Shown here in pieces: positions 1-64,000 of a stretch of 64,000 bases of DNA (the stretch's first letter is position 1; the number at the start of each line of letters is the position of its first letter). The notes below the pieces were generated by a model. The model searched no databases, was not told the origin of the DNA, and worked only from the letters and a program-made list of their open reading frames with translations. The position numbers and the translations under genes are program-made. The stretch comes from Planotetraspora mira (GTDB lineage: Bacteria > Actinomycetota > Actinomycetes > Streptosporangiales > Streptosporangiaceae), in assembly GCF_016863275.1 (NCBI RefSeq), contig NZ_BOOO01000004.1, forward strand, positions 186,001 through 250,000, in the 5' to 3' direction.

Positions 1-194
1 TTCGCGGACCGCGTCAGCCGGTACGGCTCCGCCCCGGCGTCGAGGGGGATCTCCCACAGCGCGGTGCCGTACGACGAGCGGTCGGGGCTGAGTGACTGGA
101 CCACGGACACGAGCCTGGTCCCATCAGGGGAGAGCCGCAGCGACACCACGCGCGGCAGGGCAACGTATTCACGGATGTCCGGAAATTGGCTCAC
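1..194 (-). CDS. S9 family peptidase, N-terminal fragment (partial)
   Basis: The reverse strand opens with a GTG at 194 and stays open to the window edge, giving 64 residues beginning VSQFPDIREYVALP. The stretch LRLSPDGTRLVSVV followed by a W-E-I-P-L strand looks like the first blade of the beta-propeller of prolyl-oligopeptidase-type (S9) serine peptidases. The catalytic alpha/beta-hydrolase domain would lie outside the window, so enzyme class rests on the propeller motif only. It is divergent from hemH with about 90 bases between the starts. Confidence 0.6.
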   Translation of the reverse strand, partial: MSQFPDIREYVALPRVVSLRLSPDGTRLVSVVQSLSPDRSSYGTALWEIPLDAGAEPYRLTRSA

Positions 195-283
195 CGTTCG
201 AACCTACCCGGATCTTCACGTGATCCCCAACGGAGCACACCTCCGGAGGAGACCGGACCGGATCCTGCGTAGGCTGGACGGTC

Positions 284-1255
284 ATGGGGAGCACCTTGCC
301 TTACGACGCCTTGCTCGTCGTCTCGTTCGGCGGGCCGGAGAAGCCTGCCGACGTCATGCCGTTCCTGGAGAACGTCGTGCGCGGCCGGGGAGTGCCACGC
401 GAACGGCTGCTCGAGGTCGAGGCGCACTACCAGGGCTTCGGCGGGGTCAGCCCGATCAACCAGCAGTGCCGTGACCTGATCGACGCGCTCGACGTCGACC
501 TGCCGATCTACTGGGGCAACCGGAACTGGCACCCCTTTCTGGAGGACACCGTCCGCCAAATGAAGGCCGACGGGGTCAGGAAGGCGGCGGCGTTCGTCAC
601 GGCCGCCTACAGCTCCTACTCGAGTTGCCGCCAGTACCTCGACGACATCGTCCGCGCGCGTGCCGCGGTCCCCGGAGCACCCGAGATCGTCAAGCTGCGG
701 CACTACTACGACCACCCCGGCTTCATCGCGGCGATGGCCGACCACACCCGCGCCGCCCTCGACGCCCTTCCCGCGGCCGTACGGGACACCGCACGATTCG
801 TCTTCACCGCGCACAGCATCCCGGTCTCGATGGCGAGGACCGCGGGCCCCACGGGCGGGGCGTACGAGGCCCAGCTCAGGAAGGCCGCCGCGCTGGTCAC
901 CGAGCAGGTGGACGCCGGCCGGCCCTGGGATCTGGTCTGGCAGAGCCGGAGCGGCCCGCCGAGCGTCCCCTGGCTGGAGCCGGACGTCTGCGCCCACCTG
1001 GAGGCGCTGCACGAGTACGGCGTCCGCGCGGTCGTGGTGGTGCCGATCGGGTTCGTGTCCGATCACATGGAGGTCGTCTACGACCTCGACGTCGAGGCGA
1101 CGACCCTGGCCGAGAAGCTCGGCATGGCGCTCAGCAGAGCGGCCACGGCGGGCACGCACCCGCGCTTCGTCTCCATGGTGAGCGAGCTGCTGGCCGAGCC
1201 CGAGCCCGTCCCCTGTGCCGCGACCTGCTGCCCGGCGCCGATCCGCCGGCCCTGA
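284..1255 (+). CDS. hemH: Ferrochelatase (actinobacterial, probably coproporphyrin III ferrochelatase)
   Basis: This enzyme inserts Fe2+ into the porphyrin late in heme synthesis. Actinobacteria use the coproporphyrin-dependent branch, so coproporphyrin III is the expected substrate (family knowledge). The 323-aa protein begins LPYDALLVVSFGGPE as in the family. The catalytic His is about residue 177 (FTAHSIP) and the conserved acidic residue is Glu263 (SDHMEVVYDLD). Cys115 (YSSCRQY) together with Cys311, Cys315 and Cys316 in the tail (CAATCC) makes the four-cysteine set that binds a [2Fe-2S] cluster in actinobacterial enzymes. It is a single gene with no operon partner on its strand. Strong identification. 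Confidence 0.95.
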   Translation: MGSTLPYDALLVVSFGGPEKPADVMPFLENVVRGRGVPRERLLEVEAHYQGFGGVSPINQQCRDLIDALDVDLPIYWGNRNWHPFLEDTVRQMKADGVRKAAAFVTAAYSSYSSCRQYLDDIVRARAAVPGAPEIVKLRHYYDHPGFIAAMADHTRAALDALPAAVRDTARFVFTAHSIPVSMARTAGPTGGAYEAQLRKAAALVTEQVDAGRPWDLVWQSRSGPPSVPWLEPDVCAHLEALHEYGVRAVVVVPIGFVSDHMEVVYDLDVEATTLAEKLGMALSRAATAGTHPRFVSMVSELLAEPEPVPCAATCCPAPIRRP

Positions 1256-1355
1256 GGCCGGAACCGATCCGCCGGCCCTGAGCGTCCACCAGGCTGGGGG
1301 CCACGGGGGGCTGAACGTCACCGGGCTGAGCGCCACCGGGCGGGAATCGGGCCGC

Positions 1356-2507
1356 TCAGGGATACTTCCGCGCGTACGACGTCGCCAGGCCGAGGACCCT
1401 GTCCACGTACGACCATGAGTGGTTGTAGAACCAGACGGCCTTCCTGAGCTTGTCGCCGCCGCGCCCGGCGCCGTTCGCGCAGAGGTATTTCGCGGCCGCC
1501 GGGACGGCGTCGTAGGGGCTCCATATGTCCGACTCGCCGTCGCCGTCGCCGTCGACGCCGTAGGACTTCCACGTGGCGGGCATGAACTGCATCGGCCCGA
1601 GCGCGCCCGCCGAGGACGGCCCGTTGTTGCGCCCGTGGCCGCTCTCCACCTGCCCGGTGGCGGCGAGGACGGTCCACGACAGGCCGGGGCAGACCGTCGC
1701 GGCCCGCTGGTAGAGCTCCAGGTAGCTGCCCGGCCGTCCGACCAGCCCCGACGTCGAGGTGGTCTTCCCCGGGGTGGTGGCGGGTGCGCGGCTCGCGCCC
1801 ACGGTCACGATCTGTGCCTTCTGCCCGAGCAGCCGGCCGACCGCGCGCTTGTCGGGCGTGCCACGATCCGCGTGGATGAGGACCACGACGTCGGCGGCGA
1901 GCCCCAGTCGCCGTCCCAGGTCGGTGCTGACCAGGCCGTCGACGCCGGGCAGTCCGAGCGGCGCGGACGCCGCCAGGCGCACCCGCGGGCCGCCGTCGAT
2001 CTGGAGATCGGTTCCGAGGACCATGCCCGTCCGGTCGACCGTCTTGCTGTCGGCCACGACCTCGTTGCGCGCGAGCGCGCTCCAGACCTCGGGCTGGTCG
2101 GCAACGGGCTTGGGCGTCCAGGAGCGGAATTCGGTGGGGTCGACGGCGAGCAACTGCAGCCCCTGGCCCGCCGTGCGCACCGCGCCTCCGCCGGCGCCCG
2201 CCACCTTCTGCACGTGCTTCAGACCGGCGATCGCCTGCAACGTCCCGGCGGACACAGGAGTGGGGGTGATGGCCAGCATGCTGGGCGGCGTGACCTGCAC
2301 GCTGACGACGTCGACGACGGGCGGGCTCGAGGGGAGCACCGCATCGGGGACGACCGTCGTCGCGGCCGGACGGTCGGCCGCGACGGGCTGCCGGTCCTCA
2401 TCAGCGGAGACCAGTAGGACGACGCCTCCGGCGATGACCCCGATGATCAGTACGGTCAGCCCGGCCACAAGTGCACGAAGATGCGTGGACCGGGGAAGAA
2501 GGCGCAC
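1356..2507 (-). CDS. Membrane-anchored lytic transglycosylase (SLT/MltB-like)
   Basis: A 383-aa cell-wall hydrolase that should cleave the glycan strands of peptidoglycan with formation of 1,6-anhydro-MurNAc. Residues 11-34 are one hydrophobic segment (a signal anchor), so the enzyme acts outside the membrane. The middle, about 60-250, is weakly conserved. The catalytic domain is about 262-383: Glu288 in GQVESGHG is the likely catalytic acid, followed by SAGALGPMQFMPATW, the usual substrate-groove motif, and a DGDGDGESD calcium-binding-like loop. The start is GTG at 2507; the alternative starts downstream would cut the anchor. It stands alone, divergent from the MFS gene. Confidence 0.88.
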   Translation of the reverse strand: MRLLPRSTHLRALVAGLTVLIIGVIAGGVVLLVSADEDRQPVAADRPAATTVVPDAVLPSSPPVVDVVSVQVTPPSMLAITPTPVSAGTLQAIAGLKHVQKVAGAGGGAVRTAGQGLQLLAVDPTEFRSWTPKPVADQPEVWSALARNEVVADSKTVDRTGMVLGTDLQIDGGPRVRLAASAPLGLPGVDGLVSTDLGRRLGLAADVVVLIHADRGTPDKRAVGRLLGQKAQIVTVGASRAPATTPGKTTSTSGLVGRPGSYLELYQRAATVCPGLSWTVLAATGQVESGHGRNNGPSSAGALGPMQFMPATWKSYGVDGDGDGESDIWSPYDAVPAAAKYLCANGAGRGGDKLRKAVWFYNHSWSYVDRVLGLATSYARKYP

Positions 2508-2732
2508 CCGGCCCAGGTTAATCCCTTCACCCCAAAGACGTAAAAATCACTTGCCATACGCCGGGGTTGTGCGCGAGGGTCGAGCTGCGTAAGCCACGTC
2601 CGCGTGCCATGAGGAAGATGCTCATGGCCGCCGCCGCTCCCAACCGGTGTGCCCGGACGCACAGCGTGCTCTCAACAGCCGGCCCCGACCGGAGCGGGAG
2701 CGCGTGACGACACAGTGCTGAAGGGATGCGAC

Positions 2733-3923
2733 ATGGTGGGGCCGTACCGAGGCCTGTTCGGCACGCCCGGGGCCAAGGGCTTCGTCATCACCGGCTTCAT
2801 CGGGCGGATTCCCATGTCGATGCTCGGCATCGGCGTCGTGCTCCTCATCTCCGCGATCACGGGCTCCTACGCCACCGCCGGCGCGGTGTCGGCCGTCTTC
2901 TCACTCGCCTACGCCATGGCCGCCCCGGTGTCCGGCCGTCTCGTGGACAGGTTCGGCCAGGCGAAGGTCCTGGTGCCGTTCGCCCTGCTCCACGGGGTCG
3001 CCCTCTCCGGCCTGATGGCGTGCGCCCACGCGAACGCCCCGATCTGGACGCTGTACGCGACAGGCGCCGCCGCGGGGGCCACCGCCACGTCGCTGGGCTC
3101 GATGGTGCGCGCCCGCTGGTCGCACGTCCTCAAGGACTCCTCGCAGCTGCACACCGCGTTCTCGTTCGAGTCGGTGGCCGACGAGGTCATCTTCGTCGGC
3201 GGCCCTGCCTTCGTGACCGCGCTCGCGACGACGGTGAACGTGTACGCCGGGATCATCGTCGCCATCGTCCTCACGCTCGTGGGCACTCTGGCGTTCTCCG
3301 TGTTGCGCGGCACCGAGCCGCCCGCCGTACGGCACAGGGAACACGCGGGCTCCCCCATCGCGATCCCCGGGGTGGCCCTGCTGTCGGCCGTCTTCCTCGC
3401 GATGGGCGCGGTGTTCGGCTCGGTCGACGTCATCACCGTCGCCTTCGCCGACGAACAGGGCAGCAAGGTGGCGGCGGGGTTCCTGCTCGCGTCGCTCTCC
3501 GGCGGGAGCATGGTCTCCGGCCTCTGGTACGGCTCCCGCCACTGGAAGATCAGCCTGCGCAGCCGGTTCATCAGGGGGCTTTCGATCTTCGCGGTGGGGC
3601 TCACACCGGTCCTGCTGATGAACGACATCCGCCCGATGGCGGTGGCCCTGTTCTTCGCGGGCCTCGCGATCTCGCCCACTCTGATCACGGGCTTCTCCCT
3701 CATCGAGCGCCTGGTCCCGACCTCGCAGCTCACCGAGGGCATGTCGTGGATCTCGACGTCGATCGGGTTCGGCGTGGCCATCGGCGCATGGGCGGGCGGC
3801 CACCTGACCGACGTGTACGGCGCGTCGAACGCCTACGGATTCACCTTCGCCTGCGCCCTCGCCGCGGCGGTCGTCGGCGTGGCGGGGTCCACGCTGGTCC
3901 GGATGGAACACCGCACCAACTGA
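2733..3923 (+). CDS. MFS transporter
   Basis: A 396-aa polytopic membrane protein with about 12 hydrophobic segments, the size and pattern of a major facilitator superfamily carrier. The loop SGRLVDRFGQAKVL after the second helix matches the MFS signature. Substrate unknown; most relatives are uncharacterised efflux or sugar-efflux-like carriers. The start ATG at 2733 is chosen because a purine-rich site (gaaggga, 2720-2726) lies 6-7 bases upstream and the protein then opens with VGPYRGLFGTPG just before helix 1. A longer reading to 2649 adds a polar, unsupported leader. No operon partner. Confidence 0.85.
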   Translation: MVGPYRGLFGTPGAKGFVITGFIGRIPMSMLGIGVVLLISAITGSYATAGAVSAVFSLAYAMAAPVSGRLVDRFGQAKVLVPFALLHGVALSGLMACAHANAPIWTLYATGAAAGATATSLGSMVRARWSHVLKDSSQLHTAFSFESVADEVIFVGGPAFVTALATTVNVYAGIIVAIVLTLVGTLAFSVLRGTEPPAVRHREHAGSPIAIPGVALLSAVFLAMGAVFGSVDVITVAFADEQGSKVAAGFLLASLSGGSMVSGLWYGSRHWKISLRSRFIRGLSIFAVGLTPVLLMNDIRPMAVALFFAGLAISPTLITGFSLIERLVPTSQLTEGMSWISTSIGFGVAIGAWAGGHLTDVYGASNAYGFTFACALAAAVVGVAGSTLVRMEHRTN

Positions 3924-4022
3924 CCCGCGGCGCGGCGGCGGGGCCATAGGCAGCCGCCGATTTTATGAGTAGTGTTCATGTTCCACGACGGGGGCGTGCG
4001 GTTTCACTGCGCGAGGAGGAAC

Positions 4023-5348
4023 ATGGGCGCCTTCGTCAACTGGGCACGCAACCAGTCGGTCACTCCCTCGGAGTTCCGGACACCCACGTCCGCCGCCGAC
4101 GTGGCGCGGGCCGTCACGGATGCCGCGCGCGGTGGGCGGCGGGTCCGGATGCTGGGCACCGGACACTCGTTCACCGGGGTCGCGCTCACCGACGGGATCC
4201 TGCTCAGACCGGACGGGCTGACCGGGATCATCGAGACCGGCGACGGCCGCGTCAAGGTCGCCGCCGGCACACCGCTCCGCGCGCTCAACGAGGAACTGCA
4301 GGCACGCGGACTGGCCCTGGCCAACATGGGGGACATCACCGCCCAGACGGTCGCCGGGGCCATCCAGACCGGCACCCACGGCACGGGACGGGAGATCGGC
4401 GGTCTCGCCGACCAGGTCCTCGAGATGGACATCGTCCTGGCCGACGGCTCGGCGACCACCGTGAGCGAGGGCGATCTGTTCGACGCGGCGCGTGTCGGCC
4501 TGGGCGCCCTCGGCATCCTCACCGCTGTGACATTCCGGGTCGAGCCGTCGTTCCTCCTCCACTCGCGCCGCGAGCCGATGCCGTTCAGCCGCATCCTGGA
4601 CTCGCTCGACGAGCTCACGGGAGACAACGAGCACCTCGACTTCTTCTGGTTGCCGCACACCGACACCTGCCTGGTCAAGCGGAACAACCGCTCCCCCGGT
4701 CCGGCCAGGCCGCCGGGCGCGTTCAAGCACTGGCTGGACAACGTCTTCCTGGAGAACACCCTCTTCGGCGCGATGTGCGCCGTGGGAGCCCGCGCCCCCG
4801 GTGCCATCCCGCGCATCAACAGGCTCTCGGCGAGCGTGCTGAGCGCGTCGGAATGCGCGGACGCCTCATACAAGATCTTCACGTCGGTCCGGGAGGTGCG
4901 CTTCCTCGAGATGGAGTACGCCATCCCCCGCCACCACCTCGCCGAGGCCCTTCGTCAGACGCGGGACCTGATCGAGCGATCGGACTGGAAGATCACCTTC
5001 CCCGTCGAGGTCAGGGTCACGCCGCCGTCCGACGCGTGGCTCTCCACCGCGTACGGCAGGCCGTCGGCGTACATCGCGTGCCACGTCTACCGCCCGACGC
5101 CGAACCCGGATTACTTCGCGGGCGTCGAGGAGATCATGACGAGGTTCCAGGGCCGCCCGCACTGGGGCAAGCTGCACACGCGGGACGCGGCATACCTCCA
5201 GACGGTCTATCCGAGGTTCGCCGACTTCCAGGCGTTGCGTGACAGGCTCGACCCCCACGGGCTGTTCGCCAACGACTATCTGGACCAGGTGCTCGGAGCG
5301 GCACGCGTGAGTTCCCCCGCGGACGGCCCGGAAACCACGGCCACGTAA
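4023..5348 (+). CDS. FAD-linked oxidoreductase, D-arabinono-1,4-lactone oxidase family
   Basis: A 441-aa flavoprotein oxidase of the aldonolactone oxidase group (VAO/PCMH flavin fold). It shows GTGHSFTG at 45-52, whose His48 is the usual covalent FAD attachment residue. It also shows TGTHGTG in the FAD-binding half and the C-terminal family signature HWGKLHT. The tail RLDPHGLFANDYL is also typical. Physiological substrate unknown; sugar lactones or alditols are plausible from family knowledge. The start ATG 4023 follows a strong Shine-Dalgarno run (gaggagga, 4013-4020). An upstream in-frame start at 3972 lacks a comparable site. Confidence 0.88.
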   Translation: MGAFVNWARNQSVTPSEFRTPTSAADVARAVTDAARGGRRVRMLGTGHSFTGVALTDGILLRPDGLTGIIETGDGRVKVAAGTPLRALNEELQARGLALANMGDITAQTVAGAIQTGTHGTGREIGGLADQVLEMDIVLADGSATTVSEGDLFDAARVGLGALGILTAVTFRVEPSFLLHSRREPMPFSRILDSLDELTGDNEHLDFFWLPHTDTCLVKRNNRSPGPARPPGAFKHWLDNVFLENTLFGAMCAVGARAPGAIPRINRLSASVLSASECADASYKIFTSVREVRFLEMEYAIPRHHLAEALRQTRDLIERSDWKITFPVEVRVTPPSDAWLSTAYGRPSAYIACHVYRPTPNPDYFAGVEEIMTRFQGRPHWGKLHTRDAAYLQTVYPRFADFQALRDRLDPHGLFANDYLDQVLGAARVSSPADGPETTAT

Positions 5349-5890
5349 AGAGAACCCCCTTGTGACGCTTTCCCGGCGTGTCGGGTTGCCTCACCTGACC
5401 GCCTTACGGGCACATTGCGAGGCACGGGCAGCCTGAGCCCGGCGTGCCACTCGAACCCGGGGGAGCAAGTGCACATCAACCCCTCCCGCAGGCGGGGCCT
5501 GACGGCCTCTTCAGCGGGGGCCGCCGCGACCGCCGCGGCGACCACGACGCCACCCGTCGCCGCGCCGGCGCCGGGACGGCCGCATCCACGGACAGTGAGC
5601 GCGCATCACCTCAGGAAGAACGACCCATCATTCTCTCGCGTCATGAGCCGACTCCACCCCGCGGGGCGGCGCCGTACGGGACAATCCGTCGAGGACACCT
5701 GCCCGCTTGCCGTACCCCGGCGGGCTGTAGCAAGGTGAGCGCGGAAAATGTGACCGGCGTCACAACATCTGCCCCACCCCTGGGCGAGGCGATGTTCGGA
5801 CATGCCGGGTACGGTGCTGGAAGGCAACCGGCTCACGCGAGAGACTCAAGGGTCCGGGGGAAGACGCAGCACGATGACGAAGGGACTCGC
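5349..5890. other. Intergenic region upstream of sepH, no convincing gene
   Basis: This 542-base stretch between the lactone oxidase and sepH has open frames on both strands, but they lack family features and good ribosome sites, and their composition is proline/arginine-rich as random high-GC frames are. The one clear signal is the 16-base Crp-type palindrome at 5749-5764. The last 130 bases should hold the sepH promoter, though no unambiguous -10/-35 pair can be picked. Confidence 0.6.
5749..5764. promoter_or_regulatory. Perfect Crp/FNR-type palindrome upstream of sepH
   Basis: The sequence TGTGACCGGCGTCACA is a perfect TGTGA-N6-TCACA palindrome, the canonical half-sites of cAMP receptor proteins, which actinobacterial Crp also recognises (family knowledge). 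Its centre is about 134 bases before the sepH start codon and no other gene begins nearby on the plus strand. This suggests control of sepH by a Crp-like factor; binding itself is inference. Confidence 0.6.
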
Positions 5891-7846
5891 ATGCAGGAGC
5901 TCCGTCTCGTCGCGGTAAGTGAGGACGGCACGTATCTCGTCCTGGCCACGGCCGGACGGGGCACGCGGTTCACGCTTCCCGTCGACGACCGGCTCCGCGC
6001 CGCGGTCCGCGGCAACTTCTCCCGTCTCGGCCAGTACGAGATCGAAGTGGAGAGTCCGTTGCGCCCCAAGGAGATCCAGGCTCGAATCCGCGCCGGTGAG
6101 ACGGCGGAGGAGATCGCGGCCACCGCCGGCATCCCGGTGGAACGCGTCCGCTGGTTCGAGGGACCCGTTCTCCAGGAGCGCGAGTACATGGCCCAGCAGG
6201 CGCAGCGCGCCCCGGTCCGCATGCCCGGAGACAACACCCCGGGTCCGACGCTGGGCGAGCTGGTCGCCGAGCGTCTCACCCGCCGCGGCGTCCCCGCCGA
6301 CGAGATCGACTGGGACTCCTGCAAGCGCGACGACAACCTGTGGCGGGTGAAGCTGGGCTTCGTCTGGAACGGGCACACCCGGCACGCCGAGTGGCTGTTC
6401 GACCCGCGCCGCCGCCACATCACCCCGAACGACGACGAGGCCATGCGCCTGTCGGCGGCCGAGTACGTCGAGCCCGACAGCGACGACTCGACCGTCCGTC
6501 CCTTCGTGCCGAGGCTCGCGGCCAAGCTCGCCCCCGTGGCGCCGCTGCCGGGTTCCGGCCGGCAGGACACATACGGGCGCGCCGAGCCCGGCTACGACCG
6601 CCCTGCCGTACGGCACGAGCCGCCCGCCCGTCTCGACCCCCCGCTGCGCCAGGAACCGCCGGCGTGGCACGAGCCCCGCCACGAGGAGCCCCCGGCCTAC
6701 CGGCCCGAGCCGCGCCGCGAGGAGCCCGCCGCGTACCGCGCCGAGCCCGCTCCGGTGCCCTTCAGGCTGCCGGAGCCGCTGGTCGAGCCCGACGAGGTGG
6801 AGGAGCCTCCCGCCTTCCGGCTGCCTCAGGCGACGCCGGTCGCGCAGGCTCCGACGCCGCTGCGCCCGGTCGCCGACGACAGGCCCGTGAACCACCCGGC
6901 CGTTTCCGCGCCGGAACGTGCGTCGACTCCCCCGATCCCCGACATCCTTCTCCCCTCCACGACCGAACCCTCCGAGCCGGACGCGCCCGAGCCCGTCCTC
7001 GACGGCCCGCAAGAGCCGCAGGACACATCCGCGCGTGACACGGCCACGGAGACAGAGCCGGAGACGGCGGAGCACGAGACGGCCGGGGGCGGAACCGTGA
7101 ACCAGACGAAGGACCAGACGGGCGACGAGAACGCGCCGGCGAGGCAGGCCGCGGCGGCCGAGGATGCCGCGGCGGCTTCCGCCGAGGTCGCCGCCACGCA
7201 GGACGAGCCCGCCACCAAGCCTGTCACCGAGGCCGTCGTGGAGACGGCCGCCGTCGGCGAGAGGCGAGAGGCGGCCCCAGCGGCCGTCTCCGGGGACAAG
7301 GCAGGCGACAAGGCCGGCGACGCCGACCGCCCCGCGGCCCCTGTCGCGGCTCCCGTGAAGGCGCCGGCCGTGCCTGCTCCCGCTCCTCGGCCGACGCCTG
7401 CTCCGCGGCCGGTTCCCGCTCCCCCGCGTGCCGCGGGTACGGCACCGGCCGGCGGTTCACCGGTCCCGGGCTCGAAGGGGACGGAGAAGGCCGCGCCCGC
7501 GCCGTCCAAGGCACCCGCACCTGCCACGACCGGCCGTGAGGTGCCCGCTCAGGCGCCTGCCGCCGCCCGCGCCGGGGCGCCCGCCGCGAACGGCGACCGT
7601 CCCGGTGGCGGGAGAGCCGCCGCGGCGGCTTCGGCGGCCAAGGACGCCGGCGAGCCCGCGGCGAAGGAGGCCGCCAAGGCTCCGGCACAGGGTGCCATCA
7701 AGGAAGCGCCCAAGGACGCGAAGCCGGAGACGCCCGCACCGCCCGTGCCGAAGCCGGCACCGGCGCGGCCGCGCAAGTCGCGGGGCCGTCGGGCCTCCGT
7801 GCCGACGTGGGACGAGATCATGTTCGGCGCGCGCAAGCCCGACTAG
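5891..7846 (+). CDS. sepH: Cell division protein SepH (DUF3071 family)
   Basis: SepH is an actinobacterial FtsZ-binding protein that helps Z-ring assembly at division septa. The 651-aa product begins MQELRLVAVSEDGTYLVLA, the hallmark of the family. The conserved DUF3071 region covers about residues 1-165, with a helix-turn-helix-like segment (AEEIAATAGIPVERVRWFEG, about 75-94) that in characterised homologues is needed for FtsZ interaction. Residues about 210-620 are a proline/alanine/glutamate-rich disordered linker with loose E-P-P-A-Y repeats. The extreme C-terminus (VPTWDEIMFGA) is a conserved short motif. ATG 5891 is chosen over upstream frames because the family N-terminus starts exactly there, with a gaagg site 8 bases before it. 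Confidence 0.95.
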   Translation: MQELRLVAVSEDGTYLVLATAGRGTRFTLPVDDRLRAAVRGNFSRLGQYEIEVESPLRPKEIQARIRAGETAEEIAATAGIPVERVRWFEGPVLQEREYMAQQAQRAPVRMPGDNTPGPTLGELVAERLTRRGVPADEIDWDSCKRDDNLWRVKLGFVWNGHTRHAEWLFDPRRRHITPNDDEAMRLSAAEYVEPDSDDSTVRPFVPRLAAKLAPVAPLPGSGRQDTYGRAEPGYDRPAVRHEPPARLDPPLRQEPPAWHEPRHEEPPAYRPEPRREEPAAYRAEPAPVPFRLPEPLVEPDEVEEPPAFRLPQATPVAQAPTPLRPVADDRPVNHPAVSAPERASTPPIPDILLPSTTEPSEPDAPEPVLDGPQEPQDTSARDTATETEPETAEHETAGGGTVNQTKDQTGDENAPARQAAAAEDAAAASAEVAATQDEPATKPVTEAVVETAAVGERREAAPAAVSGDKAGDKAGDADRPAAPVAAPVKAPAVPAPAPRPTPAPRPVPAPPRAAGTAPAGGSPVPGSKGTEKAAPAPSKAPAPATTGREVPAQAPAAARAGAPAANGDRPGGGRAAAAASAAKDAGEPAAKEAAKAPAQGAIKEAPKDAKPETPAPPVPKPAPARPRKSRGRRASVPTWDEIMFGARKPD

Positions 7847-7871
7847 GCCCGCGCGAGCGACATCCGATGTG

Positions 7872-8029
7872 AGCCTGACCGGCGCGGCGAGAGCCCGACC
7901 GGCAGGCCGAGGCCCGGCGCGTTGAGCATGGCCGGTGCGGAGAGAGCTCGACCGGCAGGCCGCTGCCTTGGCACGTGAGTGAAGCCCGACCGGCAGGCCG
8001 GGGCCTCGCGTCGTGAGAGTGACCGGCGG
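7872..8029. repeat. Degenerate 23-bp intergenic repeats downstream of sepH
   Basis: Three near-identical 23-bp copies, built on the core cgaccggcaggccg, occur at 7892-7914, 7945-7967 and 7983-8005. Shorter relatives of the same core (gaccggc) occur at about 7877 and 8021. Spacing is irregular (53 and 38 bases). They fill the space between two convergent genes and are rich in GGCC/CCGG, so they could fold. They may be a local duplication series or a transcription-end structure; no mobile-element gene is nearby. Confidence 0.55.
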
Positions 8030-8078
8030 CCTCGTGTCGGAACGTCGCGATGTGCGGTCCGCCTCGTGCGGGCCGTTT

Positions 8079-9890
8079 TTATCGATTCGGCGAGGCGAGG
8101 AACGGGCCGATCCAGTCGGGAGTGACCTCCGCGGCGAACTCCACGCCCTGAGCCTCTCCGGTGTCGACCGCGGGATAGCCGCCGGTCCCCGCGCCGACCC
8201 CGGCGACCACGGTCAGCACTCCCGACATCCGCTGGAACACCGTCTGCCGCAGGGTCCACCCCACGATCGCGCGACGCTCGACGACGGCCTGTCCCCGGCG
8301 CAGCGACCCGTTGCGCACCGACAGTCTCGTGCCGTCGTAGGCGTGCCCCAGGGAGCGGTAGCGGTCCAGCCCGAGCGGTATTCCGAGCAGCGCCAGGACC
8401 AGGGCGGCCGACGCGGCCACCTCCCATCCCAGCAGGAACATCGCCGCGGCGACGACCAGCCAGGGCGTGACGGCCCGGAACAACCTGCGGCGCCGTGCCT
8501 GGGACGGGTGCGGCCGCAACGGCGTGGCGAAGGGCCCAATGGCGTCCGAGGCGACGTCGACGGCGTACGTCCGGGGAGTCACCGGCAGCAGTTGGCCTCT
8601 GGTCTCCGAGTCCCCGAGGCCGGTGACCACCGCCCACAGCCGCACGACCTTGAACCGGCGTTCGATCAGTCCGTCGACCAGTTCGTATCCGCGGATCCGG
8701 CGGCGCTCCAGCGAAACCGCCCGGCGGGTGACCAGGCCGCGCTCCGCCACGAGGTACCCGTCCCGGGTGCGCAGGGTGAAGTCCCAGTTGAAGACGGCGT
8801 ACATGATGCCCCCGACCACGGGCATGGCCAGGATCAGCAGCACCACGCCGGCGACCAGCAGGGCGGGATGTCCCTCCACCCAGGTGAACACCGCCCTCGC
8901 CTTGCGCGCGTCGACGCGCAACTCGCCGCCCACCTGGAAGACCAGGCCGACCGCTCCGGCGATCAGCGCGAAGGGCGTCAGCAGGTACGCGCCGGACAGC
9001 GGGCCGTACCTGAGCCAGGAACGCGGCACACGGCCGATGATCCGCTCGTCGTGGTGGCCGGAGGTCCGCCCGGCGGCCGCCCCTCGTGCGGAGATCGCAC
9101 CGTCCCGGGGAGTGCCGTCCTTCGAGGCGCCGTCCAGCGCGATTCCGTCCCGTGCGACGCCGTCCTGTGCGGGGGCGTCCACCGCTGTGCCCTCCGCTGC
9201 CGCCGAGCCCTCCGGCCGGGGGCGGGGCGTCACCGAACGGCGGGCCAGCAGCACCGCCCGGAGGCTCTCGGCCTCCTCCACCGTGAGCGCGTCGAGCTCG
9301 CCCTCCTGCTCGCCGCCGCCTGCGCCCGTGTCGAGTTTGAGGACGGCGAGGCGGAGCAGGCGATGCAGGGGCGGAGTGGTGATGTCGATGCCGCGGACCC
9401 GTTCCAGGGGGATCGTCCGTACCGACCGGCTGATGAGCGCGCGGGTGAGCTCCAGCCGGTCGCCGGACACGCGGTAGGTGAACGTCGCCCAGCGGACGAC
9501 CGCGTAGACCACCGATCCCCCCACGCCGAGAGCCGCCCAGCCGAACGACGCGGGCGAGAATCCGCCCGCCACCAGGACACCGGCGAGTGGCAGGAGCAGC
9601 GTGGGCAACATCCGGATCGGGTCGATCAGCAGGACGCGAGGGCTCAGCCGCCGGGCCGCCCCCGCCTCGCCGTACGGCGTCGCCCCGGGACGGACGGGAA
9701 GGCCGCCGGGGCCTGACGGCCAGGCCCCGGGCTGACCGGGCCCCGGCTGCGCGGTTCCCGACTGTCCAGGTCCCTGCTGTGCGGGACCCGGGCGCCAGGA
9801 ATCAGACTGCGCGGGACCCAACTGCCGGGGATCAGACTGCGCGGGGTCCGGCTGCCGGGGATCGGGCTGCGCGGAACCGGGCTCTGTCAT
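8079..9890 (-). CDS. Multi-domain bPH2 membrane protein (YdbT-like)
   Basis: A 603-aa membrane protein with three bacterial PH (bPH2/DUF304) domains each following hydrophobic hairpins, the architecture of Bacillus YdbT. PH-like stretches appear as TYRVSGDRLELTRALISRSV, DGYLVAERGLVTRRAVSLER and TRLSVRNGSLRRG. The first ~60 residues are a Q/P/G-rich low-complexity repeat (AQPDPRQ, AQSDPRQ and similar). A second repeat of x-D-G units (about 250-290) lies between domains 1 and 2; both are presumably disordered. The start ATG 9890 overlaps the stop of the upstream gene by ATGA, so the pair is translationally coupled. Role unknown; YdbS/YdbT of Bacillus are linked to resistance to certain antimicrobials. 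Confidence 0.82.
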   Translation of the reverse strand: MTEPGSAQPDPRQPDPAQSDPRQLGPAQSDSWRPGPAQQGPGQSGTAQPGPGQPGAWPSGPGGLPVRPGATPYGEAGAARRLSPRVLLIDPIRMLPTLLLPLAGVLVAGGFSPASFGWAALGVGGSVVYAVVRWATFTYRVSGDRLELTRALISRSVRTIPLERVRGIDITTPPLHRLLRLAVLKLDTGAGGGEQEGELDALTVEEAESLRAVLLARRSVTPRPRPEGSAAAEGTAVDAPAQDGVARDGIALDGASKDGTPRDGAISARGAAAGRTSGHHDERIIGRVPRSWLRYGPLSGAYLLTPFALIAGAVGLVFQVGGELRVDARKARAVFTWVEGHPALLVAGVVLLILAMPVVGGIMYAVFNWDFTLRTRDGYLVAERGLVTRRAVSLERRRIRGYELVDGLIERRFKVVRLWAVVTGLGDSETRGQLLPVTPRTYAVDVASDAIGPFATPLRPHPSQARRRRLFRAVTPWLVVAAAMFLLGWEVAASAALVLALLGIPLGLDRYRSLGHAYDGTRLSVRNGSLRRGQAVVERRAIVGWTLRQTVFQRMSGVLTVVAGVGAGTGGYPAVDTGEAQGVEFAAEVTPDWIGPFLASPNR

Positions 9891-10402
9891 GTCGCGTCGT
9901 CCCTGAGTTCCTGAGCCCGGCGGGCCAACTCCTCGGCGAAACCGGCGGCCACGTCGTAGTCGAGTCCCTTGATCGTCGACGACCCGGCGTGAGACGCCGT
10001 GCGGATCTCCACGGTGGCCAGGCGGAGCGCGCGCTCGAACCAGCCCTGCGCCTTGTCCACCGTCTGGATCCGGCTGACGGGGACGAACACCCATTCCCTG
10101 CTCAGCCAGCCGGACCTGGCGTACACGACGTCGCCCGACAACTCCCACCGATGTACGGCGTAGCGCCACAGCGGTTCGATGATCACCAATGGTGCCATCA
10201 CGACGCCGACGACGAGCGGCAGCAGCCACGCGTGGTCGGACAGCCAGCCGGGCAGGACCGCCCAGTCGCTCCGGCCGATCCAGAACGCGAGAAGCAGGGC
10301 GCCGCCGAAGAAGATGGCGAACCCGATCAGCGACTCGATCAGCCACAGGGCGATCGCGCGCCGTGACACCCGATGAGCCGGATCCCGTAATGGACCTTTC
10401 AC
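9887..10402 (-). CDS. bPH2 domain membrane protein (YdbS-like)
   Basis: A 171-aa protein with two hydrophobic segments (about 16-42 and 57-78) followed by one bPH2 domain containing YARSGWLSREWVFVPVSRIQ and a run of small-residue beta strands. This is the YdbS half of the YdbS/YdbT pair found together in many Gram-positive genomes. The start is GTG at 10402 and the stop overlaps the ATG of the larger partner. Its upstream region is shared with the divergent ABC exporter operon and contains the heptamer repeats at 10432-10480. Confidence 0.82.
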   Translation of the reverse strand: MKGPLRDPAHRVSRRAIALWLIESLIGFAIFFGGALLLAFWIGRSDWAVLPGWLSDHAWLLPLVVGVVMAPLVIIEPLWRYAVHRWELSGDVVYARSGWLSREWVFVPVSRIQTVDKAQGWFERALRLATVEIRTASHAGSSTIKGLDYDVAAGFAEELARRAQELRDDAT

Positions 10403-10431
10403 AACCCCACCCTAAGAGATCGGACCCCGCC

Positions 10432-10480
10432 GTCAGCGATATGTCAGCGGCTGATTGCGACGCTCAGTGAACTGTCAGTG
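10432..10480 (+). promoter_or_regulatory. SARP-like direct heptamer repeats upstream of the ABC exporter
   Basis: Four heptamers of the form (G/C)TCAG(C/T)G start at 10432, 10443, 10463 and 10474. The spacings are 11, 20 and 11 bases, so all lie on about the same face of the helix. Direct heptamers at 11- or 22-bp spacing are the recognised footprint of SARP winged-helix activators such as AfsR and DnrI (family knowledge). They end about 45 bases before the exporter start codon. A SARP-type regulator gene follows the exporter, making it the likely binder. Confidence 0.5.
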
Positions 10481-10525
10481 GCATGCCGCAAAGTGATGGT
10501 GTCCACGACGAGGGAGAAGAAATCC

Positions 10526-11488
10526 ATGAGATACGCGATCCAGGCACAGGGCCTGGCCAAGCACTACGGCGAGACCCGGGCGCTCGACGGAGTCGATCTC
10601 GAGGTGCCCCAGGGACGGCTGCTCGGAGTGCTGGGGCCCAACGGCGCGGGGAAGACCACCGCCGTCCGCATTCTCGCCACCCTGCTGCGGCCGGACGGGG
10701 GCCGGGCGCAGGTGGGCGGGTTCGACGTCGTGAAGCAGGCGCATCAGGTGCGGTCACTGATCGGCCTGACAGGTCAGTACGCCGCGGTCGACGAGACGCT
10801 GACCGGCGTGGAGAACCTCGTGATGATCGGCCGGCTGCTCGACATGACGCGGGCCGACGCCCGGCGGCGCGCCGCCGAACTGCTCGAGCGCTTCGACCTG
10901 ACCGACGCCGGAGGCCGCGCGACGAAGACCTACTCGGGCGGCATGCGCCGGCGCCTCGACCTGGCGGCCAGCCTGATCGGCCGCCCGCAGGTGCTGTTCC
11001 TCGACGAGCCGACGACGGGGCTCGACCCGCGCAGCCGCACCGAGTTGTGGGGCGTCGTGCGCGGGCTCCAGAGCGACGGCGTGACCGTGCTGCTGACGAC
11101 GCAGTATCTCGAGGAGGCCGACCAACTGGCCGACGACATCGTCGTGTTCGACCACGGGAAGGTCATCGCCGCAGGCACGTCCGACGAGCTCAAGGCGACG
11201 ACCGGCGGCCAGGTGCTGGAGGTCCGCCCGGCGGAGACCGCCCATCTCGACCTGGTGGCGCGCGTGGTGGGCGACATCCTCGACCTCGCGCCCACCGTGT
11301 CCGGCGGCATGGTCAGGGCCGGTGTGCGCGACCCCGCCGTCGTCCCCGCGATCGTCCGGCGCCTCGACGACCTCGGCGTGATCGCGGCCGAGCTGTCCCT
11401 GCGCAAGTCGAGTCTCGACGAGGTCTTCCTCGCTCTCACCGGCCACGCGGCCGAGGAGAAGGCGCAACCCGCGGAGGTCGCGGCATGA
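10526..11488 (+). CDS. DrrA-family ABC transporter ATP-binding protein
   Basis: The 320-aa nucleotide-binding subunit of an antibiotic or lipid exporter of the daunorubicin-resistance type. It has Walker A GPNGAGKTT, the ABC signature YSGGMRRRLDLA, Walker B VLFLDEPTTGLDP, the switch histidine replaced by Gln in LLTTQYLEEA (normal for this subfamily) and the conserved C-terminal DrrA extension ending LDEVFLALTG. ATG 10526 is preceded by agggagaag at 10511-10519. The stop overlaps the ATG of a 43-codon ORF, and the permease follows. Real substrate unknown. Confidence 0.93.
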   Translation: MRYAIQAQGLAKHYGETRALDGVDLEVPQGRLLGVLGPNGAGKTTAVRILATLLRPDGGRAQVGGFDVVKQAHQVRSLIGLTGQYAAVDETLTGVENLVMIGRLLDMTRADARRRAAELLERFDLTDAGGRATKTYSGGMRRRLDLAASLIGRPQVLFLDEPTTGLDPRSRTELWGVVRGLQSDGVTVLLTTQYLEEADQLADDIVVFDHGKVIAAGTSDELKATTGGQVLEVRPAETAHLDLVARVVGDILDLAPTVSGGMVRAGVRDPAVVPAIVRRLDDLGVIAAELSLRKSSLDEVFLALTGHAAEEKAQPAEVAA

Positions 11489-11616
11489 CCCGCACGACCA
11501 CGACCCGAAGGGTCCCCGAACGGCCGGCACCGGCACGACCGGCCACGACACCGACGGCCCTGGACCCGGCCGCTCGTCCGAGCCCCCGCGACAGCCACCA
11601 CGAGGAGACATCATGA
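11485..11616 (+). CDS. Small 43-aa ORF coupling the ABC subunits
   Basis: An open frame starts at the ATG overlapping the stop of the ATPase gene (ATGA) and its own TGA overlaps the permease ATG (ATGA again), so it bridges the 124-base gap exactly. The predicted peptide is Thr/Pro/Arg-rich, starts MTRTTTTRRVPERPAP and resembles nothing known. It is in a different frame from the permease, so it is not a longer permease start. It may be only a device to carry ribosomes across the gap. Confidence 0.35.
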   Translation: MTRTTTTRRVPERPAPARPATTPTALDPAARPSPRDSHHEETS

Positions 11617-12425
11617 CCGCGATCGCCCAGACCGCGACGGGCGCCGTCGCCGCTCCGAGGATCAGCCCCTCGGCCACGCTCCGCCACACCATGACGCTGT
11701 CGTGGAGAAGCCTGGTCCAGATCAAGCACAATCCGATGGAGCTGCTCGACCTGAGCGTCCAGCCCGTCATGTTCCTGCTGCTGTTCACCTATGTCTTCGG
11801 CGGGGCGATCGCGGGGTCGACCGGCGACTACCTGCAGTTCGCGCTGCCCGGCCTGGTCGCGCAGAACATGCTGTTCGCGAGCATGACCACGGCGGTCGGG
11901 CTGAACACCGACATCACGAAGGGCGTCTTCGACCGGTTGCGAAGCCTGCCGATCGCCCGTTCGGCGCCGCTGGCGGGACGGATCGTGGCCGACACCCTCA
12001 AGCAGGTGTGGGCGTTCGCCCTCTTCCTGGGGCTGGGCCTGGTCCTCGGGTTCCGCGTCCACACGGGCCTGCTCGGCGTCGCCGGTGCGCTCGCGGTGCT
12101 GCTGGCCTTCGCGCTGGCCATGTCCTGGGTGGCGGTCCTGGTCGGCCTCAGGGCGTCCGACCAGGAGAAGGTCCAGATCCTGATGTTCTCCCTGATGATG
12201 CCGATCACCTTCACCAGCAACGCCTTCGTGCGGACCGACACGATGCCCTCCTGGCTACAGAAGTGGGTCGAGGTCAACCCGGTCAGCCACCTGTCGGACG
12301 CGGTCCGGGGGCTGCTCAGCGGTGGTCCCGTCGCCTCGCACGCCGGAATCTCGCTGCTCTGGGCGGTCGGCATCGCGGTGGTGTTCGCGCCGCTGTCGAT
12401 CCGGGCCTTCCGCAACCGCGTCTGA
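11613..12425 (+). CDS. ABC-2 type transporter permease (DrrB-like)
   Basis: The 270-aa membrane subunit partnering the upstream ATPase. It has six hydrophobic segments in the ABC-2 pattern. A cytoplasmic N-terminus leads to PVMFLLLFTYVFGGAI, the coupling motif DITKGVFDRLRSLPIARSAP lies in the loop between helices 2 and 3, and FVRTDTMPSWLQKWVEVNPV precedes the last helix as in DrrB proteins. ATG 11613 has gaggag at 11601-11606 and overlaps the stop of the small upstream ORF. Together the two subunits should form an exporter; substrate unknown. Confidence 0.92.
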   Translation: MTAIAQTATGAVAAPRISPSATLRHTMTLSWRSLVQIKHNPMELLDLSVQPVMFLLLFTYVFGGAIAGSTGDYLQFALPGLVAQNMLFASMTTAVGLNTDITKGVFDRLRSLPIARSAPLAGRIVADTLKQVWAFALFLGLGLVLGFRVHTGLLGVAGALAVLLAFALAMSWVAVLVGLRASDQEKVQILMFSLMMPITFTSNAFVRTDTMPSWLQKWVEVNPVSHLSDAVRGLLSGGPVASHAGISLLWAVGIAVVFAPLSIRAFRNRV

Positions 12426-12442
12426 TGACGGCGGCGCCGGTG

Positions 12443-15400
12443 CTAGCCCGCGAAGGCCACGGCCTGTTCCCTGGTCATCGCCCGGCCGCGCTCGTAATGC
12501 CGGGAGAACTCCTCCCGGCCGAGCGCGGCCGTGGCCGCCTCCGTGGCCCGGAGATGGTCGTAGCCGACGACGTCCACGATTCCGCGTACGGCGGTCGCCC
12601 CGCCGAGGAGCACCGCCGCCCGCTCGTGATCACCTTCGAGAGCGGCGAGACCGGCGTACGCCACGATCACATGGGCCACCACCGGCCCGTCCTGCGACTC
12701 CACCGCGAGGGCCAGCGCCTCGCCATGGAGGCGGCGGGCCCTTCCGAGGTCGCCCTCCTGCGCGGCCAGCATGCCGAGCGACGAGCTCAGCGTGGCGTGC
12801 AACTGCCGGGCCGACGACAACTCGGGCCCGCCCAGCAACCGCAGCGCCTCGTGGTAACACTCGCGGGCGGCGTCGAAGTCGCCCCTCTCCCGCGCGAAGT
12901 CGCCGCGGACGTGCTCGACACCGGCCTTCCCCATGGGGTCGGCGTTGTCGACGCAGATGCGCATGGCCTCCTCCAGCACCGAGTCGGCGCCCGCCCGGTC
13001 ACCGGCGATGTTGAGGACGATCGCCAGACGGGTCCGCATGTACGGCGTGTCCTCCACGGCGCCGACCTCGTCGACGAGTGCGATGGCCTCCCGCAGGATC
13101 TCGATGGCCTCGCCGGTGCCGCGCATCGTGCCCGCCTCCGCCAGCGACGCGAGGGCGTTGCCCGTCCCCCATCTGTCGCCGACCTCCCTGAACCGGTCGA
13201 GCGAGGCCCGCAGGTGGCTCTCCCCCTCGGCGACACGGCCCGTGTTGAAATACACGTTCCCGCGGAACATGTACGCGGCGGCGGCCACCCACGGGTCCGG
13301 ATGACCGAACAGGTCCTCCAGATGAGCGTTGGCCTCGAAGTCCGAGCCGAGCAGAAGCGCCAGGATCGGCGCGGCCATCGCCACCACCGGATGCGGCGGG
13401 CCCGAGACCTGGTTGTCCCGCATGAGCTGAATGGCCGTCTGCAGACTCTCCCGCGCCCTGTCCCACTGCAGGTCCGCGGCGGCCCAGGTGAGGCCGAGCA
13501 CCGCGTGGGCGAGCGCGACCTTCACCGGGTCGCCCCCGGGGCCGCCGCCCTCCGCCAAGCGGATGGCCTCCTCTGCGCGCTGCGCGCCCTCCCGCCGGTG
13601 CCCCACCAGCCACCAGTACCAGCCGAGGTGGCCGACGAGCGTCAGCGCGATGTCGGTCTCGCCCTGGTCCGTGGCCCAGAGCAGGGCCGACGACAGGTTG
13701 TCGTGTTCGGCCCACAGCCGGGGGAGCCACTCGACCTGCTCGGCCCGGCGCAGGTGCGGATCGGCGGTCTCGGCCATCTGGGCGAAGAAGCGGGCGTGGG
13801 CCAGCCGGATCTCGCGTTCGTCGCCCATCTCCGCCAGCCGGTCGCCCGCGTAGGCGCGGACCGTCTCCAGCATGCTGTAGCGCCCGCCGTCGAACACCAC
13901 CAGTGACTTGTCGACAAGACGGCCGAGCACGTCGAGGTCGCCGCGGCACACCTCTTCTGTGCTCTCCAGCGTCCCGCCGCCCGCGAAGACGGACAGCCGC
14001 GCCGCGAGCGTGCGCTCCTCCTCGTCGAGCAGGTCCCAGCTCCACTCGACGACCGCGCGCAGGGTCTGGTGGCGCGGCATGGCCGTACGGCTGCCGCTGG
14101 TCAGCAGGCGGAAACGGTCGCCGAGCCGGTCGGCTATCTGCTCCGCGGACAACGTCCGCAGCCGGGCTGCCGCCAGTTCGATGGCCAGGGGCATGCCGTC
14201 GAGCCCGCTGCAGATGCGCTCGACCGCGAGCCTGTCATCCCGTGCCCGGTAACCGGGCCGCGCCGCCGCCGCACGGTCGGCGAACAGCCGTACGGCGTGG
14301 TCGAGGCCGAGCGGCTGGACCGGCCAGAGCACCTCCCCGGTGATGCCGAGCGGCTCGCGGCTCGTGACCAGGATCCGGACGCCGGGGCAGTCGGCGAGCA
14401 GCCGGTCGGCCAGCGTGGCCGCGGCGCCCACGAGGTGCTCGCAGTTGTCCAGCACGATCAGCTGCGCGCGTCCCGACAGCGCCGTGACCAGGCGGCCGGT
14501 CGCGTCGGCGTCGGCGGACGGGCCTGCCGCCGGTCGGACGGACACGAGCCCCATGTCCCGGAGGCCGAGCGCCGCCAGCACGGCGTGCGGGACCTGGGCC
14601 GGGTCGAGCACGGACGCCAGTTCCACGAGCCACGCGCCGTCCGGGACGGAGGACGCGAACGCCTCGGCCGACTCGACGGCCAGCCTGGTCTTCCCCGCGC
14701 CGCCGGGGCCGAGGAGGGTGACGAGACGGTTGCGGGCCAGCGACTCCCCCACCTGCTCGACGTCGCCCTCCCTCCCGACGAAGCTGGTCAAGCGGGCGCG
14801 CAGGTTCCCCTTCCGCACCGGCGGCGACCGTACGACGAGCGGCTGAGCCGGCGTCCGCGCGGGCGGCTGGGCCGACGGCCGGGCAGGCACGGGGCGCGCA
14901 CCGTCACCGCGCAGGACGGAGTCACCATGCAGGACGGAGTCGCCGCTTGGGACGGAGTCGCCGCTTGGGACGGAGTCGCCGCGCAGGATGGACAGGTGCA
15001 GCTCCGCCAGCGCGGGCGAGGGGTCGGCGCCGAGCCGGTCCGCGAAAGTGGCGCGCGCGTCCTCATAGGCGGCGAGCGCCTCCACCTGCCGGCCGGAACC
15101 GTAGAGGGCGCGCATCAGCAGCCCGCGCAGCCGCTCCCGCAACGGGTGGACGGCGACGAGCCGCGACAGTTCGGATACGACGTCCGGGCGTGGTCCCAGC
15201 CTGAGCTCCGCGTCGATCCTGTCCTCGGTCGCGGCGATCCTGATCTCCTCGAGCCGGGCCACCTCGACCGCACCCGCGGGCAGGTCGGTGAGCGGGGCGC
15301 CGCGCCACAGACCGAGAGCCTCCGTGAGCGCCCGTACGGCCAGGCCGGGATCGCCCGTCTCCAGGGCGCGGCCTCCCTCGCGGGCCAGCCGGGTGAAGCG

Positions 15401-15718
15401 GTGGAGGTCGACCTGATCGGGCGCGACCAGGAGGCGATAGCCGGACGGATCGGCCACCACGAGTGCGCGGTCGATCGTCGCCCGGAGCCGGGAGACCAGC
15501 GCCTGGAGCGCGTTGCCCACACCGTTCGGCGGATGGTCGTCCCACACGCCGGCGACCAGGGCGTCGGTGGGGACGGTGCGACCGGTGTCGAGGAGCAGGA
15601 GCGTCAGCAGCGCGCGCAGCCGCTGGCCGCCTATCTCGATCAGGCGGCCGTCGTCGCGCACCTCGAGAGGTCCGAGGACGGCGAAGCTCACACCGGTTTC
15701 CACCGTCACCCCCTGCAT
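12443..15718 (-). CDS. SARP/AfsR-type transcriptional regulator with BTAD, NB-ARC and TPR domains
   Basis: A 1091-aa regulator. Residues about 10-100 are a winged-helix DNA-binding domain (LEVRDDGRLIEIGGQRLRAL) and about 105-240 the bacterial transcriptional activation domain. Residues 241-269 are a hydrophilic G-D-S-V repeat, about 295-600 an NB-ARC ATPase with P-loop LLGPGGAGKTRLAVE, and about 700-1091 an array of TPR-like helices. This is the AfsR-like large SARP layout. ATG 15718 is chosen since the family core begins a few residues later, but nearby GTG codons are equally possible because the ribosome site is poor. It converges with the exporter 18 bases away, whose promoter carries SARP-like heptamers. 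Confidence 0.87.
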   Translation of the reverse strand: MQGVTVETGVSFAVLGPLEVRDDGRLIEIGGQRLRALLTLLLLDTGRTVPTDALVAGVWDDHPPNGVGNALQALVSRLRATIDRALVVADPSGYRLLVAPDQVDLHRFTRLAREGGRALETGDPGLAVRALTEALGLWRGAPLTDLPAGAVEVARLEEIRIAATEDRIDAELRLGPRPDVVSELSRLVAVHPLRERLRGLLMRALYGSGRQVEALAAYEDARATFADRLGADPSPALAELHLSILRGDSVPSGDSVPSGDSVLHGDSVLRGDGARPVPARPSAQPPARTPAQPLVVRSPPVRKGNLRARLTSFVGREGDVEQVGESLARNRLVTLLGPGGAGKTRLAVESAEAFASSVPDGAWLVELASVLDPAQVPHAVLAALGLRDMGLVSVRPAAGPSADADATGRLVTALSGRAQLIVLDNCEHLVGAAATLADRLLADCPGVRILVTSREPLGITGEVLWPVQPLGLDHAVRLFADRAAAARPGYRARDDRLAVERICSGLDGMPLAIELAAARLRTLSAEQIADRLGDRFRLLTSGSRTAMPRHQTLRAVVEWSWDLLDEEERTLAARLSVFAGGGTLESTEEVCRGDLDVLGRLVDKSLVVFDGGRYSMLETVRAYAGDRLAEMGDEREIRLAHARFFAQMAETADPHLRRAEQVEWLPRLWAEHDNLSSALLWATDQGETDIALTLVGHLGWYWWLVGHRREGAQRAEEAIRLAEGGGPGGDPVKVALAHAVLGLTWAAADLQWDRARESLQTAIQLMRDNQVSGPPHPVVAMAAPILALLLGSDFEANAHLEDLFGHPDPWVAAAAYMFRGNVYFNTGRVAEGESHLRASLDRFREVGDRWGTGNALASLAEAGTMRGTGEAIEILREAIALVDEVGAVEDTPYMRTRLAIVLNIAGDRAGADSVLEEAMRICVDNADPMGKAGVEHVRGDFARERGDFDAARECYHEALRLLGGPELSSARQLHATLSSSLGMLAAQEGDLGRARRLHGEALALAVESQDGPVVAHVIVAYAGLAALEGDHERAAVLLGGATAVRGIVDVVGYDHLRATEAATAALGREEFSRHYERGRAMTREQAVAFAG
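14911..14997. repeat. 18-bp tandem repeat inside the SARP gene linker
   Basis: The core ggacggagtc recurs at 14914, 14932, 14950 and 14968, with a degenerate ggatgg at 14986, exactly 18 bases apart. On the coding strand this gives six-residue units of the type G-D-S-V-P-S. The repeat is in frame and lies between the BTAD and NB-ARC domains, so copy-number changes would alter only linker length. Confidence 0.8.
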
Positions 15719-15906
15719 GCCTTGATTGTCGCCGAAAACGACCCTTCCCCGCGCGGTCAGTACCCTCATTCGGGACCGGATGGTTGAAGTGGGACGAATC
15801 GAAGGACGGGACACAGCAGGTGAGAGCGGTACGCCCAGCGGGACAGCGGCACGGATCAGCCCGATTCGGTCGGTGCACCATCCCGATCCGCGTAGCATCA
15901 TCGGGC

Positions 15907-16449
15907 ATGGGGTCGCCGACGAAGTCCATGGGCGCACGGTGTGCCGTCATCATCACGGCGGTAACGCTCGCGGCGTCGGGCTGCGGGATCCTGGGCGGCG
16001 GATCGCCCAGGAACCTCGACGTGATCAGTGTGTCGAGCCCGCGCTTCCGTGACGGGGCGCCCCTGCCGCACGGCTATTCCTGCAGCGGCGGGCTGGGCAA
16101 TCCTCCCCTCCGCTGGTCGGGGACGTCGGGTGCCAAGTCCGTCGCCATAGTGGTCGACGACAACAGTGCGAGGAGCAGCGCGGTGAACTGGGTGGTGTTC
16201 AACATCGACCCGAACACCACCGAGCTGGCCGAGAACGGCGTCCCGAGAGGCGCGAGGCAGGGCCAGGCGTCGAACGGCAAAGTCGGCTATACGCCTCCGT
16301 GCCAGACCGAGGGCCGTTACCGTTTCACTGTTTACGCCCTCGACACGAAGCTCGATCTCAAGCAGGGCGCGCCCCTGGCCGAGACGCTGGAGCACATCGC
16401 TGATCACACCATCGCTCGCGGTCGCCTCACGGCGGCCAACATCGAGTGA
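15907..16449 (+). CDS. YbhB/YbcL (PEBP-like) lipoprotein
   Basis: A 180-aa protein of the phosphatidylethanolamine-binding / Raf-kinase-inhibitor-like family. A signal peptide with lipobox LAASGC ends at about residue 26, so the mature protein should be a lipoprotein on the outer face of the membrane. Family marks are SSPRFRDGAPLPHGYSCSGG near the start of the mature part, NPPLRWSG, the ligand-pocket segment VDDNSARSSAVNWVVFNID and the C-terminal YRFTVYALDTKLDL. Cys pairs in the mature region may form a disulfide. The start could also be the Met seven codons later. Function in bacteria is unclear. Confidence 0.85.
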   Translation: MGSPTKSMGARCAVIITAVTLAASGCGILGGGSPRNLDVISVSSPRFRDGAPLPHGYSCSGGLGNPPLRWSGTSGAKSVAIVVDDNSARSSAVNWVVFNIDPNTTELAENGVPRGARQGQASNGKVGYTPPCQTEGRYRFTVYALDTKLDLKQGAPLAETLEHIADHTIARGRLTAANIE

Positions 16450-16632
16450 CATGCTGAACGCCGGAGGTAGTCGTGCTACACCAATCTTCGCCTAGGGTGT
16501 GACAACGGTCATTGTGGTCAAGCAGAATCGGATCCAATTGCTGAGCGCAGGTGGTCAAAGGGGGCAGGTCGCGTCGATGGCCGCGCGATCTCACCGGCGT
16601 CGCTGGCAGGCCATGGCCTTGAAGGTGGTGCT

Positions 16633-18579
16633 ATGACCGCGGTCATTATGGGCCTCGTCGCCGTCGTGCTCTTGGTGCTCGTCGTCGTGGCTCTGGGCAT
16701 GCGCTCGATGAACCGCAGGGAGAGCGCTCTTTCTTCCGAGCGGTTAAAAGCGATGGCCGAGAACAAGGGGCCCAAGCCCCGCCGTCCCGCCGAGGAGACG
16801 TTCTTCGAGAGTTTTCCCCAGGGTTTCGACGCCTTCGAAGACCCCTCCGAGAAGGAGAAGGCCGCGCCCAAGCAGCGGCCCGCCGGCGGCCGTCCCGCGG
16901 CCAAGCCCGGAGGCCGGCAGGCGACGCGTCCCACGCAGCGCAGCGCGGGTAAGCAGCCCGCCGCTCCACGTGGCCGCCGCGGCGTCGACGAATGGGGCGA
17001 GTCCGACGACTACGACGACGAGTACTGGAGCCGCGTGCGCGCCGACGACGGCGGCTTCAGCGGGCCCGGTGCCCGGATGGCCACTCCCCGTCCTGTGGGC
17101 CGGCCCTCGGGCGCGCCGTCCGGCGACATGCCGCCGAACACGCAGCCGGCGGCCAAGCCCCGCGCGGCCGACCCCGACGCCGCGACCGTTCAGGCTCCGC
17201 TTCCGCAACGTGCCGGTTCCGACCGCCCGAGCAGCCGCAAGTCCTCACGGGTGACCCCGGCGTCGGCCGCCGCCGACCAGAAGACCGTGGCGTTCTCCGC
17301 GCCGACTCCCGACGTCCTGGGCGCTCTCGGAACACCCGCACCCGTCCGTCCGTCCGCGGACCCGTTCGACGTGAGTCCCGCCACAGGGGCCTTCGACGTG
17401 ATCCCGGCCGCCGGGGCGTTCGACGCGAGCCCGGCGACCGGATCGTTCGACGCGAGCCCCGCCACGGGGTCGTTCGACGCGAGCCCGGCGACCGGCATGT
17501 TCAGCCCGCCCCCGACAAGCGACTCCTTCACCCCTCCGCCCCGCCCGGCCGGCTCGGCCGCGGCCCGGTCCCCCAGGTCCGGCAGGTCCTCGCGGTCCGC
17601 CCGCCGTGCCGCGGCGGGTCCGGCCGACACCGGAGCCGGCCGCGCGAGCGGGTCGTTCGAGGCCCCCTTGGGCACCGGTCCGCTGGACGGCGGCTTCGAC
17701 GCGACGCCGTCGACGGCCCCCGCGCCCGGGTTGTACACCACCGGCACGGGCCCGTTCGACGCGGTGCTTCCCATGGCCGGGACGCCCGGGGCCCCTCCCG
17801 CCGATCCGCTGACGCCGTCCACGCCGCCCGCTCCCGGCACGGGGTCGTTCGACAGCTGGACGGCCTACGACGCGCCGCGCAGCACCGAGTCCTACGACCT
17901 GCCCCCCGGCTCCACCGGCCTGTTCACGACCGCGGACACGGGGCCTTCCTACACGGTGCCGCCGACCATGCCGCCGGCCGCACCGCCCGTCACCCCGATC
18001 CCCTCCTCCCCGACTCCCCCCGCCCCGGGCGAGAACTCCTGGCCGCCCGCCGCCTCGCCCGGCCCGGGCACCTCGCCGTCCTGGTCGGGTGTCCGTGACA
18101 TCCTCGACGACCCGGAGCCGCCCGCACGTGGCGGCACGACCTGGCCGGGCGTCGAGACCTACCAGCCGCCGGCCGCCCCGCCGCCGAGTTACCCCTCGTA
18201 CTCGAACGACCCGGGATACACCGCGGGCCCCCCGTCCTCCTCCTATGAGGTGAGCGCGGGGTGGGCCACGATCGACGACGCCGACTCCGCGGCCGGGCCC
18301 ACGGGCGCCCACACGGGCCCGGCTCGTACGGTGTCACCGTACGAGTCGGCGGGTTACGACGTCCCCTCAGGACAGAGCCCCTACGCCTACGACCAGCAAC
18401 AGGGCCAGGCCAACGGCAACGGCAACGGCCAGCAGTCGTGGCCGGAGCAGCAGAACACGGGCGGCAGCTGGCCGTCCTACGACGAGCTCTACGGGAACGC
18501 CCCGCAGTCGACGAGCGCGCGCAGGGGCAACCACCGTCAGCCGGAAGATGAGCCTGACTATCCCGACTATTACCGGTGA
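16633..18579 (+). CDS. Proline/serine-rich single-pass membrane protein of unknown function
   Basis: I do not recognise a family. The 648-aa product has one N-terminal membrane helix (residues 3-23, IMGLVAVVLLVLVVVALGM), a short charged region, then a very long disordered stretch rich in P, S, G, A and T. Residues 245-289 are five tandem nine-residue repeats of the type F-D-A-S-P-A-T-G-S; isolated F-D-A or G-S-F-D echoes continue to about residue 425. The C-terminal third is tyrosine/proline-rich, ends PDYPDYYR, and has a charged, Y-rich region that could be a protein-protein interaction surface. An envelope or division-site scaffold role is only a guess. ATG 16633 follows gaaggtgg. Confidence 0.75.
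   Translation: MTAVIMGLVAVVLLVLVVVALGMRSMNRRESALSSERLKAMAENKGPKPRRPAEETFFESFPQGFDAFEDPSEKEKAAPKQRPAGGRPAAKPGGRQATRPTQRSAGKQPAAPRGRRGVDEWGESDDYDDEYWSRVRADDGGFSGPGARMATPRPVGRPSGAPSGDMPPNTQPAAKPRAADPDAATVQAPLPQRAGSDRPSSRKSSRVTPASAAADQKTVAFSAPTPDVLGALGTPAPVRPSADPFDVSPATGAFDVIPAAGAFDASPATGSFDASPATGSFDASPATGMFSPPPTSDSFTPPPRPAGSAAARSPRSGRSSRSARRAAAGPADTGAGRASGSFEAPLGTGPLDGGFDATPSTAPAPGLYTTGTGPFDAVLPMAGTPGAPPADPLTPSTPPAPGTGSFDSWTAYDAPRSTESYDLPPGSTGLFTTADTGPSYTVPPTMPPAAPPVTPIPSSPTPPAPGENSWPPAASPGPGTSPSWSGVRDILDDPEPPARGGTTWPGVETYQPPAAPPPSYPSYSNDPGYTAGPPSSSYEVSAGWATIDDADSAAGPTGAHTGPARTVSPYESAGYDVPSGQSPYAYDQQQGQANGNGNGQQSWPEQQNTGGSWPSYDELYGNAPQSTSARRGNHRQPEDEPDYPDYYR
17365..17499 (+). repeat. 27-bp tandem repeat (five copies) in the membrane protein gene
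   Basis: Five in-frame 27-base units start at 17365, 17392, 17419, 17446 and 17473 and encode FDVSPATGA, FDVIPAAGA, FDASPATGS, FDASPATGS and FDASPATGM. The third and fourth copies encode identical peptides with near-identical DNA, which points to recent unequal exchange or slippage. Confidence 0.9.
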
Positions 18580-18631
18580 TTTTCCGCCGGCTTGCCTGAG
18601 GGGCGGGCGGCCCCTGTCATAGGGTCGCCCC

Positions 18632-20893
18632 ATGACACAGAGTAGTCAGGCGAGTCGCCAGCGTTACTGGAGGTCGGTACTCCAGCACGATGTGCCGGCT
18701 TCTCTCGTGGTGTTCCTCGTGGCGGTGCCCCTGTCCATGGGCATCGCCGTAGCCTCCGGAGCACCGATCGCGGCGGGCCTGGTGGCCGCCGTCGTGGGCG
18801 GCGTGGTCGCCGGCGCGCTGGGCGGATCGGTCGTCCAGGTCAGCGGCCCGGCGGCCGGGCTGTCGCTCGTCGTCGCCGAGCTCGTCCACACGTACGGCTG
18901 GCGCGCCACCTGCATGATCACGCTCCTCGCCGGGCTGCTCCAACTCCTCCTCGGCGCGTTCCGGGTGGCGAAGGCGGCGCTGGGCGTCTCCCCCGCGGTC
19001 GTCCACGGCATGCTCGCCGGAGTGGGCGTGGTGATCGCGCTCTCGCAGCTCCACATCGTGCTGGGCGGCAAGCCCCAGACTTCCGCGCTCGGGAACATCC
19101 TGGAGCTGCCGTCGCAGATCGTGAACAACCACAGCCACGCCGTCATGGTCGGCATCCTGACGATCGGGGTCCTGGTCGTCTGGGCACGGGTGCCCCGGCT
19201 CCGCATGGTGCCCGCACCCCTGGCGGCGCTGGTCATCGCCGCGATGACGGCGGCCGTGCTCGGCTGGGACCTGACGCGGGTCGACCTGTCCGGAGGCTTC
19301 TCCTCGCTGGAATCCCCGCTGCTGCCGCAGGGCGACTGGCACGCCATCGCGGGGGCGGTCCTGCTCGTCGCCCTCCTCGCCGGAGTGGAGTCGCTCCTCA
19401 CCTGCGTGGCCTCGAACCGGCAACACGACGGTCCGCGCGCCGACCTCGACAGGGAGCTCGCGGCGCAGGGCGTCGCCAACGTGGTGTCGGGCGCGCTCGG
19501 CGGCCTGCCGGTGTCCGGAGTGGTCGTGCGCACCACGACCAACGTCAGGGCCGGGGCACGCAGCCGCTGGTCGACCGTGCTCCACGGCCTGTGGGTGCTC
19601 CTGTTCACCGCCGCCTTCGCCTGGATGATCGCGCTCATCCCCCTCGAGGCCCTGGCGGCGCTGCTGCTGTTCATCGGCGTCCAGATGGTCAACCTCGGGC
19701 ATGCCCGCAACCTGCGGGGGCACCGCGAGATGCCCATCTACTTCGTGACGATGACCGGCGTCGTGGTCATCGGCCTCGCGGAGGGTGTCGCGCTCGGCCT
19801 CGGCCTGGCCGCGCTGCTCGCCCTGCGCCGCCTCGCCTGGATCTCCGTGGTGGTGCGGCAGGCGGGCGACCGCTGGCGGCTCGTCGTCACCGGGTCTCTC
19901 ACCTTCCTCGGCGTGCCCCGCCTGACCGAGTCCCTGGCGGCCATCCCGCCGGGCACGGCGGTGGAGCTCGACCTGAACCTCGACTTCATGGACCACGCCG
20001 CCTTCGAAACCCTCCACGCCTGGCGGCTGGAGCACGAGCGCGGCGGCGGCACGATCGACATCGACGAGATGCACGGCGAGTGGTACGCCGCGGCCGTCAG
20101 CGGCGCACGCATGCTGCCGGCCAGGACCCCGCCCAAGCACGAGCGCTTCTGGCTGCCCTGGGCCTACCGCCGGCGCGTCGTCGATTCCGCGCGCCAAAGC
20201 GACGGCCTGTGCGCCTACGACGAGATGTGCGAGACCGGACCCGGCCACGGACCTGACGACGAGCAGGCCACACCGGACCTGCTGGAGGGGACGCGGGAGT
20301 TCCACCGCAGGACCGCGCCGCTCGTCCGGCCGCTCCTGCACCGGATGGCCCGCAAGCAGACTCCCTCTCACCTGTTCATCACGTGCGCCGACTCGCGGGT
20401 CGTGCCCAACATCATCACCGCGAGCGGCCCGGGCGACCTGTTCACGGTGCGCAACATCGGCAACCTCGTGCCACGAGCCTCGAACACGCCGCCCGACGAC
20501 TCGGTCTCAGCGGCCGTCGAGTACGCCCTGAAGGTGCTCGAGGTGCAGACGATCACGGTGTGCGGCCACTCGGGATGCGGTGCGATGTCCGCCCTCCTCG
20601 GCGAGGCGCCCGACCTGCCCGCGCTGCGCAACTGGCTGCGACACGGCCGGCAGAGCCTGGCCCGGTTCGTGGCGTTCCCCGAGGAGGACGCCGACGCCGG
20701 CCCGCTCGACCGGCTGTGCCGGGTGAACGTGATCCAGCAGTTGGACAACCTGGAGAGCCACCCTCTCGTGGAGAACCTCGTGCGCGCGGGGAAGCTGGAG
20801 CTCACGGGGCTCTACTTCGACATCGCCGCCGCCCGCGTTCACGTGCTCGATCGGGAGCGCTTCTCGGCGGTTCCGGAGTTGCGCCGCGGCTGA
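18632..20893 (+). CDS. SulP anion transporter fused to beta-carbonic anhydrase
   Basis: A 753-aa fusion. Residues about 20-400 form the polytopic SulP carrier (QHDVPASLVVFLVAVPLSMG opens it, the family start). About 415-500 is a STAS-like domain, and about 545-745 a beta-class carbonic anhydrase with the zinc ligands Cys585 and Asp587 in ITCADSR and His646 and Cys649 in CGHSGCG. Such fusions are known and are taken to transport bicarbonate and interconvert it with CO2 at the membrane. All active-site residues I can check are present, so both halves should work. A single gene; ATG 18632 lies 52 bases after the preceding stop. Confidence 0.93.
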   Translation: MTQSSQASRQRYWRSVLQHDVPASLVVFLVAVPLSMGIAVASGAPIAAGLVAAVVGGVVAGALGGSVVQVSGPAAGLSLVVAELVHTYGWRATCMITLLAGLLQLLLGAFRVAKAALGVSPAVVHGMLAGVGVVIALSQLHIVLGGKPQTSALGNILELPSQIVNNHSHAVMVGILTIGVLVVWARVPRLRMVPAPLAALVIAAMTAAVLGWDLTRVDLSGGFSSLESPLLPQGDWHAIAGAVLLVALLAGVESLLTCVASNRQHDGPRADLDRELAAQGVANVVSGALGGLPVSGVVVRTTTNVRAGARSRWSTVLHGLWVLLFTAAFAWMIALIPLEALAALLLFIGVQMVNLGHARNLRGHREMPIYFVTMTGVVVIGLAEGVALGLGLAALLALRRLAWISVVVRQAGDRWRLVVTGSLTFLGVPRLTESLAAIPPGTAVELDLNLDFMDHAAFETLHAWRLEHERGGGTIDIDEMHGEWYAAAVSGARMLPARTPPKHERFWLPWAYRRRVVDSARQSDGLCAYDEMCETGPGHGPDDEQATPDLLEGTREFHRRTAPLVRPLLHRMARKQTPSHLFITCADSRVVPNIITASGPGDLFTVRNIGNLVPRASNTPPDDSVSAAVEYALKVLEVQTITVCGHSGCGAMSALLGEAPDLPALRNWLRHGRQSLARFVAFPEEDADAGPLDRLCRVNVIQQLDNLESHPLVENLVRAGKLELTGLYFDIAAARVHVLDRERFSAVPELRRG

Positions 20894-20978
20894 GCCGTCC
20901 GTCCGCTGTGAGCGGAGACCGTCCGCTGATCGTGAAACCACGACGACAAGGCCGCTCGGCATCGCTGAGGATGGGCGC

Positions 20979-21995
20979 ATGAGAGTTCTGATCATCGGCG
21001 GTTCGGTGTTCCTGGGCCGCGCGATCGTGGCGGAGGCGCTGTCCCAGGGCCACGAGGTCACGACGTTCAATCGGGGCGTGAGCGGACCCGGCCTGCCGGG
21101 CGTGCACGCCGTACACGGCGACAGGGAGGTCCCCGCGGACCTCGACCGGCTGGCCGGCGGGGGTGAGTGGGACGTCGCCATCGACGTCTGCGGCTACACG
21201 CCCGCGTCCGTCCGCGACGCGGTACAGCGGCTCTCCGGGCGCGTCGGCCACTACACGTTCATCTCCAGCATCTCGGCCTATCCGGACTTCCCGGGCAAGC
21301 CCGCGGTGGACGAGACCTTCCCGCGGCATGAGTGCCCGCCCGACGCCGACGCGGACTTCGGCGAGTACGGCGTGCTGAAGGCGGGCTGCGAACGGGCGGT
21401 CGAGGAGTACTTCGACGGGCCTTCGCTCATCGTCAACCCCGGCCTGATCATCGGGCCGTACGAGAACGTGGGCCGCCTGCCGTGGTGGCTCACGCGGATC
21501 TCCAAGGGCGGCCGGGTGCTCGCACCGGGAGATCCCGACCTGCCGATCCAGCTCATCGACGCCAGGGACATCGCCGCCTTCACCGTCGACCAGGCGGTGA
21601 AGGGCACCACGGGGCGGTTCCTCACCGGCGGCGTCCCCGCGAACGCGACCTTCGGCAGTTGGCTGGCCGACTGTGTGGAGGTCACCGGCTCCGACGCCGA
21701 ACTGGTGTGGGCCGACGACCGGTTCCTGCTCGACCACGAGGTGGCGCAGTGGACCGAGCTCCCCCTGTGGCTGGCCGAGGGCCCGGAGACCCCGGGCGGC
21801 TGGACGCACTCGTCGGCGAAGGCCCTGGCCGCGGGGCTGACCTGCCGTCCGGTCTCCGAAACCGTCGCGGACACCTGGGCCTGGTTGAAGAACGTCCCCG
21901 AAGGGGAGCGCAGCTTCGGCAACCGGATGTTGCGGCACGGCATCGCCCCGGAGAAGGAGGCCCGTATCCTGGCCGACTGGGACGCGCGCCCCTGA
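20979..21995 (+). CDS. NAD-dependent epimerase/dehydratase-like reductase
   Basis: A 338-aa extended short-chain dehydrogenase. The Rossmann motif is a variant, MRVLIIGGSVFLGRAIVAEA, where G-G-S-x-F-L-G replaces the common G-x-x-G-x-x-G. The usual S-Y-K triad is altered: SSISAYPDF supplies the Ser, and EYGVLKAGCE supplies a Y-x-x-x-K. The group is annotated as isoflavone-reductase- or UDP-glucose-4-epimerase-like proteins of unknown substrate. It follows the SulP gene by 85 bases and precedes the MazF-like gene by 25, with no overlap. Confidence 0.82.
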   Translation: MRVLIIGGSVFLGRAIVAEALSQGHEVTTFNRGVSGPGLPGVHAVHGDREVPADLDRLAGGGEWDVAIDVCGYTPASVRDAVQRLSGRVGHYTFISSISAYPDFPGKPAVDETFPRHECPPDADADFGEYGVLKAGCERAVEEYFDGPSLIVNPGLIIGPYENVGRLPWWLTRISKGGRVLAPGDPDLPIQLIDARDIAAFTVDQAVKGTTGRFLTGGVPANATFGSWLADCVEVTGSDAELVWADDRFLLDHEVAQWTELPLWLAEGPETPGGWTHSSAKALAAGLTCRPVSETVADTWAWLKNVPEGERSFGNRMLRHGIAPEKEARILADWDARP

Positions 21996-22020
21996 TCTTC
22001 AGCGTCGTAGGCTTGCCGGC

Positions 22021-22551
22021 ATGAACTGGTGGATCGCGGGTGTGGTCGTGCTCGCAGGAGTCGGTTTCGCGGTCGCGTGGCGCTTACGCGGCCCGGCCGC
22101 GAAGACGACGGCCGGGCGCCCGGCCGGTGCTCGGGCGTCCAGGCGTCCGGCGCCGAGGCAGCCGTCCCGGCGGCCTGCTGCCCGGCCGCGCGCCCGTCGC
22201 CCGCTCAGCCGGCCGGCCCGGACAGGCCCGCGGCCTGGTGAGATCTGGTGGGCGGACGTCCCGTTCGAGGACGGCCCCGGATCCAAGGTCCGGCCGTGCG
22301 TGGTTCTGCGGACCCACCGCGACGGCGCCGAGGTGCTGAAGATCACCAGCCAGGACCGGCGGCACCGTCACGATCACGTCGAGATCCCCACGCGGACCTG
22401 GGATCACGACGCCGACCACAACAGCTTCCTCGATCTCACCGGTCCGCTCCGGGTGAAGGCCGCCTCCTTCGACAACAGGGCCGGCACGCTCGACGCCGCC
22501 ATCTGGGGCAAGGTATGCGAGCTGTACCGGCTTCCGGCCGGAAGGGGCTGA
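22021..22551 (+). CDS. Membrane-tethered PemK/MazF-fold protein
   Basis: A 176-aa protein with one hydrophobic segment at residues 2-20 (NWWIAGVVVLAGVGFAVAW), a very basic, proline-rich linker (about 22-70, dominated by R, P and A) and a C-terminal MazF/PemK domain. The domain has PRPGEIWWADVPF and SKVRPCVVLRT, matching the G-x-I-x-x-x-x-x-P and R-P-x-x-V motifs of the endoribonuclease toxin fold. No antitoxin-like small gene is adjacent, so it need not be a toxin-antitoxin module. Related tethered forms occur in actinobacteria; their activity is unknown to me. Confidence 0.78.
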   Translation: MNWWIAGVVVLAGVGFAVAWRLRGPAAKTTAGRPAGARASRRPAPRQPSRRPAARPRARRPLSRPARTGPRPGEIWWADVPFEDGPGSKVRPCVVLRTHRDGAEVLKITSQDRRHRHDHVEIPTRTWDHDADHNSFLDLTGPLRVKAASFDNRAGTLDAAIWGKVCELYRLPAGRG

Positions 22552-22557
22552 GCGGGC

Positions 22558-23289
22558 TCAGGCACCGGCCTCCGGGAGGCGCGCCGCGATGCCGTCGAGC
22601 AGGCGCTCGAGCCCATAGGCGAACCGGTCCCCCACGTCGACGTAGTCCCGGCCGCCCTCCGTCAGCATCCTCGCGACCATGGGGTATCGGCCGCTCGCGA
22701 CGACGGACTGCAGGTAGGGGCCCTGCAGGGTCATCCACTCCATCAGGTCGAGGCCCGTACGGCGCAACGCCTCGGCCTCGGCCAACTCGCTCTCCACGAA
22801 TCCGTTGACGTAGGCGAAGACCGTGCCGATGACCGTCAGCATCTCGTTGAAGCTCAGACCGAGACCGTCGACCATGCGCAGTGCCGTGTCGAGCATCCGC
22901 ACCCGGTTGGGGCTCGGCTGCTGCCGGGTGCCCGACAACGGGGCGATCCACGGGTGGCGGAGCATGACCTGCCGGACCCGGTCGGCGAGCCCGCGCAGGT
23001 CGGCCCGCCAGTCACCGGACAGCACGAGGTCCGGCGGGATGTAGTCCGCCACGACGGCGTCGATCATCAGCTCGATGACGTCGTCCTTGCCCGAGACGTA
23101 CCGGTAGAGGGACATCGTCCCCGCCCCGATCTCGGTCGCGAGACGGCGCATGGAGATCGCGGCGAGCCCCTCCGAGTCGGCCACCTGGATGGCCGACTCC
23201 GTCAGCCTGACGCGGCTGAACGTCGGCCGCGGCCCCCGGGCAGGGTGCTCCGGCCTCATCCAGAGGTTCTCGTGACTCGTCATCCTCAC
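22558..23289 (-). CDS. TetR-family repressor (TetR class C-terminal domain)
   Basis: A 243-aa regulator with an N-terminal helix-turn-helix (about 28-75: AIQVADSEGLAAISMRRLAT, MSLYRYVSGKDDVIELM). Its ligand domain is of the tetracycline-repressor type (DWRADLRGLADRVRQVMLRH). The start is GTG 23289 or ATG 23283; the GTG has gagagac about 5 bases before it. It is divergent from the orphan atpB gene, and the shared 167-base region contains a perfect palindrome and a related half-site, so control of itself and of atpB is the simplest reading. The ligand is unknown. Confidence 0.88.
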   Translation of the reverse strand: MRMTSHENLWMRPEHPARGPRPTFSRVRLTESAIQVADSEGLAAISMRRLATEIGAGTMSLYRYVSGKDDVIELMIDAVVADYIPPDLVLSGDWRADLRGLADRVRQVMLRHPWIAPLSGTRQQPSPNRVRMLDTALRMVDGLGLSFNEMLTVIGTVFAYVNGFVESELAEAEALRRTGLDLMEWMTLQGPYLQSVVASGRYPMVARMLTEGGRDYVDVGDRFAYGLERLLDGIAARLPEAGA

Positions 23290-23374
23290 CGTCTCTCGCT
23301 GTGTCCGGACTGAACTGCTACCACATGTCGACGACCCGATGCGATGTCAACGATCCCTCCCGCCCAGATATTGC

Positions 23375-23431
23375 GTACGCCGTATCCAGTAAGTAATCTC
23401 GGCCACAGAAACCGAGTACGCCGTACTCGGT
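23375..23431. promoter_or_regulatory. Paired TetR-type operators between tetR and atpB
   Basis: At 23411-23431 the 9-base arms ACCGAGTAC and GTACTCGGT form a perfect inverted repeat with a 3-base centre. The ten-base core GTACGCCGTA recurs at 23375-23384, 41 bases upstream (about four helix turns), with weaker outer arms. Palindromes of this length and form are normal TetR-family operators. The right-hand site ends 24 bases before the atpB start codon, a position where binding would block transcription. Confidence 0.7.
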
Positions 23432-23455
23432 ATGACGCCTTGCGGGGGGACGCCG

Positions 23456-24247
23456 GTGAACGTGTCACTTGCCGCCGTGGACGAGTTCGAGGCGCCGGGA
23501 CTCGGCATCTTCGATTTCCCGCCGCTCTGGGACGGCGCGCCGTACTGGCTGAACAAGCCCGTCGTCATGGCCGGGGTCGGCGTGGTTCTGGTGTGCGCGC
23601 TCGCGTGGGGCGCCTTCGCCCGCCCGAAACTGGTGCCGCGCGGTCTGCAGAACGCCGGCGAGTACACCTACGAGTTCGTGCGCGACCAGATAGCGCGACC
23701 CTTCCTGGGCAAGGACGCCGAACGCTGGATGCCGTTGTTGCTGAGCATGTTCGCGCTGATCCTGCTGTGGAACTTCATGGGCGTCGTCCCCGGCATTCAG
23801 TTCCCGGTGAACTCGCACATCGAGTTTCCTGTGATCTTCGCTCTGGTGGTCTACGTGCTGAAGATCTATCTGGGCATCAGGCACCAGGGCCTCGGCGGCT
23901 ATTTCAAGAACATGATGTTCCCGCCCGGCCTGCCGAAGCCCCTCGCCATCGCGCTGTTCGCCCCGCTCGAACTGCTCTACAACTTCGTCACCGCGCCGTT
24001 CACCCATGCCGTACGGCTGTTCGCCAACATGTTCGCGGGGCATCTGCTGCTGGCGTTCTTCAGCGCGGTCGGCTTCTGGTTCCTGATCGCGCACCCGACG
24101 GTTCCGGGCGTGTCGATCGGCATTCTGAGCGTGGCGATGGCCGTCGCGATGACGGCCCTGGAGATCTTCATCCAGTTCCTCCAGGCGTTCCTGTTCACCA
24201 TGCTCGCCGCCATGTTCATCGGCGGCTCGCTGCACCCGGAGCACTAG
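23456..24247 (+). CDS. atpB: Orphan ATP synthase subunit a (F0 sector)
   Basis: A 263-aa F0 subunit a, the stator half of the proton channel. The essential arginine is Arg187 in HAVRLFANMFAGH, and the last helix has ALEIFIQFLQAFLFTML with Gln243 in the expected position. The N-terminus DEFEAPGLGIFDFPPLW and RPKLVPRGLQNAGEY are typical of actinobacterial AtpB. GTG 23456 is chosen because gggggga (23444-23450) sits 5 bases upstream; ATG 23432 would start inside the operator edge. No other atp gene is near; flanking genes are a TetR and an MFS exporter. It is likely a second, regulated copy. Confidence 0.88.
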   Translation: MNVSLAAVDEFEAPGLGIFDFPPLWDGAPYWLNKPVVMAGVGVVLVCALAWGAFARPKLVPRGLQNAGEYTYEFVRDQIARPFLGKDAERWMPLLLSMFALILLWNFMGVVPGIQFPVNSHIEFPVIFALVVYVLKIYLGIRHQGLGGYFKNMMFPPGLPKPLAIALFAPLELLYNFVTAPFTHAVRLFANMFAGHLLLAFFSAVGFWFLIAHPTVPGVSIGILSVAMAVAMTALEIFIQFLQAFLFTMLAAMFIGGSLHPEH

Positions 24248-24267
24248 CCTCTCCCGGCGGGACGTCG

Positions 24268-25788
24268 TCAGTCGAAGCTGAGTTGCTCGGTGCGGCGGGG
24301 CATCAGCAGGAGCGCGCCCACGCTGAGCACGGCCACCACGACGAGTGCGAGGAACGTGTGGTGTGCCGCGTCGTAGAGCGACCGGCGGACGAAGATCCCG
24401 AGGGCCGACTCCCGGACCGCCGATCCCTGCCCTCCGAGCACCAGGCTGGTGGCGTCGACGCTCTTCGGCAGGTGGCCGGCGACACCGGCCGGAGGGTGGG
24501 CGAAACGGTCGGCCAGCGTCGCGTTGGAGATGGCGCCCAGGACGGCCGCGCCCACCGCGCTGCCGATGGATCGGCAGAACATGTTGGTCGCGGTGACCAC
24601 TCCGCGCCGTTCCCAGCCGACGACCGACTGAACGGCGACGACGGTCGGGCTGGACGACAGGCCGAGGCCGGCGCCGACGACGAAGCACGCCGCGGCGACC
24701 TGCCACACCATGGCGTCCTGGGCGAGCAGCGCGCACAGGACGGCGCCGACGACGATCAGCAGACTGCCGATCAGCGCGGTGTCCCGGAAGCCGATGCGCA
24801 TGTAGACACGTCCCGACAGGGCGGCGGCGATGGGCCACCCGATGGTCAGCGCGGCCAGTGCGAATCCGGCCATCAGCGCTCCGGTGCCGAGGACGCCCTC
24901 CACGTAGGTCGGGACGTACGAACTCAGCCCGATCAGGAGCGCGCCGACGCCGAGCGCGACGAGGTTGCCGCCCGCGAGCGTGCGGTTGCGGAAGACCCAC
25001 AGGGGCAGGACGGGTTCGGCCGCGCGCCGTTCGACCAGGACGAAGGCGGCCAGCATGACCGCGCCCGCGACGAAGATGAGGACGCTCGGGACCGAGCCCC
25101 AGCCCCACGCCACTCCCCCTTCGAGCAGGCCGAGGATGAGCAGGGAGGAGCCGGCCGTGAGCAGGGCCGCCCCGGTGTAGTCGATGCGATGCGAGCCCGG
25201 TGTGACGTTCTCCTTGAAGCGCCGGGCGATCATCCAGATCGCGACGGCGCCGAGAGGCAGGTTGATGAAGAAGATCCACCGCCAGGAGACGTACTCGGAG
25301 AAGACGCCGCCCAGGGTGGGGCCGAGCACCGAGGCGATGCCCCAGACGCTGGCGACGTAGCCCTGGACGCGCGCCCGCTCCTCGACGGTGTAGAGGTCGC
25401 CGATCATCGTCATGCTGATCGGCTGGACCGCACCGGCGCCGATGCCCTGGATCGCGCGGAAGACGATGAGTGCGGGCATGCTCCAGGCGAACCCGCACAA
25501 CACCGACCCGACGAGGAAGGCGGTGATGCCGAGGAGGATCACCGGCTTACGTCCCGCGATGTCGGCGAACTTGCCGTACAGCGGGACCGTCACCGCCTGC
25601 GTCAGCAGATAGATCGAGAAGAGCCAGGGGAACTGGGAGAAGCCGCCGAGATCGCTGACGATGGACGGCACCGCGGTCGCGATGATCGTGCTGTCCAGTG
25701 CCACCAGGCCGGTGGAGAGCATGACGGCGGCGAGCACCGGACCACGCTCCGACCGGAGACCGACGCCCTTCGAGATCGTTGTTGCCAC
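24268..25788 (-). CDS. MFS transporter, DHA2 (14-helix) drug exporter type
   Basis: A 506-aa carrier with about 14 hydrophobic segments. Motif A appears as GKFADIAGRKPVILLG, motif C as GIASVLGPTLGGVFSEYVSW and the first helix as LSTGLVALDSTIIATAVPSI, the pattern of the DHA2 multidrug family (EmrB/QacA type). GTG 25788 is preferred because the family begins with a short polar head before RSERGPVL, and aaggag lies 11 bases upstream. It converges on atpB with 20 bases between stops. Substrate unknown. Confidence 0.9.
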   Translation of the reverse strand: MATTISKGVGLRSERGPVLAAVMLSTGLVALDSTIIATAVPSIVSDLGGFSQFPWLFSIYLLTQAVTVPLYGKFADIAGRKPVILLGITAFLVGSVLCGFAWSMPALIVFRAIQGIGAGAVQPISMTMIGDLYTVEERARVQGYVASVWGIASVLGPTLGGVFSEYVSWRWIFFINLPLGAVAIWMIARRFKENVTPGSHRIDYTGAALLTAGSSLLILGLLEGGVAWGWGSVPSVLIFVAGAVMLAAFVLVERRAAEPVLPLWVFRNRTLAGGNLVALGVGALLIGLSSYVPTYVEGVLGTGALMAGFALAALTIGWPIAAALSGRVYMRIGFRDTALIGSLLIVVGAVLCALLAQDAMVWQVAAACFVVGAGLGLSSSPTVVAVQSVVGWERRGVVTATNMFCRSIGSAVGAAVLGAISNATLADRFAHPPAGVAGHLPKSVDATSLVLGGQGSAVRESALGIFVRRSLYDAAHHTFLALVVVAVLSVGALLLMPRRTEQLSFD

Positions 25789-25991
25789 GTGGGGGAATTC
25801 TCCTTGCGGGTCGAGCACGAAACCACGATGGGACTCGCCCGCCGGGAGGCGCACCAGTCCCATCAACCGGCAACCGCGGCCCCACCCTTTCTCATTCCCG
25901 CACCCGGTCAGGTTCTCCGACCGCCGGTGAAACCGTCGGTGACGTCGAACGCCGCGCGATCGCCCTTGAAGGGGCGAGACGGGCGCACGCC

Positions 25992-26639
25992 TCAGGCCAG
26001 TGCGGGCGCCGGGGACCAGAGACCGTCGATCTCCTGCTCCGCCGCGGCGAGGCTCTTGGCGGCCAGCGGGATCAGTTCGGCCATGGCGGGCGTGACCTCA
26101 GCGAGCGTGAGTTCGGCTGCGATGAACCGCGGTTCCAGACCCGTGGCCGACAGACCGTGGGGAAGCCACGACTCGGCGTGGTCCCACCCTTCCCGGGGCG
26201 CGCCCGTGCTGTAGCCGCCACCCCGGCTGGCGACCACGACGAAGTCGCGCCCACCGAGCAGACCGGCCCTGGTCTCGGGGTCGAACGACAGCCCGGGCGC
26301 GATGAGGTGGTCGACCCAGGCCTTGACGCTGCTCGGCGCTCCGTAGTTGTAGAGCGGGAGCCCCAGCACGACCGCGTCGGCTTCCTTCACCTCGTTGACC
26401 AGGCGTTCGGTCAGCGCCCAGGACGCCGCCTGGGCGACGGTGTGCTGATCCCGCGGCACCAACCGGGCCATGCCGCCGGCCACGTCAAGGTGCGGCAGGG
26501 GTTCGCCGCCCAGGTCGCGGTAGGTGACGGTGCCACCGGGGTGTGCGGTCCGCCAGACGGCGGCAGCCCGGGCACTGAGCTTGCGACTGACGGATCGATC
26601 GCCCTGGATGCTCGCGTCGATGTGCAGCAGATGAGCCAT
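25992..26639 (-). CDS. FMN-dependent NADH-azoreductase / quinone reductase (flavodoxin fold)
   Basis: A 215-aa flavodoxin-fold reductase of the AzoR group. Family marks are HLLHIDASIQGDRSVSRKLS at the N-terminus (phosphate loop of FMN), PLYNYGAPSSVKAWVDHL around the isoalloxazine site and VVVASRGGGYS. These enzymes reduce quinones and azo compounds with NAD(P)H and often protect from electrophilic stress. The gene is divergent from a marR gene with 84 bases between, a standard quinone-sensing arrangement. Confidence 0.9.
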   Translation of the reverse strand: MAHLLHIDASIQGDRSVSRKLSARAAAVWRTAHPGGTVTYRDLGGEPLPHLDVAGGMARLVPRDQHTVAQAASWALTERLVNEVKEADAVVLGLPLYNYGAPSSVKAWVDHLIAPGLSFDPETRAGLLGGRDFVVVASRGGGYSTGAPREGWDHAESWLPHGLSATGLEPRFIAAELTLAEVTPAMAELIPLAAKSLAAAEQEIDGLWSPAPALA

Positions 26640-26723
26640 TTCAATGACCTCTCATCGATAGTTTGTGTTGCATCAATGATTAGCGGCCCATGGGTAAAAC
26701 GTCAACTCGTCTAGACTTGGCTC

Positions 26724-27191
26724 ATGACCTCGCTGCCCGTCGCCAACCAGCCGGTGCATCGGTCAGGCGCGCTGCTCGACCACCTCGCTCGCCGTGTGCG
26801 CCTGCGCTCTGAGACGGTGCTCGCGCCCCTCGGTCTTCGGCCTCGCCACCTCATCGCCCTCACCGTGCTGCGCGAAAGCGCGGGCAGCACGCAGCAGGCG
26901 CTCGCCGCCACGCTGGAGATGGACGGGACGAACATCGTCGGGCTTCTGAACGACCTCGAAGCCGAGAATCTGGTCGCGAGACGACGCTCGCCCGAGGACC
27001 GCCGCCGCCACGTCGTCGAACTCACGGACGCCGGTGCGAAGCGACTCGCCAAGGCCGAGTTCGCGCTCGCCGCGGTCGAGGACGAAGTGCTCGGAGCACT
27101 CAGCGAAGCCCAGCGTGAATCGCTCTACTGCCTGCTCCAGAAGGCGCTCGCCGGCAGCGACGCAAGCTGCACGACCGCCCTCGACGATTAG
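26724..27191 (+). CDS. MarR-family regulator
   Basis: A 155-aa winged-helix regulator: helix-turn-helix STQQALAATLEMDGTNIVGL, then the beta-wing with the family signature RRSPEDRRRHVVELTDAG. It starts divergently from the azoreductase and probably represses it and itself, with a phenolic or quinone ligand expected. The shared region has TCATTGA-type AT-rich direct repeats (26641-26679) but no perfect palindrome. Cys133 and Cys146 are possible redox-sensing residues. Confidence 0.88.
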   Translation: MTSLPVANQPVHRSGALLDHLARRVRLRSETVLAPLGLRPRHLIALTVLRESAGSTQQALAATLEMDGTNIVGLLNDLEAENLVARRRSPEDRRRHVVELTDAGAKRLAKAEFALAAVEDEVLGALSEAQRESLYCLLQKALAGSDASCTTALDD

Positions 27192-27266
27192 CGCCGGGCT
27201 TCGACCCTCTCGGGGAGGCGCCGGGTCACCGGTGTTCGGCTCAAGCGACTCCGGCACAGAGCATGG

Positions 27267-27743
27267 TCACGATGCCGCGAGCCTCTTCAACTCCACGGCC
27301 AGTTCCAGTCGAAGATCATCATGTTCGGCGCCGAGTGCGTGCACCTGGTCGCGCCAGCGCTCTGGCGGGTAGAGCCACACGGGCCTCCTGACGAGCTCCT
27401 CCGGCTCCCACGCGTAGCGAGGCCAGACATGAGTATGAAGGTACGGATCGGTGTTGCCGAGGATCTCCAGATTGATCCGGAGAAACCGGGAGTCCCGCCG
27501 ACCGCACACGCGCTCGACCGCCTCGGCCAGACGCTCCATGTCCGTCAAGAACGCCATCCGGCGCTGAACCGGCAGGTCCGACAACCGGGTGATGGCGGGA
27601 TCGTCGATGAGAAGCACGCAGTATCCGGGCAAGAACTGCACGTCCCCGATTACCGCGAACCCCGCCTCCATGCGTGTCAGCACGGTGGGGTTCTCGCCCC
27701 TCAACGCAGCCGCGATCCGGTCCGCTCGCCAGTCGGCGCTCAT
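27267..27743 (-). CDS. HIT-family protein (Ap4A hydrolase-like)
   Basis: A 158-aa member of the histidine-triad superfamily. The motif HTHVWPRY corresponds to H-x-H-x-x-P-R of the HIT subgroup in which the third histidine is missing; upstream are GDVQFLPGYCVLLIDDP and LEILGNTDPYLHTH. Such proteins hydrolyse dinucleoside polyphosphates or nucleotidyl adducts. ATG 27743 is chosen; its ribosome site is weak. The 3' end converges on marR with 75 bases between stops, and its 5' end faces the folD riboswitch. Confidence 0.8.
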   Translation of the reverse strand: MSADWRADRIAAALRGENPTVLTRMEAGFAVIGDVQFLPGYCVLLIDDPAITRLSDLPVQRRMAFLTDMERLAEAVERVCGRRDSRFLRINLEILGNTDPYLHTHVWPRYAWEPEELVRRPVWLYPPERWRDQVHALGAEHDDLRLELAVELKRLAAS

Positions 27744-27783
27744 GGAGCGACCATAGCGCCCGACATCGAACACTACAGTTGAT

Positions 27784-27865
27784 CCGGGTCGTGACTGGCG
27801 CTGAGGTGGAGCACCACCGGGGAGCGGCCCGGCGACCCCCGTCGATGCCGTGCGCCTGGGCGAAT
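27784..27865 (+). promoter_or_regulatory. ZTP (pfl) riboswitch upstream of folD
   Basis: The leader contains the conserved ZTP-aptamer features in order. GGGTCGTGACTGGCG leads into a hairpin (AGGTGGA...ACCACC), then GGGGAGCGGCCCGG closes the first domain. After a short linker comes the second conserved hairpin with CGCCTGGGC at 27853-27861. The pfl motif senses ZTP/AICAR, a signal of low 10-formyl-tetrahydrofolate, and is commonly found before folD and purine genes (established knowledge). The aptamer ends about 22 bases before the folD ATG, so control could act on translation or by early termination. Confidence 0.9.
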
Positions 27866-27887
27866 CACGAACGCCTGGGAGAAGCAC

Positions 27888-28811
27888 ATGCCTCAAACGC
27901 GGACCGCCCGTCTCATGGACGGCGCCGGCCTTGCCCGCCACGTCCTCGATCACACCGCGGCCATGTCGTCGGCCATCGCGCATCGGACCGGTAAGGCCCC
28001 GTGCCTGGCGACCGTACTCGTGGGAGAGGACCCCGCTTCGGCGACCTATGTCCGCATGAAGCGCGCTCGATGCGAAACGGTCGGCATCACCTCTCGGCAC
28101 CTGCCGCTGCCGGCCACGACCACGACCACGGAACTGGTCGACGCCATCACGTCCCTGTCGGAAGATCCCGCGGTGCACGGCATCCTGCTGCAGCACCCGG
28201 TGGGAGACCACATCGACGAACGGGCCGCGTTCGAGGCCATCGCCCCGCACAAGGACGTCGACGGAGTCACGATGCGTTCGTTCGCCGCGATGAGCTTCGG
28301 CCTGCCCGGATTCGTTTCCTGCACTCCGGGCGGCATCATGCGCCTTCTGGACGCCTACGACGTCGACCTGGCGGGCAAACACGCGGTCGTGGTCGGCCGA
28401 AGCGCGATTCTCGGGAAGCCCGCCGGGATGCTGCTGCTCGCCCGGGACGCGACCGTGACGTACTGCCACTCACGCACGCGCGATCTACGGTCGATCATCC
28501 GGGAGGCCGACGTCCTGATCGCCGCCGTTGGCCGCCCCCACTTCATCCTCGGTGAGGACATCAAGGTCGGCGCTGTGGTCGTCGATGCCGGCTACAGCCC
28601 GGGCAACATCGGCGATGTGGACTTCGACACCGCCAAGACCCGCGCGAGCCTCATCACACCGGTGCCCGGCGGTGTCGGCCCGATGACCATCGCCATGCTG
28701 CTCTCACAGACGGCGGAAGCGGCCGCGCTGCAGATGGGTCTCGTGCCCGCTGAGCTCGTTCCGTCGTCACAGGGTGATGCGGCGGTCATCAAGCCGGCGG
28801 CCAGTTTCTGA
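27888..28811 (+). CDS. folD: Bifunctional methylene-THF dehydrogenase / methenyl-THF cyclohydrolase
   Basis: A 307-aa FolD interconverting 5,10-methylene-, 5,10-methenyl- and 10-formyl-tetrahydrofolate with NADP+. Key features are LVGEDPASATYVRMKRARCE, with the Y-x-x-x-K catalytic lysine (about 58). The GRSAILGKP loop binds NADP and the closing motif is TPVPGGVGPMTIAML. The usual G-R-S-x-I-V-G appears here with L, a mild change. ATG 27888 follows ggagaag and the ZTP riboswitch. The tail about 20 residues longer than usual overlaps the convergent tetR gene by 23 bases. Probably a stress-inducible extra FolD, but a sole copy cannot be excluded from this window. Confidence 0.93.
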   Translation: MPQTRTARLMDGAGLARHVLDHTAAMSSAIAHRTGKAPCLATVLVGEDPASATYVRMKRARCETVGITSRHLPLPATTTTTELVDAITSLSEDPAVHGILLQHPVGDHIDERAAFEAIAPHKDVDGVTMRSFAAMSFGLPGFVSCTPGGIMRLLDAYDVDLAGKHAVVVGRSAILGKPAGMLLLARDATVTYCHSRTRDLRSIIREADVLIAAVGRPHFILGEDIKVGAVVVDAGYSPGNIGDVDFDTAKTRASLITPVPGGVGPMTIAMLLSQTAEAAALQMGLVPAELVPSSQGDAAVIKPAASF

Positions 28812-29358
28812 GGACGGCGTCGAGGGCGTCCAGGGTTCTGGACCACGAGGCGTCCACCTCGCGGGGGGTGTGGCGGAACGCGCCCGCCATCTCCAGGCTC
28901 ACATACCCGTGGAACATGCCGCCCAGCATCCGGATCGCATCCGTCTGGTCGGGCTCCGCCAGTTCGTATCCGCGCAGTATCGCCCGCGTCATCTCCGCGT
29001 GCCGGCCCGCCGCGCTGGTGGCCGCCGTCTCCGGGTCGAGCTCGATCTGCGTCGCGGCGTACCTCCCCGGATGCTCTTTCGCGTAGTCCCTGTAGGTGTT
29101 CGCGAAGGCCACCAGCGCGTCCTTGCCCGCGCGGCCGGCCAAGGCGGCGGCGGCCCTGTCGGCGAGCTCCGCCAGGGCCAGCAACGCCACCCTGACCCTC
29201 ACGTCCTGCACGTCCTTGATGTGTGAGTACAGGGCCGCGGGCTTGACGCCGAAGCTGCGCGCGAGCGCAGAAACGGTCACGTTCTGAAAGCCGATCTCGT
29301 CGGCCAGATCCGCCGCCGCCCGGGTCAGGCGTTCCGCGGTCAGTCCCGCGCGTGCCAT
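28789..29358 (-). CDS. TetR-family regulator (WHG-type C-terminal domain)
   Basis: A 189-aa regulator with N-terminal helix-turn-helix ADEIGFQNVTVSALARSFGV and KPAALYSHIKDVQDVRVRV. Its C-terminal domain has MLGGMFHGYVSLEMAGAF, the pattern of the TetR C-terminal WHG group. It starts 74 bases from the divergent FBP gene; the shared AT-rich region (29370-29415) contains TGCTTA and TAAGCA as an inverted pair, a candidate operator. It converges and overlaps with folD by 23 bases. Confidence 0.87.
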   Translation of the reverse strand: MARAGLTAERLTRAAADLADEIGFQNVTVSALARSFGVKPAALYSHIKDVQDVRVRVALLALAELADRAAAALAGRAGKDALVAFANTYRDYAKEHPGRYAATQIELDPETAATSAAGRHAEMTRAILRGYELAEPDQTDAIRMLGGMFHGYVSLEMAGAFRHTPREVDASWSRTLDALDAVLRNWPPA

Positions 29359-29432
29359 GGGCCACCCTTCTCGCTTGCTTACAGCCTATAAGTATTTGCC
29401 TAATGCTATTAAGCAGACTAGCCTCCCCGCTC

Positions 29433-29930
29433 ATGAGACCAGTCACTGAGCACGACATCCGCACGTCGTTCGTCAACTGTTCCAAGGGAGAGGCCAAGCG
29501 TCTCAGCATCCCCAAAGACCTCGAAGACCATCCTTGGAAAGATCTCGACTTCCTCGGATGGCGAGATCCGGGTGCACCCGAACGCGCCTACCTGATCGCC
29601 GAACGCGACGACGTCCTCGTTGGAATCGCGCTCCGGGTGGCGTCCGGCGGGTCGCGCCGCTTCACCTCGCGCAGCATGTGCTCGTTGTGCCTGACCACGC
29701 ACACCAGCGGCGGCGTGGCGCTGATGACCGCGCGCCGAACCGGCGAGGCCGGCCGCCAGGGCAACTCGGTCGGCCATTACCTGTGCATCGACCTCGCCTG
29801 CTCCCTCTACACACGAGGGAAGAAGGAGGCCGCAGGGAGCGGAGCCATCGAGGAAACCCTCACCCTGGACGAGAAGGTCGCCCGCACCCGGACCAACCTG
29901 CAGTCCTTCCTCGACAAAGTGGTCGCATGA
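29433..29930 (+). CDS. FBP-domain (FusB/EF-G-binding-like) zinc protein
   Basis: A 165-aa protein with an N-terminal helical part (RTSFVNCSKGEAKRLSIPKD). Its C-terminal treble-clef zinc finger has ligands in SMCSLC and CIDLAC, separated by THTSGGVALMTARR. This is the FBP C-terminal domain found in FusB/FusC-type proteins, which bind elongation factor G and can rescue it from fusidic acid. Actinobacterial members are mostly untested, so antibiotic resistance is only a family-based suggestion. Divergent from a TetR gene, which may control it. A strong hairpin terminator follows. Confidence 0.82.
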   Translation: MRPVTEHDIRTSFVNCSKGEAKRLSIPKDLEDHPWKDLDFLGWRDPGAPERAYLIAERDDVLVGIALRVASGGSRRFTSRSMCSLCLTTHTSGGVALMTARRTGEAGRQGNSVGHYLCIDLACSLYTRGKKEAAGSGAIEETLTLDEKVARTRTNLQSFLDKVVA

Positions 29931-29935
29931 GCGAA

Positions 29936-29966
29936 AGAGCGGGCGGGCGTGCCCGCCCGCTTTCCA
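29936..29966 (+). terminator. Intrinsic terminator after the FBP gene
   Basis: Six bases after the stop codon, an 11-base perfect stem (AGCGGGCGGGC / GCCCGCCCGCT) with a 2-base centre is followed by TTTCC. The very GC-rich stem and short pyrimidine run are typical of actinobacterial terminators. Confidence 0.75.
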
Positions 29967-30011
29967 GCTGCCGTCGGGAGCCACGCGATCGAGATGGGTG
30001 GGCTCTGATCC

Positions 30012-30476
30012 GTGAACGGTGAAAACCGTCCCACCACGAGAACGAAGCTCCTGATCGGTGCGGTCGGGCTCGTCGTGGCCGGCGTGCTGCTCGTGCCGGT
30101 GACCGCCGCAGTCGTGGACTCCATGCCTGGTTGCGAAACGCAGGCCGATCGCGACACGGAGGCTCTGAGGAGCAGCATCGTGCGATCGGAGCCCATGCTG
30201 CTCACGGAGATCACCAGTCATTCGGACTGCGACTCCGGAGGCGACCCTTGGCTGGAGTTCGCCACGCCATATGGCACGTCGGCTGCCACCGTCACGGATC
30301 AGTACATGTCGGCGGGGTGGGCGCCGGCATCCTACAGTTCCGCGGAACTGGCCGGACCTGACGAAGAGACCGCAGTGGGCGTCACCAAGACCCTCGGCGG
30401 CCGTCGAATACTGATGATCATCACCACCAAGCAAGGGTCGGGCCGGGTCACCGGGCAGATGGCGTTCGACTCATAG
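30012..30476 (+). CDS. Small exported or membrane-anchored protein, unknown
   Basis: A 154-aa protein of no recognised family. The N-terminus has basic residues, then one hydrophobic helix at 15-34 (LIGAVGLVVAGVLLVPVTAA), then a Cys-containing outer part with Cys41 and Cys73 (MPGCETQADRD, SDCDSGG). A compact C-terminal region of alternating strands (GGRRILMIITTKQGSGRVTG) suggests a small folded extracytoplasmic domain. GTG 30012 is the most upstream sensible start. It stands alone after the terminator. Confidence 0.65.
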   Translation: MNGENRPTTRTKLLIGAVGLVVAGVLLVPVTAAVVDSMPGCETQADRDTEALRSSIVRSEPMLLTEITSHSDCDSGGDPWLEFATPYGTSAATVTDQYMSAGWAPASYSSAELAGPDEETAVGVTKTLGGRRILMIITTKQGSGRVTGQMAFDS

Positions 30477-30630
30477 CACGTCGACCTGATCAAGATCCGC
30501 CCCTTGGCCGAGGCCGGAGTAGAGCGTCTGGAATTGGTTTACAGCGCCGAGTCCCGGGGCGAACCGGCGTCCATCGTGAAGGACCTGCCGCCTGCGTTAC
30601 AGGCGACTGGTCACGCACCAGATCTCCCGG
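30477..30630 (+). pseudogene. Possible gene remnant
   Basis: Directly after the stop of the previous gene, a coding-like frame without a good start reads VDLIKIRPLAEAGVERLELV and continues to about 30630 with codon use like its neighbours before losing character. It could be the tail of a deleted oxidoreductase-like gene, but no family can be fixed. Confidence 0.2.
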
Positions 30631-30642
30631 TTTCCTGGCCAG

Positions 30643-31107
30643 TTAGGAGGGCTGGAAGACCAGAATGGCCCACCTGGCACCCGGCGGTACCTTCACCTTC
30701 ACCCGGAATGCCTTCGCCGTCGTGGAGAGCGTCTCGTTGCGGAAACTGTTCGCTCCGTTCGAACACCGCTCCGTCGACCGGGTGCCGTCACTCACCTCGG
30801 TCGTGACATCACCCACGGCTCCGACGCAGTCGACGATCACGTGGTAAGAGCGCCGAGCCGTGAACTTCCCGCCCCAGCCGGCCAACTCCGCCTTGTCATC
30901 GACGTGGCGAAGAAGAGTCTTCCCATCGGCGAATTCCGTGAGATCGGCCAGTTGCGGCAGCTCAACAGGCACGGCGGCGGTGGTCCGCGCGGCACCGGGA
31001 GCGCTTGCCGGCGCTGAGGTTGCCGAGGTTGCCGAATCCCTGGTGCTAGGCGATGAGCAGCCGGTCACGAGTGCCGTAATCGCAACGGCCAGAGCGAATC
31101 TGCGCAT
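30643..31107 (-). CDS. Small lipoprotein, unknown function
   Basis: A 154-aa protein with signal peptide MRRFALAVAITALVTGC: the lipobox LVTGC places the lipidated Cys at residue 17. A Ser/Ala/Thr-rich linker (18-46) leads to a compact beta-rich domain with Cys at about 96 and 114 (VIVDCVGAVG and STERCSNG) that may form a disulfide, ending KVPPGARWAILVFQPS. No family recognised. ATG 31107 is preceded by an aaaggtg site; a longer upstream reading would bury the signal peptide. Confidence 0.7.
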   Translation of the reverse strand: MRRFALAVAITALVTGCSSPSTRDSATSATSAPASAPGAARTTAAVPVELPQLADLTEFADGKTLLRHVDDKAELAGWGGKFTARRSYHVIVDCVGAVGDVTTEVSDGTRSTERCSNGANSFRNETLSTTAKAFRVKVKVPPGARWAILVFQPS

Positions 31108-31499
31108 CCTGCACCTTTCCCCGTGAGGCGAATACCCCCAACTATGGACTGGAACGGCAACCAAGTCGCCGCATGCGCTGGAACGCGTAGCGTCTTTCCC
31201 TCTGTTCGCCCTGGACTGATCGAGCCGCGCCGCGTGGGGACAGCCACGGCGGGTGCTCAGCTCGCGGCGGCGCAGCCACAACAGCGGGGCCAGGAAGAAC
31301 ACGTGCCCTCCCGGACCTCGATCACGGCGGTGTATGTCACGTGGGTGTCCACGTGAAGCCCCTATGAAGTCGATCTCCAGTCAAGACCTACTTCTACCAG
31401 GGGCTTCACGCTGTTCGACGGCAGGGTCCGAACATCGAGGCCAACGACGTCAGACCCCTGAGCCGCTACATACGGTCACTGTCGGTTACAGGATGGGGT
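31108..31499. other. Intergenic region with inverted repeats, no gene
   Basis: About 390 bases with no convincing coding frame. Its right half contains two inverted repeats (31338-31355 and 31353-31409). Base composition is slightly lower in GC than the neighbours. It could be a decayed mobile-element end, but no transposase trace is visible. Confidence 0.5.
31338..31409. repeat. Nested inverted repeats
   Basis: CACGTGG and CCACGTG (31338-31344 and 31349-31355) form a 7-base perfect stem with a 4-base centre. Partly overlapping it, GTGAAGCCCCT at 31353-31363 pairs perfectly with AGGGGCTTCAC at 31399-31409 across 35 bases. The pair could be a small non-autonomous element or transcription-end structures; its origin is unknown. 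Confidence 0.55.
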
Positions 31500-31910
31500 T
31501 CACTGTCCAGGCGCCAGCACCGGGCTGTTGTGATAGGCGGCGATCAGCCACTGGCCGTCCCGCTTCTCGAAAACCCAGGTCGCGTTCACCGTACCCGTGT
31601 CCGGAACCTCGGTCTCGCCGGCGAACAGGATGCCGGATTCGCTGACGACGATCGCGGCGTCCCTGCCGACGAAGCGGAGGCTGAGCTGCTTGTTGTAGGT
31701 CGAGCTGCCCTTGAGTGGCCCCTCGAAGGCCAAGGCCATGTTCTCGCGGATCACGTCACGGCTGTCGCGGAGCGAACCGGTCATGATGGCGGTCGCGTCC
31801 GCGGTGTAGTTGGCGACCATGCCGTCGGCGTCGCCGGCCTCCCACGCCTTGTAGGAGTCAACCAGTACGGCCTGGATGGCGGCCTCGTCTTCCACACGGC
31901 TGTCTGACAT
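31500..31910 (-). CDS. SnoaL-like / SgcJ-EcaC family (NTF2-fold) protein
   Basis: A 136-aa cone-fold protein of the SnoaL/DUF4440 type: EAAIQAVLVDSYKAWEAGDA begins the first helix, ANYTADATAIMTG the first strand pair, and TWVFEKRDGQWLIAAYHNS the last strands. Family members are small isomerases, cyclases or ligand-binding proteins in secondary metabolism, and most have unknown activity. ATG 31910 follows a gggaga site. Alone on its strand. Confidence 0.82.
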   Translation of the reverse strand: MSDSRVEDEAAIQAVLVDSYKAWEAGDADGMVANYTADATAIMTGSLRDSRDVIRENMALAFEGPLKGSSTYNKQLSLRFVGRDAAIVVSESGILFAGETEVPDTGTVNATWVFEKRDGQWLIAAYHNSPVLAPGQ

Positions 31911-32106
31911 CGGATTCTCCCTTGTGATCGGTTCGCCCGGGGTATTCCGGCGAACTCGTCACTACATACCGCCGGTGGGGTCGGAACTCATCGCGCCGCG
32001 GGAAAGAGGTGTTGAGGCGTGCTCGGCAGAGAGACCGCAGCTTCGGCCGAAATCCGACAGATATGCCTCCAGCCTGCATTGACAGGCAGGGCTCAGGTCT
32101 GGCCCA

Positions 32107-32560
32107 TCAGGGGCGATCATCGACCAGATCCGGTGACCAGTTGCCGCCCAGGTCGATGGTGACATCAGTGACGCTTCGGGGCGGTGTCGGCATCGTGGCC
32201 AGCACCGCTTCCTTGTGCCGTAGCACCGACGGTTGATCGAGTTCGAACGCGCGCGTACCGGCGGGCAGTTGCAGCCGGTAGGGACGTGTGTCCAGGCCAG
32301 AGCCGAGTTCGACCAGTTGACCGGTCTGCCCCCGTCAACTCCGCAGCGACAGCGTCGTCGAACCAGCGGGTGCGCAGTGGAAGCAGCACGTCTTCACGCC
32401 GGTCACGCTCCTCTTTGCGCCGCAACAACTCCCGGCCGCGCTCGCCTGCGAGGGCGCCCGCCCACAGATCCTGAAACAGGTGGTCGGGGCGAGCCGTCTC
32501 GCGGGCGCGCACCGCGGCCGTCCAGTACGCACTTGCCGCGGCAAGGTCGGCGGAGGTCAT
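32107..32560 (-). pseudogene. Broken class I SAM-dependent methyltransferase (LCM-like family)
   Basis: The N-terminal part (MTSADLAAASAYWTAAVRAR to WFDDAVAAEL) matches the start of the leucine-carboxyl-methyltransferase-like family. At the run of five Gs near 32330-32334 the frame shifts by one. The SAM-binding motif (LVELGSGLDTRPYRL) and AFELDQPSVLRHKEAVL then continue in another frame to a stop at 32107. About half of the normal ~270-residue protein is missing at the C-terminus. A frameshift and a truncation together make it non-functional as a methyltransferase. Confidence 0.75.
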
Positions 32561-32811
32561 CGAGCCGCACCTTCCCGGCCGGCGTTGGCACGTCAGCCGT
32601 GCTCGGAGTCTTCAACCGGCCGCCGGAATATACGCCGCCTCCGGCCCATCCGCAGGTTTGCCACCGGCTCTCCCATCATCAGCGGTCCAGATCAGGAGTG
32701 GGTTACGGCCGAGCCGACCGAGACCGCCGTGCCTCTTGCGGCATGACGCGACGCCGCCTATCGTGCCGATATATCAGCCCGATACATAGTCCGGCTAACG
32801 CGGGAGCTGCG

Positions 32812-33570
32812 ATGAGGCGGATCGACTACGACACGGAGCAGTACCAGGACTACGCGCGTGGCCGTGCGCTCACCGAGCAGCAGCTGCAGACATGGATCGG
32901 CGCCTTCGGAGCGGTGCTCCCCGAGCGGCGCCCGCTGGCGGGGCTGGACATCGGTTCAGGGACCGGCAGGTTCACTCCCGCGCTGGCGCGAGCGTTCGGG
33001 CCGGTCACTGGCGTCGAGCCGTCGGTCCGCATGCGCGAGATAGCGCAGGCGCAGTCCCAGCATCCCGGTGTCCGGTACGTGGCAGGCTCCGCCGAGGACA
33101 TGCCAGTGCCGTCCGGCAGCGCCGACTACGCTCTCATGTTCTTGTCCTGGCACCACGTCCAGGACAAGCCGCGGGCAGCCCGGGAGCTGGCCAGGGTGCT
33201 CAGGCCCGCCGGGCGGCTGCTACTGCGCGCGAATTTCAGCGACCACCACCCCAGGCCGTGGTGGCTGGAGCACTTCCCCCGCGGCTTTGAGGTGGACGCC
33301 TCGTTGTTTCAGCCGCTGCACGAGGTCATCGCGATGTTCACGTCGGCCGGCTGGCGCGTCGCCGGCTTCGGCACGGTTACCGAGCCGTCCTCCGGCACCC
33401 GCGGTGACATGCTCGAACGGCTGCGCCTGCGCACCCTTTCGTTCTTCGCTCACCTCAGTCCCGACGAACTGGAGACCGGCTTCCGCCGCCTGGAGCAGGC
33501 TGTTGCCGCAGATCCCGGCGCACCGGCGCCTGTGTTCTCTGAGGCGCTGCTCACGCTCGAACGGTGCTGA
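32812..33570 (+). CDS. Class I SAM-dependent methyltransferase
   Basis: A 252-aa methyltransferase with motif I LAGLDIGSGTGRFTPALA, acidic motif II GVEPSVRMREIA and motif III-like SADYALMFLSWHHVQDKP, followed by LARVLRPAGRLLLR. This is the methyltransferase type 11 layout. ATG 32812 follows gggag (32802-32806). Substrate unknown; the C-terminal half (LRLRTLSFFAHLSPDELETG) looks like a substrate-covering domain of small-molecule methyltransferases. No operon partner; the upstream 250 bases show nothing beyond a promoter-sized AT-richer patch at 32768-32790. Confidence 0.87.
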   Translation: MRRIDYDTEQYQDYARGRALTEQQLQTWIGAFGAVLPERRPLAGLDIGSGTGRFTPALARAFGPVTGVEPSVRMREIAQAQSQHPGVRYVAGSAEDMPVPSGSADYALMFLSWHHVQDKPRAARELARVLRPAGRLLLRANFSDHHPRPWWLEHFPRGFEVDASLFQPLHEVIAMFTSAGWRVAGFGTVTEPSSGTRGDMLERLRLRTLSFFAHLSPDELETGFRRLEQAVAADPGAPAPVFSEALLTLERC

Positions 33571-33722
33571 TACCGCATCAGGCCACGTTCACGCTGCGGC
33601 CCCATGCGGTGAGCACATATTTCTTGATGATGAAGACCTCGGCAGAGGCCCGCCGACATTCGCCAGTGTCCATGGGTGTTGTCGCGGAGTTGAACGCGTA
33701 GGAGACCGGCCGAGGCGTCCGA

Positions 33723-33992
33723 TTATGCGCGGTCCACGAACGAGCGCGCCTCCTCTTCACCAAAGCCGGTTTCGCCCCGAACGAGGAGCACAGCCTGCTC
33801 GTACCGTCCCTGAGATTTCAGACCGCGAACCTTAGTTGCAAGATCGAAAGAGCCGTGCGAAACGCTGCCGTCGAACGGTCTGCGCGCTCTCGCGGCCCTC
33901 CCACTCATGAAGATGACGAAGCCGACCAAAGAGCCGGCTAACGCGAGGACTAAAACAATGATTACGAGCTCAGGCGCACCTATACCGGCCAT
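33723..33992 (-). CDS. Small membrane protein with L7/L12-like C-terminal helix pair
   Basis: An 89-aa protein with one N-terminal membrane helix (residues 8-29, ELVIIVLVLALAGSLVGFVIF), a short basic linker and a C-terminal segment VRGLKSQGRYEQAVLLVRGE / TGFGEEEARSFVD. The second part resembles the helix-loop-helix of the ribosomal L7/L12 C-terminal domain (V-R-x-x-T-G-x-G-x-x-E-A). Similar small proteins occur in actinobacteria; their role is unknown. The 150 bases downstream hold only a short unconvincing frame. Confidence 0.68.
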   Translation of the reverse strand: MAGIGAPELVIIVLVLALAGSLVGFVIFMSGRAARARRPFDGSVSHGSFDLATKVRGLKSQGRYEQAVLLVRGETGFGEEEARSFVDRA

Positions 33993-34331
33993 GCGGCCGA
34001 TCGTACTGATCTAGATGAGGCGTGCCAATGCCAGCGCTCACCGTCATGCGCGGACTCGCACACTCTTCCCCATCCTGCTCCCTCGTCTGCTGTCGACCCA
34101 TCGCGTAGCGGCAGCGGGCCGGCGACGGAGGGGCAGGCCCGGCCTCGCGTGCTCCATGTTCCGGTGATCTTCCTCGCGTGCTGGTTGTCCTGCGTGCACG
34201 GCCGGGCTTCTGGAGGAGTCGGTCTGGTGGACTCTGCCTGGGTCGCCGGCGGGCGAGCGACGTCCTCGCAGCCGACGCGGCGGGCCCACCCTGAGTGAAG
34301 TTGACATCCGGAGCGGCCATAGTGTCGTGCC
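33993..34331. other. Intergenic region, no gene recognised
   Basis: About 340 bases between divergent genes. Open frames on the minus strand are arginine/proline-rich and family-less. The only structure seen is a short direct repeat, cctcgcgtgct, at 34143 and 34172. Promoters for the flanking genes presumably lie at the two ends. Confidence 0.5.
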
Positions 34332-34778
34332 ATGAGCGACTTCGAGGTAGGCGCCGACGGGCCCGGCGTGATCGTCGTCGGGGTCGACGGCTCGGATACC
34401 TCGCTCCGCGCTGTCGCCTACGCTTGGGGGCTCGCCCGCCGCCAAGGCTTCAGATTGATCTTCGTGTTGGTCGTCAGCACAAGCACGATGACGCCGCTGC
34501 TGCCCGACGCGACCGTGTTGGCCATCCAGGCCGGCGAGGATGTGCTCGCCGACCTGCGCGAGCGGATAGAGAAGGCCGGGTCCGCCTATCAGCCGGTCAC
34601 GTACAGCTTCAGGTCCGAACGCGGGGACGCCGCATCCGCCCTGATCAGGGTGAGCAACGAGGTCAGGGCCGACGCAGTGGTCGTGGGCGCGTCAACTCAG
34701 GCCGCCCACCGCTTCATCGGCTCGGTGGCGATCCGCCTCGTCCGCGCCGGCCGGTGGCCCGTCACCGTCGTACCCTGA
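34332..34778 (+). CDS. Universal stress protein (UspA family)
   Basis: A 148-aa single-domain USP. It has GVIVVGVDGSDTSLRAVAYA at the N-terminus and the ATP-binding motif near the C-terminus as VVVGASTQAAHRFIGSVAIR, i.e. G-A-S-x(8)-G-S-V-A; the usual G-2x-G-9x-G-S/T is slightly altered at its first glycine pair. These proteins bind nucleotides and accumulate in stress or dormancy. ATG 34332 has no strong ribosome site. Last gene before the rnpB-bounded island. Confidence 0.85.
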   Translation: MSDFEVGADGPGVIVVGVDGSDTSLRAVAYAWGLARRQGFRLIFVLVVSTSTMTPLLPDATVLAIQAGEDVLADLRERIEKAGSAYQPVTYSFRSERGDAASALIRVSNEVRADAVVVGASTQAAHRFIGSVAIRLVRAGRWPVTVVP

Positions 34779-35045
34779 CGCGACCCCGCCGTGTGTGCTG
34801 TGATTTCAGGGCTTGGCGCACGGATGGGCGACACTCAAGCGTTTACGCCGCCTCGTACGCACACTGCGCATTGTGGCCACACTCGGTCCTCGACATATCG
34901 GTTCCCGAGACGCTGGACCAGCTCGACTACGGCGGACTGCTGCGGCCCGTGAGTTCCAAGCATGCGGTGCCGGGACGGTGAGTCCTCAAATTTCGGGACA
35001 TGCCGGCGCGCGGCTGTCGCCAGAGCCGACTTGCCGAAGAGGCTT

Positions 35046-35080
35046 AACAGCGGACGAGGCGGCCTGTAGGCCGGGTTCTG
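35046..35080. repeat. Left direct repeat: copy of rnpB 3' end (att-like)
   Basis: This 35-base segment equals 43127-43161 except for one base (G at 35059, T at 43140). It contains one strand of the RNase P helix P1 and the start of the next conserved element, but none of the rest of the RNA, so it is a fragment and not a second gene. Confidence 0.8.
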
Positions 35081-35325
35081 ATCTCGGCGTGTCTCTGACT
35101 GCGACTGACCGCCGAAACCGGGCCTGACCTGGGATTTCACGTTCCAGCAGTTGCCAACAGTTTCGGGCATCTACGAGTCAGGGTCTCCGCTGCCCATCTG
35201 GTCCAAGAGCTTGTCCGCACTGGGCGCGCATGAGCAGGGGGAGCGCGGTCGCCCGAACCCGTCGCATGGCTGGATCGCTGACGACCGGCGTCTCGGAAAG
35301 TTCTTTAAAGAAATCCGGGAGGGGG

Positions 35326-35353
35326 TGTCGGATCGGGGCGGTGGTGTTCGTAG
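35326..35353 (+). promoter_or_regulatory. Candidate ECF42-type promoter
   Basis: TGTCGG at 35326-35331 is followed 17 bases later by CGTAG. ECF42 sigma factors are reported to use TGTCGA-like -35 and CGA/CGT-like -10 elements, so this fits autoregulation of the reductase-DGPF-sigma operon that begins at 35406. The match is short and not unique in high-GC DNA. Confidence 0.3.
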
Positions 35354-35405
35354 CAGGGGTGAGGCCGCCCACAAGGGGCGGCGCCAAGGCAGAGGAACCG
35401 CGATC

Positions 35406-36029
35406 ATGAAGCTGACGACCGTGACTCAGATCACCATCGATGGCGTGATGCAGGGAAACGGCGGCGCGTCGGACGAGGACCGCAGGAACGGATTCGAGCG
35501 CGGCGGGTGGGCCCGGGGGAAGGGTGACAACGAGACCCACGCGTTCATCAACCAGACCTACCAGCGCGCCGACGCGTTCCTGTTCGGCCGGCGGACCTAC
35601 GAGCTGTTCGCCAGCTCATGGGGGACCTTGACGGTCCAGGATGCCCCTGGCTGGGAGGGCGTCGTGGAAGCGTTGAACACACGGCCCAAGTACGTGGCGT
35701 CGACCGCGCTCACCGATCCGGCGTGGTCGGACACGACCGTCCTGTCCGGAGACGTCGCGGCTGCCGTCCGAGAACTGAAGGCCCGGCCGGGGGGTGAGCT
35801 GCAGGTGCACGGCAGTGGCATCCTGACCCGGTGGCTGCTGGACAACGATCTGGTCGACGAGATGACTCTGATCACCGTCCCGGTGGTCGTCGGCCAGGGC
35901 GCGCGGTTGTTCCCCGACGCGGGCCCGGATCTTGCGCTCGACCTGGTCGAGTCGTGCGTCGACTCCAAGGGCGTGACGATCCAGGTCTACCGGCCGGCCG
36001 GGCGCCCGCAGTATGCGCCGACGGCTTGA
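35406..36029 (+). CDS. Dihydrofolate reductase / RibD C-terminal domain family protein
   Basis: A 207-aa single-domain member of the RibD_C/DHFR-like fold: TVTQITIDGVMQGNGG opens it, FLFGRRTYELFASSW carries the NADPH-binding loop, and GELQVHGSGILTRWLLDNDL and LITVPVVVGQGARLF complete the family pattern. Such proteins are common beside DGPF proteins and ECF42 sigma factors and their substrates are unknown; true folate reduction is not implied. First gene of a three-gene operon, with the next gene 53 bases downstream. Confidence 0.87.
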   Translation: MKLTTVTQITIDGVMQGNGGASDEDRRNGFERGGWARGKGDNETHAFINQTYQRADAFLFGRRTYELFASSWGTLTVQDAPGWEGVVEALNTRPKYVASTALTDPAWSDTTVLSGDVAAAVRELKARPGGELQVHGSGILTRWLLDNDLVDEMTLITVPVVVGQGARLFPDAGPDLALDLVESCVDSKGVTIQVYRPAGRPQYAPTA

Positions 36030-36082
36030 AGTCCCTGACCACCGAACCACGCTGTCTTGACACCACAGGAGATGATCTTCAG

Positions 36083-36402
36083 ATGCAGTACCTGGTTTCC
36101 GTGATCGATGACAAGAGCAATCCCGGCAGCACGGACAGGCAGCCTGCCATCAGCGCGTTCAACGAACGACTTGTCGCCGAGGGCTACTGGGTTTTCGCGG
36201 GCGGACTCGCGGACACCGACGCGGCCACGGTCATCGACAACCGGGGCGAGCAGGCGGTGTTCAGCGACGGGCCTTTCCTGGAGTCGAAGGAGTACCTCGC
36301 CGGCGTCTGGGTGTGGGAGGCCCCCGATCTGGATGTGGCACTCAAGCTCGCCGCCGAGGCGTCGAAGGTCTGCGATCGGAAGATCGAGGTGCGGCCGTTC
36401 CA

Positions 36403-36406
<4 letters not shown>
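36083..36406 (+). CDS. YCII-related DGPF-domain protein
   Basis: A 107-aa YCII-fold protein with the hallmark SDGPFLESKEYLAGVWVWEA. DGPF proteins are the regular neighbours and likely regulatory partners of ECF42 sigma factors. Their stop codons often overlap the sigma start as here (GTGA, the sigma GTG starting at 36403). ATG 36083 follows aggaga at 36067-36072. Confidence 0.9.
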
Positions 36407-37638
<1,232 letters not shown>

Positions 37639-37849
37639 CGCCCACGGATCCCGATCGAAACCCCGCGCGCAGCGGCGGCCGGCCGCGGTGGAACACTCGC
37701 GCGGGCCAGAGGAAGGTAAGCATCGGGATCAGGGCCATGTATACCGACGGGCATCCCTGGTGCAACAGCCCGCGCACCGCACTCATCTCGACAGAGTCGC
37801 GCACCTGTGCATGCTCCGCCCGGTCAGCGGCATCTGCGGATGTTATCGG

Positions 37850-38692
37850 CTAGAGGCGTGTCGCCGTACGGACGAGGTCGGCGACGGCCTTGGATCTGCT
37901 GTGTGGTGGCCAGGCGATGACGGTCGTGACGGCCGGTGCGTCCGGCACCGGCACGATGGCGTGATCGTCGCGTAGTTGGGCTCGGAGCGACTCGGGCATG
38001 ACCGCGCAGGCCCGTCCGAGCGTGATCAGCTGGGTCAACTGCGTATAGTCGCGAACCTGCGGGCCGGGGCCGTCCGGATAACTTCCATCCCGTCGAGGCC
38101 AGCGCGGCAGGGGCAGGTCCGTCAGGGCGTTGACCTCGGCCATCGACATGTGGGGTCGGTTGGCGAGGGGGTGCCCCGCGGGCAGGACCACGACCTGCTG
38201 TTCGGTGTGCAGGTCCTCGGTGTCGAATCCGGCCGTCGAGTCGTAGGGCCGGTGGAGCAGAGCAACGTCGGCACGCCCGTTGCGGAGCAGGCTTTCCGGT
38301 TCGCCGGGCCCGCATAGCACCACCTCGACTGCGACAGCGCAGGGGTCGGCGGCGTAGGCGTCCAGCAGCTTCGACAACAGTTCGCTGGATGCTCCTGCCT
38401 TGGTGGCCAGCACCACACCGGGCCGGTCGGCCGCGGCGCGGCGGGTGCGGCGCTCGGCGGCTTCGACCGCTTCGAGGACGACCCGGGCCTCCCGCAGAAG
38501 CACCGACCCGGCCTCGGTCAAGGTGACTGCGCGAGCAGTGCGGTGCAGCAGAACGACTCCGAGCCGCCGTTCGAGCTGCTGGATCGCCCGCGACAGCGGT
38601 GGTTGCGCCATCGCGAGCCGTTGTGCCGCCCGCCCGAAGTGCAACTCCTCGGCGACGGCGACGAAGTATCGTAACTCCCGCGTCTCCACCAT
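37850..38692 (-). CDS. LysR-family transcriptional regulator
   Basis: A 280-aa LTTR. The DNA-binding domain is ETRELRYFVAVAEELHFGRA / AQRLAMAQPPLSRAIQQLER, the effector domain starts at about residue 90. ATG 38692 is the family start (V-E-T-R-E-L-R-Y-F). It is divergent from an SDR gene across 102 bases that contain a perfect T-N11-A inverted repeat, so the SDR/quinone reductase pair is its likely target. The 210 bases beyond its stop, toward the sigma gene, show nothing recognisable. Confidence 0.9.
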   Translation of the reverse strand: MVETRELRYFVAVAEELHFGRAAQRLAMAQPPLSRAIQQLERRLGVVLLHRTARAVTLTEAGSVLLREARVVLEAVEAAERRTRRAAADRPGVVLATKAGASSELLSKLLDAYAADPCAVAVEVVLCGPGEPESLLRNGRADVALLHRPYDSTAGFDTEDLHTEQQVVVLPAGHPLANRPHMSMAEVNALTDLPLPRWPRRDGSYPDGPGPQVRDYTQLTQLITLGRACAVMPESLRAQLRDDHAIVPVPDAPAVTTVIAWPPHSRSKAVADLVRTATRL

Positions 38693-38721
38693 GTCATCGT
38701 ATCCGGCGCTTACCACGAACA

Positions 38722-38736
38722 ATACCCGTACGGTAT
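38722..38736. promoter_or_regulatory. LysR-type T-N11-A operator
   Basis: ATACC-CGTAC-GGTAT is a perfect 5-base-arm inverted repeat with T and A eleven bases apart, the generic LTTR recognition pattern. It lies 30 bases upstream of the lysR start and 59 bases before the SDR start, the usual place for a shared regulatory site. Confidence 0.5.
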
Positions 38737-38794
38737 CGCCGCCCACCCAATCGATCTTGGACGCCCCACCCGAGTCCGCAGCATGATCGACGGC

Positions 38795-39520
38795 ATGAGT
38801 GATCGGACGATCGCGCTGGTGACCGGCGCGAACAAAGGAATCGGATACGAGATCGCGGCGGGCCTGGGCGCCCTTGGCTGGCGAGTCGGTGTGGGCGCGA
38901 GGGATCAACAACGCCGCGAGACGGCGGTGGAGAAGCTGCGCGCGGCCGGGACCGATGCGTTCGGCGTGCCGCTCGACGTGGACGACGACGCGAGTGTCGC
39001 CGCCGCGGCCGAGCTGATCGCCGACCATGCCGGAGGGCTCGACGTCCTGGTCAACAATGCCGCGATCACCGGCGGTATGCCACAGACACCCACCACGGTC
39101 GATCCCGCGACCGTGCGAGCTGTCGTGGAAACCAACGTGATCGGCGTCATCCGGGTCACCAACGTGATGCTGCCCATGCTGCGCGGCTCGGCATCACCGC
39201 GAATCGTCAACATGTCCAGCAGCGTGGGCTCGCTCGCCCTGCAGACCACGCCCGGCATCGACATGGGCCCGATTCCCGCTGCGTACTTGGCGTCGAAGAC
39301 CTTCCTCAACGCCGTCACCATCCAATACGTCAAGGAACTGAGCGGCACCAACATCCTGATCAACTCCGGCTGCCCCGGTTTCACCGCCACCGACCTCAAC
39401 GGCTTCCGAGGCGTCCGCACACCACAACAGGGGGCGGCGATCGCGATTCACCTCGCGACCCTGCCCGACGACGGACCGACCGGCGGATTCTTCGACGACG
39501 CCGGAACAGTGCCCTGGTGA
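38795..39520 (+). CDS. Short-chain dehydrogenase/reductase
   Basis: A 241-aa classical SDR with cofactor motif TGANKGIG, the N-N-A motif (VLVNNAAITGG), the catalytic Ser in IVNMSSSVGS and the Y-x-x-x-K in AAYLASKTFLN. R at LGWRVGVGARD suggests NADP(H). Substrate unknown; small carbonyl compounds are likely. ATG 38795 is chosen over 38783 because family proteins start just before TIALVTGA. Followed 72 bases later by a quinone-reductase gene with a strong ggaggag site, probably one transcript. Confidence 0.88.
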   Translation: MSDRTIALVTGANKGIGYEIAAGLGALGWRVGVGARDQQRRETAVEKLRAAGTDAFGVPLDVDDDASVAAAAELIADHAGGLDVLVNNAAITGGMPQTPTTVDPATVRAVVETNVIGVIRVTNVMLPMLRGSASPRIVNMSSSVGSLALQTTPGIDMGPIPAAYLASKTFLNAVTIQYVKELSGTNILINSGCPGFTATDLNGFRGVRTPQQGAAIAIHLATLPDDGPTGGFFDDAGTVPW

Positions 39521-39592
39521 CGGGCACACCGTGCGAACCACTCCCGTTCTCGAAGTCAGCCGCGCATCGCGCGCCGGAGGAGAAGCAAGACA

Positions 39593-40642
39593 ATGACAAA
39601 GGCAGTCAGGTACGACGAATTCGGCGGAATCGACGTCCTGCGGATCGACGAGGTCAACCGCCCCGTGCCCGAGGACAGGCAGGTCCTCGTGCAGGTAAGA
39701 GCGGCAGGCATCAACCCCGGTGAGGCGGCCATACGCACCGGCGCGATGGCGGACATCTTTCCCTCGACCTTTCCGTCCGGGCAGGGCAGCGATCTCGCCG
39801 GAGTTGTCGTCGAGATCGGCGCCGGAGCCGACCGATTCTCGGTCGGCGACGAGATGATCGGATTCTCCGAGCTGCGGGCCGCCCAGGCCGAGCTGGTCCT
39901 GGTCGACGTCGACAACCTCACACCCAAACCGAAGAACGTCTCATGGGAGGTGGCGGGCGGCCTATACGTCGCCGGCGTGACTGCATGGGGGGCAGTGCAT
40001 TCCGTACAGCTCGAGAAGGGCGAGAGCGTCGTCATCTCCGGAGCAGCCGGAGGAGTCGGCTCGCTCGCCGTTCAGCTCGCGCGCCGTGCCGGAGCCACGG
40101 TCATCGGACTGGCGAGCGACAGCAACCACGAGTGGCTGCAAAGCCACAGCGTGATCCCCGTCGCATACGGTGACGGCGTCACGGACCGAATCAAGGCCGC
40201 CGCACCCAACGGCATCCATGCCTTCATCGACACCTACGGCGGCGGGTACGTCGAACTGGCCCTCGCTCTCGGCGTCGCAATCGAGCGGATCGACACCATC
40301 GCCGATTTCGCAGCAGCCGCAAAGTATGGGGTCAAGACTGAACCCGGGACCAAGGCCAGGCCGGGCGCCGAGGTGCTCGCCGAACTGGCCGGCCTGATTG
40401 CCGACGGACACCTCGAAGTCCCGATCGCGAACGTCTACCCGTTGACGCAGGTTCGTCAGGCCTACACCGAACTCGAACGCAGACACACCCACGGCAAAAT
40501 CGTACTGAGACCTGACCCGACGAGGACTTCGCCTTCCGACAAGCCTTTCCTGCACGGTGTTCCGCAGGCGCAAGAGGCGAGGCAGTCCCGTCGGTCTTTG
40601 TCACGGCGAGCCCGGCCTGAACAGTGCCGTAGAGACCCGTGA
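39593..40642 (+). CDS. NADP-dependent quinone oxidoreductase-like (zinc-independent MDR)
   Basis: A 349-aa medium-chain dehydrogenase/reductase without the zinc-binding cysteines, so of the quinone/enone reductase group. Features: RAAGINPGEAAIRTG, GSDLAGVVVEIGAGADRFSV, and the Rossmann motif SGAAGGVGSLAVQLARRAGA. Homologues end at about HGKIVLRP; here 35 extra residues follow, charged and irregular, suggesting that the original stop was lost and the frame reads through into former intergenic DNA. Preceded by ggaggagaag at 39576-39585. Confidence 0.88.
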   Translation: MTKAVRYDEFGGIDVLRIDEVNRPVPEDRQVLVQVRAAGINPGEAAIRTGAMADIFPSTFPSGQGSDLAGVVVEIGAGADRFSVGDEMIGFSELRAAQAELVLVDVDNLTPKPKNVSWEVAGGLYVAGVTAWGAVHSVQLEKGESVVISGAAGGVGSLAVQLARRAGATVIGLASDSNHEWLQSHSVIPVAYGDGVTDRIKAAAPNGIHAFIDTYGGGYVELALALGVAIERIDTIADFAAAAKYGVKTEPGTKARPGAEVLAELAGLIADGHLEVPIANVYPLTQVRQAYTELERRHTHGKIVLRPDPTRTSPSDKPFLHGVPQAQEARQSRRSLSRRARPEQCRRDP

Positions 40643-40664
40643 CAGCCGCTGCCGTTCCCGGTGA

Positions 40665-41150
40665 TCACTCCTGGCTGGTTGCCGATCCCACATTCGGGGC
40701 CAGTCGGGTCGCGAGTACGACCTCGGTCATGGCAAGCAGGAACCGCCGCACCGTGTCCAATTCCGCGTCGGAGAACGACCGCATCGCGGTCACCAACTCC
40801 GTGATCAGTGGGCCGAAGAATGTCCAGCCCAAGGCGATGGCCTGCTCCTCGACGGCGAGCAGGACGCGGCGACGGTCCTGGGTGTCACGAACCCGCCGGA
40901 CATGCCCGGCCTTCTCCAACCGGTCGATGAGGCCCGTGGTCGAGGCCGAGTTGAGTCCCAGTTGTTCGCCGAGCCAGCCCGGCGTCGCCACGGTCCCGGC
41001 CCGGGCGGCGTCCAGGAGATGGATCAGTGCGCGCAGGTCAGTCGGGTGCAGGCGGTGCGTATTCGCGAACTCGGCCGCGAACAGGTCGAACTCCACCGTG
41101 AGACCTCGCAGCAGGTGAACCAACTGCAGCCCTGGCTCCTGGTCGTCCAT
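40665..41150 (-). CDS. MarR-family regulator
   Basis: A 161-aa winged-helix protein: HRLHPTDLRALIHLLDAARA, recognition helix GLNSASTTGLIDRLEKAGHV, wing RVRDTQDRRRVLLAVEEQA. Divergent from an alpha/beta-hydrolase gene; the 86-base shared region contains a -35 TTGACA and an inverted repeat, so mutual control is expected. It converges on the quinone reductase gene with 22 bases between. Confidence 0.88.
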   Translation of the reverse strand: MDDQEPGLQLVHLLRGLTVEFDLFAAEFANTHRLHPTDLRALIHLLDAARAGTVATPGWLGEQLGLNSASTTGLIDRLEKAGHVRRVRDTQDRRRVLLAVEEQAIALGWTFFGPLITELVTAMRSFSDAELDTVRRFLLAMTEVVLATRLAPNVGSATSQE

Positions 41151-41167
41151 GTTGCCCGCTTACTCTC

Positions 41168-41201
41168 TTGACAGGGTGATATCTCGCTCACCGAGAATAT
41201 C
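41168..41201. promoter_or_regulatory. Promoter and MarR-type operator for the hydrolase
   Basis: TTGACA at 41168-41173 is a perfect -35 hexamer pointing at the hydrolase. Immediately downstream GATATCTCG (41178-41186) pairs with CGAGAATATC (41192-41201), an inverted repeat with one extra base, overlapping where the spacer and -10 would lie. A repressor bound here would block the promoter. Confidence 0.45.
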
Positions 41202-41236
41202 GTTCACCGTGATAATCAGACAAGCTGAGGTGACCA

Positions 41237-42127
41237 ATGGTCGACGACGCCGCATCGAGCCCCGCCACCCGGCCCGCGTTCAACACCGGGCAGGGAGAAG
41301 CCGAGTACTTCGCGGCATACGACACCGTCCTGACCCAGTGGCCGGTTGCCCTCGAGTCCGTCGGCCTCCGGTCGCCGTACGGCACGACCCACGTCCACAT
41401 CTGCGGACCACGCGACGGCAAGCCCCTGGTCCTGCTGCACGGCCGTGGCGCCACGTCAACCGTATGGTTCGCCAACGTGGGCGAGTTGAGCCGGACCCAC
41501 CGCATATACGCGATCGACACCATCGGAGACGCCGGCCGCAGCGTCAACGACGGCCGACCCGTCGACACCCTGGCCAGGTTCATGGACTGGCTCGACGGAC
41601 TGTTCGACGCATTGGACCTCAACAGTGCGTCCCTTTGCGGCCACTCGTACGGCAGCTGGCTCGCACTCAACTACGCCCTGCACGCGCCGCATCGGGTGCA
41701 CAAGCTCGCGCTACTCGACCCGACCGACTGCTTCACCGGCCTGAGGCTGAGCTACCGCCTGCACGCCGTGCCGATATTCGTCAGGCCAAGCGCCGAACGA
41801 ATGCGCGCCTTCATCACGCGGGAGAGCGCAGGCGTGCCAGTCGACCCGGCATGGCTGAAGCTGATATGCCTCAGTGCCGGGTTCCCCAGCGCGAAAGTCG
41901 TCATGCCGCGCCACCCCGCCCCTGATCGGCTGCGAGCCTCGACCGTCCCGACGCTGCTACTCCTGGCCGAGAAGAGCCGGGCGCACGACATCCACAAGGT
42001 GTCGGCCAACGCCCGCAAACTCATGCCCCACATCGTCACCGCGGTCCTGCCCGACGTGTCTCACCACACCGTCCCGACAGAGAACCCCGAGCACCTCAAC
42101 CGCGCACTAGGGGAGTTTCTCAGCTGA
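41237..42127 (+). CDS. Alpha/beta-hydrolase
   Basis: A 296-aa hydrolase. The oxyanion motif is LVLLHGRGATS, the nucleophile elbow GHSYGSWLA gives the catalytic Ser, and the late His is in LPDVSHHTVPTENPEHL. The acid is probably in TVPTLLLLAEKSRAHD. This is the general epoxide hydrolase/esterase fold; substrate unknown. Adjacent regulator is MarR-type, which suggests an aromatic or lipophilic inducer. ATG 41237 has gaggtga a few bases upstream. Confidence 0.87.
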   Translation: MVDDAASSPATRPAFNTGQGEAEYFAAYDTVLTQWPVALESVGLRSPYGTTHVHICGPRDGKPLVLLHGRGATSTVWFANVGELSRTHRIYAIDTIGDAGRSVNDGRPVDTLARFMDWLDGLFDALDLNSASLCGHSYGSWLALNYALHAPHRVHKLALLDPTDCFTGLRLSYRLHAVPIFVRPSAERMRAFITRESAGVPVDPAWLKLICLSAGFPSAKVVMPRHPAPDRLRASTVPTLLLLAEKSRAHDIHKVSANARKLMPHIVTAVLPDVSHHTVPTENPEHLNRALGEFLS

Positions 42128-42480
42128 ACATCAGCGCCGTCCCCAGGCCAGTAGCAGCCCGCCTAACGTCCCCTTCTCGGCATGAGCGCGCGACTTTCGG
42201 TATGAGCGTGCGTCGTTGGTAGGGTCCCGGCGGCCGGAAGGCGGGCACTACGGCAGGAAAAGGCGGACCTCGGGTGGAAATTGGCGACGGTTCGAGCGGG
42301 TCCAGGGCGGCGCCCATGCCACGATCGCCGAGACCATGGATACGTACTGCACCCAAAATGCCCCGGCCGTCTCCGCAGTAGGTTGGCCGGCGTGCCAGTA
42401 GCAAGTGACAATCAGGGCGCCTATAGATCAGACCGGCGTGATGGCGCGGGTCAGATGGACGCTCGGGGAATCGAGCATGA
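42128..42480. other. Intergenic region near the island's right end, no gene
   Basis: About 350 bases. Frames on the minus strand are open but arginine/proline-rich and without family features. An 18-base unit (TCGGCATGAGCGCGCGAC) is repeated with 15 of 18 matches 20 bases later (42177 and 42197). GC falls towards 42480, leading into the low-GC gene. It could contain remains of the integration functions, but nothing integrase-like can be read. Confidence 0.45.
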
Positions 42481-43092
42481 ATGCTGAACCCAGTCGATCT
42501 TGGCCAGATCTCCAAGCCCCTAGAAGATCAACTATCGGGATTGTCGTTGCAGGGCAACGCTACGCTCTTTGGAGTCTGTGGATACGCATTGCTGCCGATC
42601 CTACGGGAGGTGGAGGAGCGTTTCATGCGCCAGTGGACTTTTCCTGACACGGAAAGGGCTCTTCTGATTTCGAGGGAATTTGCGCTTGGGGATGCTCCAG
42701 CTCAACATAATCGCGAGCTTCGTGATCGACTGCTGGAATCTGTACCGAATGGCCACGAGCTGGACTCGCCATGGAGTACGCATGCAACCGATGCGTTGAT
42801 CTGCATAGATGCCGCCCTTGTTGCTGCGTCAGAGGATCTGCAAGATTTTTTCGAGCCATCATGGATTTATTACGTTCTTGAGCCGTTGGCCGTGTCCCTA
42901 AGTCCAAACAGTTACGATCTCCCCCCGGCGCTGCTTAGTAAGGGAGGCCGAATTTCTGCGGCCGTTGACTTTCTGAGCAGGGCGATTTCCGAGCTGAGCA
43001 AGGTTGGTGACGTCTCTGACGAAATGTATGAAGGATTGCTGCGCAGTGCCGTTGCAATCAGGCCGCATTCACCCAATGTGCCCCGATCATGA
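42481..43092 (+). CDS. Low-GC orphan protein (immunity-protein-like, speculative)
   Basis: A 203-aa acidic protein with no family I can name. The stretch THATDALICIDAALVAASED and YYVLEPLAVSLSPN is helical and acidic, in the style of small immunity proteins of polymorphic toxins, but no toxin is adjacent. Codon use (TTT, ATT, GCA, AAT, TTG) and GC content, clearly lower than the rest of the window, indicate recent transfer. The start ATG 42481 is uncertain; no strong ribosome site. It lies against the right border of the rnpB-flanked island. Confidence 0.6.
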   Translation: MLNPVDLGQISKPLEDQLSGLSLQGNATLFGVCGYALLPILREVEERFMRQWTFPDTERALLISREFALGDAPAQHNRELRDRLLESVPNGHELDSPWSTHATDALICIDAALVAASEDLQDFFEPSWIYYVLEPLAVSLSPNSYDLPPALLSKGGRISAAVDFLSRAISELSKVGDVSDEMYEGLLRSAVAIRPHSPNVPRS

Positions 43093-43108
43093 ATGAGGCG
43101 GGGAGAAC

Positions 43109-43127
43109 TTCCAGGTCAGACCTGGAA
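43109..43127 (-). terminator. Hairpin immediately after rnpB
   Basis: TTCCAGGT and ACCTGGAA form a perfect 8-base stem with a 3-base loop directly at the RNA 3' end, followed on the RNA strand by GTTCTCCCC. It may be the rnpB transcription end or processing structure. It lies on the island side of the repeat and is absent from the left copy. Confidence 0.4.
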
Positions 43128-43161
43128 ACAGCGGACGAGTCGGCCTGTAGGCCGGGTTCTG
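43127..43161. repeat. Right direct repeat within rnpB 3' end (att-like)
   Basis: The last 35 bases of rnpB, matching 35046-35080 at 34 of 35 positions in the same orientation. At this end the repeat is part of the intact RNA, so insertion would not have damaged RNase P. Confidence 0.8.
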
Positions 43162-43528
43162 TGATCAGCCGGAGCTGATCGGCGGCCATCCATCTAGGAC
43201 CGTCGTTGCCGACGGCCTCAAGCGGTCTACCCGCACGACTCGGGCGAGCAGCCCTCGAACGCCGCGCGCGGAACGCCTCCGAGGAGGCGCCCCTTCTTGA
43301 CCTTGCTCCGGGTGGGGTTTACCTAGCCGCCCACGTCACCGTGGGCGCTGGTGGTCTCTTACACCACCCTTTCACCCTTACCCCCGAAGGGGCGGTCTGC
43401 TCTCTGTGGCACTGTCCCGCGGGTCACCCCGGGTCGGCGTTACCGACCACCCTGCCCTGTGGAGCCCGGACCTTCCTCGGCAGGGCCCGAAAGCCCTGAC
43501 GCGGCCGCCCGGCCGACTCGTCCGCTGT
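43127..43528 (-). ncRNA. rnpB: RNase P RNA (bacterial class A)
   Basis: The reverse strand reads a complete RNase P RNA. The 5' end ACAGCGGACGAGTCGGCC pairs with the 3' end as helix P1. GAGGAAGGTCCGGGCTCCACAG follows (split here by rule: GAGGAAGGTCCGGGC, then TCCACAG), the classic 5' core. ACAGAGAGCAGACCGCC and GGTAAGGGTGAAAGGGT, the conserved central region, come next, then AGACCGCTTGAG and CCTAGATGGATGG near the 3' end and the tRNA-CCA-binding GGTT element within AACCCGGCC. It is the catalytic RNA that matures tRNA 5' ends. A -10-like TAGGCT lies just upstream of the 5' end. Confidence 0.97.
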
Positions 43529-43582
43529 ATGTACAAGCCTAGCGGCTCGACGGGTTCGCCCCCGCCACGGACGCCTCTGGGC

Positions 43583-44734
43583 TCACATCTGAAGATGCGC
43601 GGTGTCGTTGAACGCACGCATCACGGCAGGGCCGTCGGCGTAGTAGTCGATCGACGAGAGACAGGCCAGGTCGAGATGCATCCGATAAAGGGCCTGCGGA
43701 GGGGCTTCGAGGGCCGAACGGACGAGCAGCTTGATCGGCGTCACGTGCGACACCACGAGGACCGTCCGGCCCTGGTGCGCCTCGATGATCCTCGCCCGCG
43801 CCCGCTCGACCCGGCGGGCCGTCGTGGCGAAGCTCTCGCCGCCCGGCGGAGCCACCTCGGGGTCCGCCAGCCAGGCCGCCAGGTCGTCCGGCCACCTCTT
43901 CTGGATCTCGGCGAACGTGTGCCCCTCCCACGCGCCGAAGTCCGTCTCGCGGAGGTCTTCCTCCACCGACACGGCGAGGCCCGTACGGGAGGCCACGGCC
44001 TCGGCGGTCTGCCGGGCGCGCGTCAGCGGCGAACTGACGATCACCTCGATCTCGTACGGCTTGCGCGACAGCCGCGTCGCGGCGGCCTCGGCCTGAGCCA
44101 TGCCGTCCGCGGTGAGGGACGGGTCGCCCAGACCGGAGAAGCGCTTGTCCACGGACAGCGGAGTCTCGCCGTGGCGCAGGAGGATCAGGGACGTCGGTCT
44201 GAGGGCCGGCCGGGGCATCCACCCGGTGCCGCCGGCCTCCGAAGCCGCGGCGGACTCGACACGCGCCGTCACGGACGTGGTGGCCGAGGCCGTGGCCGAG
44301 ACGGTCTTGGCCTGCCACTTCTCACCCCGCGCCGCGGCGTCCATGGCCTCGTTGGCGAGCCGGTCCGCGTGGGTGTTCTTCTCTCGCGGGATCCACGTCC
44401 ACGTCACACGGAACCGCCGGGCGAGCGCCGCCGCCTCCAGTGCGAGCGGCCGCAGTCCTTCGTGCTTGACCTTCCATCGACCGGCCATCTGCTCGATGAC
44501 CAGCTTGGAGTCCATCCGCACCGTGACCGCGGCGCCCTCGGCGCCGAGGGCGACCAGTGCCTGAAGGCCGGCGATCAGGCCGCGATACTCGGCCACGTTG
44601 TTGGTCGCGGTGCCGATCGACTCGGCCGCCTCGGCGACGACCTGCCCGTCGGAGTCCTTCACCACCGCGCCGTACCCGGCGGGGCCGGGGTTGCCCCGCG
44701 ACCCTCCGTCGGCCTCGACGACGAAGGAGCTCAC
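43583..44734 (-). CDS. Bifunctional RNase H / acid phosphatase (phosphoglycerate-mutase fold)
   Basis: A 383-aa fusion as in mycobacterial Rv2228c. Residues 1-140 are RNase HI with the acidic set Asp9 (EADGGSRGNPG), Glu49 (NNVAEYRG), Asp75 (RMDSKLVIEQ) and Asp124 (HADRLANEA). A low-complexity linker (145-180) leads to a histidine-phosphatase domain with RHGE at 187-190 and the second His in VVSHVTPIKL, close to alpha-ribazole phosphatase CobC. It removes RNA from RNA-DNA hybrids and dephosphorylates small substrates. GTG 44734 overlaps the stop of the zinc-ribbon gene (GTGA), so the three minus-strand genes form an operon. Confidence 0.94.
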   Translation of the reverse strand: MSSFVVEADGGSRGNPGPAGYGAVVKDSDGQVVAEAAESIGTATNNVAEYRGLIAGLQALVALGAEGAAVTVRMDSKLVIEQMAGRWKVKHEGLRPLALEAAALARRFRVTWTWIPREKNTHADRLANEAMDAAARGEKWQAKTVSATASATTSVTARVESAAASEAGGTGWMPRPALRPTSLILLRHGETPLSVDKRFSGLGDPSLTADGMAQAEAAATRLSRKPYEIEVIVSSPLTRARQTAEAVASRTGLAVSVEEDLRETDFGAWEGHTFAEIQKRWPDDLAAWLADPEVAPPGGESFATTARRVERARARIIEAHQGRTVLVVSHVTPIKLLVRSALEAPPQALYRMHLDLACLSSIDYYADGPAVMRAFNDTAHLQM

Positions 44735-45468
44735 AGCCCGGACTCGGGGGTTCGGACCAGGATCCGGCGGCACTCCTCGCAGCGGACCACCTCATCCGGG
44801 CCGGCGGCCCGGATCCGGTTGAGCTCGGCGATCGACAGGCTGGTGCGGCACCCGAGGCACCGGCTGCCCTGCAACATCGCCGCTCCGGTGCCGGACTGCT
44901 CGCGCAGCTTCTCGTAGAGGCTGAGCACGTCGGCCGGGATGTCGTCGATCCCGGAGCGCTTGCCCTGAAGCTCGGCGACCTCCTTGTCGAGCTCGGCGAA
45001 CGCGGCGTCGCGGCGGTCCCCGGCGGCGTCGAGCGTGGCCGTCACCTCGTCCCGCTCCGACTTGAGCGCCGCGACCCGGGCGTCGACGGCCTCACGGCGC
45101 TCCATGATCTCCAGGACGACCTCCTCCAGGTCACTCTGGCGCCGCTGGAGCGAGGTGATCTCGGACTGGAGGCTCGCCAGATCCTTGGGCGAGGACACCT
45201 GGCCGGAGTCGAGCCGCTTCTGATCACGCTCGGCTCGGGTCCGCACGGCGTCCACGTCGGACTCGGCCTTGGTCTGGTCGCGCGACAGGTCGCCCGCCTC
45301 GGTCTCGGCGGCGATCACCTGGGTGGCGAGCTGAGCGAGCCTCTTCGACATCTCTTCGATCTCGGCGAGCTCGGGCAGGGTGCGACGGCGATGCCTCAGC
45401 CGGTCGAGCCCCGCATCCAGCTCAGAAAGATCGAGCAGACGCCTCTGTGCTTCGGGTGCGGCCTTCAT
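44731..45468 (-). CDS. C4-type zinc ribbon, coiled-coil protein
   Basis: A 245-aa protein: residues about 10-190 are a long coiled coil (heptad-rich E/K/R/L/A, e.g. LQSEITSLQRRQSDLEEVV). A C-terminal zinc ribbon follows with CLGCRTSL and CEECRRIL. The family is conserved next to Nif3 and RNase H genes in actinobacteria. Its role is unknown; nucleic-acid or ribosome contact is a common guess. ATG 45468 overlaps the Nif3 stop (ATGA). Confidence 0.9.
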   Translation of the reverse strand: MKAAPEAQRRLLDLSELDAGLDRLRHRRRTLPELAEIEEMSKRLAQLATQVIAAETEAGDLSRDQTKAESDVDAVRTRAERDQKRLDSGQVSSPKDLASLQSEITSLQRRQSDLEEVVLEIMERREAVDARVAALKSERDEVTATLDAAGDRRDAAFAELDKEVAELQGKRSGIDDIPADVLSLYEKLREQSGTGAAMLQGSRCLGCRTSLSIAELNRIRAAGPDEVVRCEECRRILVRTPESGL

Positions 45469-46301
45469 CCCCATCCTCGATCCAGGTCTGTGGTCGTCCA
45501 TACATCCGTGACGACGCGGGAGATACGCGCCTCAACATTAATGCCCCTGGCCGCCAGCGCCGACGTCAGATGTCCGGCGGCGTCGGCCAGCCACGGCCAT
45601 TCGGTGGCCCAGTGGGACGCGTCGATGAGCGCGGGACGGTCGCCCGCCTCCATGTGCTCGCTGGCCGGATGGTGGCGCAGGTCCGCGGTCAGGAACACGT
45701 CGACGCCTGCGTCCCGAGCCGCCCCCAGCAGCGAGTCCCCCGCTCCCCCGCTCACGGCGACGGTCTCGACCATACGCTCCGGATCACCGGCCACGCGCAG
45801 TGCCGTACGGGGAAGACCGGCCGCGGCGAGCTCGGCGAAACGACCCAGCGGCATGGGCGACGGCAGCGTGCCGATCCGGCCGAGCCCGCGGCGCGGGTCG
45901 TCCGCCGACGGCTGGAGCGGGCGCAGCTCGGAGGACAGCCCGACGGCGCGGGCGAGCGCGTCCGATACCCCGGGGCTTGCGACGTCGGCGTTGGTGTGGG
46001 CGGTGTAGAGGGCCACGTCGTTCCTGATCAGCCGGTGGATCACCCGGCCCTTGAAGGTGGTCGCCGCGACGGTCGTGGTGCCCCGGAGATAGAGGGGGTG
46101 GTGCGTGACGATCAGGTCGGCGCCCCATTCGAGTGCCTCGTCCACCACCGCCGCCACCGGGTCCACCGCGAAAAGGATCTTCCGTACGGTCAGCGCGGGA
46201 TCGCCGCAGACGAGCCCCACCGCGTCCCAGGTCTCGGCCCAGGCCGGGTCGTATCGCGCCTCGAGTTCGGCGACGACCTCGGCGAGAGAGCAGGTTGGCA
46301 T
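45465..46301 (-). CDS. Nif3-like dinuclear metal centre protein
   Basis: A 278-aa Nif3/YbgI-family hexamer subunit. Metal ligands: the His pair in LIVTHHPLYLRG, the D-x-x-x-x-x-x-H/D region in HTNADVAS, and the C-terminal HHPASEHMEAG / DASHWATE set. The N-terminal WAETWDAVGLVCGDP is the family start. Biochemical role unresolved (sometimes annotated GTP cyclohydrolase type 2). First gene of the three-gene operon; divergent from the dipeptidase gene with 72 bases between. Confidence 0.93.
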   Translation of the reverse strand: MPTCSLAEVVAELEARYDPAWAETWDAVGLVCGDPALTVRKILFAVDPVAAVVDEALEWGADLIVTHHPLYLRGTTTVAATTFKGRVIHRLIRNDVALYTAHTNADVASPGVSDALARAVGLSSELRPLQPSADDPRRGLGRIGTLPSPMPLGRFAELAAAGLPRTALRVAGDPERMVETVAVSGGAGDSLLGAARDAGVDVFLTADLRHHPASEHMEAGDRPALIDASHWATEWPWLADAAGHLTSALAARGINVEARISRVVTDVWTTTDLDRGWG

Positions 46302-46373
46302 CCGCGCAGACTATCGAGAACGGCAAACCGAGGTAACGTCCATGTGACACCACGCTGCAAGGGAGGAACCGAC

Positions 46374-47423
46374 GTGTCCGTTGACCAGCAGGACATCCAC
46401 AGGGACGCGGTCGTCGCAGACACTCACAACGATCTCCTGATGGCGGTCTCCGCCCGCCCGCCGCGGCTGTGGGCCTCCTTCTTCCGCGAACAGTGGCTGC
46501 CCCAACTGGTCGAAGGCGGCGTCGACGTCCAGGTCCTCCCGGTGTTCATCGACGACGCGTACCGCCCGGAGGGAGCGCTGCGTCAGACGCTCCGCATGAT
46601 CGAGTGCGCCCACGTGCTGGCCGAGGGCAACGCCGACGCGGTGCGGATCTGCCACGACGGCGCCCAGATCGACGAGGCGCTCGCCCTCGGCAAGATCGCC
46701 CTGGTGCTCGCCATGGAGAGCATGCCCGGCATCGACGAGACCGTGGAGCTGATCTCGACGGTGCACCGCCTCGGCGTCCGCGTCGCCTCCATCGCCCACT
46801 GGGGCCGTACGGCTCTCGCGGACGGCAGCGGACAGGACGGCACCGGATCGAGGCTCACCAGCCACGGCGTCGAAGCCCTCCAGGAGATGGAACGGCTCGG
46901 CATGATCTTCGACGTCTCCCACCTGGGCGCCTCCGGCGTCGGGCACGTCCTGGAGCTCGCCACCCGGCCCGTGATCGCGACCCATTCCTCCGCACGCGCG
47001 CTGCGCGACCACCACCGCAACCTGACCGACGACCAGCTCCGCGCCATCGCGGCCGGCGGCGGCGTGATCTGCGTGAACTTCCTGGCGGCGTTCCTGACCA
47101 TGGACGCCCGCGCCGCCACGGTCGACCATCTGGTCGATCACATCGAGCACATCGCGGGTGTCGCGGGGATCGACCACGTCGGCCTGGGGCCCGACTTCAT
47201 GCGGGAAGTCCATCTCGACCTGACCCCGCCGTGCTGCGAGGGCTTCAGCTACAGCGAGATCGACGCGATGGCGGCCATCCCTGGCCTCGAGGGTCCCCGG
47301 GGTCTGCCGCTGGTGACCGAGTCCCTGCTCAAGCACGGCTTCTCCGACGACGAGATCGTCAAGATCGTCGGCGGCAACGTGATGCGCCTGTTCCGCGCCG
47401 AGCTGGGGCAGGGCCGCCGGTGA
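46374..47423 (+). CDS. Membrane dipeptidase (peptidase M19)
   Basis: A 349-aa zinc dipeptidase of the renal dipeptidase family. Zinc ligands: His18 and Asp20 in ADTHNDLL, the bridging Glu in LAMESMPGI, His in FDVSHLG and in ATHSSARALRDHHRN, and the Asp of IDHVGLGPDF. M19 enzymes hydrolyse dipeptides, often with a D-residue at the C-terminal side. GTG 46374 follows gggagga (46361-46367). The stop overlaps the next gene by GTGA, starting a four-gene coupled operon, for which it could supply free D-amino acids. Confidence 0.92.
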   Translation: MSVDQQDIHRDAVVADTHNDLLMAVSARPPRLWASFFREQWLPQLVEGGVDVQVLPVFIDDAYRPEGALRQTLRMIECAHVLAEGNADAVRICHDGAQIDEALALGKIALVLAMESMPGIDETVELISTVHRLGVRVASIAHWGRTALADGSGQDGTGSRLTSHGVEALQEMERLGMIFDVSHLGASGVGHVLELATRPVIATHSSARALRDHHRNLTDDQLRAIAAGGGVICVNFLAAFLTMDARAATVDHLVDHIEHIAGVAGIDHVGLGPDFMREVHLDLTPPCCEGFSYSEIDAMAAIPGLEGPRGLPLVTESLLKHGFSDDEIVKIVGGNVMRLFRAELGQGRR

Positions 47424-48538
47424 ACCTCGACGGCATGCTGGCCGATCTCGAGGAGCTCGTCGTCTGCGAGTCGTACTCGAGCGACCACGACGCGGTGGCG
47501 CGGAGCGCGCGGGTGGTCGCCGCGCTGGGGACCCGGATGCTCCAGGCGGAGCCCGAGACGACGGTGATCGGCGGGGTCACCCATCTGCGCTGGTCGTTCG
47601 GCACGCCCAAGGTGCTGCTGCTCGGCCATCACGACACCGTCTGGCCGATCGGCTCGCTGCGCGACCACCCCTGGTCGGTCTCCGGCGGCGTCGCCACGGG
47701 GCCGGGCGTCTTCGACATGAAGGCCGGCCTGGTGCAGCTCTTCCACGCGCTGGCGTCGCTGCCCTCACCGGACGGGGTGACCGTCCTCATCGTGGGCGAC
47801 GAGGAGCTCGGCTCCCCCACCTCCCGTCCGCTGATCGAGGCGAGCGCGGCGAGCTGCGAGGCGGCGCTCGTCCTGGAGGCCAGCGCGAACGGCGGAGCGC
47901 TCAAGACGGCACGCAAGGGCGTATCCCGGTACGAACTCGTCGTCCACGGCAGAGCGGCCCACGCGGGGCTCGAGCCCGAGTTGGGCGCCAACGCCGGCGT
48001 CGAGCTGGCGCACCAGATCATCGCCATCACCGACATCGCGAACGCCGTCGAGTCGTCCTCTCAGGCCGGGCTGGTCTCGGTGACGCCGACCCTGATGTCC
48101 GCGGGGACCAGCACGAACACGGTTCCCGCCATCGGCAGGGTCGCCATCGACGTCCGTGTCCCCGACGCCGGCGCGCAGGCGCGGGTGGACGAGCTGATGC
48201 GCGCCCTGACCCCCCGGACCCCGGGCACCCGGCTGGAGCTCCTCGGCGGCCCGAACCGCCCGCCGCTCGACGCGGCCGCCTCGGCCGGGCTCTTCGAGGT
48301 CGCCGGGCGGATCGCCGGCGACCTCGGCATGGGCTCGCTCGAGGGCGTCTCGGTGGGCGGCGGCTCCGACGGCAACTTCACCGCAGGGGTCGGCTGTCCC
48401 ACTCTCGACGGGCTCGGCGCCGTGGGCGGAGGTGCCCATGCGCCGGGGGAACACGTCGTGGTCGCGGAGATGCCCGTCAGGGCACGTCTGGTCGCGGCGC
48501 TGACCTCCCACGTGCTCTCCGGCGAGCGTGCCCGGTGA
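47420..48538 (+). CDS. M20-family metallopeptidase (N-acyl-amino-acid deacylase type)
   Basis: A 372-aa M20 enzyme of the carboxypeptidase G2/ArgE type: LLLGHHDTVWP holds the first metal His/Asp, GPGVFDMKAG the second Asp, VLIVGDEELGS the Glu pair and GGGAHAPGEH the late His. ELVVHGRAAHAGLEPELGAN is the dimer-domain signature. M20 members of this kind remove acyl groups from amino acids. The GTG start overlaps the dipeptidase stop and the stop overlaps the GNAT start (GTGA both times). With GNAT and NSAR neighbours, an N-succinyl-L-amino acid hydrolase role is inferred. Confidence 0.9.
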   Translation: MNLDGMLADLEELVVCESYSSDHDAVARSARVVAALGTRMLQAEPETTVIGGVTHLRWSFGTPKVLLLGHHDTVWPIGSLRDHPWSVSGGVATGPGVFDMKAGLVQLFHALASLPSPDGVTVLIVGDEELGSPTSRPLIEASAASCEAALVLEASANGGALKTARKGVSRYELVVHGRAAHAGLEPELGANAGVELAHQIIAITDIANAVESSSQAGLVSVTPTLMSAGTSTNTVPAIGRVAIDVRVPDAGAQARVDELMRALTPRTPGTRLELLGGPNRPPLDAAASAGLFEVAGRIAGDLGMGSLEGVSVGGGSDGNFTAGVGCPTLDGLGAVGGGAHAPGEHVVVAEMPVRARLVAALTSHVLSGERAR

Positions 48539-49344
48539 GCGACCCCGCGCGTCAGGCCGCGGACGCCGCGATCAGGAGCGGCGTACGGCTCTGCGAACTG
48601 CATGACATCCCCGCGTTCGAACAGGTGGCGCGGCTTTTCGACGACATCTGGCACCCCGACCCCACCGACCCTCCCATCACGGTCGAGATGATGCGGGCGC
48701 TGTCTCACGCCGGGAACTACGTCACGGGCGCGTTCGACGGATCGACCCTCGTGGGGGCGTCGGCGGGATTCTTCGCCGCCCCCGTGGGCCAGGTGCTGCA
48801 CTCCCACGTCACCGGCGCGGTCAGGCGGGGCGCCGGGTTCGCCCTGAAGCTCCACCAGCGGGCCTGGGCGCTCGGCCGGGGAATCGGCGTCATCACCTGG
48901 ACCTACGACCCGCTGGTACGGCGCAACGCCTATTTCAACCTGGCGAAGCTGGGGGCCCGTCCCGAGGCGTACCTGCCGGAGTTCTACGGGCCCATGACCG
49001 ACGCCGTCAACGCGGGCGACGAGTCGGACCGGCTGCTGGCCGTCTGGCGGCTGACCGATCCGCACGTCGCGGAGGCCTGCGAGGGCAGGCCGTACCGGCC
49101 GGAGGTCCCGGCGGACGCGGTCGCCGGCGTCGCGTCGCACCAGGGGCGGCCGATGGTCGGGCCGACGGACGCGCGTGTCGTGCTGGTGGCGCTCCCCGAG
49201 GACATCGAGACTCTTCGTCAGCAGGATCCGGGGCTCGCCAAGGCCTGGCGGCACGCCGTACGAGAGGTGCTGGGCGGGATGATGGCGCAGGGCGCCCGGG
49301 TGACGGGTCTGGCCGACGGCTGTTACGTGGTGGAGCGCACATGA
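48535..49344 (+). CDS. GNAT-superfamily acyltransferase (COG3375 type)
   Basis: A 269-aa GNAT-fold protein of the group often beside NSAR/OSBS genes. It has IWHPDPTDPPITVEMMRALS, the acyl-CoA region GASAGFFAAPVGQVLHSHVTG with RRGAGFALKLHQRAWALGRG, and TWTYDPLVRRNAYFNLAKLG. In Geobacillus the equivalent enzyme succinylates D-amino acids from succinyl-CoA, feeding NSAR (established for that organism). GTG 48535 overlaps the M20 stop; the stop overlaps the next gene (ATGA). Confidence 0.85.
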   Translation: MSDPARQAADAAIRSGVRLCELHDIPAFEQVARLFDDIWHPDPTDPPITVEMMRALSHAGNYVTGAFDGSTLVGASAGFFAAPVGQVLHSHVTGAVRRGAGFALKLHQRAWALGRGIGVITWTYDPLVRRNAYFNLAKLGARPEAYLPEFYGPMTDAVNAGDESDRLLAVWRLTDPHVAEACEGRPYRPEVPADAVAGVASHQGRPMVGPTDARVVLVALPEDIETLRQQDPGLAKAWRHAVREVLGGMMAQGARVTGLADGCYVVERT

Positions 49345-50444
49345 AGATCACAGGAGTCGAGCTGCGGCGGATCGCGATGCCGCTGGTCGCGCCGTTCCGC
49401 ACGTCGTTCGGGACCGAGCACTCCCGCGACGTGCTGCTGGTCCGGGTGGTGACGCCCGAGGCCGAGGGCTGGGCCGAATGCGTCGCCATGGGTGAGCCGC
49501 TGTACTCGCCGGAGTACGTGGACGGGGCGGCCGACGTGATGCGCCGCTTCATGGTCCCGGCCCTGACGGCGCTGCACCACGTCGACGCGTACGGCGTCGG
49601 CCAGGCGCTGGAACCCCTGAAGGGGCACCGGATGGCCAAGGCCGCTCTGGAGACCGCCGTGCTCGACGCCCAGCTACGGGCCTCCGGGGAGTCCTTCGCG
49701 CGATTCCTCGGCGCGTCGCGGGAGGCCGTGCCCTGCGGCGTCTCCGTGGGGATCATGAATTCGATCCCGGAACTGCTCGACGCGGTCGACGGCTACGTCG
49801 CCGAGGGGTACGTCCGGATCAAGCTCAAGATCGAGCCGGGCTGGGACCTCGAGCCGGTCCGGGCCGTGAGGGAGCGGTTCGGCGACGTGCTGCTGCAGGT
49901 GGACGCGAACGCCGCCTACACGCTGACCGACTCGGCGCATCTGGCCGGGCTCGACGCGTTCGGCCTGCTGCTGATCGAGCAGCCGCTGGCCGACGACGAC
50001 CTCGTGCAGCACGCCGAGCTTGCCAAGCGCCTGCGGACGCCGGTGTGCCTCGACGAGTCGATCGAGTCCGCGGCCCACGCCGCCGCCGCGATCTCGCTCA
50101 AGGCCTGCTCGGTGATCAACATCAAGCCGGGACGGGTCGGCGGCTATCTGGAGGCCCGACGGATCCACGACCTGTGCCGGGCGAACGGCGTCGCCGTCTG
50201 GTGCGGCGGCATGCTCGAGACCGGCATCGGCCGGGCCGCGAACGTCGCCCTCGCCGCGCTCCCGGGATTCACGCTCCCGGGTGACACCTCGGCGTCGCGC
50301 AGGTATTTCGCGAGGGACATCACGCCGCCGTTCGAGTTGCGAGACGGGCACCTCGACGTGCCCGCGGGCCCGGGGATCGGGGTGGACCCCGACCCGGCCG
50401 TCCTCGACGAGGTGACGACCTCCGTGGAGTGGCTCGCTGGGTAG
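49341..50444 (+). CDS. N-succinylamino acid racemase / o-succinylbenzoate synthase (NSAR/OSBS, enolase superfamily)
   Basis: A 367-aa enolase-superfamily enzyme with all catalytic residues: Lys161 and Lys163 in RIKLKIEPG, metal ligands Asp188 (QVDAN), Glu213 (IEQP) and Asp238 (LDES), and Lys262 in INIKPGRVGG. The family performs menaquinone OSBS and/or N-succinylamino acid racemisation. Since no men gene is adjacent and a GNAT and M20 gene are coupled upstream, the racemase role is favoured, but OSBS activity (menC) is not excluded. ATG 49341 overlaps the GNAT stop. Confidence 0.9.
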   Translation: MKITGVELRRIAMPLVAPFRTSFGTEHSRDVLLVRVVTPEAEGWAECVAMGEPLYSPEYVDGAADVMRRFMVPALTALHHVDAYGVGQALEPLKGHRMAKAALETAVLDAQLRASGESFARFLGASREAVPCGVSVGIMNSIPELLDAVDGYVAEGYVRIKLKIEPGWDLEPVRAVRERFGDVLLQVDANAAYTLTDSAHLAGLDAFGLLLIEQPLADDDLVQHAELAKRLRTPVCLDESIESAAHAAAAISLKACSVINIKPGRVGGYLEARRIHDLCRANGVAVWCGGMLETGIGRAANVALAALPGFTLPGDTSASRRYFARDITPPFELRDGHLDVPAGPGIGVDPDPAVLDEVTTSVEWLAG

Positions 50445-50514
50445 CGATATTCTTGAGGTGGTTTGCCCGCTTTTAGTATCGAATCTCCCTTAATTGGCGA
50501 CAGATCGACCAAGT

Positions 50515-50530
50515 GTGATCATCTGATCAC
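50515..50530. promoter_or_regulatory. Perfect palindrome before the orphan histidine kinase gene
   Basis: GTGATCA-TC-TGATCAC is a perfect 7-base-arm inverted repeat 12 bases before the kinase GTG, overlapping the leader. It could be an operator or a hairpin that hides the ribosome site (gggggga follows directly). The preceding 60 bases are AT-richer, as expected for a promoter. Confidence 0.45.
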
Positions 50531-50542
50531 CGGGGGGATCTG

Positions 50543-51889
50543 GTGAGCTTGTGGCACGGATGGTCGGTTAGAACGCGCCTGGCGGTGATCGCGAGCGCCG
50601 TCATGCTGCTGGTCTGCGCCGCCGCCGGGGCCTTCGTCCTGCTCTCCGTCCGCGGCACCGCGGAGAAGTACAAGACCGAAGAGGTCGTCACCGCCGCCAT
50701 CCGCGTCAGCTACCTCATCAAACGCGAGCGGCTGCCTCCGGTCATCCTCGACGAGGACGTCGCCGGTGTTCAGGTCGTCAATCCCACGGGCCAGATCGTG
50801 TCCACGAGCCACGACATCGCCGGCAGGCCGAGGATGGCGGCCTTCCGCCCCAGCGAGTCCAGCGCGCAGGACGCCAAGGTCCTGTGCCGTTCACCCGCGT
50901 ACCCGGACCAGTGCGTGATCATCGTCGCCCTGCGCGTCCCGCAGCCCGACGGCGCGTGGCTGGTCTACTCGGCCGGCACCGAGGTGCCGTGGTACGTCAG
51001 CTCCGAACTCCTGCTGGCCCTCATCGGGAGCTCTCTGCTGCTGATCGCGCTCACCGCGTTCGGGACCTACCAGACCGTGGGCAAGGCCCTGTCACCCGTC
51101 GAGGCGATCGCGGACAAGCTCGCCGTGATCACCACGACCGACCTGGGCCAGCGCGTGCCGGTGCCGAGGTTCCGCGACGAGATCAGGAGGCTCGCGGAAA
51201 CGGCCAACCAGACGCTCGACCGGGCCGAACTGGCGGTCGAGCAGCAGCGCCGGTTCGCCTCCGACGCGTCGCACGACCTGCGCAGCCCGCTGACCGCGAT
51301 GCGCACCGAGATCGAGGAGGCCATGCTCCACCCGGAGATCGCCGACTGGAACGCCACGGGCGAGGCCCTGCTCGACAGCCTGGACCGGCTGCAGGCCCTG
51401 GTCACCGACCTGCTCCAGATCGCCAGGCTGGACGCCGGCGCACCGCACAAGTTGGACAACGTCGATCTCTCCGACCTGGCCACCCGCGAACTCGACCGCC
51501 GCCAGCGCAAGGTCGACGTGGCCAGGGATCTGGAACCAGGCATGATCATCATCGGTGACCGGCTCCGCCTCGCGCGCCTGCTCAACAACCTGCTCGACAA
51601 CGCCGAACGTCATGCCACATCGCTGATCACGGTGCGGGCGTGCCGCGACAAGGACTTCGGGGTTCTGGAGGTCGTGGACGACGGTGCGGGCATTCCCCCC
51701 GGCCAGCGAGACGTGGTCTTCGAGCGCTTCACCCGGCTCGACGCGGCGCGCAGCAAGGACGCCGGCGGCACCGGGCTCGGCCTCTCCATCGCCCGCCAGA
51801 TCGCGGAGAGCCACAAGGGAACGCTGACCATCGAGGACAGCCCGGTCGGCGCACGGTTCGTGTTGCGGCTTCCCCTGGCAAACCCCTGA
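50543..51889 (+). CDS. Orphan sensor histidine kinase
   Basis: A 448-aa membrane kinase: helices at about 10-34 and 154-178, an extracytoplasmic sensor between them with Cys114 and Cys123 (LCRSPAYPDQC) that could form a disulfide. A HAMP domain is at about 178-230. The H-box FASDASHDLRSPL has the phospho-accepting His244, the N-box is LLNNLLDNAERHA, and the G-boxes are VVDDGAGIPP and GGTGLGLSIARQ. No response-regulator gene is adjacent, which is unusual for this class. GTG 50543 follows ggggga. Confidence 0.9.
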   Translation: MSLWHGWSVRTRLAVIASAVMLLVCAAAGAFVLLSVRGTAEKYKTEEVVTAAIRVSYLIKRERLPPVILDEDVAGVQVVNPTGQIVSTSHDIAGRPRMAAFRPSESSAQDAKVLCRSPAYPDQCVIIVALRVPQPDGAWLVYSAGTEVPWYVSSELLLALIGSSLLLIALTAFGTYQTVGKALSPVEAIADKLAVITTTDLGQRVPVPRFRDEIRRLAETANQTLDRAELAVEQQRRFASDASHDLRSPLTAMRTEIEEAMLHPEIADWNATGEALLDSLDRLQALVTDLLQIARLDAGAPHKLDNVDLSDLATRELDRRQRKVDVARDLEPGMIIIGDRLRLARLLNNLLDNAERHATSLITVRACRDKDFGVLEVVDDGAGIPPGQRDVVFERFTRLDAARSKDAGGTGLGLSIARQIAESHKGTLTIEDSPVGARFVLRLPLANP

Positions 51890-51892
51890 CAC

Positions 51893-53515
51893 TCACTCGG
51901 TGATCACTATCACCGTCGGCACGGGAGCTCCCAGCGCCTCGGTGAGGGCCTCGTGCAGGTCGTCGGGCGAGCCCACCGCCCGTCCGCGCGCGCCGTACGC
52001 GACGGCGAGCGCGACGAAGTCGGGCGCATGCAGGTCGACGGCGACCGGCGTCATGCCCCGGTTCTTCATCTCGTCGCGGATCTCGCCGAATCCGCCGTTG
52101 GCCGACACGACGATGGGCAGGCTCAGCCGCAACTCCACCGCGGTGGCCAACTCCTGGACGCTGAACTGCAGGGCGCCGTCTCCGGCGAGCACGACGACGG
52201 GCCGGTCAGGCATCCCGATCTTCGCCCCGATCCCTGCGGGGAGCGCGAATCCCAGCGTGCCGTATCCCGTGGGGAACAGGAACCGCCCGGGCGGGTCCAT
52301 GGGCAGGGCGACGAGCGCACCGTGGTAGACCATCATCGAGTTGTCGCCGACGAGGATCGTGTCCTGCGGCAGCGCCCTGCGCAGCGCGGCGATGTGGCCG
52401 GCCCACCGGGCGGTGAGCTCGTCCATCTCCGGGATGTGCCCCCGCCACGGCTCCTGCCGCGGTCTCGGTACGGCTCCCGCCTGCTCGATCCTGCCGTGCA
52501 GACCCTCCATCGCGAGCCCCGCGTCGGATACGACGGCCACGTCCGCGACGTGGTCGCCGTACATCTGCCCGGGGTCCACGTCGACCCGGATCAGGGTCCC
52601 GGGGAGCACGTAGTCGTCCTCCCAGAGATCGGCGGGCCCGAGTTCGGTCCCGACCGCCAGGACGACGTCGCAGGAGGCGAGCCATCGCCGGACACCCTCC
52701 AGGTGCAACGTCGCACCGAGGGCGAGCGGATGGCTCTCCGGCACCACGCCCTTGCCGTTGACCGTGGTCACCACCCGGGCGCCGACGCACTCGGCGATCC
52801 GCATGGCCAGCCGGCCGACGGGCTGCTCCCGCGCCCCCGGCCGCTGGGCGCCGCCGCCGAGCACCAGCCCGGGACGCCTGGCCGTACGGAGGAGACGTGC
52901 GGCCTCGTCGAGCGCCTCCGGGTCGGGGGTGCGCGGCATCAGCCGGTACGGCGGGGCGAGCCTGGCCTCGCCCTCCCGGTCGAGCAGGTCGGCGGGGATC
53001 TCGACGTGCACCGGCCGGGGGCGGCCCTCGGCGAACTGGCCGAACGCGCGAGCGACGCCCGCGGGGATCTCCCGCACGGAGCTCACGCGGTGGCTCCACG
53101 CGCAGAGGGCGTCGATGGCGCCCGACTGGTCCTTGCTCTCGTGGAGGTATCCCCTGCCCTGACGGGGATGGTCCGTGGGCACGCCCGGCGAGATGAGCAG
53201 GAGCGGTGAGGAGTCGGAGTACGCCTGGCCGAGAGCCGCTGCCGCGTTGACCGCCGCGGGACCCGTCGTGGTCACGATGACGCCGGGCCGGCCGGTGACC
53301 CGCGCGTAGCCGTCGGCGGCGTATCCGGCGCCCTGCTCGTGACGTGGGGTGACGCACCTGATGCCGGCGAGGTCGAGTTCCTGGTAAATCGCGAGATTAT
53401 GCGTTCCGGGAATGCCGAATACGGTGTCCACTCCGTGTAAGCGGAGGGCCGCGACAAGCGCACGTGCCCCAGTCAACGACGTCGTCCGGCCGGCTGGGGA
53501 GTTCAAATCAGGCAT
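51893..53515 (-). CDS. Thiamine-diphosphate enzyme (acetolactate synthase-like, possibly 2-oxoacid decarboxylase)
   Basis: A 540-aa ThDP enzyme with the Pyr-domain Glu in TPRHEQGAGYAADGYAR and the ThDP/Mg motif GDGALQFSVQEL ... VVSANGGFGEI (the first N of the usual N-N is Ala). The sequence RQGRGYLHESKDQSGA resembles the 5-guanidino-2-oxopentanoate decarboxylase (AruI) group more than true acetolactate synthase, and no regulatory subunit gene follows. Substrate assignment is therefore tentative: a 2-oxoacid from an amino acid. It converges on the histidine kinase with 3 bases between stops. Confidence 0.82.
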   Translation of the reverse strand: MPDLNSPAGRTTSLTGARALVAALRLHGVDTVFGIPGTHNLAIYQELDLAGIRCVTPRHEQGAGYAADGYARVTGRPGVIVTTTGPAAVNAAAALGQAYSDSSPLLLISPGVPTDHPRQGRGYLHESKDQSGAIDALCAWSHRVSSVREIPAGVARAFGQFAEGRPRPVHVEIPADLLDREGEARLAPPYRLMPRTPDPEALDEAARLLRTARRPGLVLGGGAQRPGAREQPVGRLAMRIAECVGARVVTTVNGKGVVPESHPLALGATLHLEGVRRWLASCDVVLAVGTELGPADLWEDDYVLPGTLIRVDVDPGQMYGDHVADVAVVSDAGLAMEGLHGRIEQAGAVPRPRQEPWRGHIPEMDELTARWAGHIAALRRALPQDTILVGDNSMMVYHGALVALPMDPPGRFLFPTGYGTLGFALPAGIGAKIGMPDRPVVVLAGDGALQFSVQELATAVELRLSLPIVVSANGGFGEIRDEMKNRGMTPVAVDLHAPDFVALAVAYGARGRAVGSPDDLHEALTEALGAPVPTVIVITE

Positions 53516-53613
53516 CGCTTCCGGGCGGGTGGAGTCGCAGAAGCATTTCTAGTCTGTTTCCGCGCTTCCGCGACGCCAAACCCTTTTTCTTCGCCCCGGG
53601 CGAAACGTTTTCC

Positions 53614-54675
53614 CTACGGCTCGGGAATGCGGTCGGCCGCGCCCACGGCATAGGGGTCGGCGTTGCCGCCCAGGAGGTTCTCGATGGACATGACCGCCTG
53701 GTCGAGCATCCTGTCCATCGCCTGGCGGGTGTGTGAGGCGACGTGGCCGGTCACGAACATCCGGCTGCCGAAGTCCTGCAGGAGCCTCACGGCCGCCTCG
53801 GAATCCTTGCCGTAGAACCCGTCGAACACGGCGAGGTGGACACGATCGGCCTTCATGCTCGCGTACAGGGCGACGGGGTCCACCACCGACGGACGGGCCG
53901 TGTTGATGAGGATCGTCCCGGGGCGGGCTCTGCCCAGAACCTCATCGTCGATCATGGAGGTGGTCGTGTCGTTCCCGGGGACCATGACGACGAGGATGTC
54001 GCTCCACTCCGCCAGATCCGGGAGTTCCATGAACTTCATGTCCAGCGACCGCTCGAGATGCCTCTTCGGCGTCCGGCTGTAGTACGCCACGTTCGCGTCG
54101 AAGGCGACCCGCAACATCTCCGCGATCCGCGAGCCGATGACGCCCATCCCGACGATGCCGACGTTCCGGACGCTCAGTTCGGACGGCAACTCCTCGGCCG
54201 AGGTCCAGTCGGGGTAGCGGTTGCCGTACTGCTGGAAGATCCGGAGGTTGGCGTTGATGATCTGACCGACGGTGAAGGTCGCGACCGAGTCCCTCGCGGC
54301 CCCGGGCGTGGACGTCACGACGATCTTCAGGTCGTCGGCCGCGGCCACGTCCACGAAGGTCTCGTATCCGACGCCGAGGAAGGCGACGACCTTCAGCGTG
54401 GCCTTCGCGCTCTCCAGCGCCGCGCGGGAGGCACGCTCCTCGCCTCCGTGCAGGTAGGCGACCACGCCCTGCAGCTCATGCGTCAACTGCTCCTCGGTCA
54501 GCACAGGAGAGGGCTGCCTGACGTCGTACCCCCGTGCCTTCAGAGCCTCCAGCCGCCCCGCGTCGATGCCCGTCCCCGTGACCAGGATCGTCCTGTTCAC
54601 CGCCCTCGCCTGGATAGGGCGATCGGCCATGTCAAAATGGCCCGATATATCCGTGATCACATCGGTATGGGGCAT
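53614..54675 (-). CDS. D-isomer-specific 2-hydroxyacid dehydrogenase family protein
   Basis: A 353-aa protein with NAD-binding motif VGIVGMGVIGSRIA (172-185), the conserved Arg261 in ILINTARPSVVD and late His311 in VTGHVASHT. The usual catalytic Glu (F-E-x-E-P) is replaced by VFDGFYGKDSE, so catalysis may be altered or the acid comes from the Asp. Substrates of the family are 2-oxoacids and D-2-hydroxyacids. Start either at 54675 or at the Met at 54630 just before the fold begins. Same strand as the ThDP gene, 98 bases apart. Confidence 0.82.
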   Translation of the reverse strand: MPHTDVITDISGHFDMADRPIQARAVNRTILVTGTGIDAGRLEALKARGYDVRQPSPVLTEEQLTHELQGVVAYLHGGEERASRAALESAKATLKVVAFLGVGYETFVDVAAADDLKIVVTSTPGAARDSVATFTVGQIINANLRIFQQYGNRYPDWTSAEELPSELSVRNVGIVGMGVIGSRIAEMLRVAFDANVAYYSRTPKRHLERSLDMKFMELPDLAEWSDILVVMVPGNDTTTSMIDDEVLGRARPGTILINTARPSVVDPVALYASMKADRVHLAVFDGFYGKDSEAAVRLLQDFGSRMFVTGHVASHTRQAMDRMLDQAVMSIENLLGGNADPYAVGAADRIPEP

Positions 54676-54917
54676 TTTATCTCTCAGACTTAGGACACCA
54701 ATGTCCGTTTTTCTCGCGAGCAGCTCCCATCACAGCAAACCTGCCTGTGAGGCGATTTGCCCGCTTGGTCAGGCGACGGAGCAGGAATTCAATGGTATAA
54801 GGGTCTTGGTGGTCTCGTCTCCACCTAGCAGCAAAAGCAAGCCCTAAAGGAAGCCGAGAACCCCTTCATCGGCCCGCCGGACTACGTCGTCACCCGTAGT
54901 GCAGAGAGGGTTCACAT

Positions 54918-56753
54918 ATGAAACTCCAACCCCGTCAGCAGCTTCTGGAGGTCTGGGAGGCGGCCGCCCGCACCTCACTCCGTGACGGGGTGTGGACATG
55001 GGGCGGGAGAGACGGGTCGAACTCCATCTCGGACGCCGAGCAACTCCTGTGCTTCATGCATCCGGCCTCCGAACTCCCCGGTTTCCGGCTGGACGCCCCG
55101 GACGAGACGGCCGACGACGTGCTGACGGCACTGTCCCGGCTGGGCGACAGCGTCGAGATCCCCAAGCTCCTCCTGAAGGTCATCGGCGAGTATCTGCGCA
55201 CCTACACCGGAGACGACGGGCGCCCGCTCTTCTCCGGCGGTACCTACTTCAGCACCGCCGACCCCGACGTCAAGGTCACCCCGGAGCAGATGCAACTCGA
55301 CGTGGTCGACTCCTTCTCCATGTCGGTCACGCTCATGCTGGGCACACTGGGCTTCCTCAAGGTCTTCCGGCAGAGCGTCCGGCGCGAGGACATCCGCAAG
55401 GAGATCCGGGAGTTGGAGAACATGTCCAACACCCGCCTGTCCGCGGCCATGGTCGGGCTGCTGCGCAGCTTCACGGTCAACGCCTTCGACCCCGGCTCCC
55501 CCGCGGGCCGCGCGCTGCTGCGCACGGTCAACCAGACGGGCGCCGCGGAGCGGCGGGTCCTCGACGACCTGCGACGCGAGTTGCGCCCCGTCCGCGCCGG
55601 CCTTCGCGACCTCACGATCGGATCCGGCAGCGAGGTCGACCTCGACAACGAGAACCTGCTGTTCGAGTGCGGCTGGACGTGGGGGATCGTGAAGGACGCC
55701 CCCGACGTCGTCACGCCGTTGCACGTCGGCCCTCAGCCCAAGGGCGTCGCCGCGGACAACCCCTTCCTGTACTTCACGGTCAACGCCCTCGTCGGCGTCC
55801 AGGACCTGTGGTCGGAGCGGACCAGAATCCTCGGCCTGCTCGACGACGACCAGCTGACCCTCGCCCAGGCGCTCCAGCGCCGCTGGGACATCACCCAGCG
55901 CTACTGGCGCACCATCGCCATGTACGGCAAGGGCACCTGGCCCCTGGAGGACATCCCCTGGAAGACCTCCGACGAGAAGGAGTCGGAGTACTACAGCCTC
56001 GGCGTCACCGCGATGGTCGTCCAGAGCCTCGTCAACAACCGCACCGGCGACGTCGACCTGGGCCGGGTCGCGGACGTCCTGGAGGAACTCGCCATCCGGG
56101 CGAGGATCATCCGCAGGGCCGTGCCGGGCGACCTGCCCGTCCTCATGCACTCCCCCGGCGTCCAGGTCAATCTGCAGGGCAGCGACTCCCTCGGCCCCCA
56201 CATGGTCTGGGTCGTCTCCGACTTCGCGATCACGTTGCTCAAGAGGACGATCTGGGCCGCCTCGATCGCGCAGAACACCAGGACCAGAGAGAAGCTGCTG
56301 AGTCTCGCCGACAGGATCTGGCGGCACATCATGCAGCGCCGGGGCACCGAGGGTGTCGGGCGCGGGCTCTGGGACCAGCCCGCCAACGTCTTCACCGACC
56401 TGGACGCCCACCACGAGGAGCCGTCCTGGTACTTCAGCGAGCGCGTGGTCGAGTTCCTCGTCGCGGCCGCCCAGGCCAGTGGTGACTCCCCCCTGCGGAG
56501 CCCGCAACTGGTCGACTTCGCCTACCAGATGCTCAGCGAGGCCGAGCACCTGCTGGACCAGGAACTCGTCACCCGGCCGCTGATCACCGGGCAGACCATC
56601 CAGCCCAAGCTGCGAAGCATTCAGGCCGCCCTCAACCGGGCCCGGCTGATCATCAGTAGCCGGCCCGCCACCGCCAACGCCCTCGTGATCGACGCGCTTC
56701 TCGACCTGGAACGCCTCACCACCGCGCGTGACAGCGCCTCGGAGGCGATCTGA
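54918..56753 (+). CDS. SCO2524-family protein (unknown function)
   Basis: A 611-aa mostly helical protein of the actinobacterial SCO2524 family, known by conserved context only. It opens LQPRQQLLEVWEAAARTSLR, WTWGGRDGSNSISDAEQLL, which is the family hallmark. The central and C-terminal parts contain repeated alpha-helical pairs with conserved W and H (WVVSDFAITLLKRTIWAASI, FTDLDAHHEEPSWYFSERVV). No catalytic motif can be named. ATG 54918 follows gagaggg (54904-54910). The stop overlaps the next start by one base (TGATG). First gene of a five-gene operon. Confidence 0.85.
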   Translation: MKLQPRQQLLEVWEAAARTSLRDGVWTWGGRDGSNSISDAEQLLCFMHPASELPGFRLDAPDETADDVLTALSRLGDSVEIPKLLLKVIGEYLRTYTGDDGRPLFSGGTYFSTADPDVKVTPEQMQLDVVDSFSMSVTLMLGTLGFLKVFRQSVRREDIRKEIRELENMSNTRLSAAMVGLLRSFTVNAFDPGSPAGRALLRTVNQTGAAERRVLDDLRRELRPVRAGLRDLTIGSGSEVDLDNENLLFECGWTWGIVKDAPDVVTPLHVGPQPKGVAADNPFLYFTVNALVGVQDLWSERTRILGLLDDDQLTLAQALQRRWDITQRYWRTIAMYGKGTWPLEDIPWKTSDEKESEYYSLGVTAMVVQSLVNNRTGDVDLGRVADVLEELAIRARIIRRAVPGDLPVLMHSPGVQVNLQGSDSLGPHMVWVVSDFAITLLKRTIWAASIAQNTRTREKLLSLADRIWRHIMQRRGTEGVGRGLWDQPANVFTDLDAHHEEPSWYFSERVVEFLVAAAQASGDSPLRSPQLVDFAYQMLSEAEHLLDQELVTRPLITGQTIQPKLRSIQAALNRARLIISSRPATANALVIDALLDLERLTTARDSASEAI

Positions 56754-57670
56754 TGCTGATCTTCGCCATCTCGGACAAGGGCGGCACAGGCCGCTCGGTC
56801 ACCAGCACCAACATCGTGTACAGGCATGCCCTGCAGGGCAACGACGTCTGCTATCTCGACTTCGACTTCGGTTCCCCGACGGCCGGGGCGATCTTCAGCG
56901 TCGGCTCGGTGGCCAGAGGGACCACGCGGAAGGGCTTGCACGACTACCTCCTCGGCGAGGGCGCCCCCGAGCCGCACCGCGTGGACGTCTGGACCGAGTC
57001 CGATCGAGAGGGGCTGCGGACCAAGCCGCCCGGCGCGGGGCGGCTGGTGTTGTTGCCCGGCAACGAGGGCGGCGGCGAGCTTCCCGCCGTCGAGGAGGAG
57101 ACGCTCCGAAGGTGCGTCCAGTTGTTCAGCCGTCTCGATGAGGAGTTCGACCTGGTCATGGTCGACGTGAGCGCCGGCCGCTCCTTCACCGCGGAGATGG
57201 TCCTGCAGGCCACGGTCAGGCTGCCGTCGGTGCCCTTTCGCTGGCTGGTCTTCCACCGCTGGACCCGGCAGCACATCATCGCGGCGGACGGTCTGGTCAC
57301 CGGTGCCGACGGACTCCTCGACGCCGGAACGAGGTTCGGGCACAAACGCGACGCCCTCCGCGACCGCATCCGCTTCGTCAGGACCGCCGTGCTCGAACCC
57401 GACGCCGCCGAACTGGTGGGTCTGCGTGACGAGCAGCGCGCCTGGTTGTTCGCGTGCGACACCGAGCTGCGCGAGCTGGCAAGCCGGCACAAGGTCGGGC
57501 GCACGTCGATGCTCGGCAAGATCCCGCTGGACCCGATCCTCCAGTGGCGCGAGCAGCTCATCTCGGACGAGGACGTCCTGGCGAGCAAGATCGCGAATGC
57601 CGAGACGGCCGCGGCGTTCGACGACCTGGCCAAGAAGATCGTGGACGACGCCGCGTGGGAGGGTCTGTGA
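56753..57670 (+). CDS. SCO2523-family variant P-loop (ParA/MinD-like) protein
   Basis: A 305-aa P-loop protein of the SIMIBI (ParA/MinD/Mrp) class: SDKGGTGRSVTSTNI is the deviant Walker A with the signature Lys9 kept. The central lysine of K-G-G-x-G-K-S is Arg13 here, the feature that gives the family its variant name. The A' motif is DLVMVDVSAGRS and DFDFGSPTAG follows strand 2. Such a change usually weakens ATP hydrolysis. ATG 56753 overlaps the preceding stop by one base and the stop overlaps the next gene (GTGA). A switch or assembly role for the operon is inferred. Confidence 0.88.
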   Translation: MLIFAISDKGGTGRSVTSTNIVYRHALQGNDVCYLDFDFGSPTAGAIFSVGSVARGTTRKGLHDYLLGEGAPEPHRVDVWTESDREGLRTKPPGAGRLVLLPGNEGGGELPAVEEETLRRCVQLFSRLDEEFDLVMVDVSAGRSFTAEMVLQATVRLPSVPFRWLVFHRWTRQHIIAADGLVTGADGLLDAGTRFGHKRDALRDRIRFVRTAVLEPDAAELVGLRDEQRAWLFACDTELRELASRHKVGRTSMLGKIPLDPILQWREQLISDEDVLASKIANAETAAAFDDLAKKIVDDAAWEGL

Positions 57671-58623
57671 CGTCGGTGAACGCGACGTTCGGCGAGGTCG
57701 CGGCTGAGCGCCGGATCGCGTCCGCTCCCCTCTCCCACGTGTCCATCGAGCTCGGGCATCTCTACATGGAGGACTTCGAGGCCGGGCCGGAACGGCTGCG
57801 CGAGCAGTTCCGCCGGGTCGCCCCCTGGGCCGGCACCGTGCGGTCGAGCTGGCAGGACCGGGTTCCGGGCGGTCGCGCCAGGGTCAGCACGTGCTTCCTC
57901 ATCGACGACTACTTCAGCCGGTTCAGCACACCGGCCGAGCTGGTGCCGATGGTGCTCGAGGCCGCGGCCGACTGCGACCTGACCATCGACTACATCGCCA
58001 GAGAGTCGGCCTGTGCCGTGTCGGACGGCGTCGAGCTGGCCAGGCTGGTGGAGGACCGGCTGGTCAACGACCCGCCGCCGGACACCAACGGGTCCCGCCC
58101 ACCGGTGAAGGAGAGCGGCTGGTTGTGCAACGGCGCACGGTCTCCGCAGGTGGGAACCGTACAGGCCATGGGCAAGGCCAATCGGTGGGCGCCCCCGCTG
58201 CAGAACGCCAAGCGTGGCCACTCCATCTTCGTGGACGTGGAGCTGTGGGACGAGAACGGCGGGAAGCGCACATGGTCGTGCCCGTTCCTGGCCGCGGTCT
58301 GGCAACTCCTGCGTCTCGGGCTGCTGCGCACGGACGGGCGGCTCCCGCTCCGGCCGGTCATGCGTGAAGACGCCTTCCCCGACGATTGGGAGTCCCTCCC
58401 CGCCGTCATGCAGCTGAACCCGGCAGCGGCGCCGTTCAGCGCGTACACCACGCTGTCCGTCCTCTCTCCTCGTTTCCTGCCCGTCGAACTGGCCGTGCGC
58501 ACGATCCTGAGCCAGGTGGCGGTGGACGGCGACGTCCTTCGGCAGGTGGTCGCTCGAAGCGGCGGCGAGGGCATCCGGCTCGAAGAAGAGCTCGTGGACC
58601 GCATCTCCTACGTCTTCGCTTAG
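57667..58623 (+). CDS. SCO2522-family protein (unknown function)
   Basis: A 318-aa protein: RIASAPLSHVSIELGHLYME near the start is the family signature, followed by CFLIDDYFSRFSTPAELVP and DLTIDYIARESACA. The C-terminal half, GHSIFVDVELWDENGGKRTW, SCPFLAAVWQLLRLGLLRT and the like, is a strand-rich fold. Conserved D-D-Y and E-S residues suggest an enzyme, but no known active site can be matched. The GTG start overlaps the previous stop (GTGA). Confidence 0.83.
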   Translation: MTSVNATFGEVAAERRIASAPLSHVSIELGHLYMEDFEAGPERLREQFRRVAPWAGTVRSSWQDRVPGGRARVSTCFLIDDYFSRFSTPAELVPMVLEAAADCDLTIDYIARESACAVSDGVELARLVEDRLVNDPPPDTNGSRPPVKESGWLCNGARSPQVGTVQAMGKANRWAPPLQNAKRGHSIFVDVELWDENGGKRTWSCPFLAAVWQLLRLGLLRTDGRLPLRPVMREDAFPDDWESLPAVMQLNPAAAPFSAYTTLSVLSPRFLPVELAVRTILSQVAVDGDVLRQVVARSGGEGIRLEEELVDRISYVFA

Positions 58624-58637
58624 GAGCCTTCGAGCTG

Positions 58638-59564
58638 ATGCTTGTCATGGGGGAAGTCCACACCGGGCTGCTGCAGAACTCCGGGGAGATACCCGAATCG
58701 ACCTGCCGGGACGTGCTCCAGCTGCTTTCGGGCGAGAGGGTCCGCGTCTCCCGGCGTCCCATCGTCTACGCGGTGTCGCCGGATCTGCTGACCGGAGTCG
58801 ACTGCCGCCTGCCGTCGGCCTCGCAGTCGCGGATCAGAGGAGCGGGCACGGTTCTGTCCCGCTCCTCCATCACGGGCGGGCGGGTGGTGCAGGGCTCCTC
58901 CTACACCCGGATCGAGCGCAGCGGCTCCGACCGCCGGCAGCCGTGGTCGCACTACCTCGCGCGGCCGGGCGTGGTCGAGGTGCTGGGCAAGGTCAAATCC
59001 CGGGACCTCGCCGACGGGTTCGCCGAGGATCCGCCCGCGGACGGCCTCGACCTCGGCGCGATCAGCGCGCGCTTTCTCGACGTGGTCCAGTCGTCCCCGC
59101 TCCTCGACCGGCGGGCGCCGTTCAAGATCGCCCGTACGCGCCTCCGCTGGGTGGCCGAGCAGGGCGAGCCGGCCATCCGCTTCACCCTTCACTCCGAGCA
59201 GATGCGCACGGTGCGACTCGTCCACACGGGCGAGTTCACCCCCGCCGTCGCCGACCTCTGCGAGGATCTGGCGCTGCACGACTGGCTGCTGACGGCCCTG
59301 CTGGTCATCATCGAACGCGCCCGCATCGGCGGCACGCCGGGGCCGGAGGCGGCGGTCAAGCTGGCTCCCGCCGTGGACCACCTCCTGCATCTGTGGATGC
59401 CGTCCGCCCGGGTCGACGACGTGCTGAGCGCCTACTGGGAAAGCCTCGACCGGCGTCCGGGATTCACACGTCAGTGGCAGTCGCTGGTCGACCGTGTCCG
59501 CGACCAGCTCGCGGTCCACACGTTGGCCTTCTTACGAGAGAAAAGCGGGGGCGGGGCCCGGTGA
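58638..59564 (+). CDS. SCO2521-family protein (unknown function)
   Basis: A 308-aa protein beginning MLVMGEVHTGLLQNSGEIPE (MGEVHTGLLQ-S is the family hallmark). It continues with RPIVYAVSPDLLTGVDCRLP and TVLSRSSITGGRVVQGSSYT, which form a strand-rich first half. The second half is helical, ending FTRQWQSLVDRVRDQLAVHT. A start at 58647 is an alternative; 58638 has taggag 11 bases upstream. Separated by 14 bases from the previous gene, the only gap in the operon; the stop overlaps the next start. Confidence 0.82.
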   Translation: MLVMGEVHTGLLQNSGEIPESTCRDVLQLLSGERVRVSRRPIVYAVSPDLLTGVDCRLPSASQSRIRGAGTVLSRSSITGGRVVQGSSYTRIERSGSDRRQPWSHYLARPGVVEVLGKVKSRDLADGFAEDPPADGLDLGAISARFLDVVQSSPLLDRRAPFKIARTRLRWVAEQGEPAIRFTLHSEQMRTVRLVHTGEFTPAVADLCEDLALHDWLLTALLVIIERARIGGTPGPEAAVKLAPAVDHLLHLWMPSARVDDVLSAYWESLDRRPGFTRQWQSLVDRVRDQLAVHTLAFLREKSGGGAR

Positions 59565-60505
59565 CGGTGAAGAGCAAGCTGACGCGCGAGATCATGCCAC
59601 GCACGCTCAGGAAGATCCTCATCACGGCGGCGGTCGGCATCCCGACCTATTTCGTGACCGACGACAACGGCCCGTTCCTCGGGAACGACGCGGAACCCCA
59701 GGCGTGGGGCCTCGTCCTCACCGTCTTCATCAGCAGCGTGGTCATCGTCGTCCAGTACCTCATCGACGTCGACAGGCAACTCGAGTCGACCCGCCTGGAA
59801 ATGGTCGCGGGCATGTCCAGGATCAACGAGGCGACCGAGCTGTTCGGCCTGGTGGAGGCGTCCGCCGTACAGACCGACGTGGTCACCCAGCTCGTCCGCA
59901 ACGCCACCCGGGTCGACAGGGGGATGCCGGCGCTCGTCCAGGCGTTCGCCCAGACGGAGATCGCCAGGATCTCCACGCTTCTCCGCGAGCTCGGCGAGGG
60001 CAACGTCATCTACGAGGGCGAGGACCGCGACTGGCTCCTCGGCCTCACCGCGAACACGCAGCGCTCCCTGGACGCCCTCAGCCTCAACCTGGTCGACCAG
60101 GGGATCACCGAGTTCGACGGCGGCTTCTGGACCACCGACGCGGGCCAGCGCTATCTCGAGGCGCAGCGGGACCGCATCCGTGAAGGTGTGCGCATCCGGC
60201 GCATCTTCTTCGTGGATCGTTCCGAAGTGGAGTCGGAGAAGTTCCGCCGCATCTGCAAGATGCACTCCGAGATCGGCGTCCAGGTGCGCGTCCTCACGCC
60301 GAACACCCTCGTCACTCCGCTGGGACTGTTCGACTTCATCGTCTTCGACGACGTCGTCAGCTATGAGGTGACCCCGTCTCCGCAGGTCGGTGAGATCACC
60401 ACGCACACCTTCGTGCACACCCTCCTGGTGCTCGAACCGCCGCAGGTGAAGCGGCGGACCGACCGCTTCAGAGAGCTGTGGGAGCTGGCGTCTCCGCTGG
60501 CGTAG
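59561..60505 (+). CDS. Membrane protein with DUF6879/PLD-like C-terminal domain
   Basis: A 314-aa protein with two membrane helices (about 17-34 LRKILITAAVGIPTYFVT and 48-68 AWGLVLTVFISSVVIVVQYLI) and a coiled coil (69-100). The soluble domain FDGGFWTTDAGQRYLEAQRD / RIREGVRIRRIFFVDRSEVE with VRVLTPNTLVTPLGLFDFIV resembles the DUF6879 / phospholipase-D-like fold, though no H-x-K catalytic motif is seen. It could anchor the other operon products at the membrane. GTG 59561 overlaps the previous stop. In this operon it stands where the Streptomyces cluster has other partners. It overlaps the convergent FAD oxidase gene by 38 bases. Confidence 0.72.
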   Translation: MTVKSKLTREIMPRTLRKILITAAVGIPTYFVTDDNGPFLGNDAEPQAWGLVLTVFISSVVIVVQYLIDVDRQLESTRLEMVAGMSRINEATELFGLVEASAVQTDVVTQLVRNATRVDRGMPALVQAFAQTEIARISTLLRELGEGNVIYEGEDRDWLLGLTANTQRSLDALSLNLVDQGITEFDGGFWTTDAGQRYLEAQRDRIREGVRIRRIFFVDRSEVESEKFRRICKMHSEIGVQVRVLTPNTLVTPLGLFDFIVFDDVVSYEVTPSPQVGEITTHTFVHTLLVLEPPQVKRRTDRFRELWELASPLA

Positions 60506-61700
60506 CCGCGGCCGCCGTGGACTCCGCCGGTGTGGCCGCGAGGAACTCGCGGTCGGGCCGGCAGATGTCGAGCCGCTTGCGCGTCTCCGCGTCGACGTCA
60601 CGGCGGATGAGGGCCGAGACCATCTCCGCGGTGACGGGGGCGAGGGTGACGCCGAGGCCGCTGTGACCGGTGGCCGCCAGGACCCGCTCATGCGCGTCGA
60701 CGAAGCCGATGATCGGCATGTGGTCCGTGCTCCCCGGTCGCAGCCCGGCCCAGCGCTTCTCGATGGGCCAGTTCGCGGCCGCCGGCATCAGCGCCGCCAC
60801 GCCCCTCATGATCTCGTCACGGGCCCGGTCGGTCACCTCCGCGTCACCCACACGCGGTTCGTACGTGACGCCGACGGCGACCCTGCCGTCGTGCCGCGGG
60901 ACGAGGTAGGGGTACCCCTCGTAGCCGTCCTCGATGATCTCGGTGAAGACGTGGTGACGCAGCGGGTAGGTGGTGGCGCCGGGCGGCCGCATGTCGAAGG
61001 CCTCACCCTTGATCGGGAACAGGTGCTCCCTGAGTTCGGGCAGGAAACGCACGCTGTGATGCCCGGCGGCGACGACGACCGTGCCGGCCGAGATGCGCGA
61101 ACCGTCGCCGAGTTCGACGACCACACCGTTGGGCGTCGACTCGAGGCCGGTGGCCCGCGAGCCCAGCCGGACCCGCACCGCGCCGCCTTCCCGCGTCAGC
61201 GTCCTGCCGAGGGCCACCATGAGCTCCCGCGGGTCCAGCGCCAGCTCTTCGGGGAGCAGGAACCCGCCGACGACCGCGTCGCTCAGCAGCGGCTCCAGCT
61301 CCTTGGCGTCCGCGGCGGTCAGGCGGACGACGGCGAAGGGCGAGTTCTTCCACTGAGGCAGGACATCGGTCTCCAGCCGCGTCATCGCCGCGTCGTCGAG
61401 CGCGACCTGGATGTCGCCGCCGTCCAGCACGTGGACCGCGGCGCCGGAGATCGAGGTGAGCTCGTCGAGCCATTCCGGGTAGATGTCGCGGCTGCGCTTG
61501 ATGACCGTGCTCAGCGGGCCCAGGCAGGCGGGCTCCGTCTGCGTAAGGATGCCGCCCATGGCCGCGTCGGAGGCGCCGAGACCGAGGCGATCCCCCGCGT
61601 CGATGAGGACGACGTCGCGTCCCTCAGAACCAAGGCGGTGAGCGATCGCGCATCCGATCACACCACCGCCGATGATCGCGACATCGCAGGTTTCAGGCAA
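60468..61700 (-). CDS. FAD-dependent amino-acid oxidase/dehydrogenase (glycine/D-amino-acid oxidase family)
   Basis: A 410-aa flavoprotein of the DAO/ThiO/SoxB fold. The FAD motif is CDVAIIGGGVIGCAIAHRLG (4-23), followed by VVLIDAGDRLGLGASDAAMG. The late motif is GLRPGSTDHMPIIG and GHSGLGVTLAPVTAEMV closes the FAD site. It should oxidise a small amine or D/imino acid and feed electrons to O2 or a quinone. The Ala/Pro/Thr-rich tail (about 390-410) is a low-complexity extension. It converges and overlaps with the five-gene operon. Confidence 0.87.
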   Translation of the reverse strand: MPETCDVAIIGGGVIGCAIAHRLGSEGRDVVLIDAGDRLGLGASDAAMGGILTQTEPACLGPLSTVIKRSRDIYPEWLDELTSISGAAVHVLDGGDIQVALDDAAMTRLETDVLPQWKNSPFAVVRLTAADAKELEPLLSDAVVGGFLLPEELALDPRELMVALGRTLTREGGAVRVRLGSRATGLESTPNGVVVELGDGSRISAGTVVVAAGHHSVRFLPELREHLFPIKGEAFDMRPPGATTYPLRHHVFTEIIEDGYEGYPYLVPRHDGRVAVGVTYEPRVGDAEVTDRARDEIMRGVAALMPAAANWPIEKRWAGLRPGSTDHMPIIGFVDAHERVLAATGHSGLGVTLAPVTAEMVSALIRRDVDAETRKRLDICRPDREFLAATPAESTAAAATPAETPAPTAL

Positions 61701-61958
61701 CCCGGGCTCCTCAGTGCTTCCGCGCGATCCCCTCGCTTCGACGGTAGGCGAGGCAGCGCCGTTCTAGAAGGTCACAGACTCGTGGCCTTGGTCGGCAACT
61801 GTACCGCGCGGGAATCTTGAAAGCGCGGAAATGGAGCGAGTTCGCAGTGTGCCGACGCACCTTCGCCAGCGCTATTGGACGTTCGTAGAATAGATCGTCT
61901 GGTACGCGCCGACGGCCCGCGCGGCATGACGAACCGGCACCGGCGGGGAGGAGCCGAC

Positions 61959-62750
61959 ATGGCGAAGACCGCGATCGTCACCGGAGGATCGTCCGGCATC
62001 GGAAGAGCCGTCGCGATCGAACTGCTCCGTCGCGGCGTCGACGTCACGATCGCCGACATCTCGGGCGCCGAGTCGGCGGCTCGCGAGCTCGGATGCTCCG
62101 GAGCGCGAGTGGACGTCACGGACGCGACGGCCGTGGAGGATCTGGTGAGGGGCCTCAAGGCGGACCGCGGGCGGCTGGACTTCATGTTCAACAATGCCGG
62201 CATCGCGGTCGCGGGCCGGACCGACGAGCTGACTCTCGACCACTGGAACCGGATGCTCGACGTCAACCTGCGCGGCGTGGTGCACGGCGTCCATGCGGCA
62301 TATCCGATCATGGTCGAGCAGGGGTTCGGATACATCGTCAACACCGCCTCCCTGGCCGGGCTGATCCCCGCGCCGCTGATGTTGCCATACACCACCACCA
62401 AGTACGCCGTCGTCGGCCTGTCCCTCGCCCTGCGGGTCGAGGCGGCGGCGCACGGTGTCAAGGTGAGCGCCATCTGTCCCGGCTTCGTCGACACGCCGCT
62501 GCTCGACCACGCCAACCCCGGCCTGCCGCAGACCGAGATCGGCCGCCTTGCCCGGACGATCGGGGTCAGGGTGCAGAAGCGGCTCTACCCCGCCGACGCC
62601 GTGGCGCGTGACGTCATCCGGGGCATGGAGCATGACCAGGCGCTCATCGTGGTGCCGTCGTTCGCCAGGCGGGCATGGAGTCTCGTACGGCTCTCGCCGG
62701 CTCTGGCCGTCCACGTGACCCGCCAAGCCACCCGCCGAGCCCTCCCCTGA
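61959..62750 (+). CDS. Short-chain dehydrogenase/reductase
   Basis: A 263-aa classical SDR: TGGSSGIG cofactor motif, MFNNAGIAVAG, catalytic Ser in IVNTASLAGLIP, and the Y-x-x-x-K in LPYTTTKYAVVGLS. Asp after the second strand (TIADISG) favours NAD(H). The tail (ALIVVPSFARRAWSLVRLSP) is hydrophobic-basic and could touch the membrane. ATG 61959 follows ggggaggag; an upstream reading lacks the family start. Substrate unknown. Confidence 0.87.
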   Translation: MAKTAIVTGGSSGIGRAVAIELLRRGVDVTIADISGAESAARELGCSGARVDVTDATAVEDLVRGLKADRGRLDFMFNNAGIAVAGRTDELTLDHWNRMLDVNLRGVVHGVHAAYPIMVEQGFGYIVNTASLAGLIPAPLMLPYTTTKYAVVGLSLALRVEAAAHGVKVSAICPGFVDTPLLDHANPGLPQTEIGRLARTIGVRVQKRLYPADAVARDVIRGMEHDQALIVVPSFARRAWSLVRLSPALAVHVTRQATRRALP

Positions 62751-62764
62751 CCCTCCCCTCGGGC

Positions 62765-63137
62765 GTGATCATGCACAGGTTCGGAGAAGTGGCCACTGAC
62801 CTGCCACAACCCCGGCCGTGATCATGCACACTTTCTGCGACTTGCACGCTGAGCTGCGCCGATCCATTTTGTGATCATGCACAGGTTCTTGGAAACGGCC
62901 GCCGACCAGGCCTGACACGTTTGATGATCATGCAGTGGTCGTTCAATCAGCGCCAATGTTCTCGCTCAGGGCGCTCACTCCGCGCCCCGCTCGCCACGCG
63001 GCGTGCCCGTGGACGGCCAGCGCATGATCACGTATGCCGTTTCGGCTGGTCAGCGGGCGTACGGCAGAACTTGCGCATGATCACGGCCGGTGTCGTGGCA
63101 GGTCAGCGACCGTTTCCCCGAACCTGTGCATGATCAC
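62765..63137. repeat. Seven-unit 53-bp repeat array in two opposed blocks
   Basis: Units begin with GTGATCATGC. Four forward units start at 62765, 62818, 62871 and 62924; three inverted units end at 63031, 63084 and 63137. Every step is exactly 53 bases, and only two bases (62977-62978) separate the blocks, which meet tail to tail. The outermost units are best conserved over the whole 53 bases (consensus continues ACAGGTTC...GAAA...CGCTGACCTGCC); the two central units keep little beyond the first ten bases. It is not a CRISPR, because the sequence between conserved parts is related from unit to unit and the blocks are inverted. Confidence 0.9.
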
Positions 63138-63219
63138 GGGTTGGAGAGGGAGTTCTCCATGTTCGTTCAGCCAGCCGGGGAGGGTCGGACGCCGACCTGT
63201 CCGGCCCTCCACACGGCTT

Positions 63220-63368
63220 CCGAAATTTTCGGCTATTAACCGAATGTTTCGTGACCCGGAGAATAAATAAGCCGAGTGACATCGTCAAGGGTCTCGTGGG
63301 AGCGATCCCACCACCTGATCTCCACCATACGGCCCCCACCCTGCGAGAAGAGCCCCGAAAGTTTTCGG
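63220..63368. promoter_or_regulatory. LacI-type operators upstream of lacI
   Basis: CCGAAATTTTCGG at 63220-63232 and CCGAAAGTTTTCGG at 63355-63368 are perfect inverted repeats of CCGAAA/TTTCGG; a weaker relative, CCGAATGTTTCG, is at 63240-63251. CGAAA-N-TTTCG is the recognised motif of some actinobacterial LacI-type sugar regulators (XlnR/BxlR-like). The right site ends 14 bases before the lacI ATG, so self-control is likely, and two sites about 135 bases apart allow looping. Confidence 0.65.
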
Positions 63369-63382
63369 ATACGCTCTGACGC

Positions 63383-64000
63383 ATGCCAGCAAAAAGGCGG
63401 GTGACGATCGCCCTCATCGCCCAGGAGGCCGGCGTCTCCGTACCGACCGTCTCCAAAGTGATCAACGGCCGCCCCGAGGTCGCTCCGGATACCCGGCAGC
63501 GCGTGGAGCGCCTGCTGCACAAGCACGGCTACCAGCGCAGGACCGGACAGGGCGACGGACCAGTGGGGCTGCTCGACCTGGTCTTCGCGGAGATCGAGAG
63601 CCCGTGGGCGATGGAACTGGTCCGGGGGGCCGAGACCGTGGCCCACGAGGCCGGCGCGAGCGTCGTCATCTCGGTTCTGCACACCCACGCCGGCCCCGGG
63701 CGCGACTGGCTGGAGCGCATCGCGGCACGGCGCACCGACGGGGTGATCATCGTCGGCTCCCGGCTCTCCGTGCGGCAGCAGGGGCAGCTCAGCGCCCGCT
63801 CGATTCCGTTCGTCGTCGTCGACCCCGAAGGTGAGCCGGCGCCGGGTGTCGCGTCCGTCGGCGCCACGAACTGGCACGGCGGCCTGGCCGCCACGCGCCA
63901 CCTCCTCAGCCTCGGTCACACGAGGATCGGCATGATCGGCGGGCCGTCCGACATGTTGTGCAGCCGGGCCAGGATCGACGGTTACCGTGCGGCGCTGGAG
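63383..64000 (+). CDS. LacI-family transcriptional regulator (partial, C-terminus outside window)
   Basis: 206 residues are visible. The DNA-binding domain is VTIALIAQEAGVSVPTVSKV / INGRPEVAPDTRQRVERLL, the hinge follows, then a periplasmic-binding-like ligand domain begins (VGLLDLVFAEIESPWAMELV, GVIIVGSRLS, TRHLLSLGHTRIGMIGGP). It is a sugar-responsive repressor by family. CGAAA/TTTCG palindromes in its leader suggest autoregulation; sugar transport or glycosidase genes may follow beyond the window edge. Confidence 0.92.
   Translation, partial: MPAKRRVTIALIAQEAGVSVPTVSKVINGRPEVAPDTRQRVERLLHKHGYQRRTGQGDGPVGLLDLVFAEIESPWAMELVRGAETVAHEAGASVVISVLHTHAGPGRDWLERIAARRTDGVIIVGSRLSVRQQGQLSARSIPFVVVDPEGEPAPGVASVGATNWHGGLAATRHLLSLGHTRIGMIGGPSDMLCSRARIDGYRAALE

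Follow-up and report, generated by a model that had tools for sequence, protein, structure and literature searches.

The NCBIfam set SCO2521 to SCO2525 (NF040564 to NF040568) provides the closest described counterpart of the locus studied here. According to PMC11472566, sco2521 to sco2526 form one operon, which belongs to the HupS regulon, and three papers (PMC11472566, PMC3017869, PMC6344877) relate SCO2525 to growth, differentiation or morphogenesis. Two further kinds of systems are relevant for comparison. For actinobacterial conflict systems, among them the VMAP and FxSxx systems, PMC7159879 describes MinD/ParA-like domains that are predicted to be inactive, and a 2026 preprint (PMC13174449) reports DUF4062 as a TIR-like anti-phage NADase under the name Swarozyc. 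The window analyzed here, a stretch of 64,000 nucleotides of Planotetraspora mira DNA, resembles the NCBIfam set in four genes (A to D) and differs from it by a missing SCO2525 and an extra gene, E. Protein B has the arginine variant of the nucleotide-binding motif that characterizes the KGGVGR ATPases (NF047398), but none of the five proteins A to E gave a match to vWA, MoxR or VMAP, which separates the locus from the VMAP/MoxR-vWA systems. The likeness to Swarozyc is confined to relatives in the family of Longispora: in nine Micromonosporaceae loci a DUF4062-NACHT protein stands in the place of E, whereas the genome of the window gave 0 DUF4062 matches and the partner is a membrane protein.

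The operon covers positions 54918–60505 and all five genes are co-directional on the forward strand. Gene A (54918–56753, 611 aa) matches the SCO2524 family (NF040567) with 937 bits against a cut-off of 300, B (56753–57670, 305 aa) the SCO2523 family (NF040564) with 501 bits against 200, C (57667–58623, 318 aa, GTG start, alternative start at 57676) the SCO2522 family (NF040566) with 462 bits against 200 and D (58638–59564, 308 aa) the SCO2521 family (NF040565) with 421.5 bits against 150. These are full-length matches far above the curated cut-offs, and thus, the assignment of the four genes in an earlier note on this DNA was correct. E (59561–60505, 314 aa, GTG start, alternative start at 59594) encodes a membrane protein, for which the NCBIfam profile search returned no family and our literature searches no paper naming it. 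The junction spacing given in the same note was also recovered from the reading frames: A and B overlap by 1 base, B and C by 4 bases, C and D are separated by 14 bases, and D and E overlap by 4 bases. Such tight junctions may imply that stoichiometry matters. Upstream of A, a hydroxyacid dehydrogenase gene (53614–54675, reverse strand) is transcribed divergently, and the intergenic region (54676–54917) is the putative site of the forward-strand operon promoter. On the other side, a gene for an FAD-dependent oxidoreductase of the DAO (amino-acid oxidase) superfamily (60468–61700, reverse strand; PF01266, 5.3e-61) is convergent with E and overlaps its end by 38 bases.

The AlphaFold model of A (pLDDT 91.6) is mainly helical, which agrees with the large helical protein postulated before. 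When this structure was searched with Foldseek, the best E-value was 7.6e-3, and 16 among the best 50 of 458 matches had a probability of at least 0.8; we take these 16 to be toroid enzymes. The nearest folds were glycosidase, epimerase and cyclase toroids, all of them weak matches, and judging from the model A is probably a distant (alpha/alpha) toroid. The deviant Walker A motif of ParA/MinD proteins reads KGGxGK[ST]. In B, the corresponding segment is KGGTGRS (K9 to R14 and S15), shared without change by all 22 aligned sequences; it can be seen that the signature lysine and the P-loop are retained and that arginine replaces the Walker-A lysine throughout. Apart from SCO2523, the scores of B with ParA-type families stayed under the cut-offs and were mostly limited to the N-terminal third, and the match to NF047398 reached 40.8 bits (E 2.8e-10) at a cut-off of 90. 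We therefore read B as a predicted MinD/ParA-type P-loop switch whose Walker-A motif is altered; the earlier description as a ParA-like P-loop protein holds for the P-loop region but not for this lysine.

For C, conservation over 21 sequences revealed many invariant polar residues including Asp, Glu, Cys and His, and the protein appears enzyme-like. Its model (pLDDT 78) mixes helix and strand, so that the description of C and D as two strand-rich proteins is weakened as far as C is concerned. Foldseek found nothing for C in the PDB at E 0.001, and profile-based sequence searches of the PDB with A, C, D, E and c11, a membrane protein of related loci, gave no credible match. The C-terminal half of E resembles Pfam family DUF6879, which we take to have a phospholipase-D-like fold without catalytic residues; E differs by an added N-terminal membrane part and by a score of 23.5 bits, just under the cut-off of 23.9. 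Among its relatives, the protein of locus L046 exceeded this cut-off (33.0 bits) and that of L048 scored 20.4. With a 19-residue hydropathy score, we found one strong hydrophobic segment in the first 110 residues of the window's E, starting at residue 50, the N-terminal segment being sub-threshold. The same score gave two segments in 25 of 32 family members and one in the remaining 7, and thus, by this score the 'two-helix' label fits most relatives better than E of the window.

The gene-neighborhood survey was based on 105 non-redundant loci, which remained from 121 A genes of at least 560 aa when 7 (99% identical) and 9 (short flanks) were removed. Split or shorter A pieces in L039, L084 (in part), L096, L098, L149, L150 and L172 are outside this count, and genes outside the named families were called with a simple codon-position script, whose calls may be inaccurate in detail. 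In 104 of the 105 loci, B comes immediately after A; C is found close by in 102 and D in 101. The 4-base overlap of B and C recurs at 90 of 109 junctions, a number that is favored by the script since it chooses the start codon closest to the stop of the preceding gene. Among 396 genomes of the phylum, A and D occur in the identical 7, including that of the window, which argues that the grouping is more than chance. E is present in 69 of the 105 loci and in some of them D and E are inverted as a unit; these data indicate that E is a true member and bear out the earlier proposal of a membrane protein as fifth component. The set extends well beyond close relatives, as it occurs in the window's own family, in Streptomyces-like genomes (with the same order A-B-C-D in Streptomyces-type loci), in the family of Longispora, and in Nocardia, Catenulispora and Actinospica. 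The operon scored above cut-off in 30 of 150 genomes from the window's own family, in 112 of 200 from the family of Longispora (that of L029) and in 29 of 150 from the genus of genome G334, presumably Streptomyces. Patchy presence together with decayed copies fits an accessory system, and on this sequence evidence the five-gene set is an old, patchily distributed actinobacterial cassette.

Here, we found that the fifth gene is exchangeable, which is a new observation at the level of gene content. Besides the 69 loci with E, 11 carry c11, 8 a DUF4062-NACHT gene, 6 a 2-TM/glyoxalase protein, 3 a WD40 P-loop protein and one each an FGE-NACHT, a caspase and an NNH7 STAND gene; 5 have none of the searched kinds. 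Two searched kinds (E, c11 or the large NTPase/protease genes) never occurred together (0 of 105), and E was found nowhere in seven searched c11-type genomes or in the genomes of L018, L024 and L039. In L029 and L083, A-B occurs without C and D and is coupled by a 4-base overlap to the caspase-domain gene and the NNH7 STAND gene, respectively. We did not accept the FGE-NACHT gene of L018 and the NNH7 gene of L083 as decisive, since STAND genes are common in these bacteria (7–28 NACHT matches per genome; three NNH7 proteins in G587) and both single cases could be chance neighbors. Moreover, the partner state tracks the phylogeny of A (13 changes, compared with 34.1 on average after shuffling; just two for the DUF4062 state), and thus, locus counts overstate independence; this tree was calculated with FastTree only, has flagged long branches and omits two further rows by length. 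A potassium-channel-like pore was considered for c11 and not adopted, as only 1 of 11 members matches Ion_trans_2 (E 0.57). When eight neighbor or partner proteins were scanned with PADLOC, all matches were weak except that of HEAT-ARM_XIII to the repeat part of the WD40 protein (E 4.7e-63). This protein also matches an effector model (1.3e-6), and its N-terminus may be a degenerate metallophosphoesterase.

The 38 genomes surveyed from the Longispora family hold 22 DUF4062 copies, 9 of which lie inside the operon; counting only the 8 genomes with such a copy, it is 9 of 10. The motif S-[IF]-T-x-L-E is present in all 9 aligned DUF4062 rows (the tenth sequence of this alignment is a NACHT protein that lacks DUF4062), and HEAT repeats were found in the four DUF4062-NACHT proteins scanned in the right frame. 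In L142, L146, L170 and L174, D and the DUF4062-NACHT gene are separated by genes that had been suspected to be hidden E copies but were identified as FAD oxidases. In L175, the DUF4062-NACHT frame is on the strand opposite to frame 2525–6769.

Taken together, we consider it a serious possibility, falling somewhat short of an even chance, that the operon is an actinobacterial signaling module with an exchangeable partner, probably immune-like. Partner exclusivity, the DUF4062-NACHT genes inside the operon and the coupling of A-B to caspase and NNH7 STAND genes count for this reading, as do the MinD/ParA-like domains of conflict systems that are predicted to be inactive (PMC7159879). These data point away from housekeeping and suggest a machine of an alarm or immune-like kind, and the signaling or defense role voiced in the earlier note gains indirect support from the exchangeable partners. 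Its other suggestion, a membrane-associated positioning complex of the ParA/MinD kind, fits the P-loop region of B and the anchoring of E but appears very unlikely: the Walker-A arginine argues against it, ParA-type matches beyond SCO2523 remain sub-threshold, and a NACHT protein takes the place of the membrane partner in some loci. Several observations count against the immune-like reading. PADLOC 2.0.0 has no profile matching A, C, D or E and gave for B just a weak match (19 bits to PDC-M28B), and A copies were absent from the plasmid and phage collections (0 in each). The WD40, NNH7 and caspase genes sit upstream of A and do not adjoin D, FAD oxidase genes separate D from the DUF4062-NACHT gene in the four loci named above, and A sometimes lacks B (an upstream A copy in L168; L172, where A has 558 aa; L042, where the frame following A is not B).

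The gene after E had been regarded as unrelated to the operon, which was dropped once FAD oxidase neighbors were seen at many loci: among loci from the window's own family, 24 of 29 have such a gene next to the operon (weak match), as do 25 of 39 loci of the family of Longispora (strong match), and it is possibly a further operon member. Of the 105 loci, 52 carry an SCO2525 methyltransferase (NF040568), which is immediately upstream in 48, and 37 have GNAT matches. SCO2525 often leading the operon elsewhere, the replaceability of E and the adjoining FAD oxidase gene were missing from the earlier picture. Together with A and C, these enzymes might synthesize or alter a small signal or a component of the envelope, with E as anchor. 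The enzyme toroids nearest to A and the invariant residues of C agree with such a pathway, and the FAD oxidase and methyltransferase neighbors point to metabolism. The FAD oxidase results made us raise this alternative and lower the immune-like reading together with its bolder version given below. Still, we consider it unlikely, since the enzymes are often absent where A-B is present (of 25 loci in the presumed Streptomyces genus, 24 lack the FAD oxidase, as do 10 of 12 remaining named loci) and the fold matches are weak. A growth or development regulator of filamentous actinobacteria, which tunes aerial growth and differentiation with the STAND neighbors being incidental, is similarly improbable. 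The cited role of SCO2525, which goes back to a 2004 report by Gehring, speaks together with the HupS operon for such a regulator and against the immune-like reading. However, presence in 29 of 150 genomes of that genus would be odd for a core developmental gene, and DUF4062-NACHT proteins occur where E would be. SCO2525 gave no match in the window's genome, in a search that was also blank in the control genomes (the family was found in L044–L048), and the position upstream of A, which SCO2525 would occupy, is taken by the dehydrogenase gene.

If the operon does encode an immune-like signaling module, A and B would form its core, the toroid-like protein being paired with a P-loop switch, with C and D as usual core members. 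The partner, mostly adjoining D, would serve as sensor or output: E here, and at other loci a different membrane protein or an NTPase of the STAND type with a TIR-like NADase domain. The core may detect a cue or keep the partner inactive; a nucleotide-dependent rearrangement of A-B, relayed via C and D, would release the partner, which might then act at the membrane (E, c11) or cause NAD+ loss (DUF4062 type). What the data establish is gene content, conservation, partner exchange and physical linkage; complex formation, signaling order and an immune-like or programmed-response role are what we infer. A bolder version, in which the A-B-C-D core gates one executioner per locus (E, c11, TIR-like NADase-NACHT or caspase) as a new class of innate-immune or programmed-death machine, is doubtful.

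With this proposal, four families known by locus numbers alone gain a testable hypothesis. If it is true, a ParA-like switch and a toroid-like protein would be linked to TIR-like NADases and STAND proteins, and the system would be present in 112 of 200 sampled genomes of the family of Longispora and in about one fifth of the Streptomyces-like sample (29 of 150), in bacteria noted for their complex development and their antibiotics. The developmental role given to the neighbor SCO2525 could then also appear in a new light.

The five genes A to E form a compact set on the plus strand of the window (54918-60505). The earlier note had claimed tight packing and membership of A, B, C and D in the SCO2524, SCO2523, SCO2522 and SCO2521 families, and both claims were borne out: the reading frames gave a 1-base overlap between A and B, 4-base overlaps between B and C and between D and E and a 14-base gap between C and D, and the NCBIfam scores were more than twice the cut-offs. 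For E, no NCBI family was found among the NCBIfam profiles, and Pfam returned a DUF6879 match just below the cut-off (23.5 bits) for its C-terminal part. The operon is flanked upstream by a divergent hydroxyacid dehydrogenase gene (53614-54675, minus strand) and downstream by a FAD-dependent oxidoreductase gene (60468-61700, minus strand), which overlaps the end of E. The 9.03 Mb genome carries one copy of A, and the A protein of its close relative Planotetraspora silvatica is 99% identical. The operon is real, conserved and not ordinary, and its gene set is already named in the public family library, where it stands without function.

A exceeded the family cut-off in 7 of 396 phylum genomes (D was present in the same seven), in 30 of 150 genomes of the window's family, in 29 of 150 of the genus of genome G334 and in 112 of 200 of the family of Longispora, which we take to be Micromonosporaceae. 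The genus of G334 is taken for Streptomyces, since on the A tree its members group with L042, the sole named Streptomyces locus. Among named genomes, a scan turned up 36 further loci, which belong to Planotetraspora, Microbispora, Sphaerimonospora, Nocardia, Longispora, Catenulispora, Micromonospora, Actinospica and Streptomyces. Neighbourhoods were compared in three rounds and then counted; the 121 A genes were reduced to 114 without near-copies and to 105 with enough flank, and these 105 loci were selected for diversity and are not a random sample. In 104 of them the gene immediately 3' of A is B; L168, which has two A copies, provides the exception with one of these. C lies close by in 102 loci (missing from L029, L083 and L158) and D in 101 (missing from the same three and out of reach of one copy in L167). 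A-B is thus the core of the system, exceptions being rare. An SCO2525 methyltransferase is found in 52 of the 105 loci and a match to GNAT, a broad family, in 37. A phenotype of SCO2525 is reported in citing papers. Outside the 105, no B is shown for L172 (A of 558 residues). In L042 (9102-12213), A is preceded by a TerB-domain gene and followed, in place of B, by a frame for a short protein whose weak matches are holin-like.

Two A-B-C-D copies stand side by side in opposite orientation in Catenulispora (L036:2887-13975, L037:3126-12888), with c11 and GNAT genes near, and two A genes lie a few kb apart in L167:4563-17226 and L168:3861-17660, accompanied by genes of the methyltransferase, E-like and FAD oxidase kinds; the short E-like genes of L168 (247-251 aa) adjoin methyltransferase genes. 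Tandem SCO2525-family methyltransferase genes precede A in L093:5424-7460, L094:9385-11037, L148:5972-8720 and L157:10718-12781. Split or fragmentary A copies, which may be signs of accessory-system decay, were seen in L096:7696-10131, L098:7700-8525, L149:8197-10037, L150:7100-9867 (B too) and L039:905-2735; the L098 fragment overlaps a DUF4062-NACHT match.

E is present in 26 of 29 loci of the window's own family. The genus of G334 has it in 24 of its 25 loci and the family of L029 (that of Longispora) in 19 of 39; none of the 12 remaining named loci has it. When 13 whole genomes were searched, E was found in the window's genome and that of L010, the L029 genome gave one weak match away from the operon, and E was not found in the seven genomes carrying c11, a second membrane protein, in its place, nor in those of L018, L024 and L039. 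Of 68 loci with both D and E (E >200 aa), 62 have E downstream of D on the same strand and no more than 400 bases away; the arrangement is inverted in 17 of the 62, and joint inversion of the pair is seen in many loci of Micromonosporaceae. This co-orientation, joint inversion included, is the best evidence from which we infer that D and E may work together. The published S. coelicolor operon listing (PMC11472566) stops at sco2521, so that E would have the next lower locus number there.

Where E is lacking, other proteins take the partner position, mostly beside D, and two of the partner kinds searched for never occur together in the 105 loci. The partner in Nocardia, Catenulispora and Actinospica is c11; of its 11 aligned members, 9 have two hydrophobic segments at the C-terminus according to our own hydropathy score. 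A large WD40 P-loop protein is divergent from A in L136, L145 and L159 (domain scan in L145, similarity in the other two). In L029 a caspase-domain gene overlaps A by 4 bases, with an M48 peptidase gene downstream; L083 has an NNH7-type STAND gene with the same overlap, and L018 an FGE-NACHT gene convergent with D. A proline- and alanine-rich membrane protein adjoins D in six loci of one clade (L161-L166, e.g. L161:13580-15148, L162:3816-5381, L165:13514-14875); scans of L162 and L165 showed a glyoxalase domain at the C-terminus. The distant loci L028 (Nocardia, 12916-14145) and L117 (genus of G334, 4810-6027) share homologous GNAT-membrane proteins (40% identity) between B and C; both lack E and an intact c11, and L028 retains a short c11 fragment. 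None of these partner kinds was recognised in L024, L141 and L158. Over the whole tree of A, the partner state changes 13 times (shuffled mean 34.1).

The family of L029 has nine loci (L138, L142, L146, L150, L169, L170, L173, L174, L175) in which E is replaced by a DUF4062-NACHT protein, whose stop-to-stop frame spans about 1300-1600 residues unless the stretch ends within it; that of L138 is split across two frames. For four of these proteins (L142, L146, L170, L173), scanned in the correct frame, Pfam identified DUF4062, NACHT and HEAT repeats. The gene adjoins D or lies one gene off, a FAD oxidase intervening in L142, L146, L170 and L174. A 2026 preprint (PMC13174449) describes DUF4062 as a TIR-like NADase found in about 1-15% of analysed genomes, a Klebsiella DUF4062 protein that guards E. 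coli from phages through NAD+ loss, and human TEP1 with DUF4062 beside NACHT. S-[IF]-T-x-L-E is present in 9 of 9 aligned DUF4062 rows (H before L in L146). DUF4062 was counted in 38 genomes of this family, all picked for carrying A: six picked also for a DUF4062 protein at the operon have 8 copies, 7 at the operon, and the other 32 have 14, 2 at the operon. Thus, 9 of 22 copies lie within operon stretches shorter than 20 kb, the genomes measuring 4-12 Mb. The eight genomes with DUF4062 at the operon have 9 of their 10 copies there, and a fair statement is that elsewhere in them DUF4062 is almost absent. G811 has two A copies and two DUF4062 genes, one by each. A genome-wide search found no DUF4062 in the window's genome. 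The DUF4062 state requires two changes on the tree of A, which suggests a single gain or a few, followed by retention.

The predicted structure of A has a pLDDT of 91.6 and a pTM of 0.89. Among the best 50 of 458 fold matches, 16 had a probability of at least 0.8, and these we take to be all (alpha/alpha) toroid enzymes (GH48, GH76, epimerases, cellobiose phosphorylase, squalene-hopene cyclase); none of the 50 had an E-value <0.001, and the query TM scores of the 16 were at most 0.32. For B, a MinD/ParA-type P-loop protein, all 22 sequences compared share K9-G-G-T-G-R14-S, D36, D38 and D138, which argues against a dead relic. In C, R72, S74, T75, C76, D80, D81, D108, E113, C116, H185, D190 and E192 are invariant in 21 sequences, and these residues suggest an enzyme. 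The C model is uncertain at 135-189, and the fold search returned no structural match for it at E 0.001.

A metabolic role finds a lead in the DAO-superfamily FAD oxidases by the operon, which may favour a metabolic element in the system; such oxidases are frequent genes. Of the 39 loci of the family of L029, 25 have one (strong matches to a model made from six of these), as do 24 of 29 own-family loci (weak matches, relatives of the window's 60468-61700 gene and of another subfamily), 1 of 25 loci of the genus of G334 and 2 of 12 others. Those at L142:16445-17389, L146:887-1852, L170:13043-14101, L141:4067-5056, L167:5450-6406 and L168:10693-11709 adjoin the operon or lie within it. L018 has lost E and lacks the oxidase too; in L117 such a gene lies between B and C. 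We consider a metabolic role unlikely, and one in development equally so; a role in positioning is distinctly improbable, and it is very improbable that none of the named readings applies. Our preferred reading, to which we tentatively give slightly less than an even chance, is that the operon may be a signalling module with exchangeable partners and an immune-like or programmed-response role; throughout, we infer function from gene neighbourhood.

Among open-licence papers, only PMC11472566, PMC3017869 and PMC6344877 were found to mention SCO2521-SCO2524 and their neighbours, and the open-licence literature searched gave no report of the fifth gene being exchanged for NADase-NACHT or other proteins. 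With this exchange, the function of the operon becomes testable.
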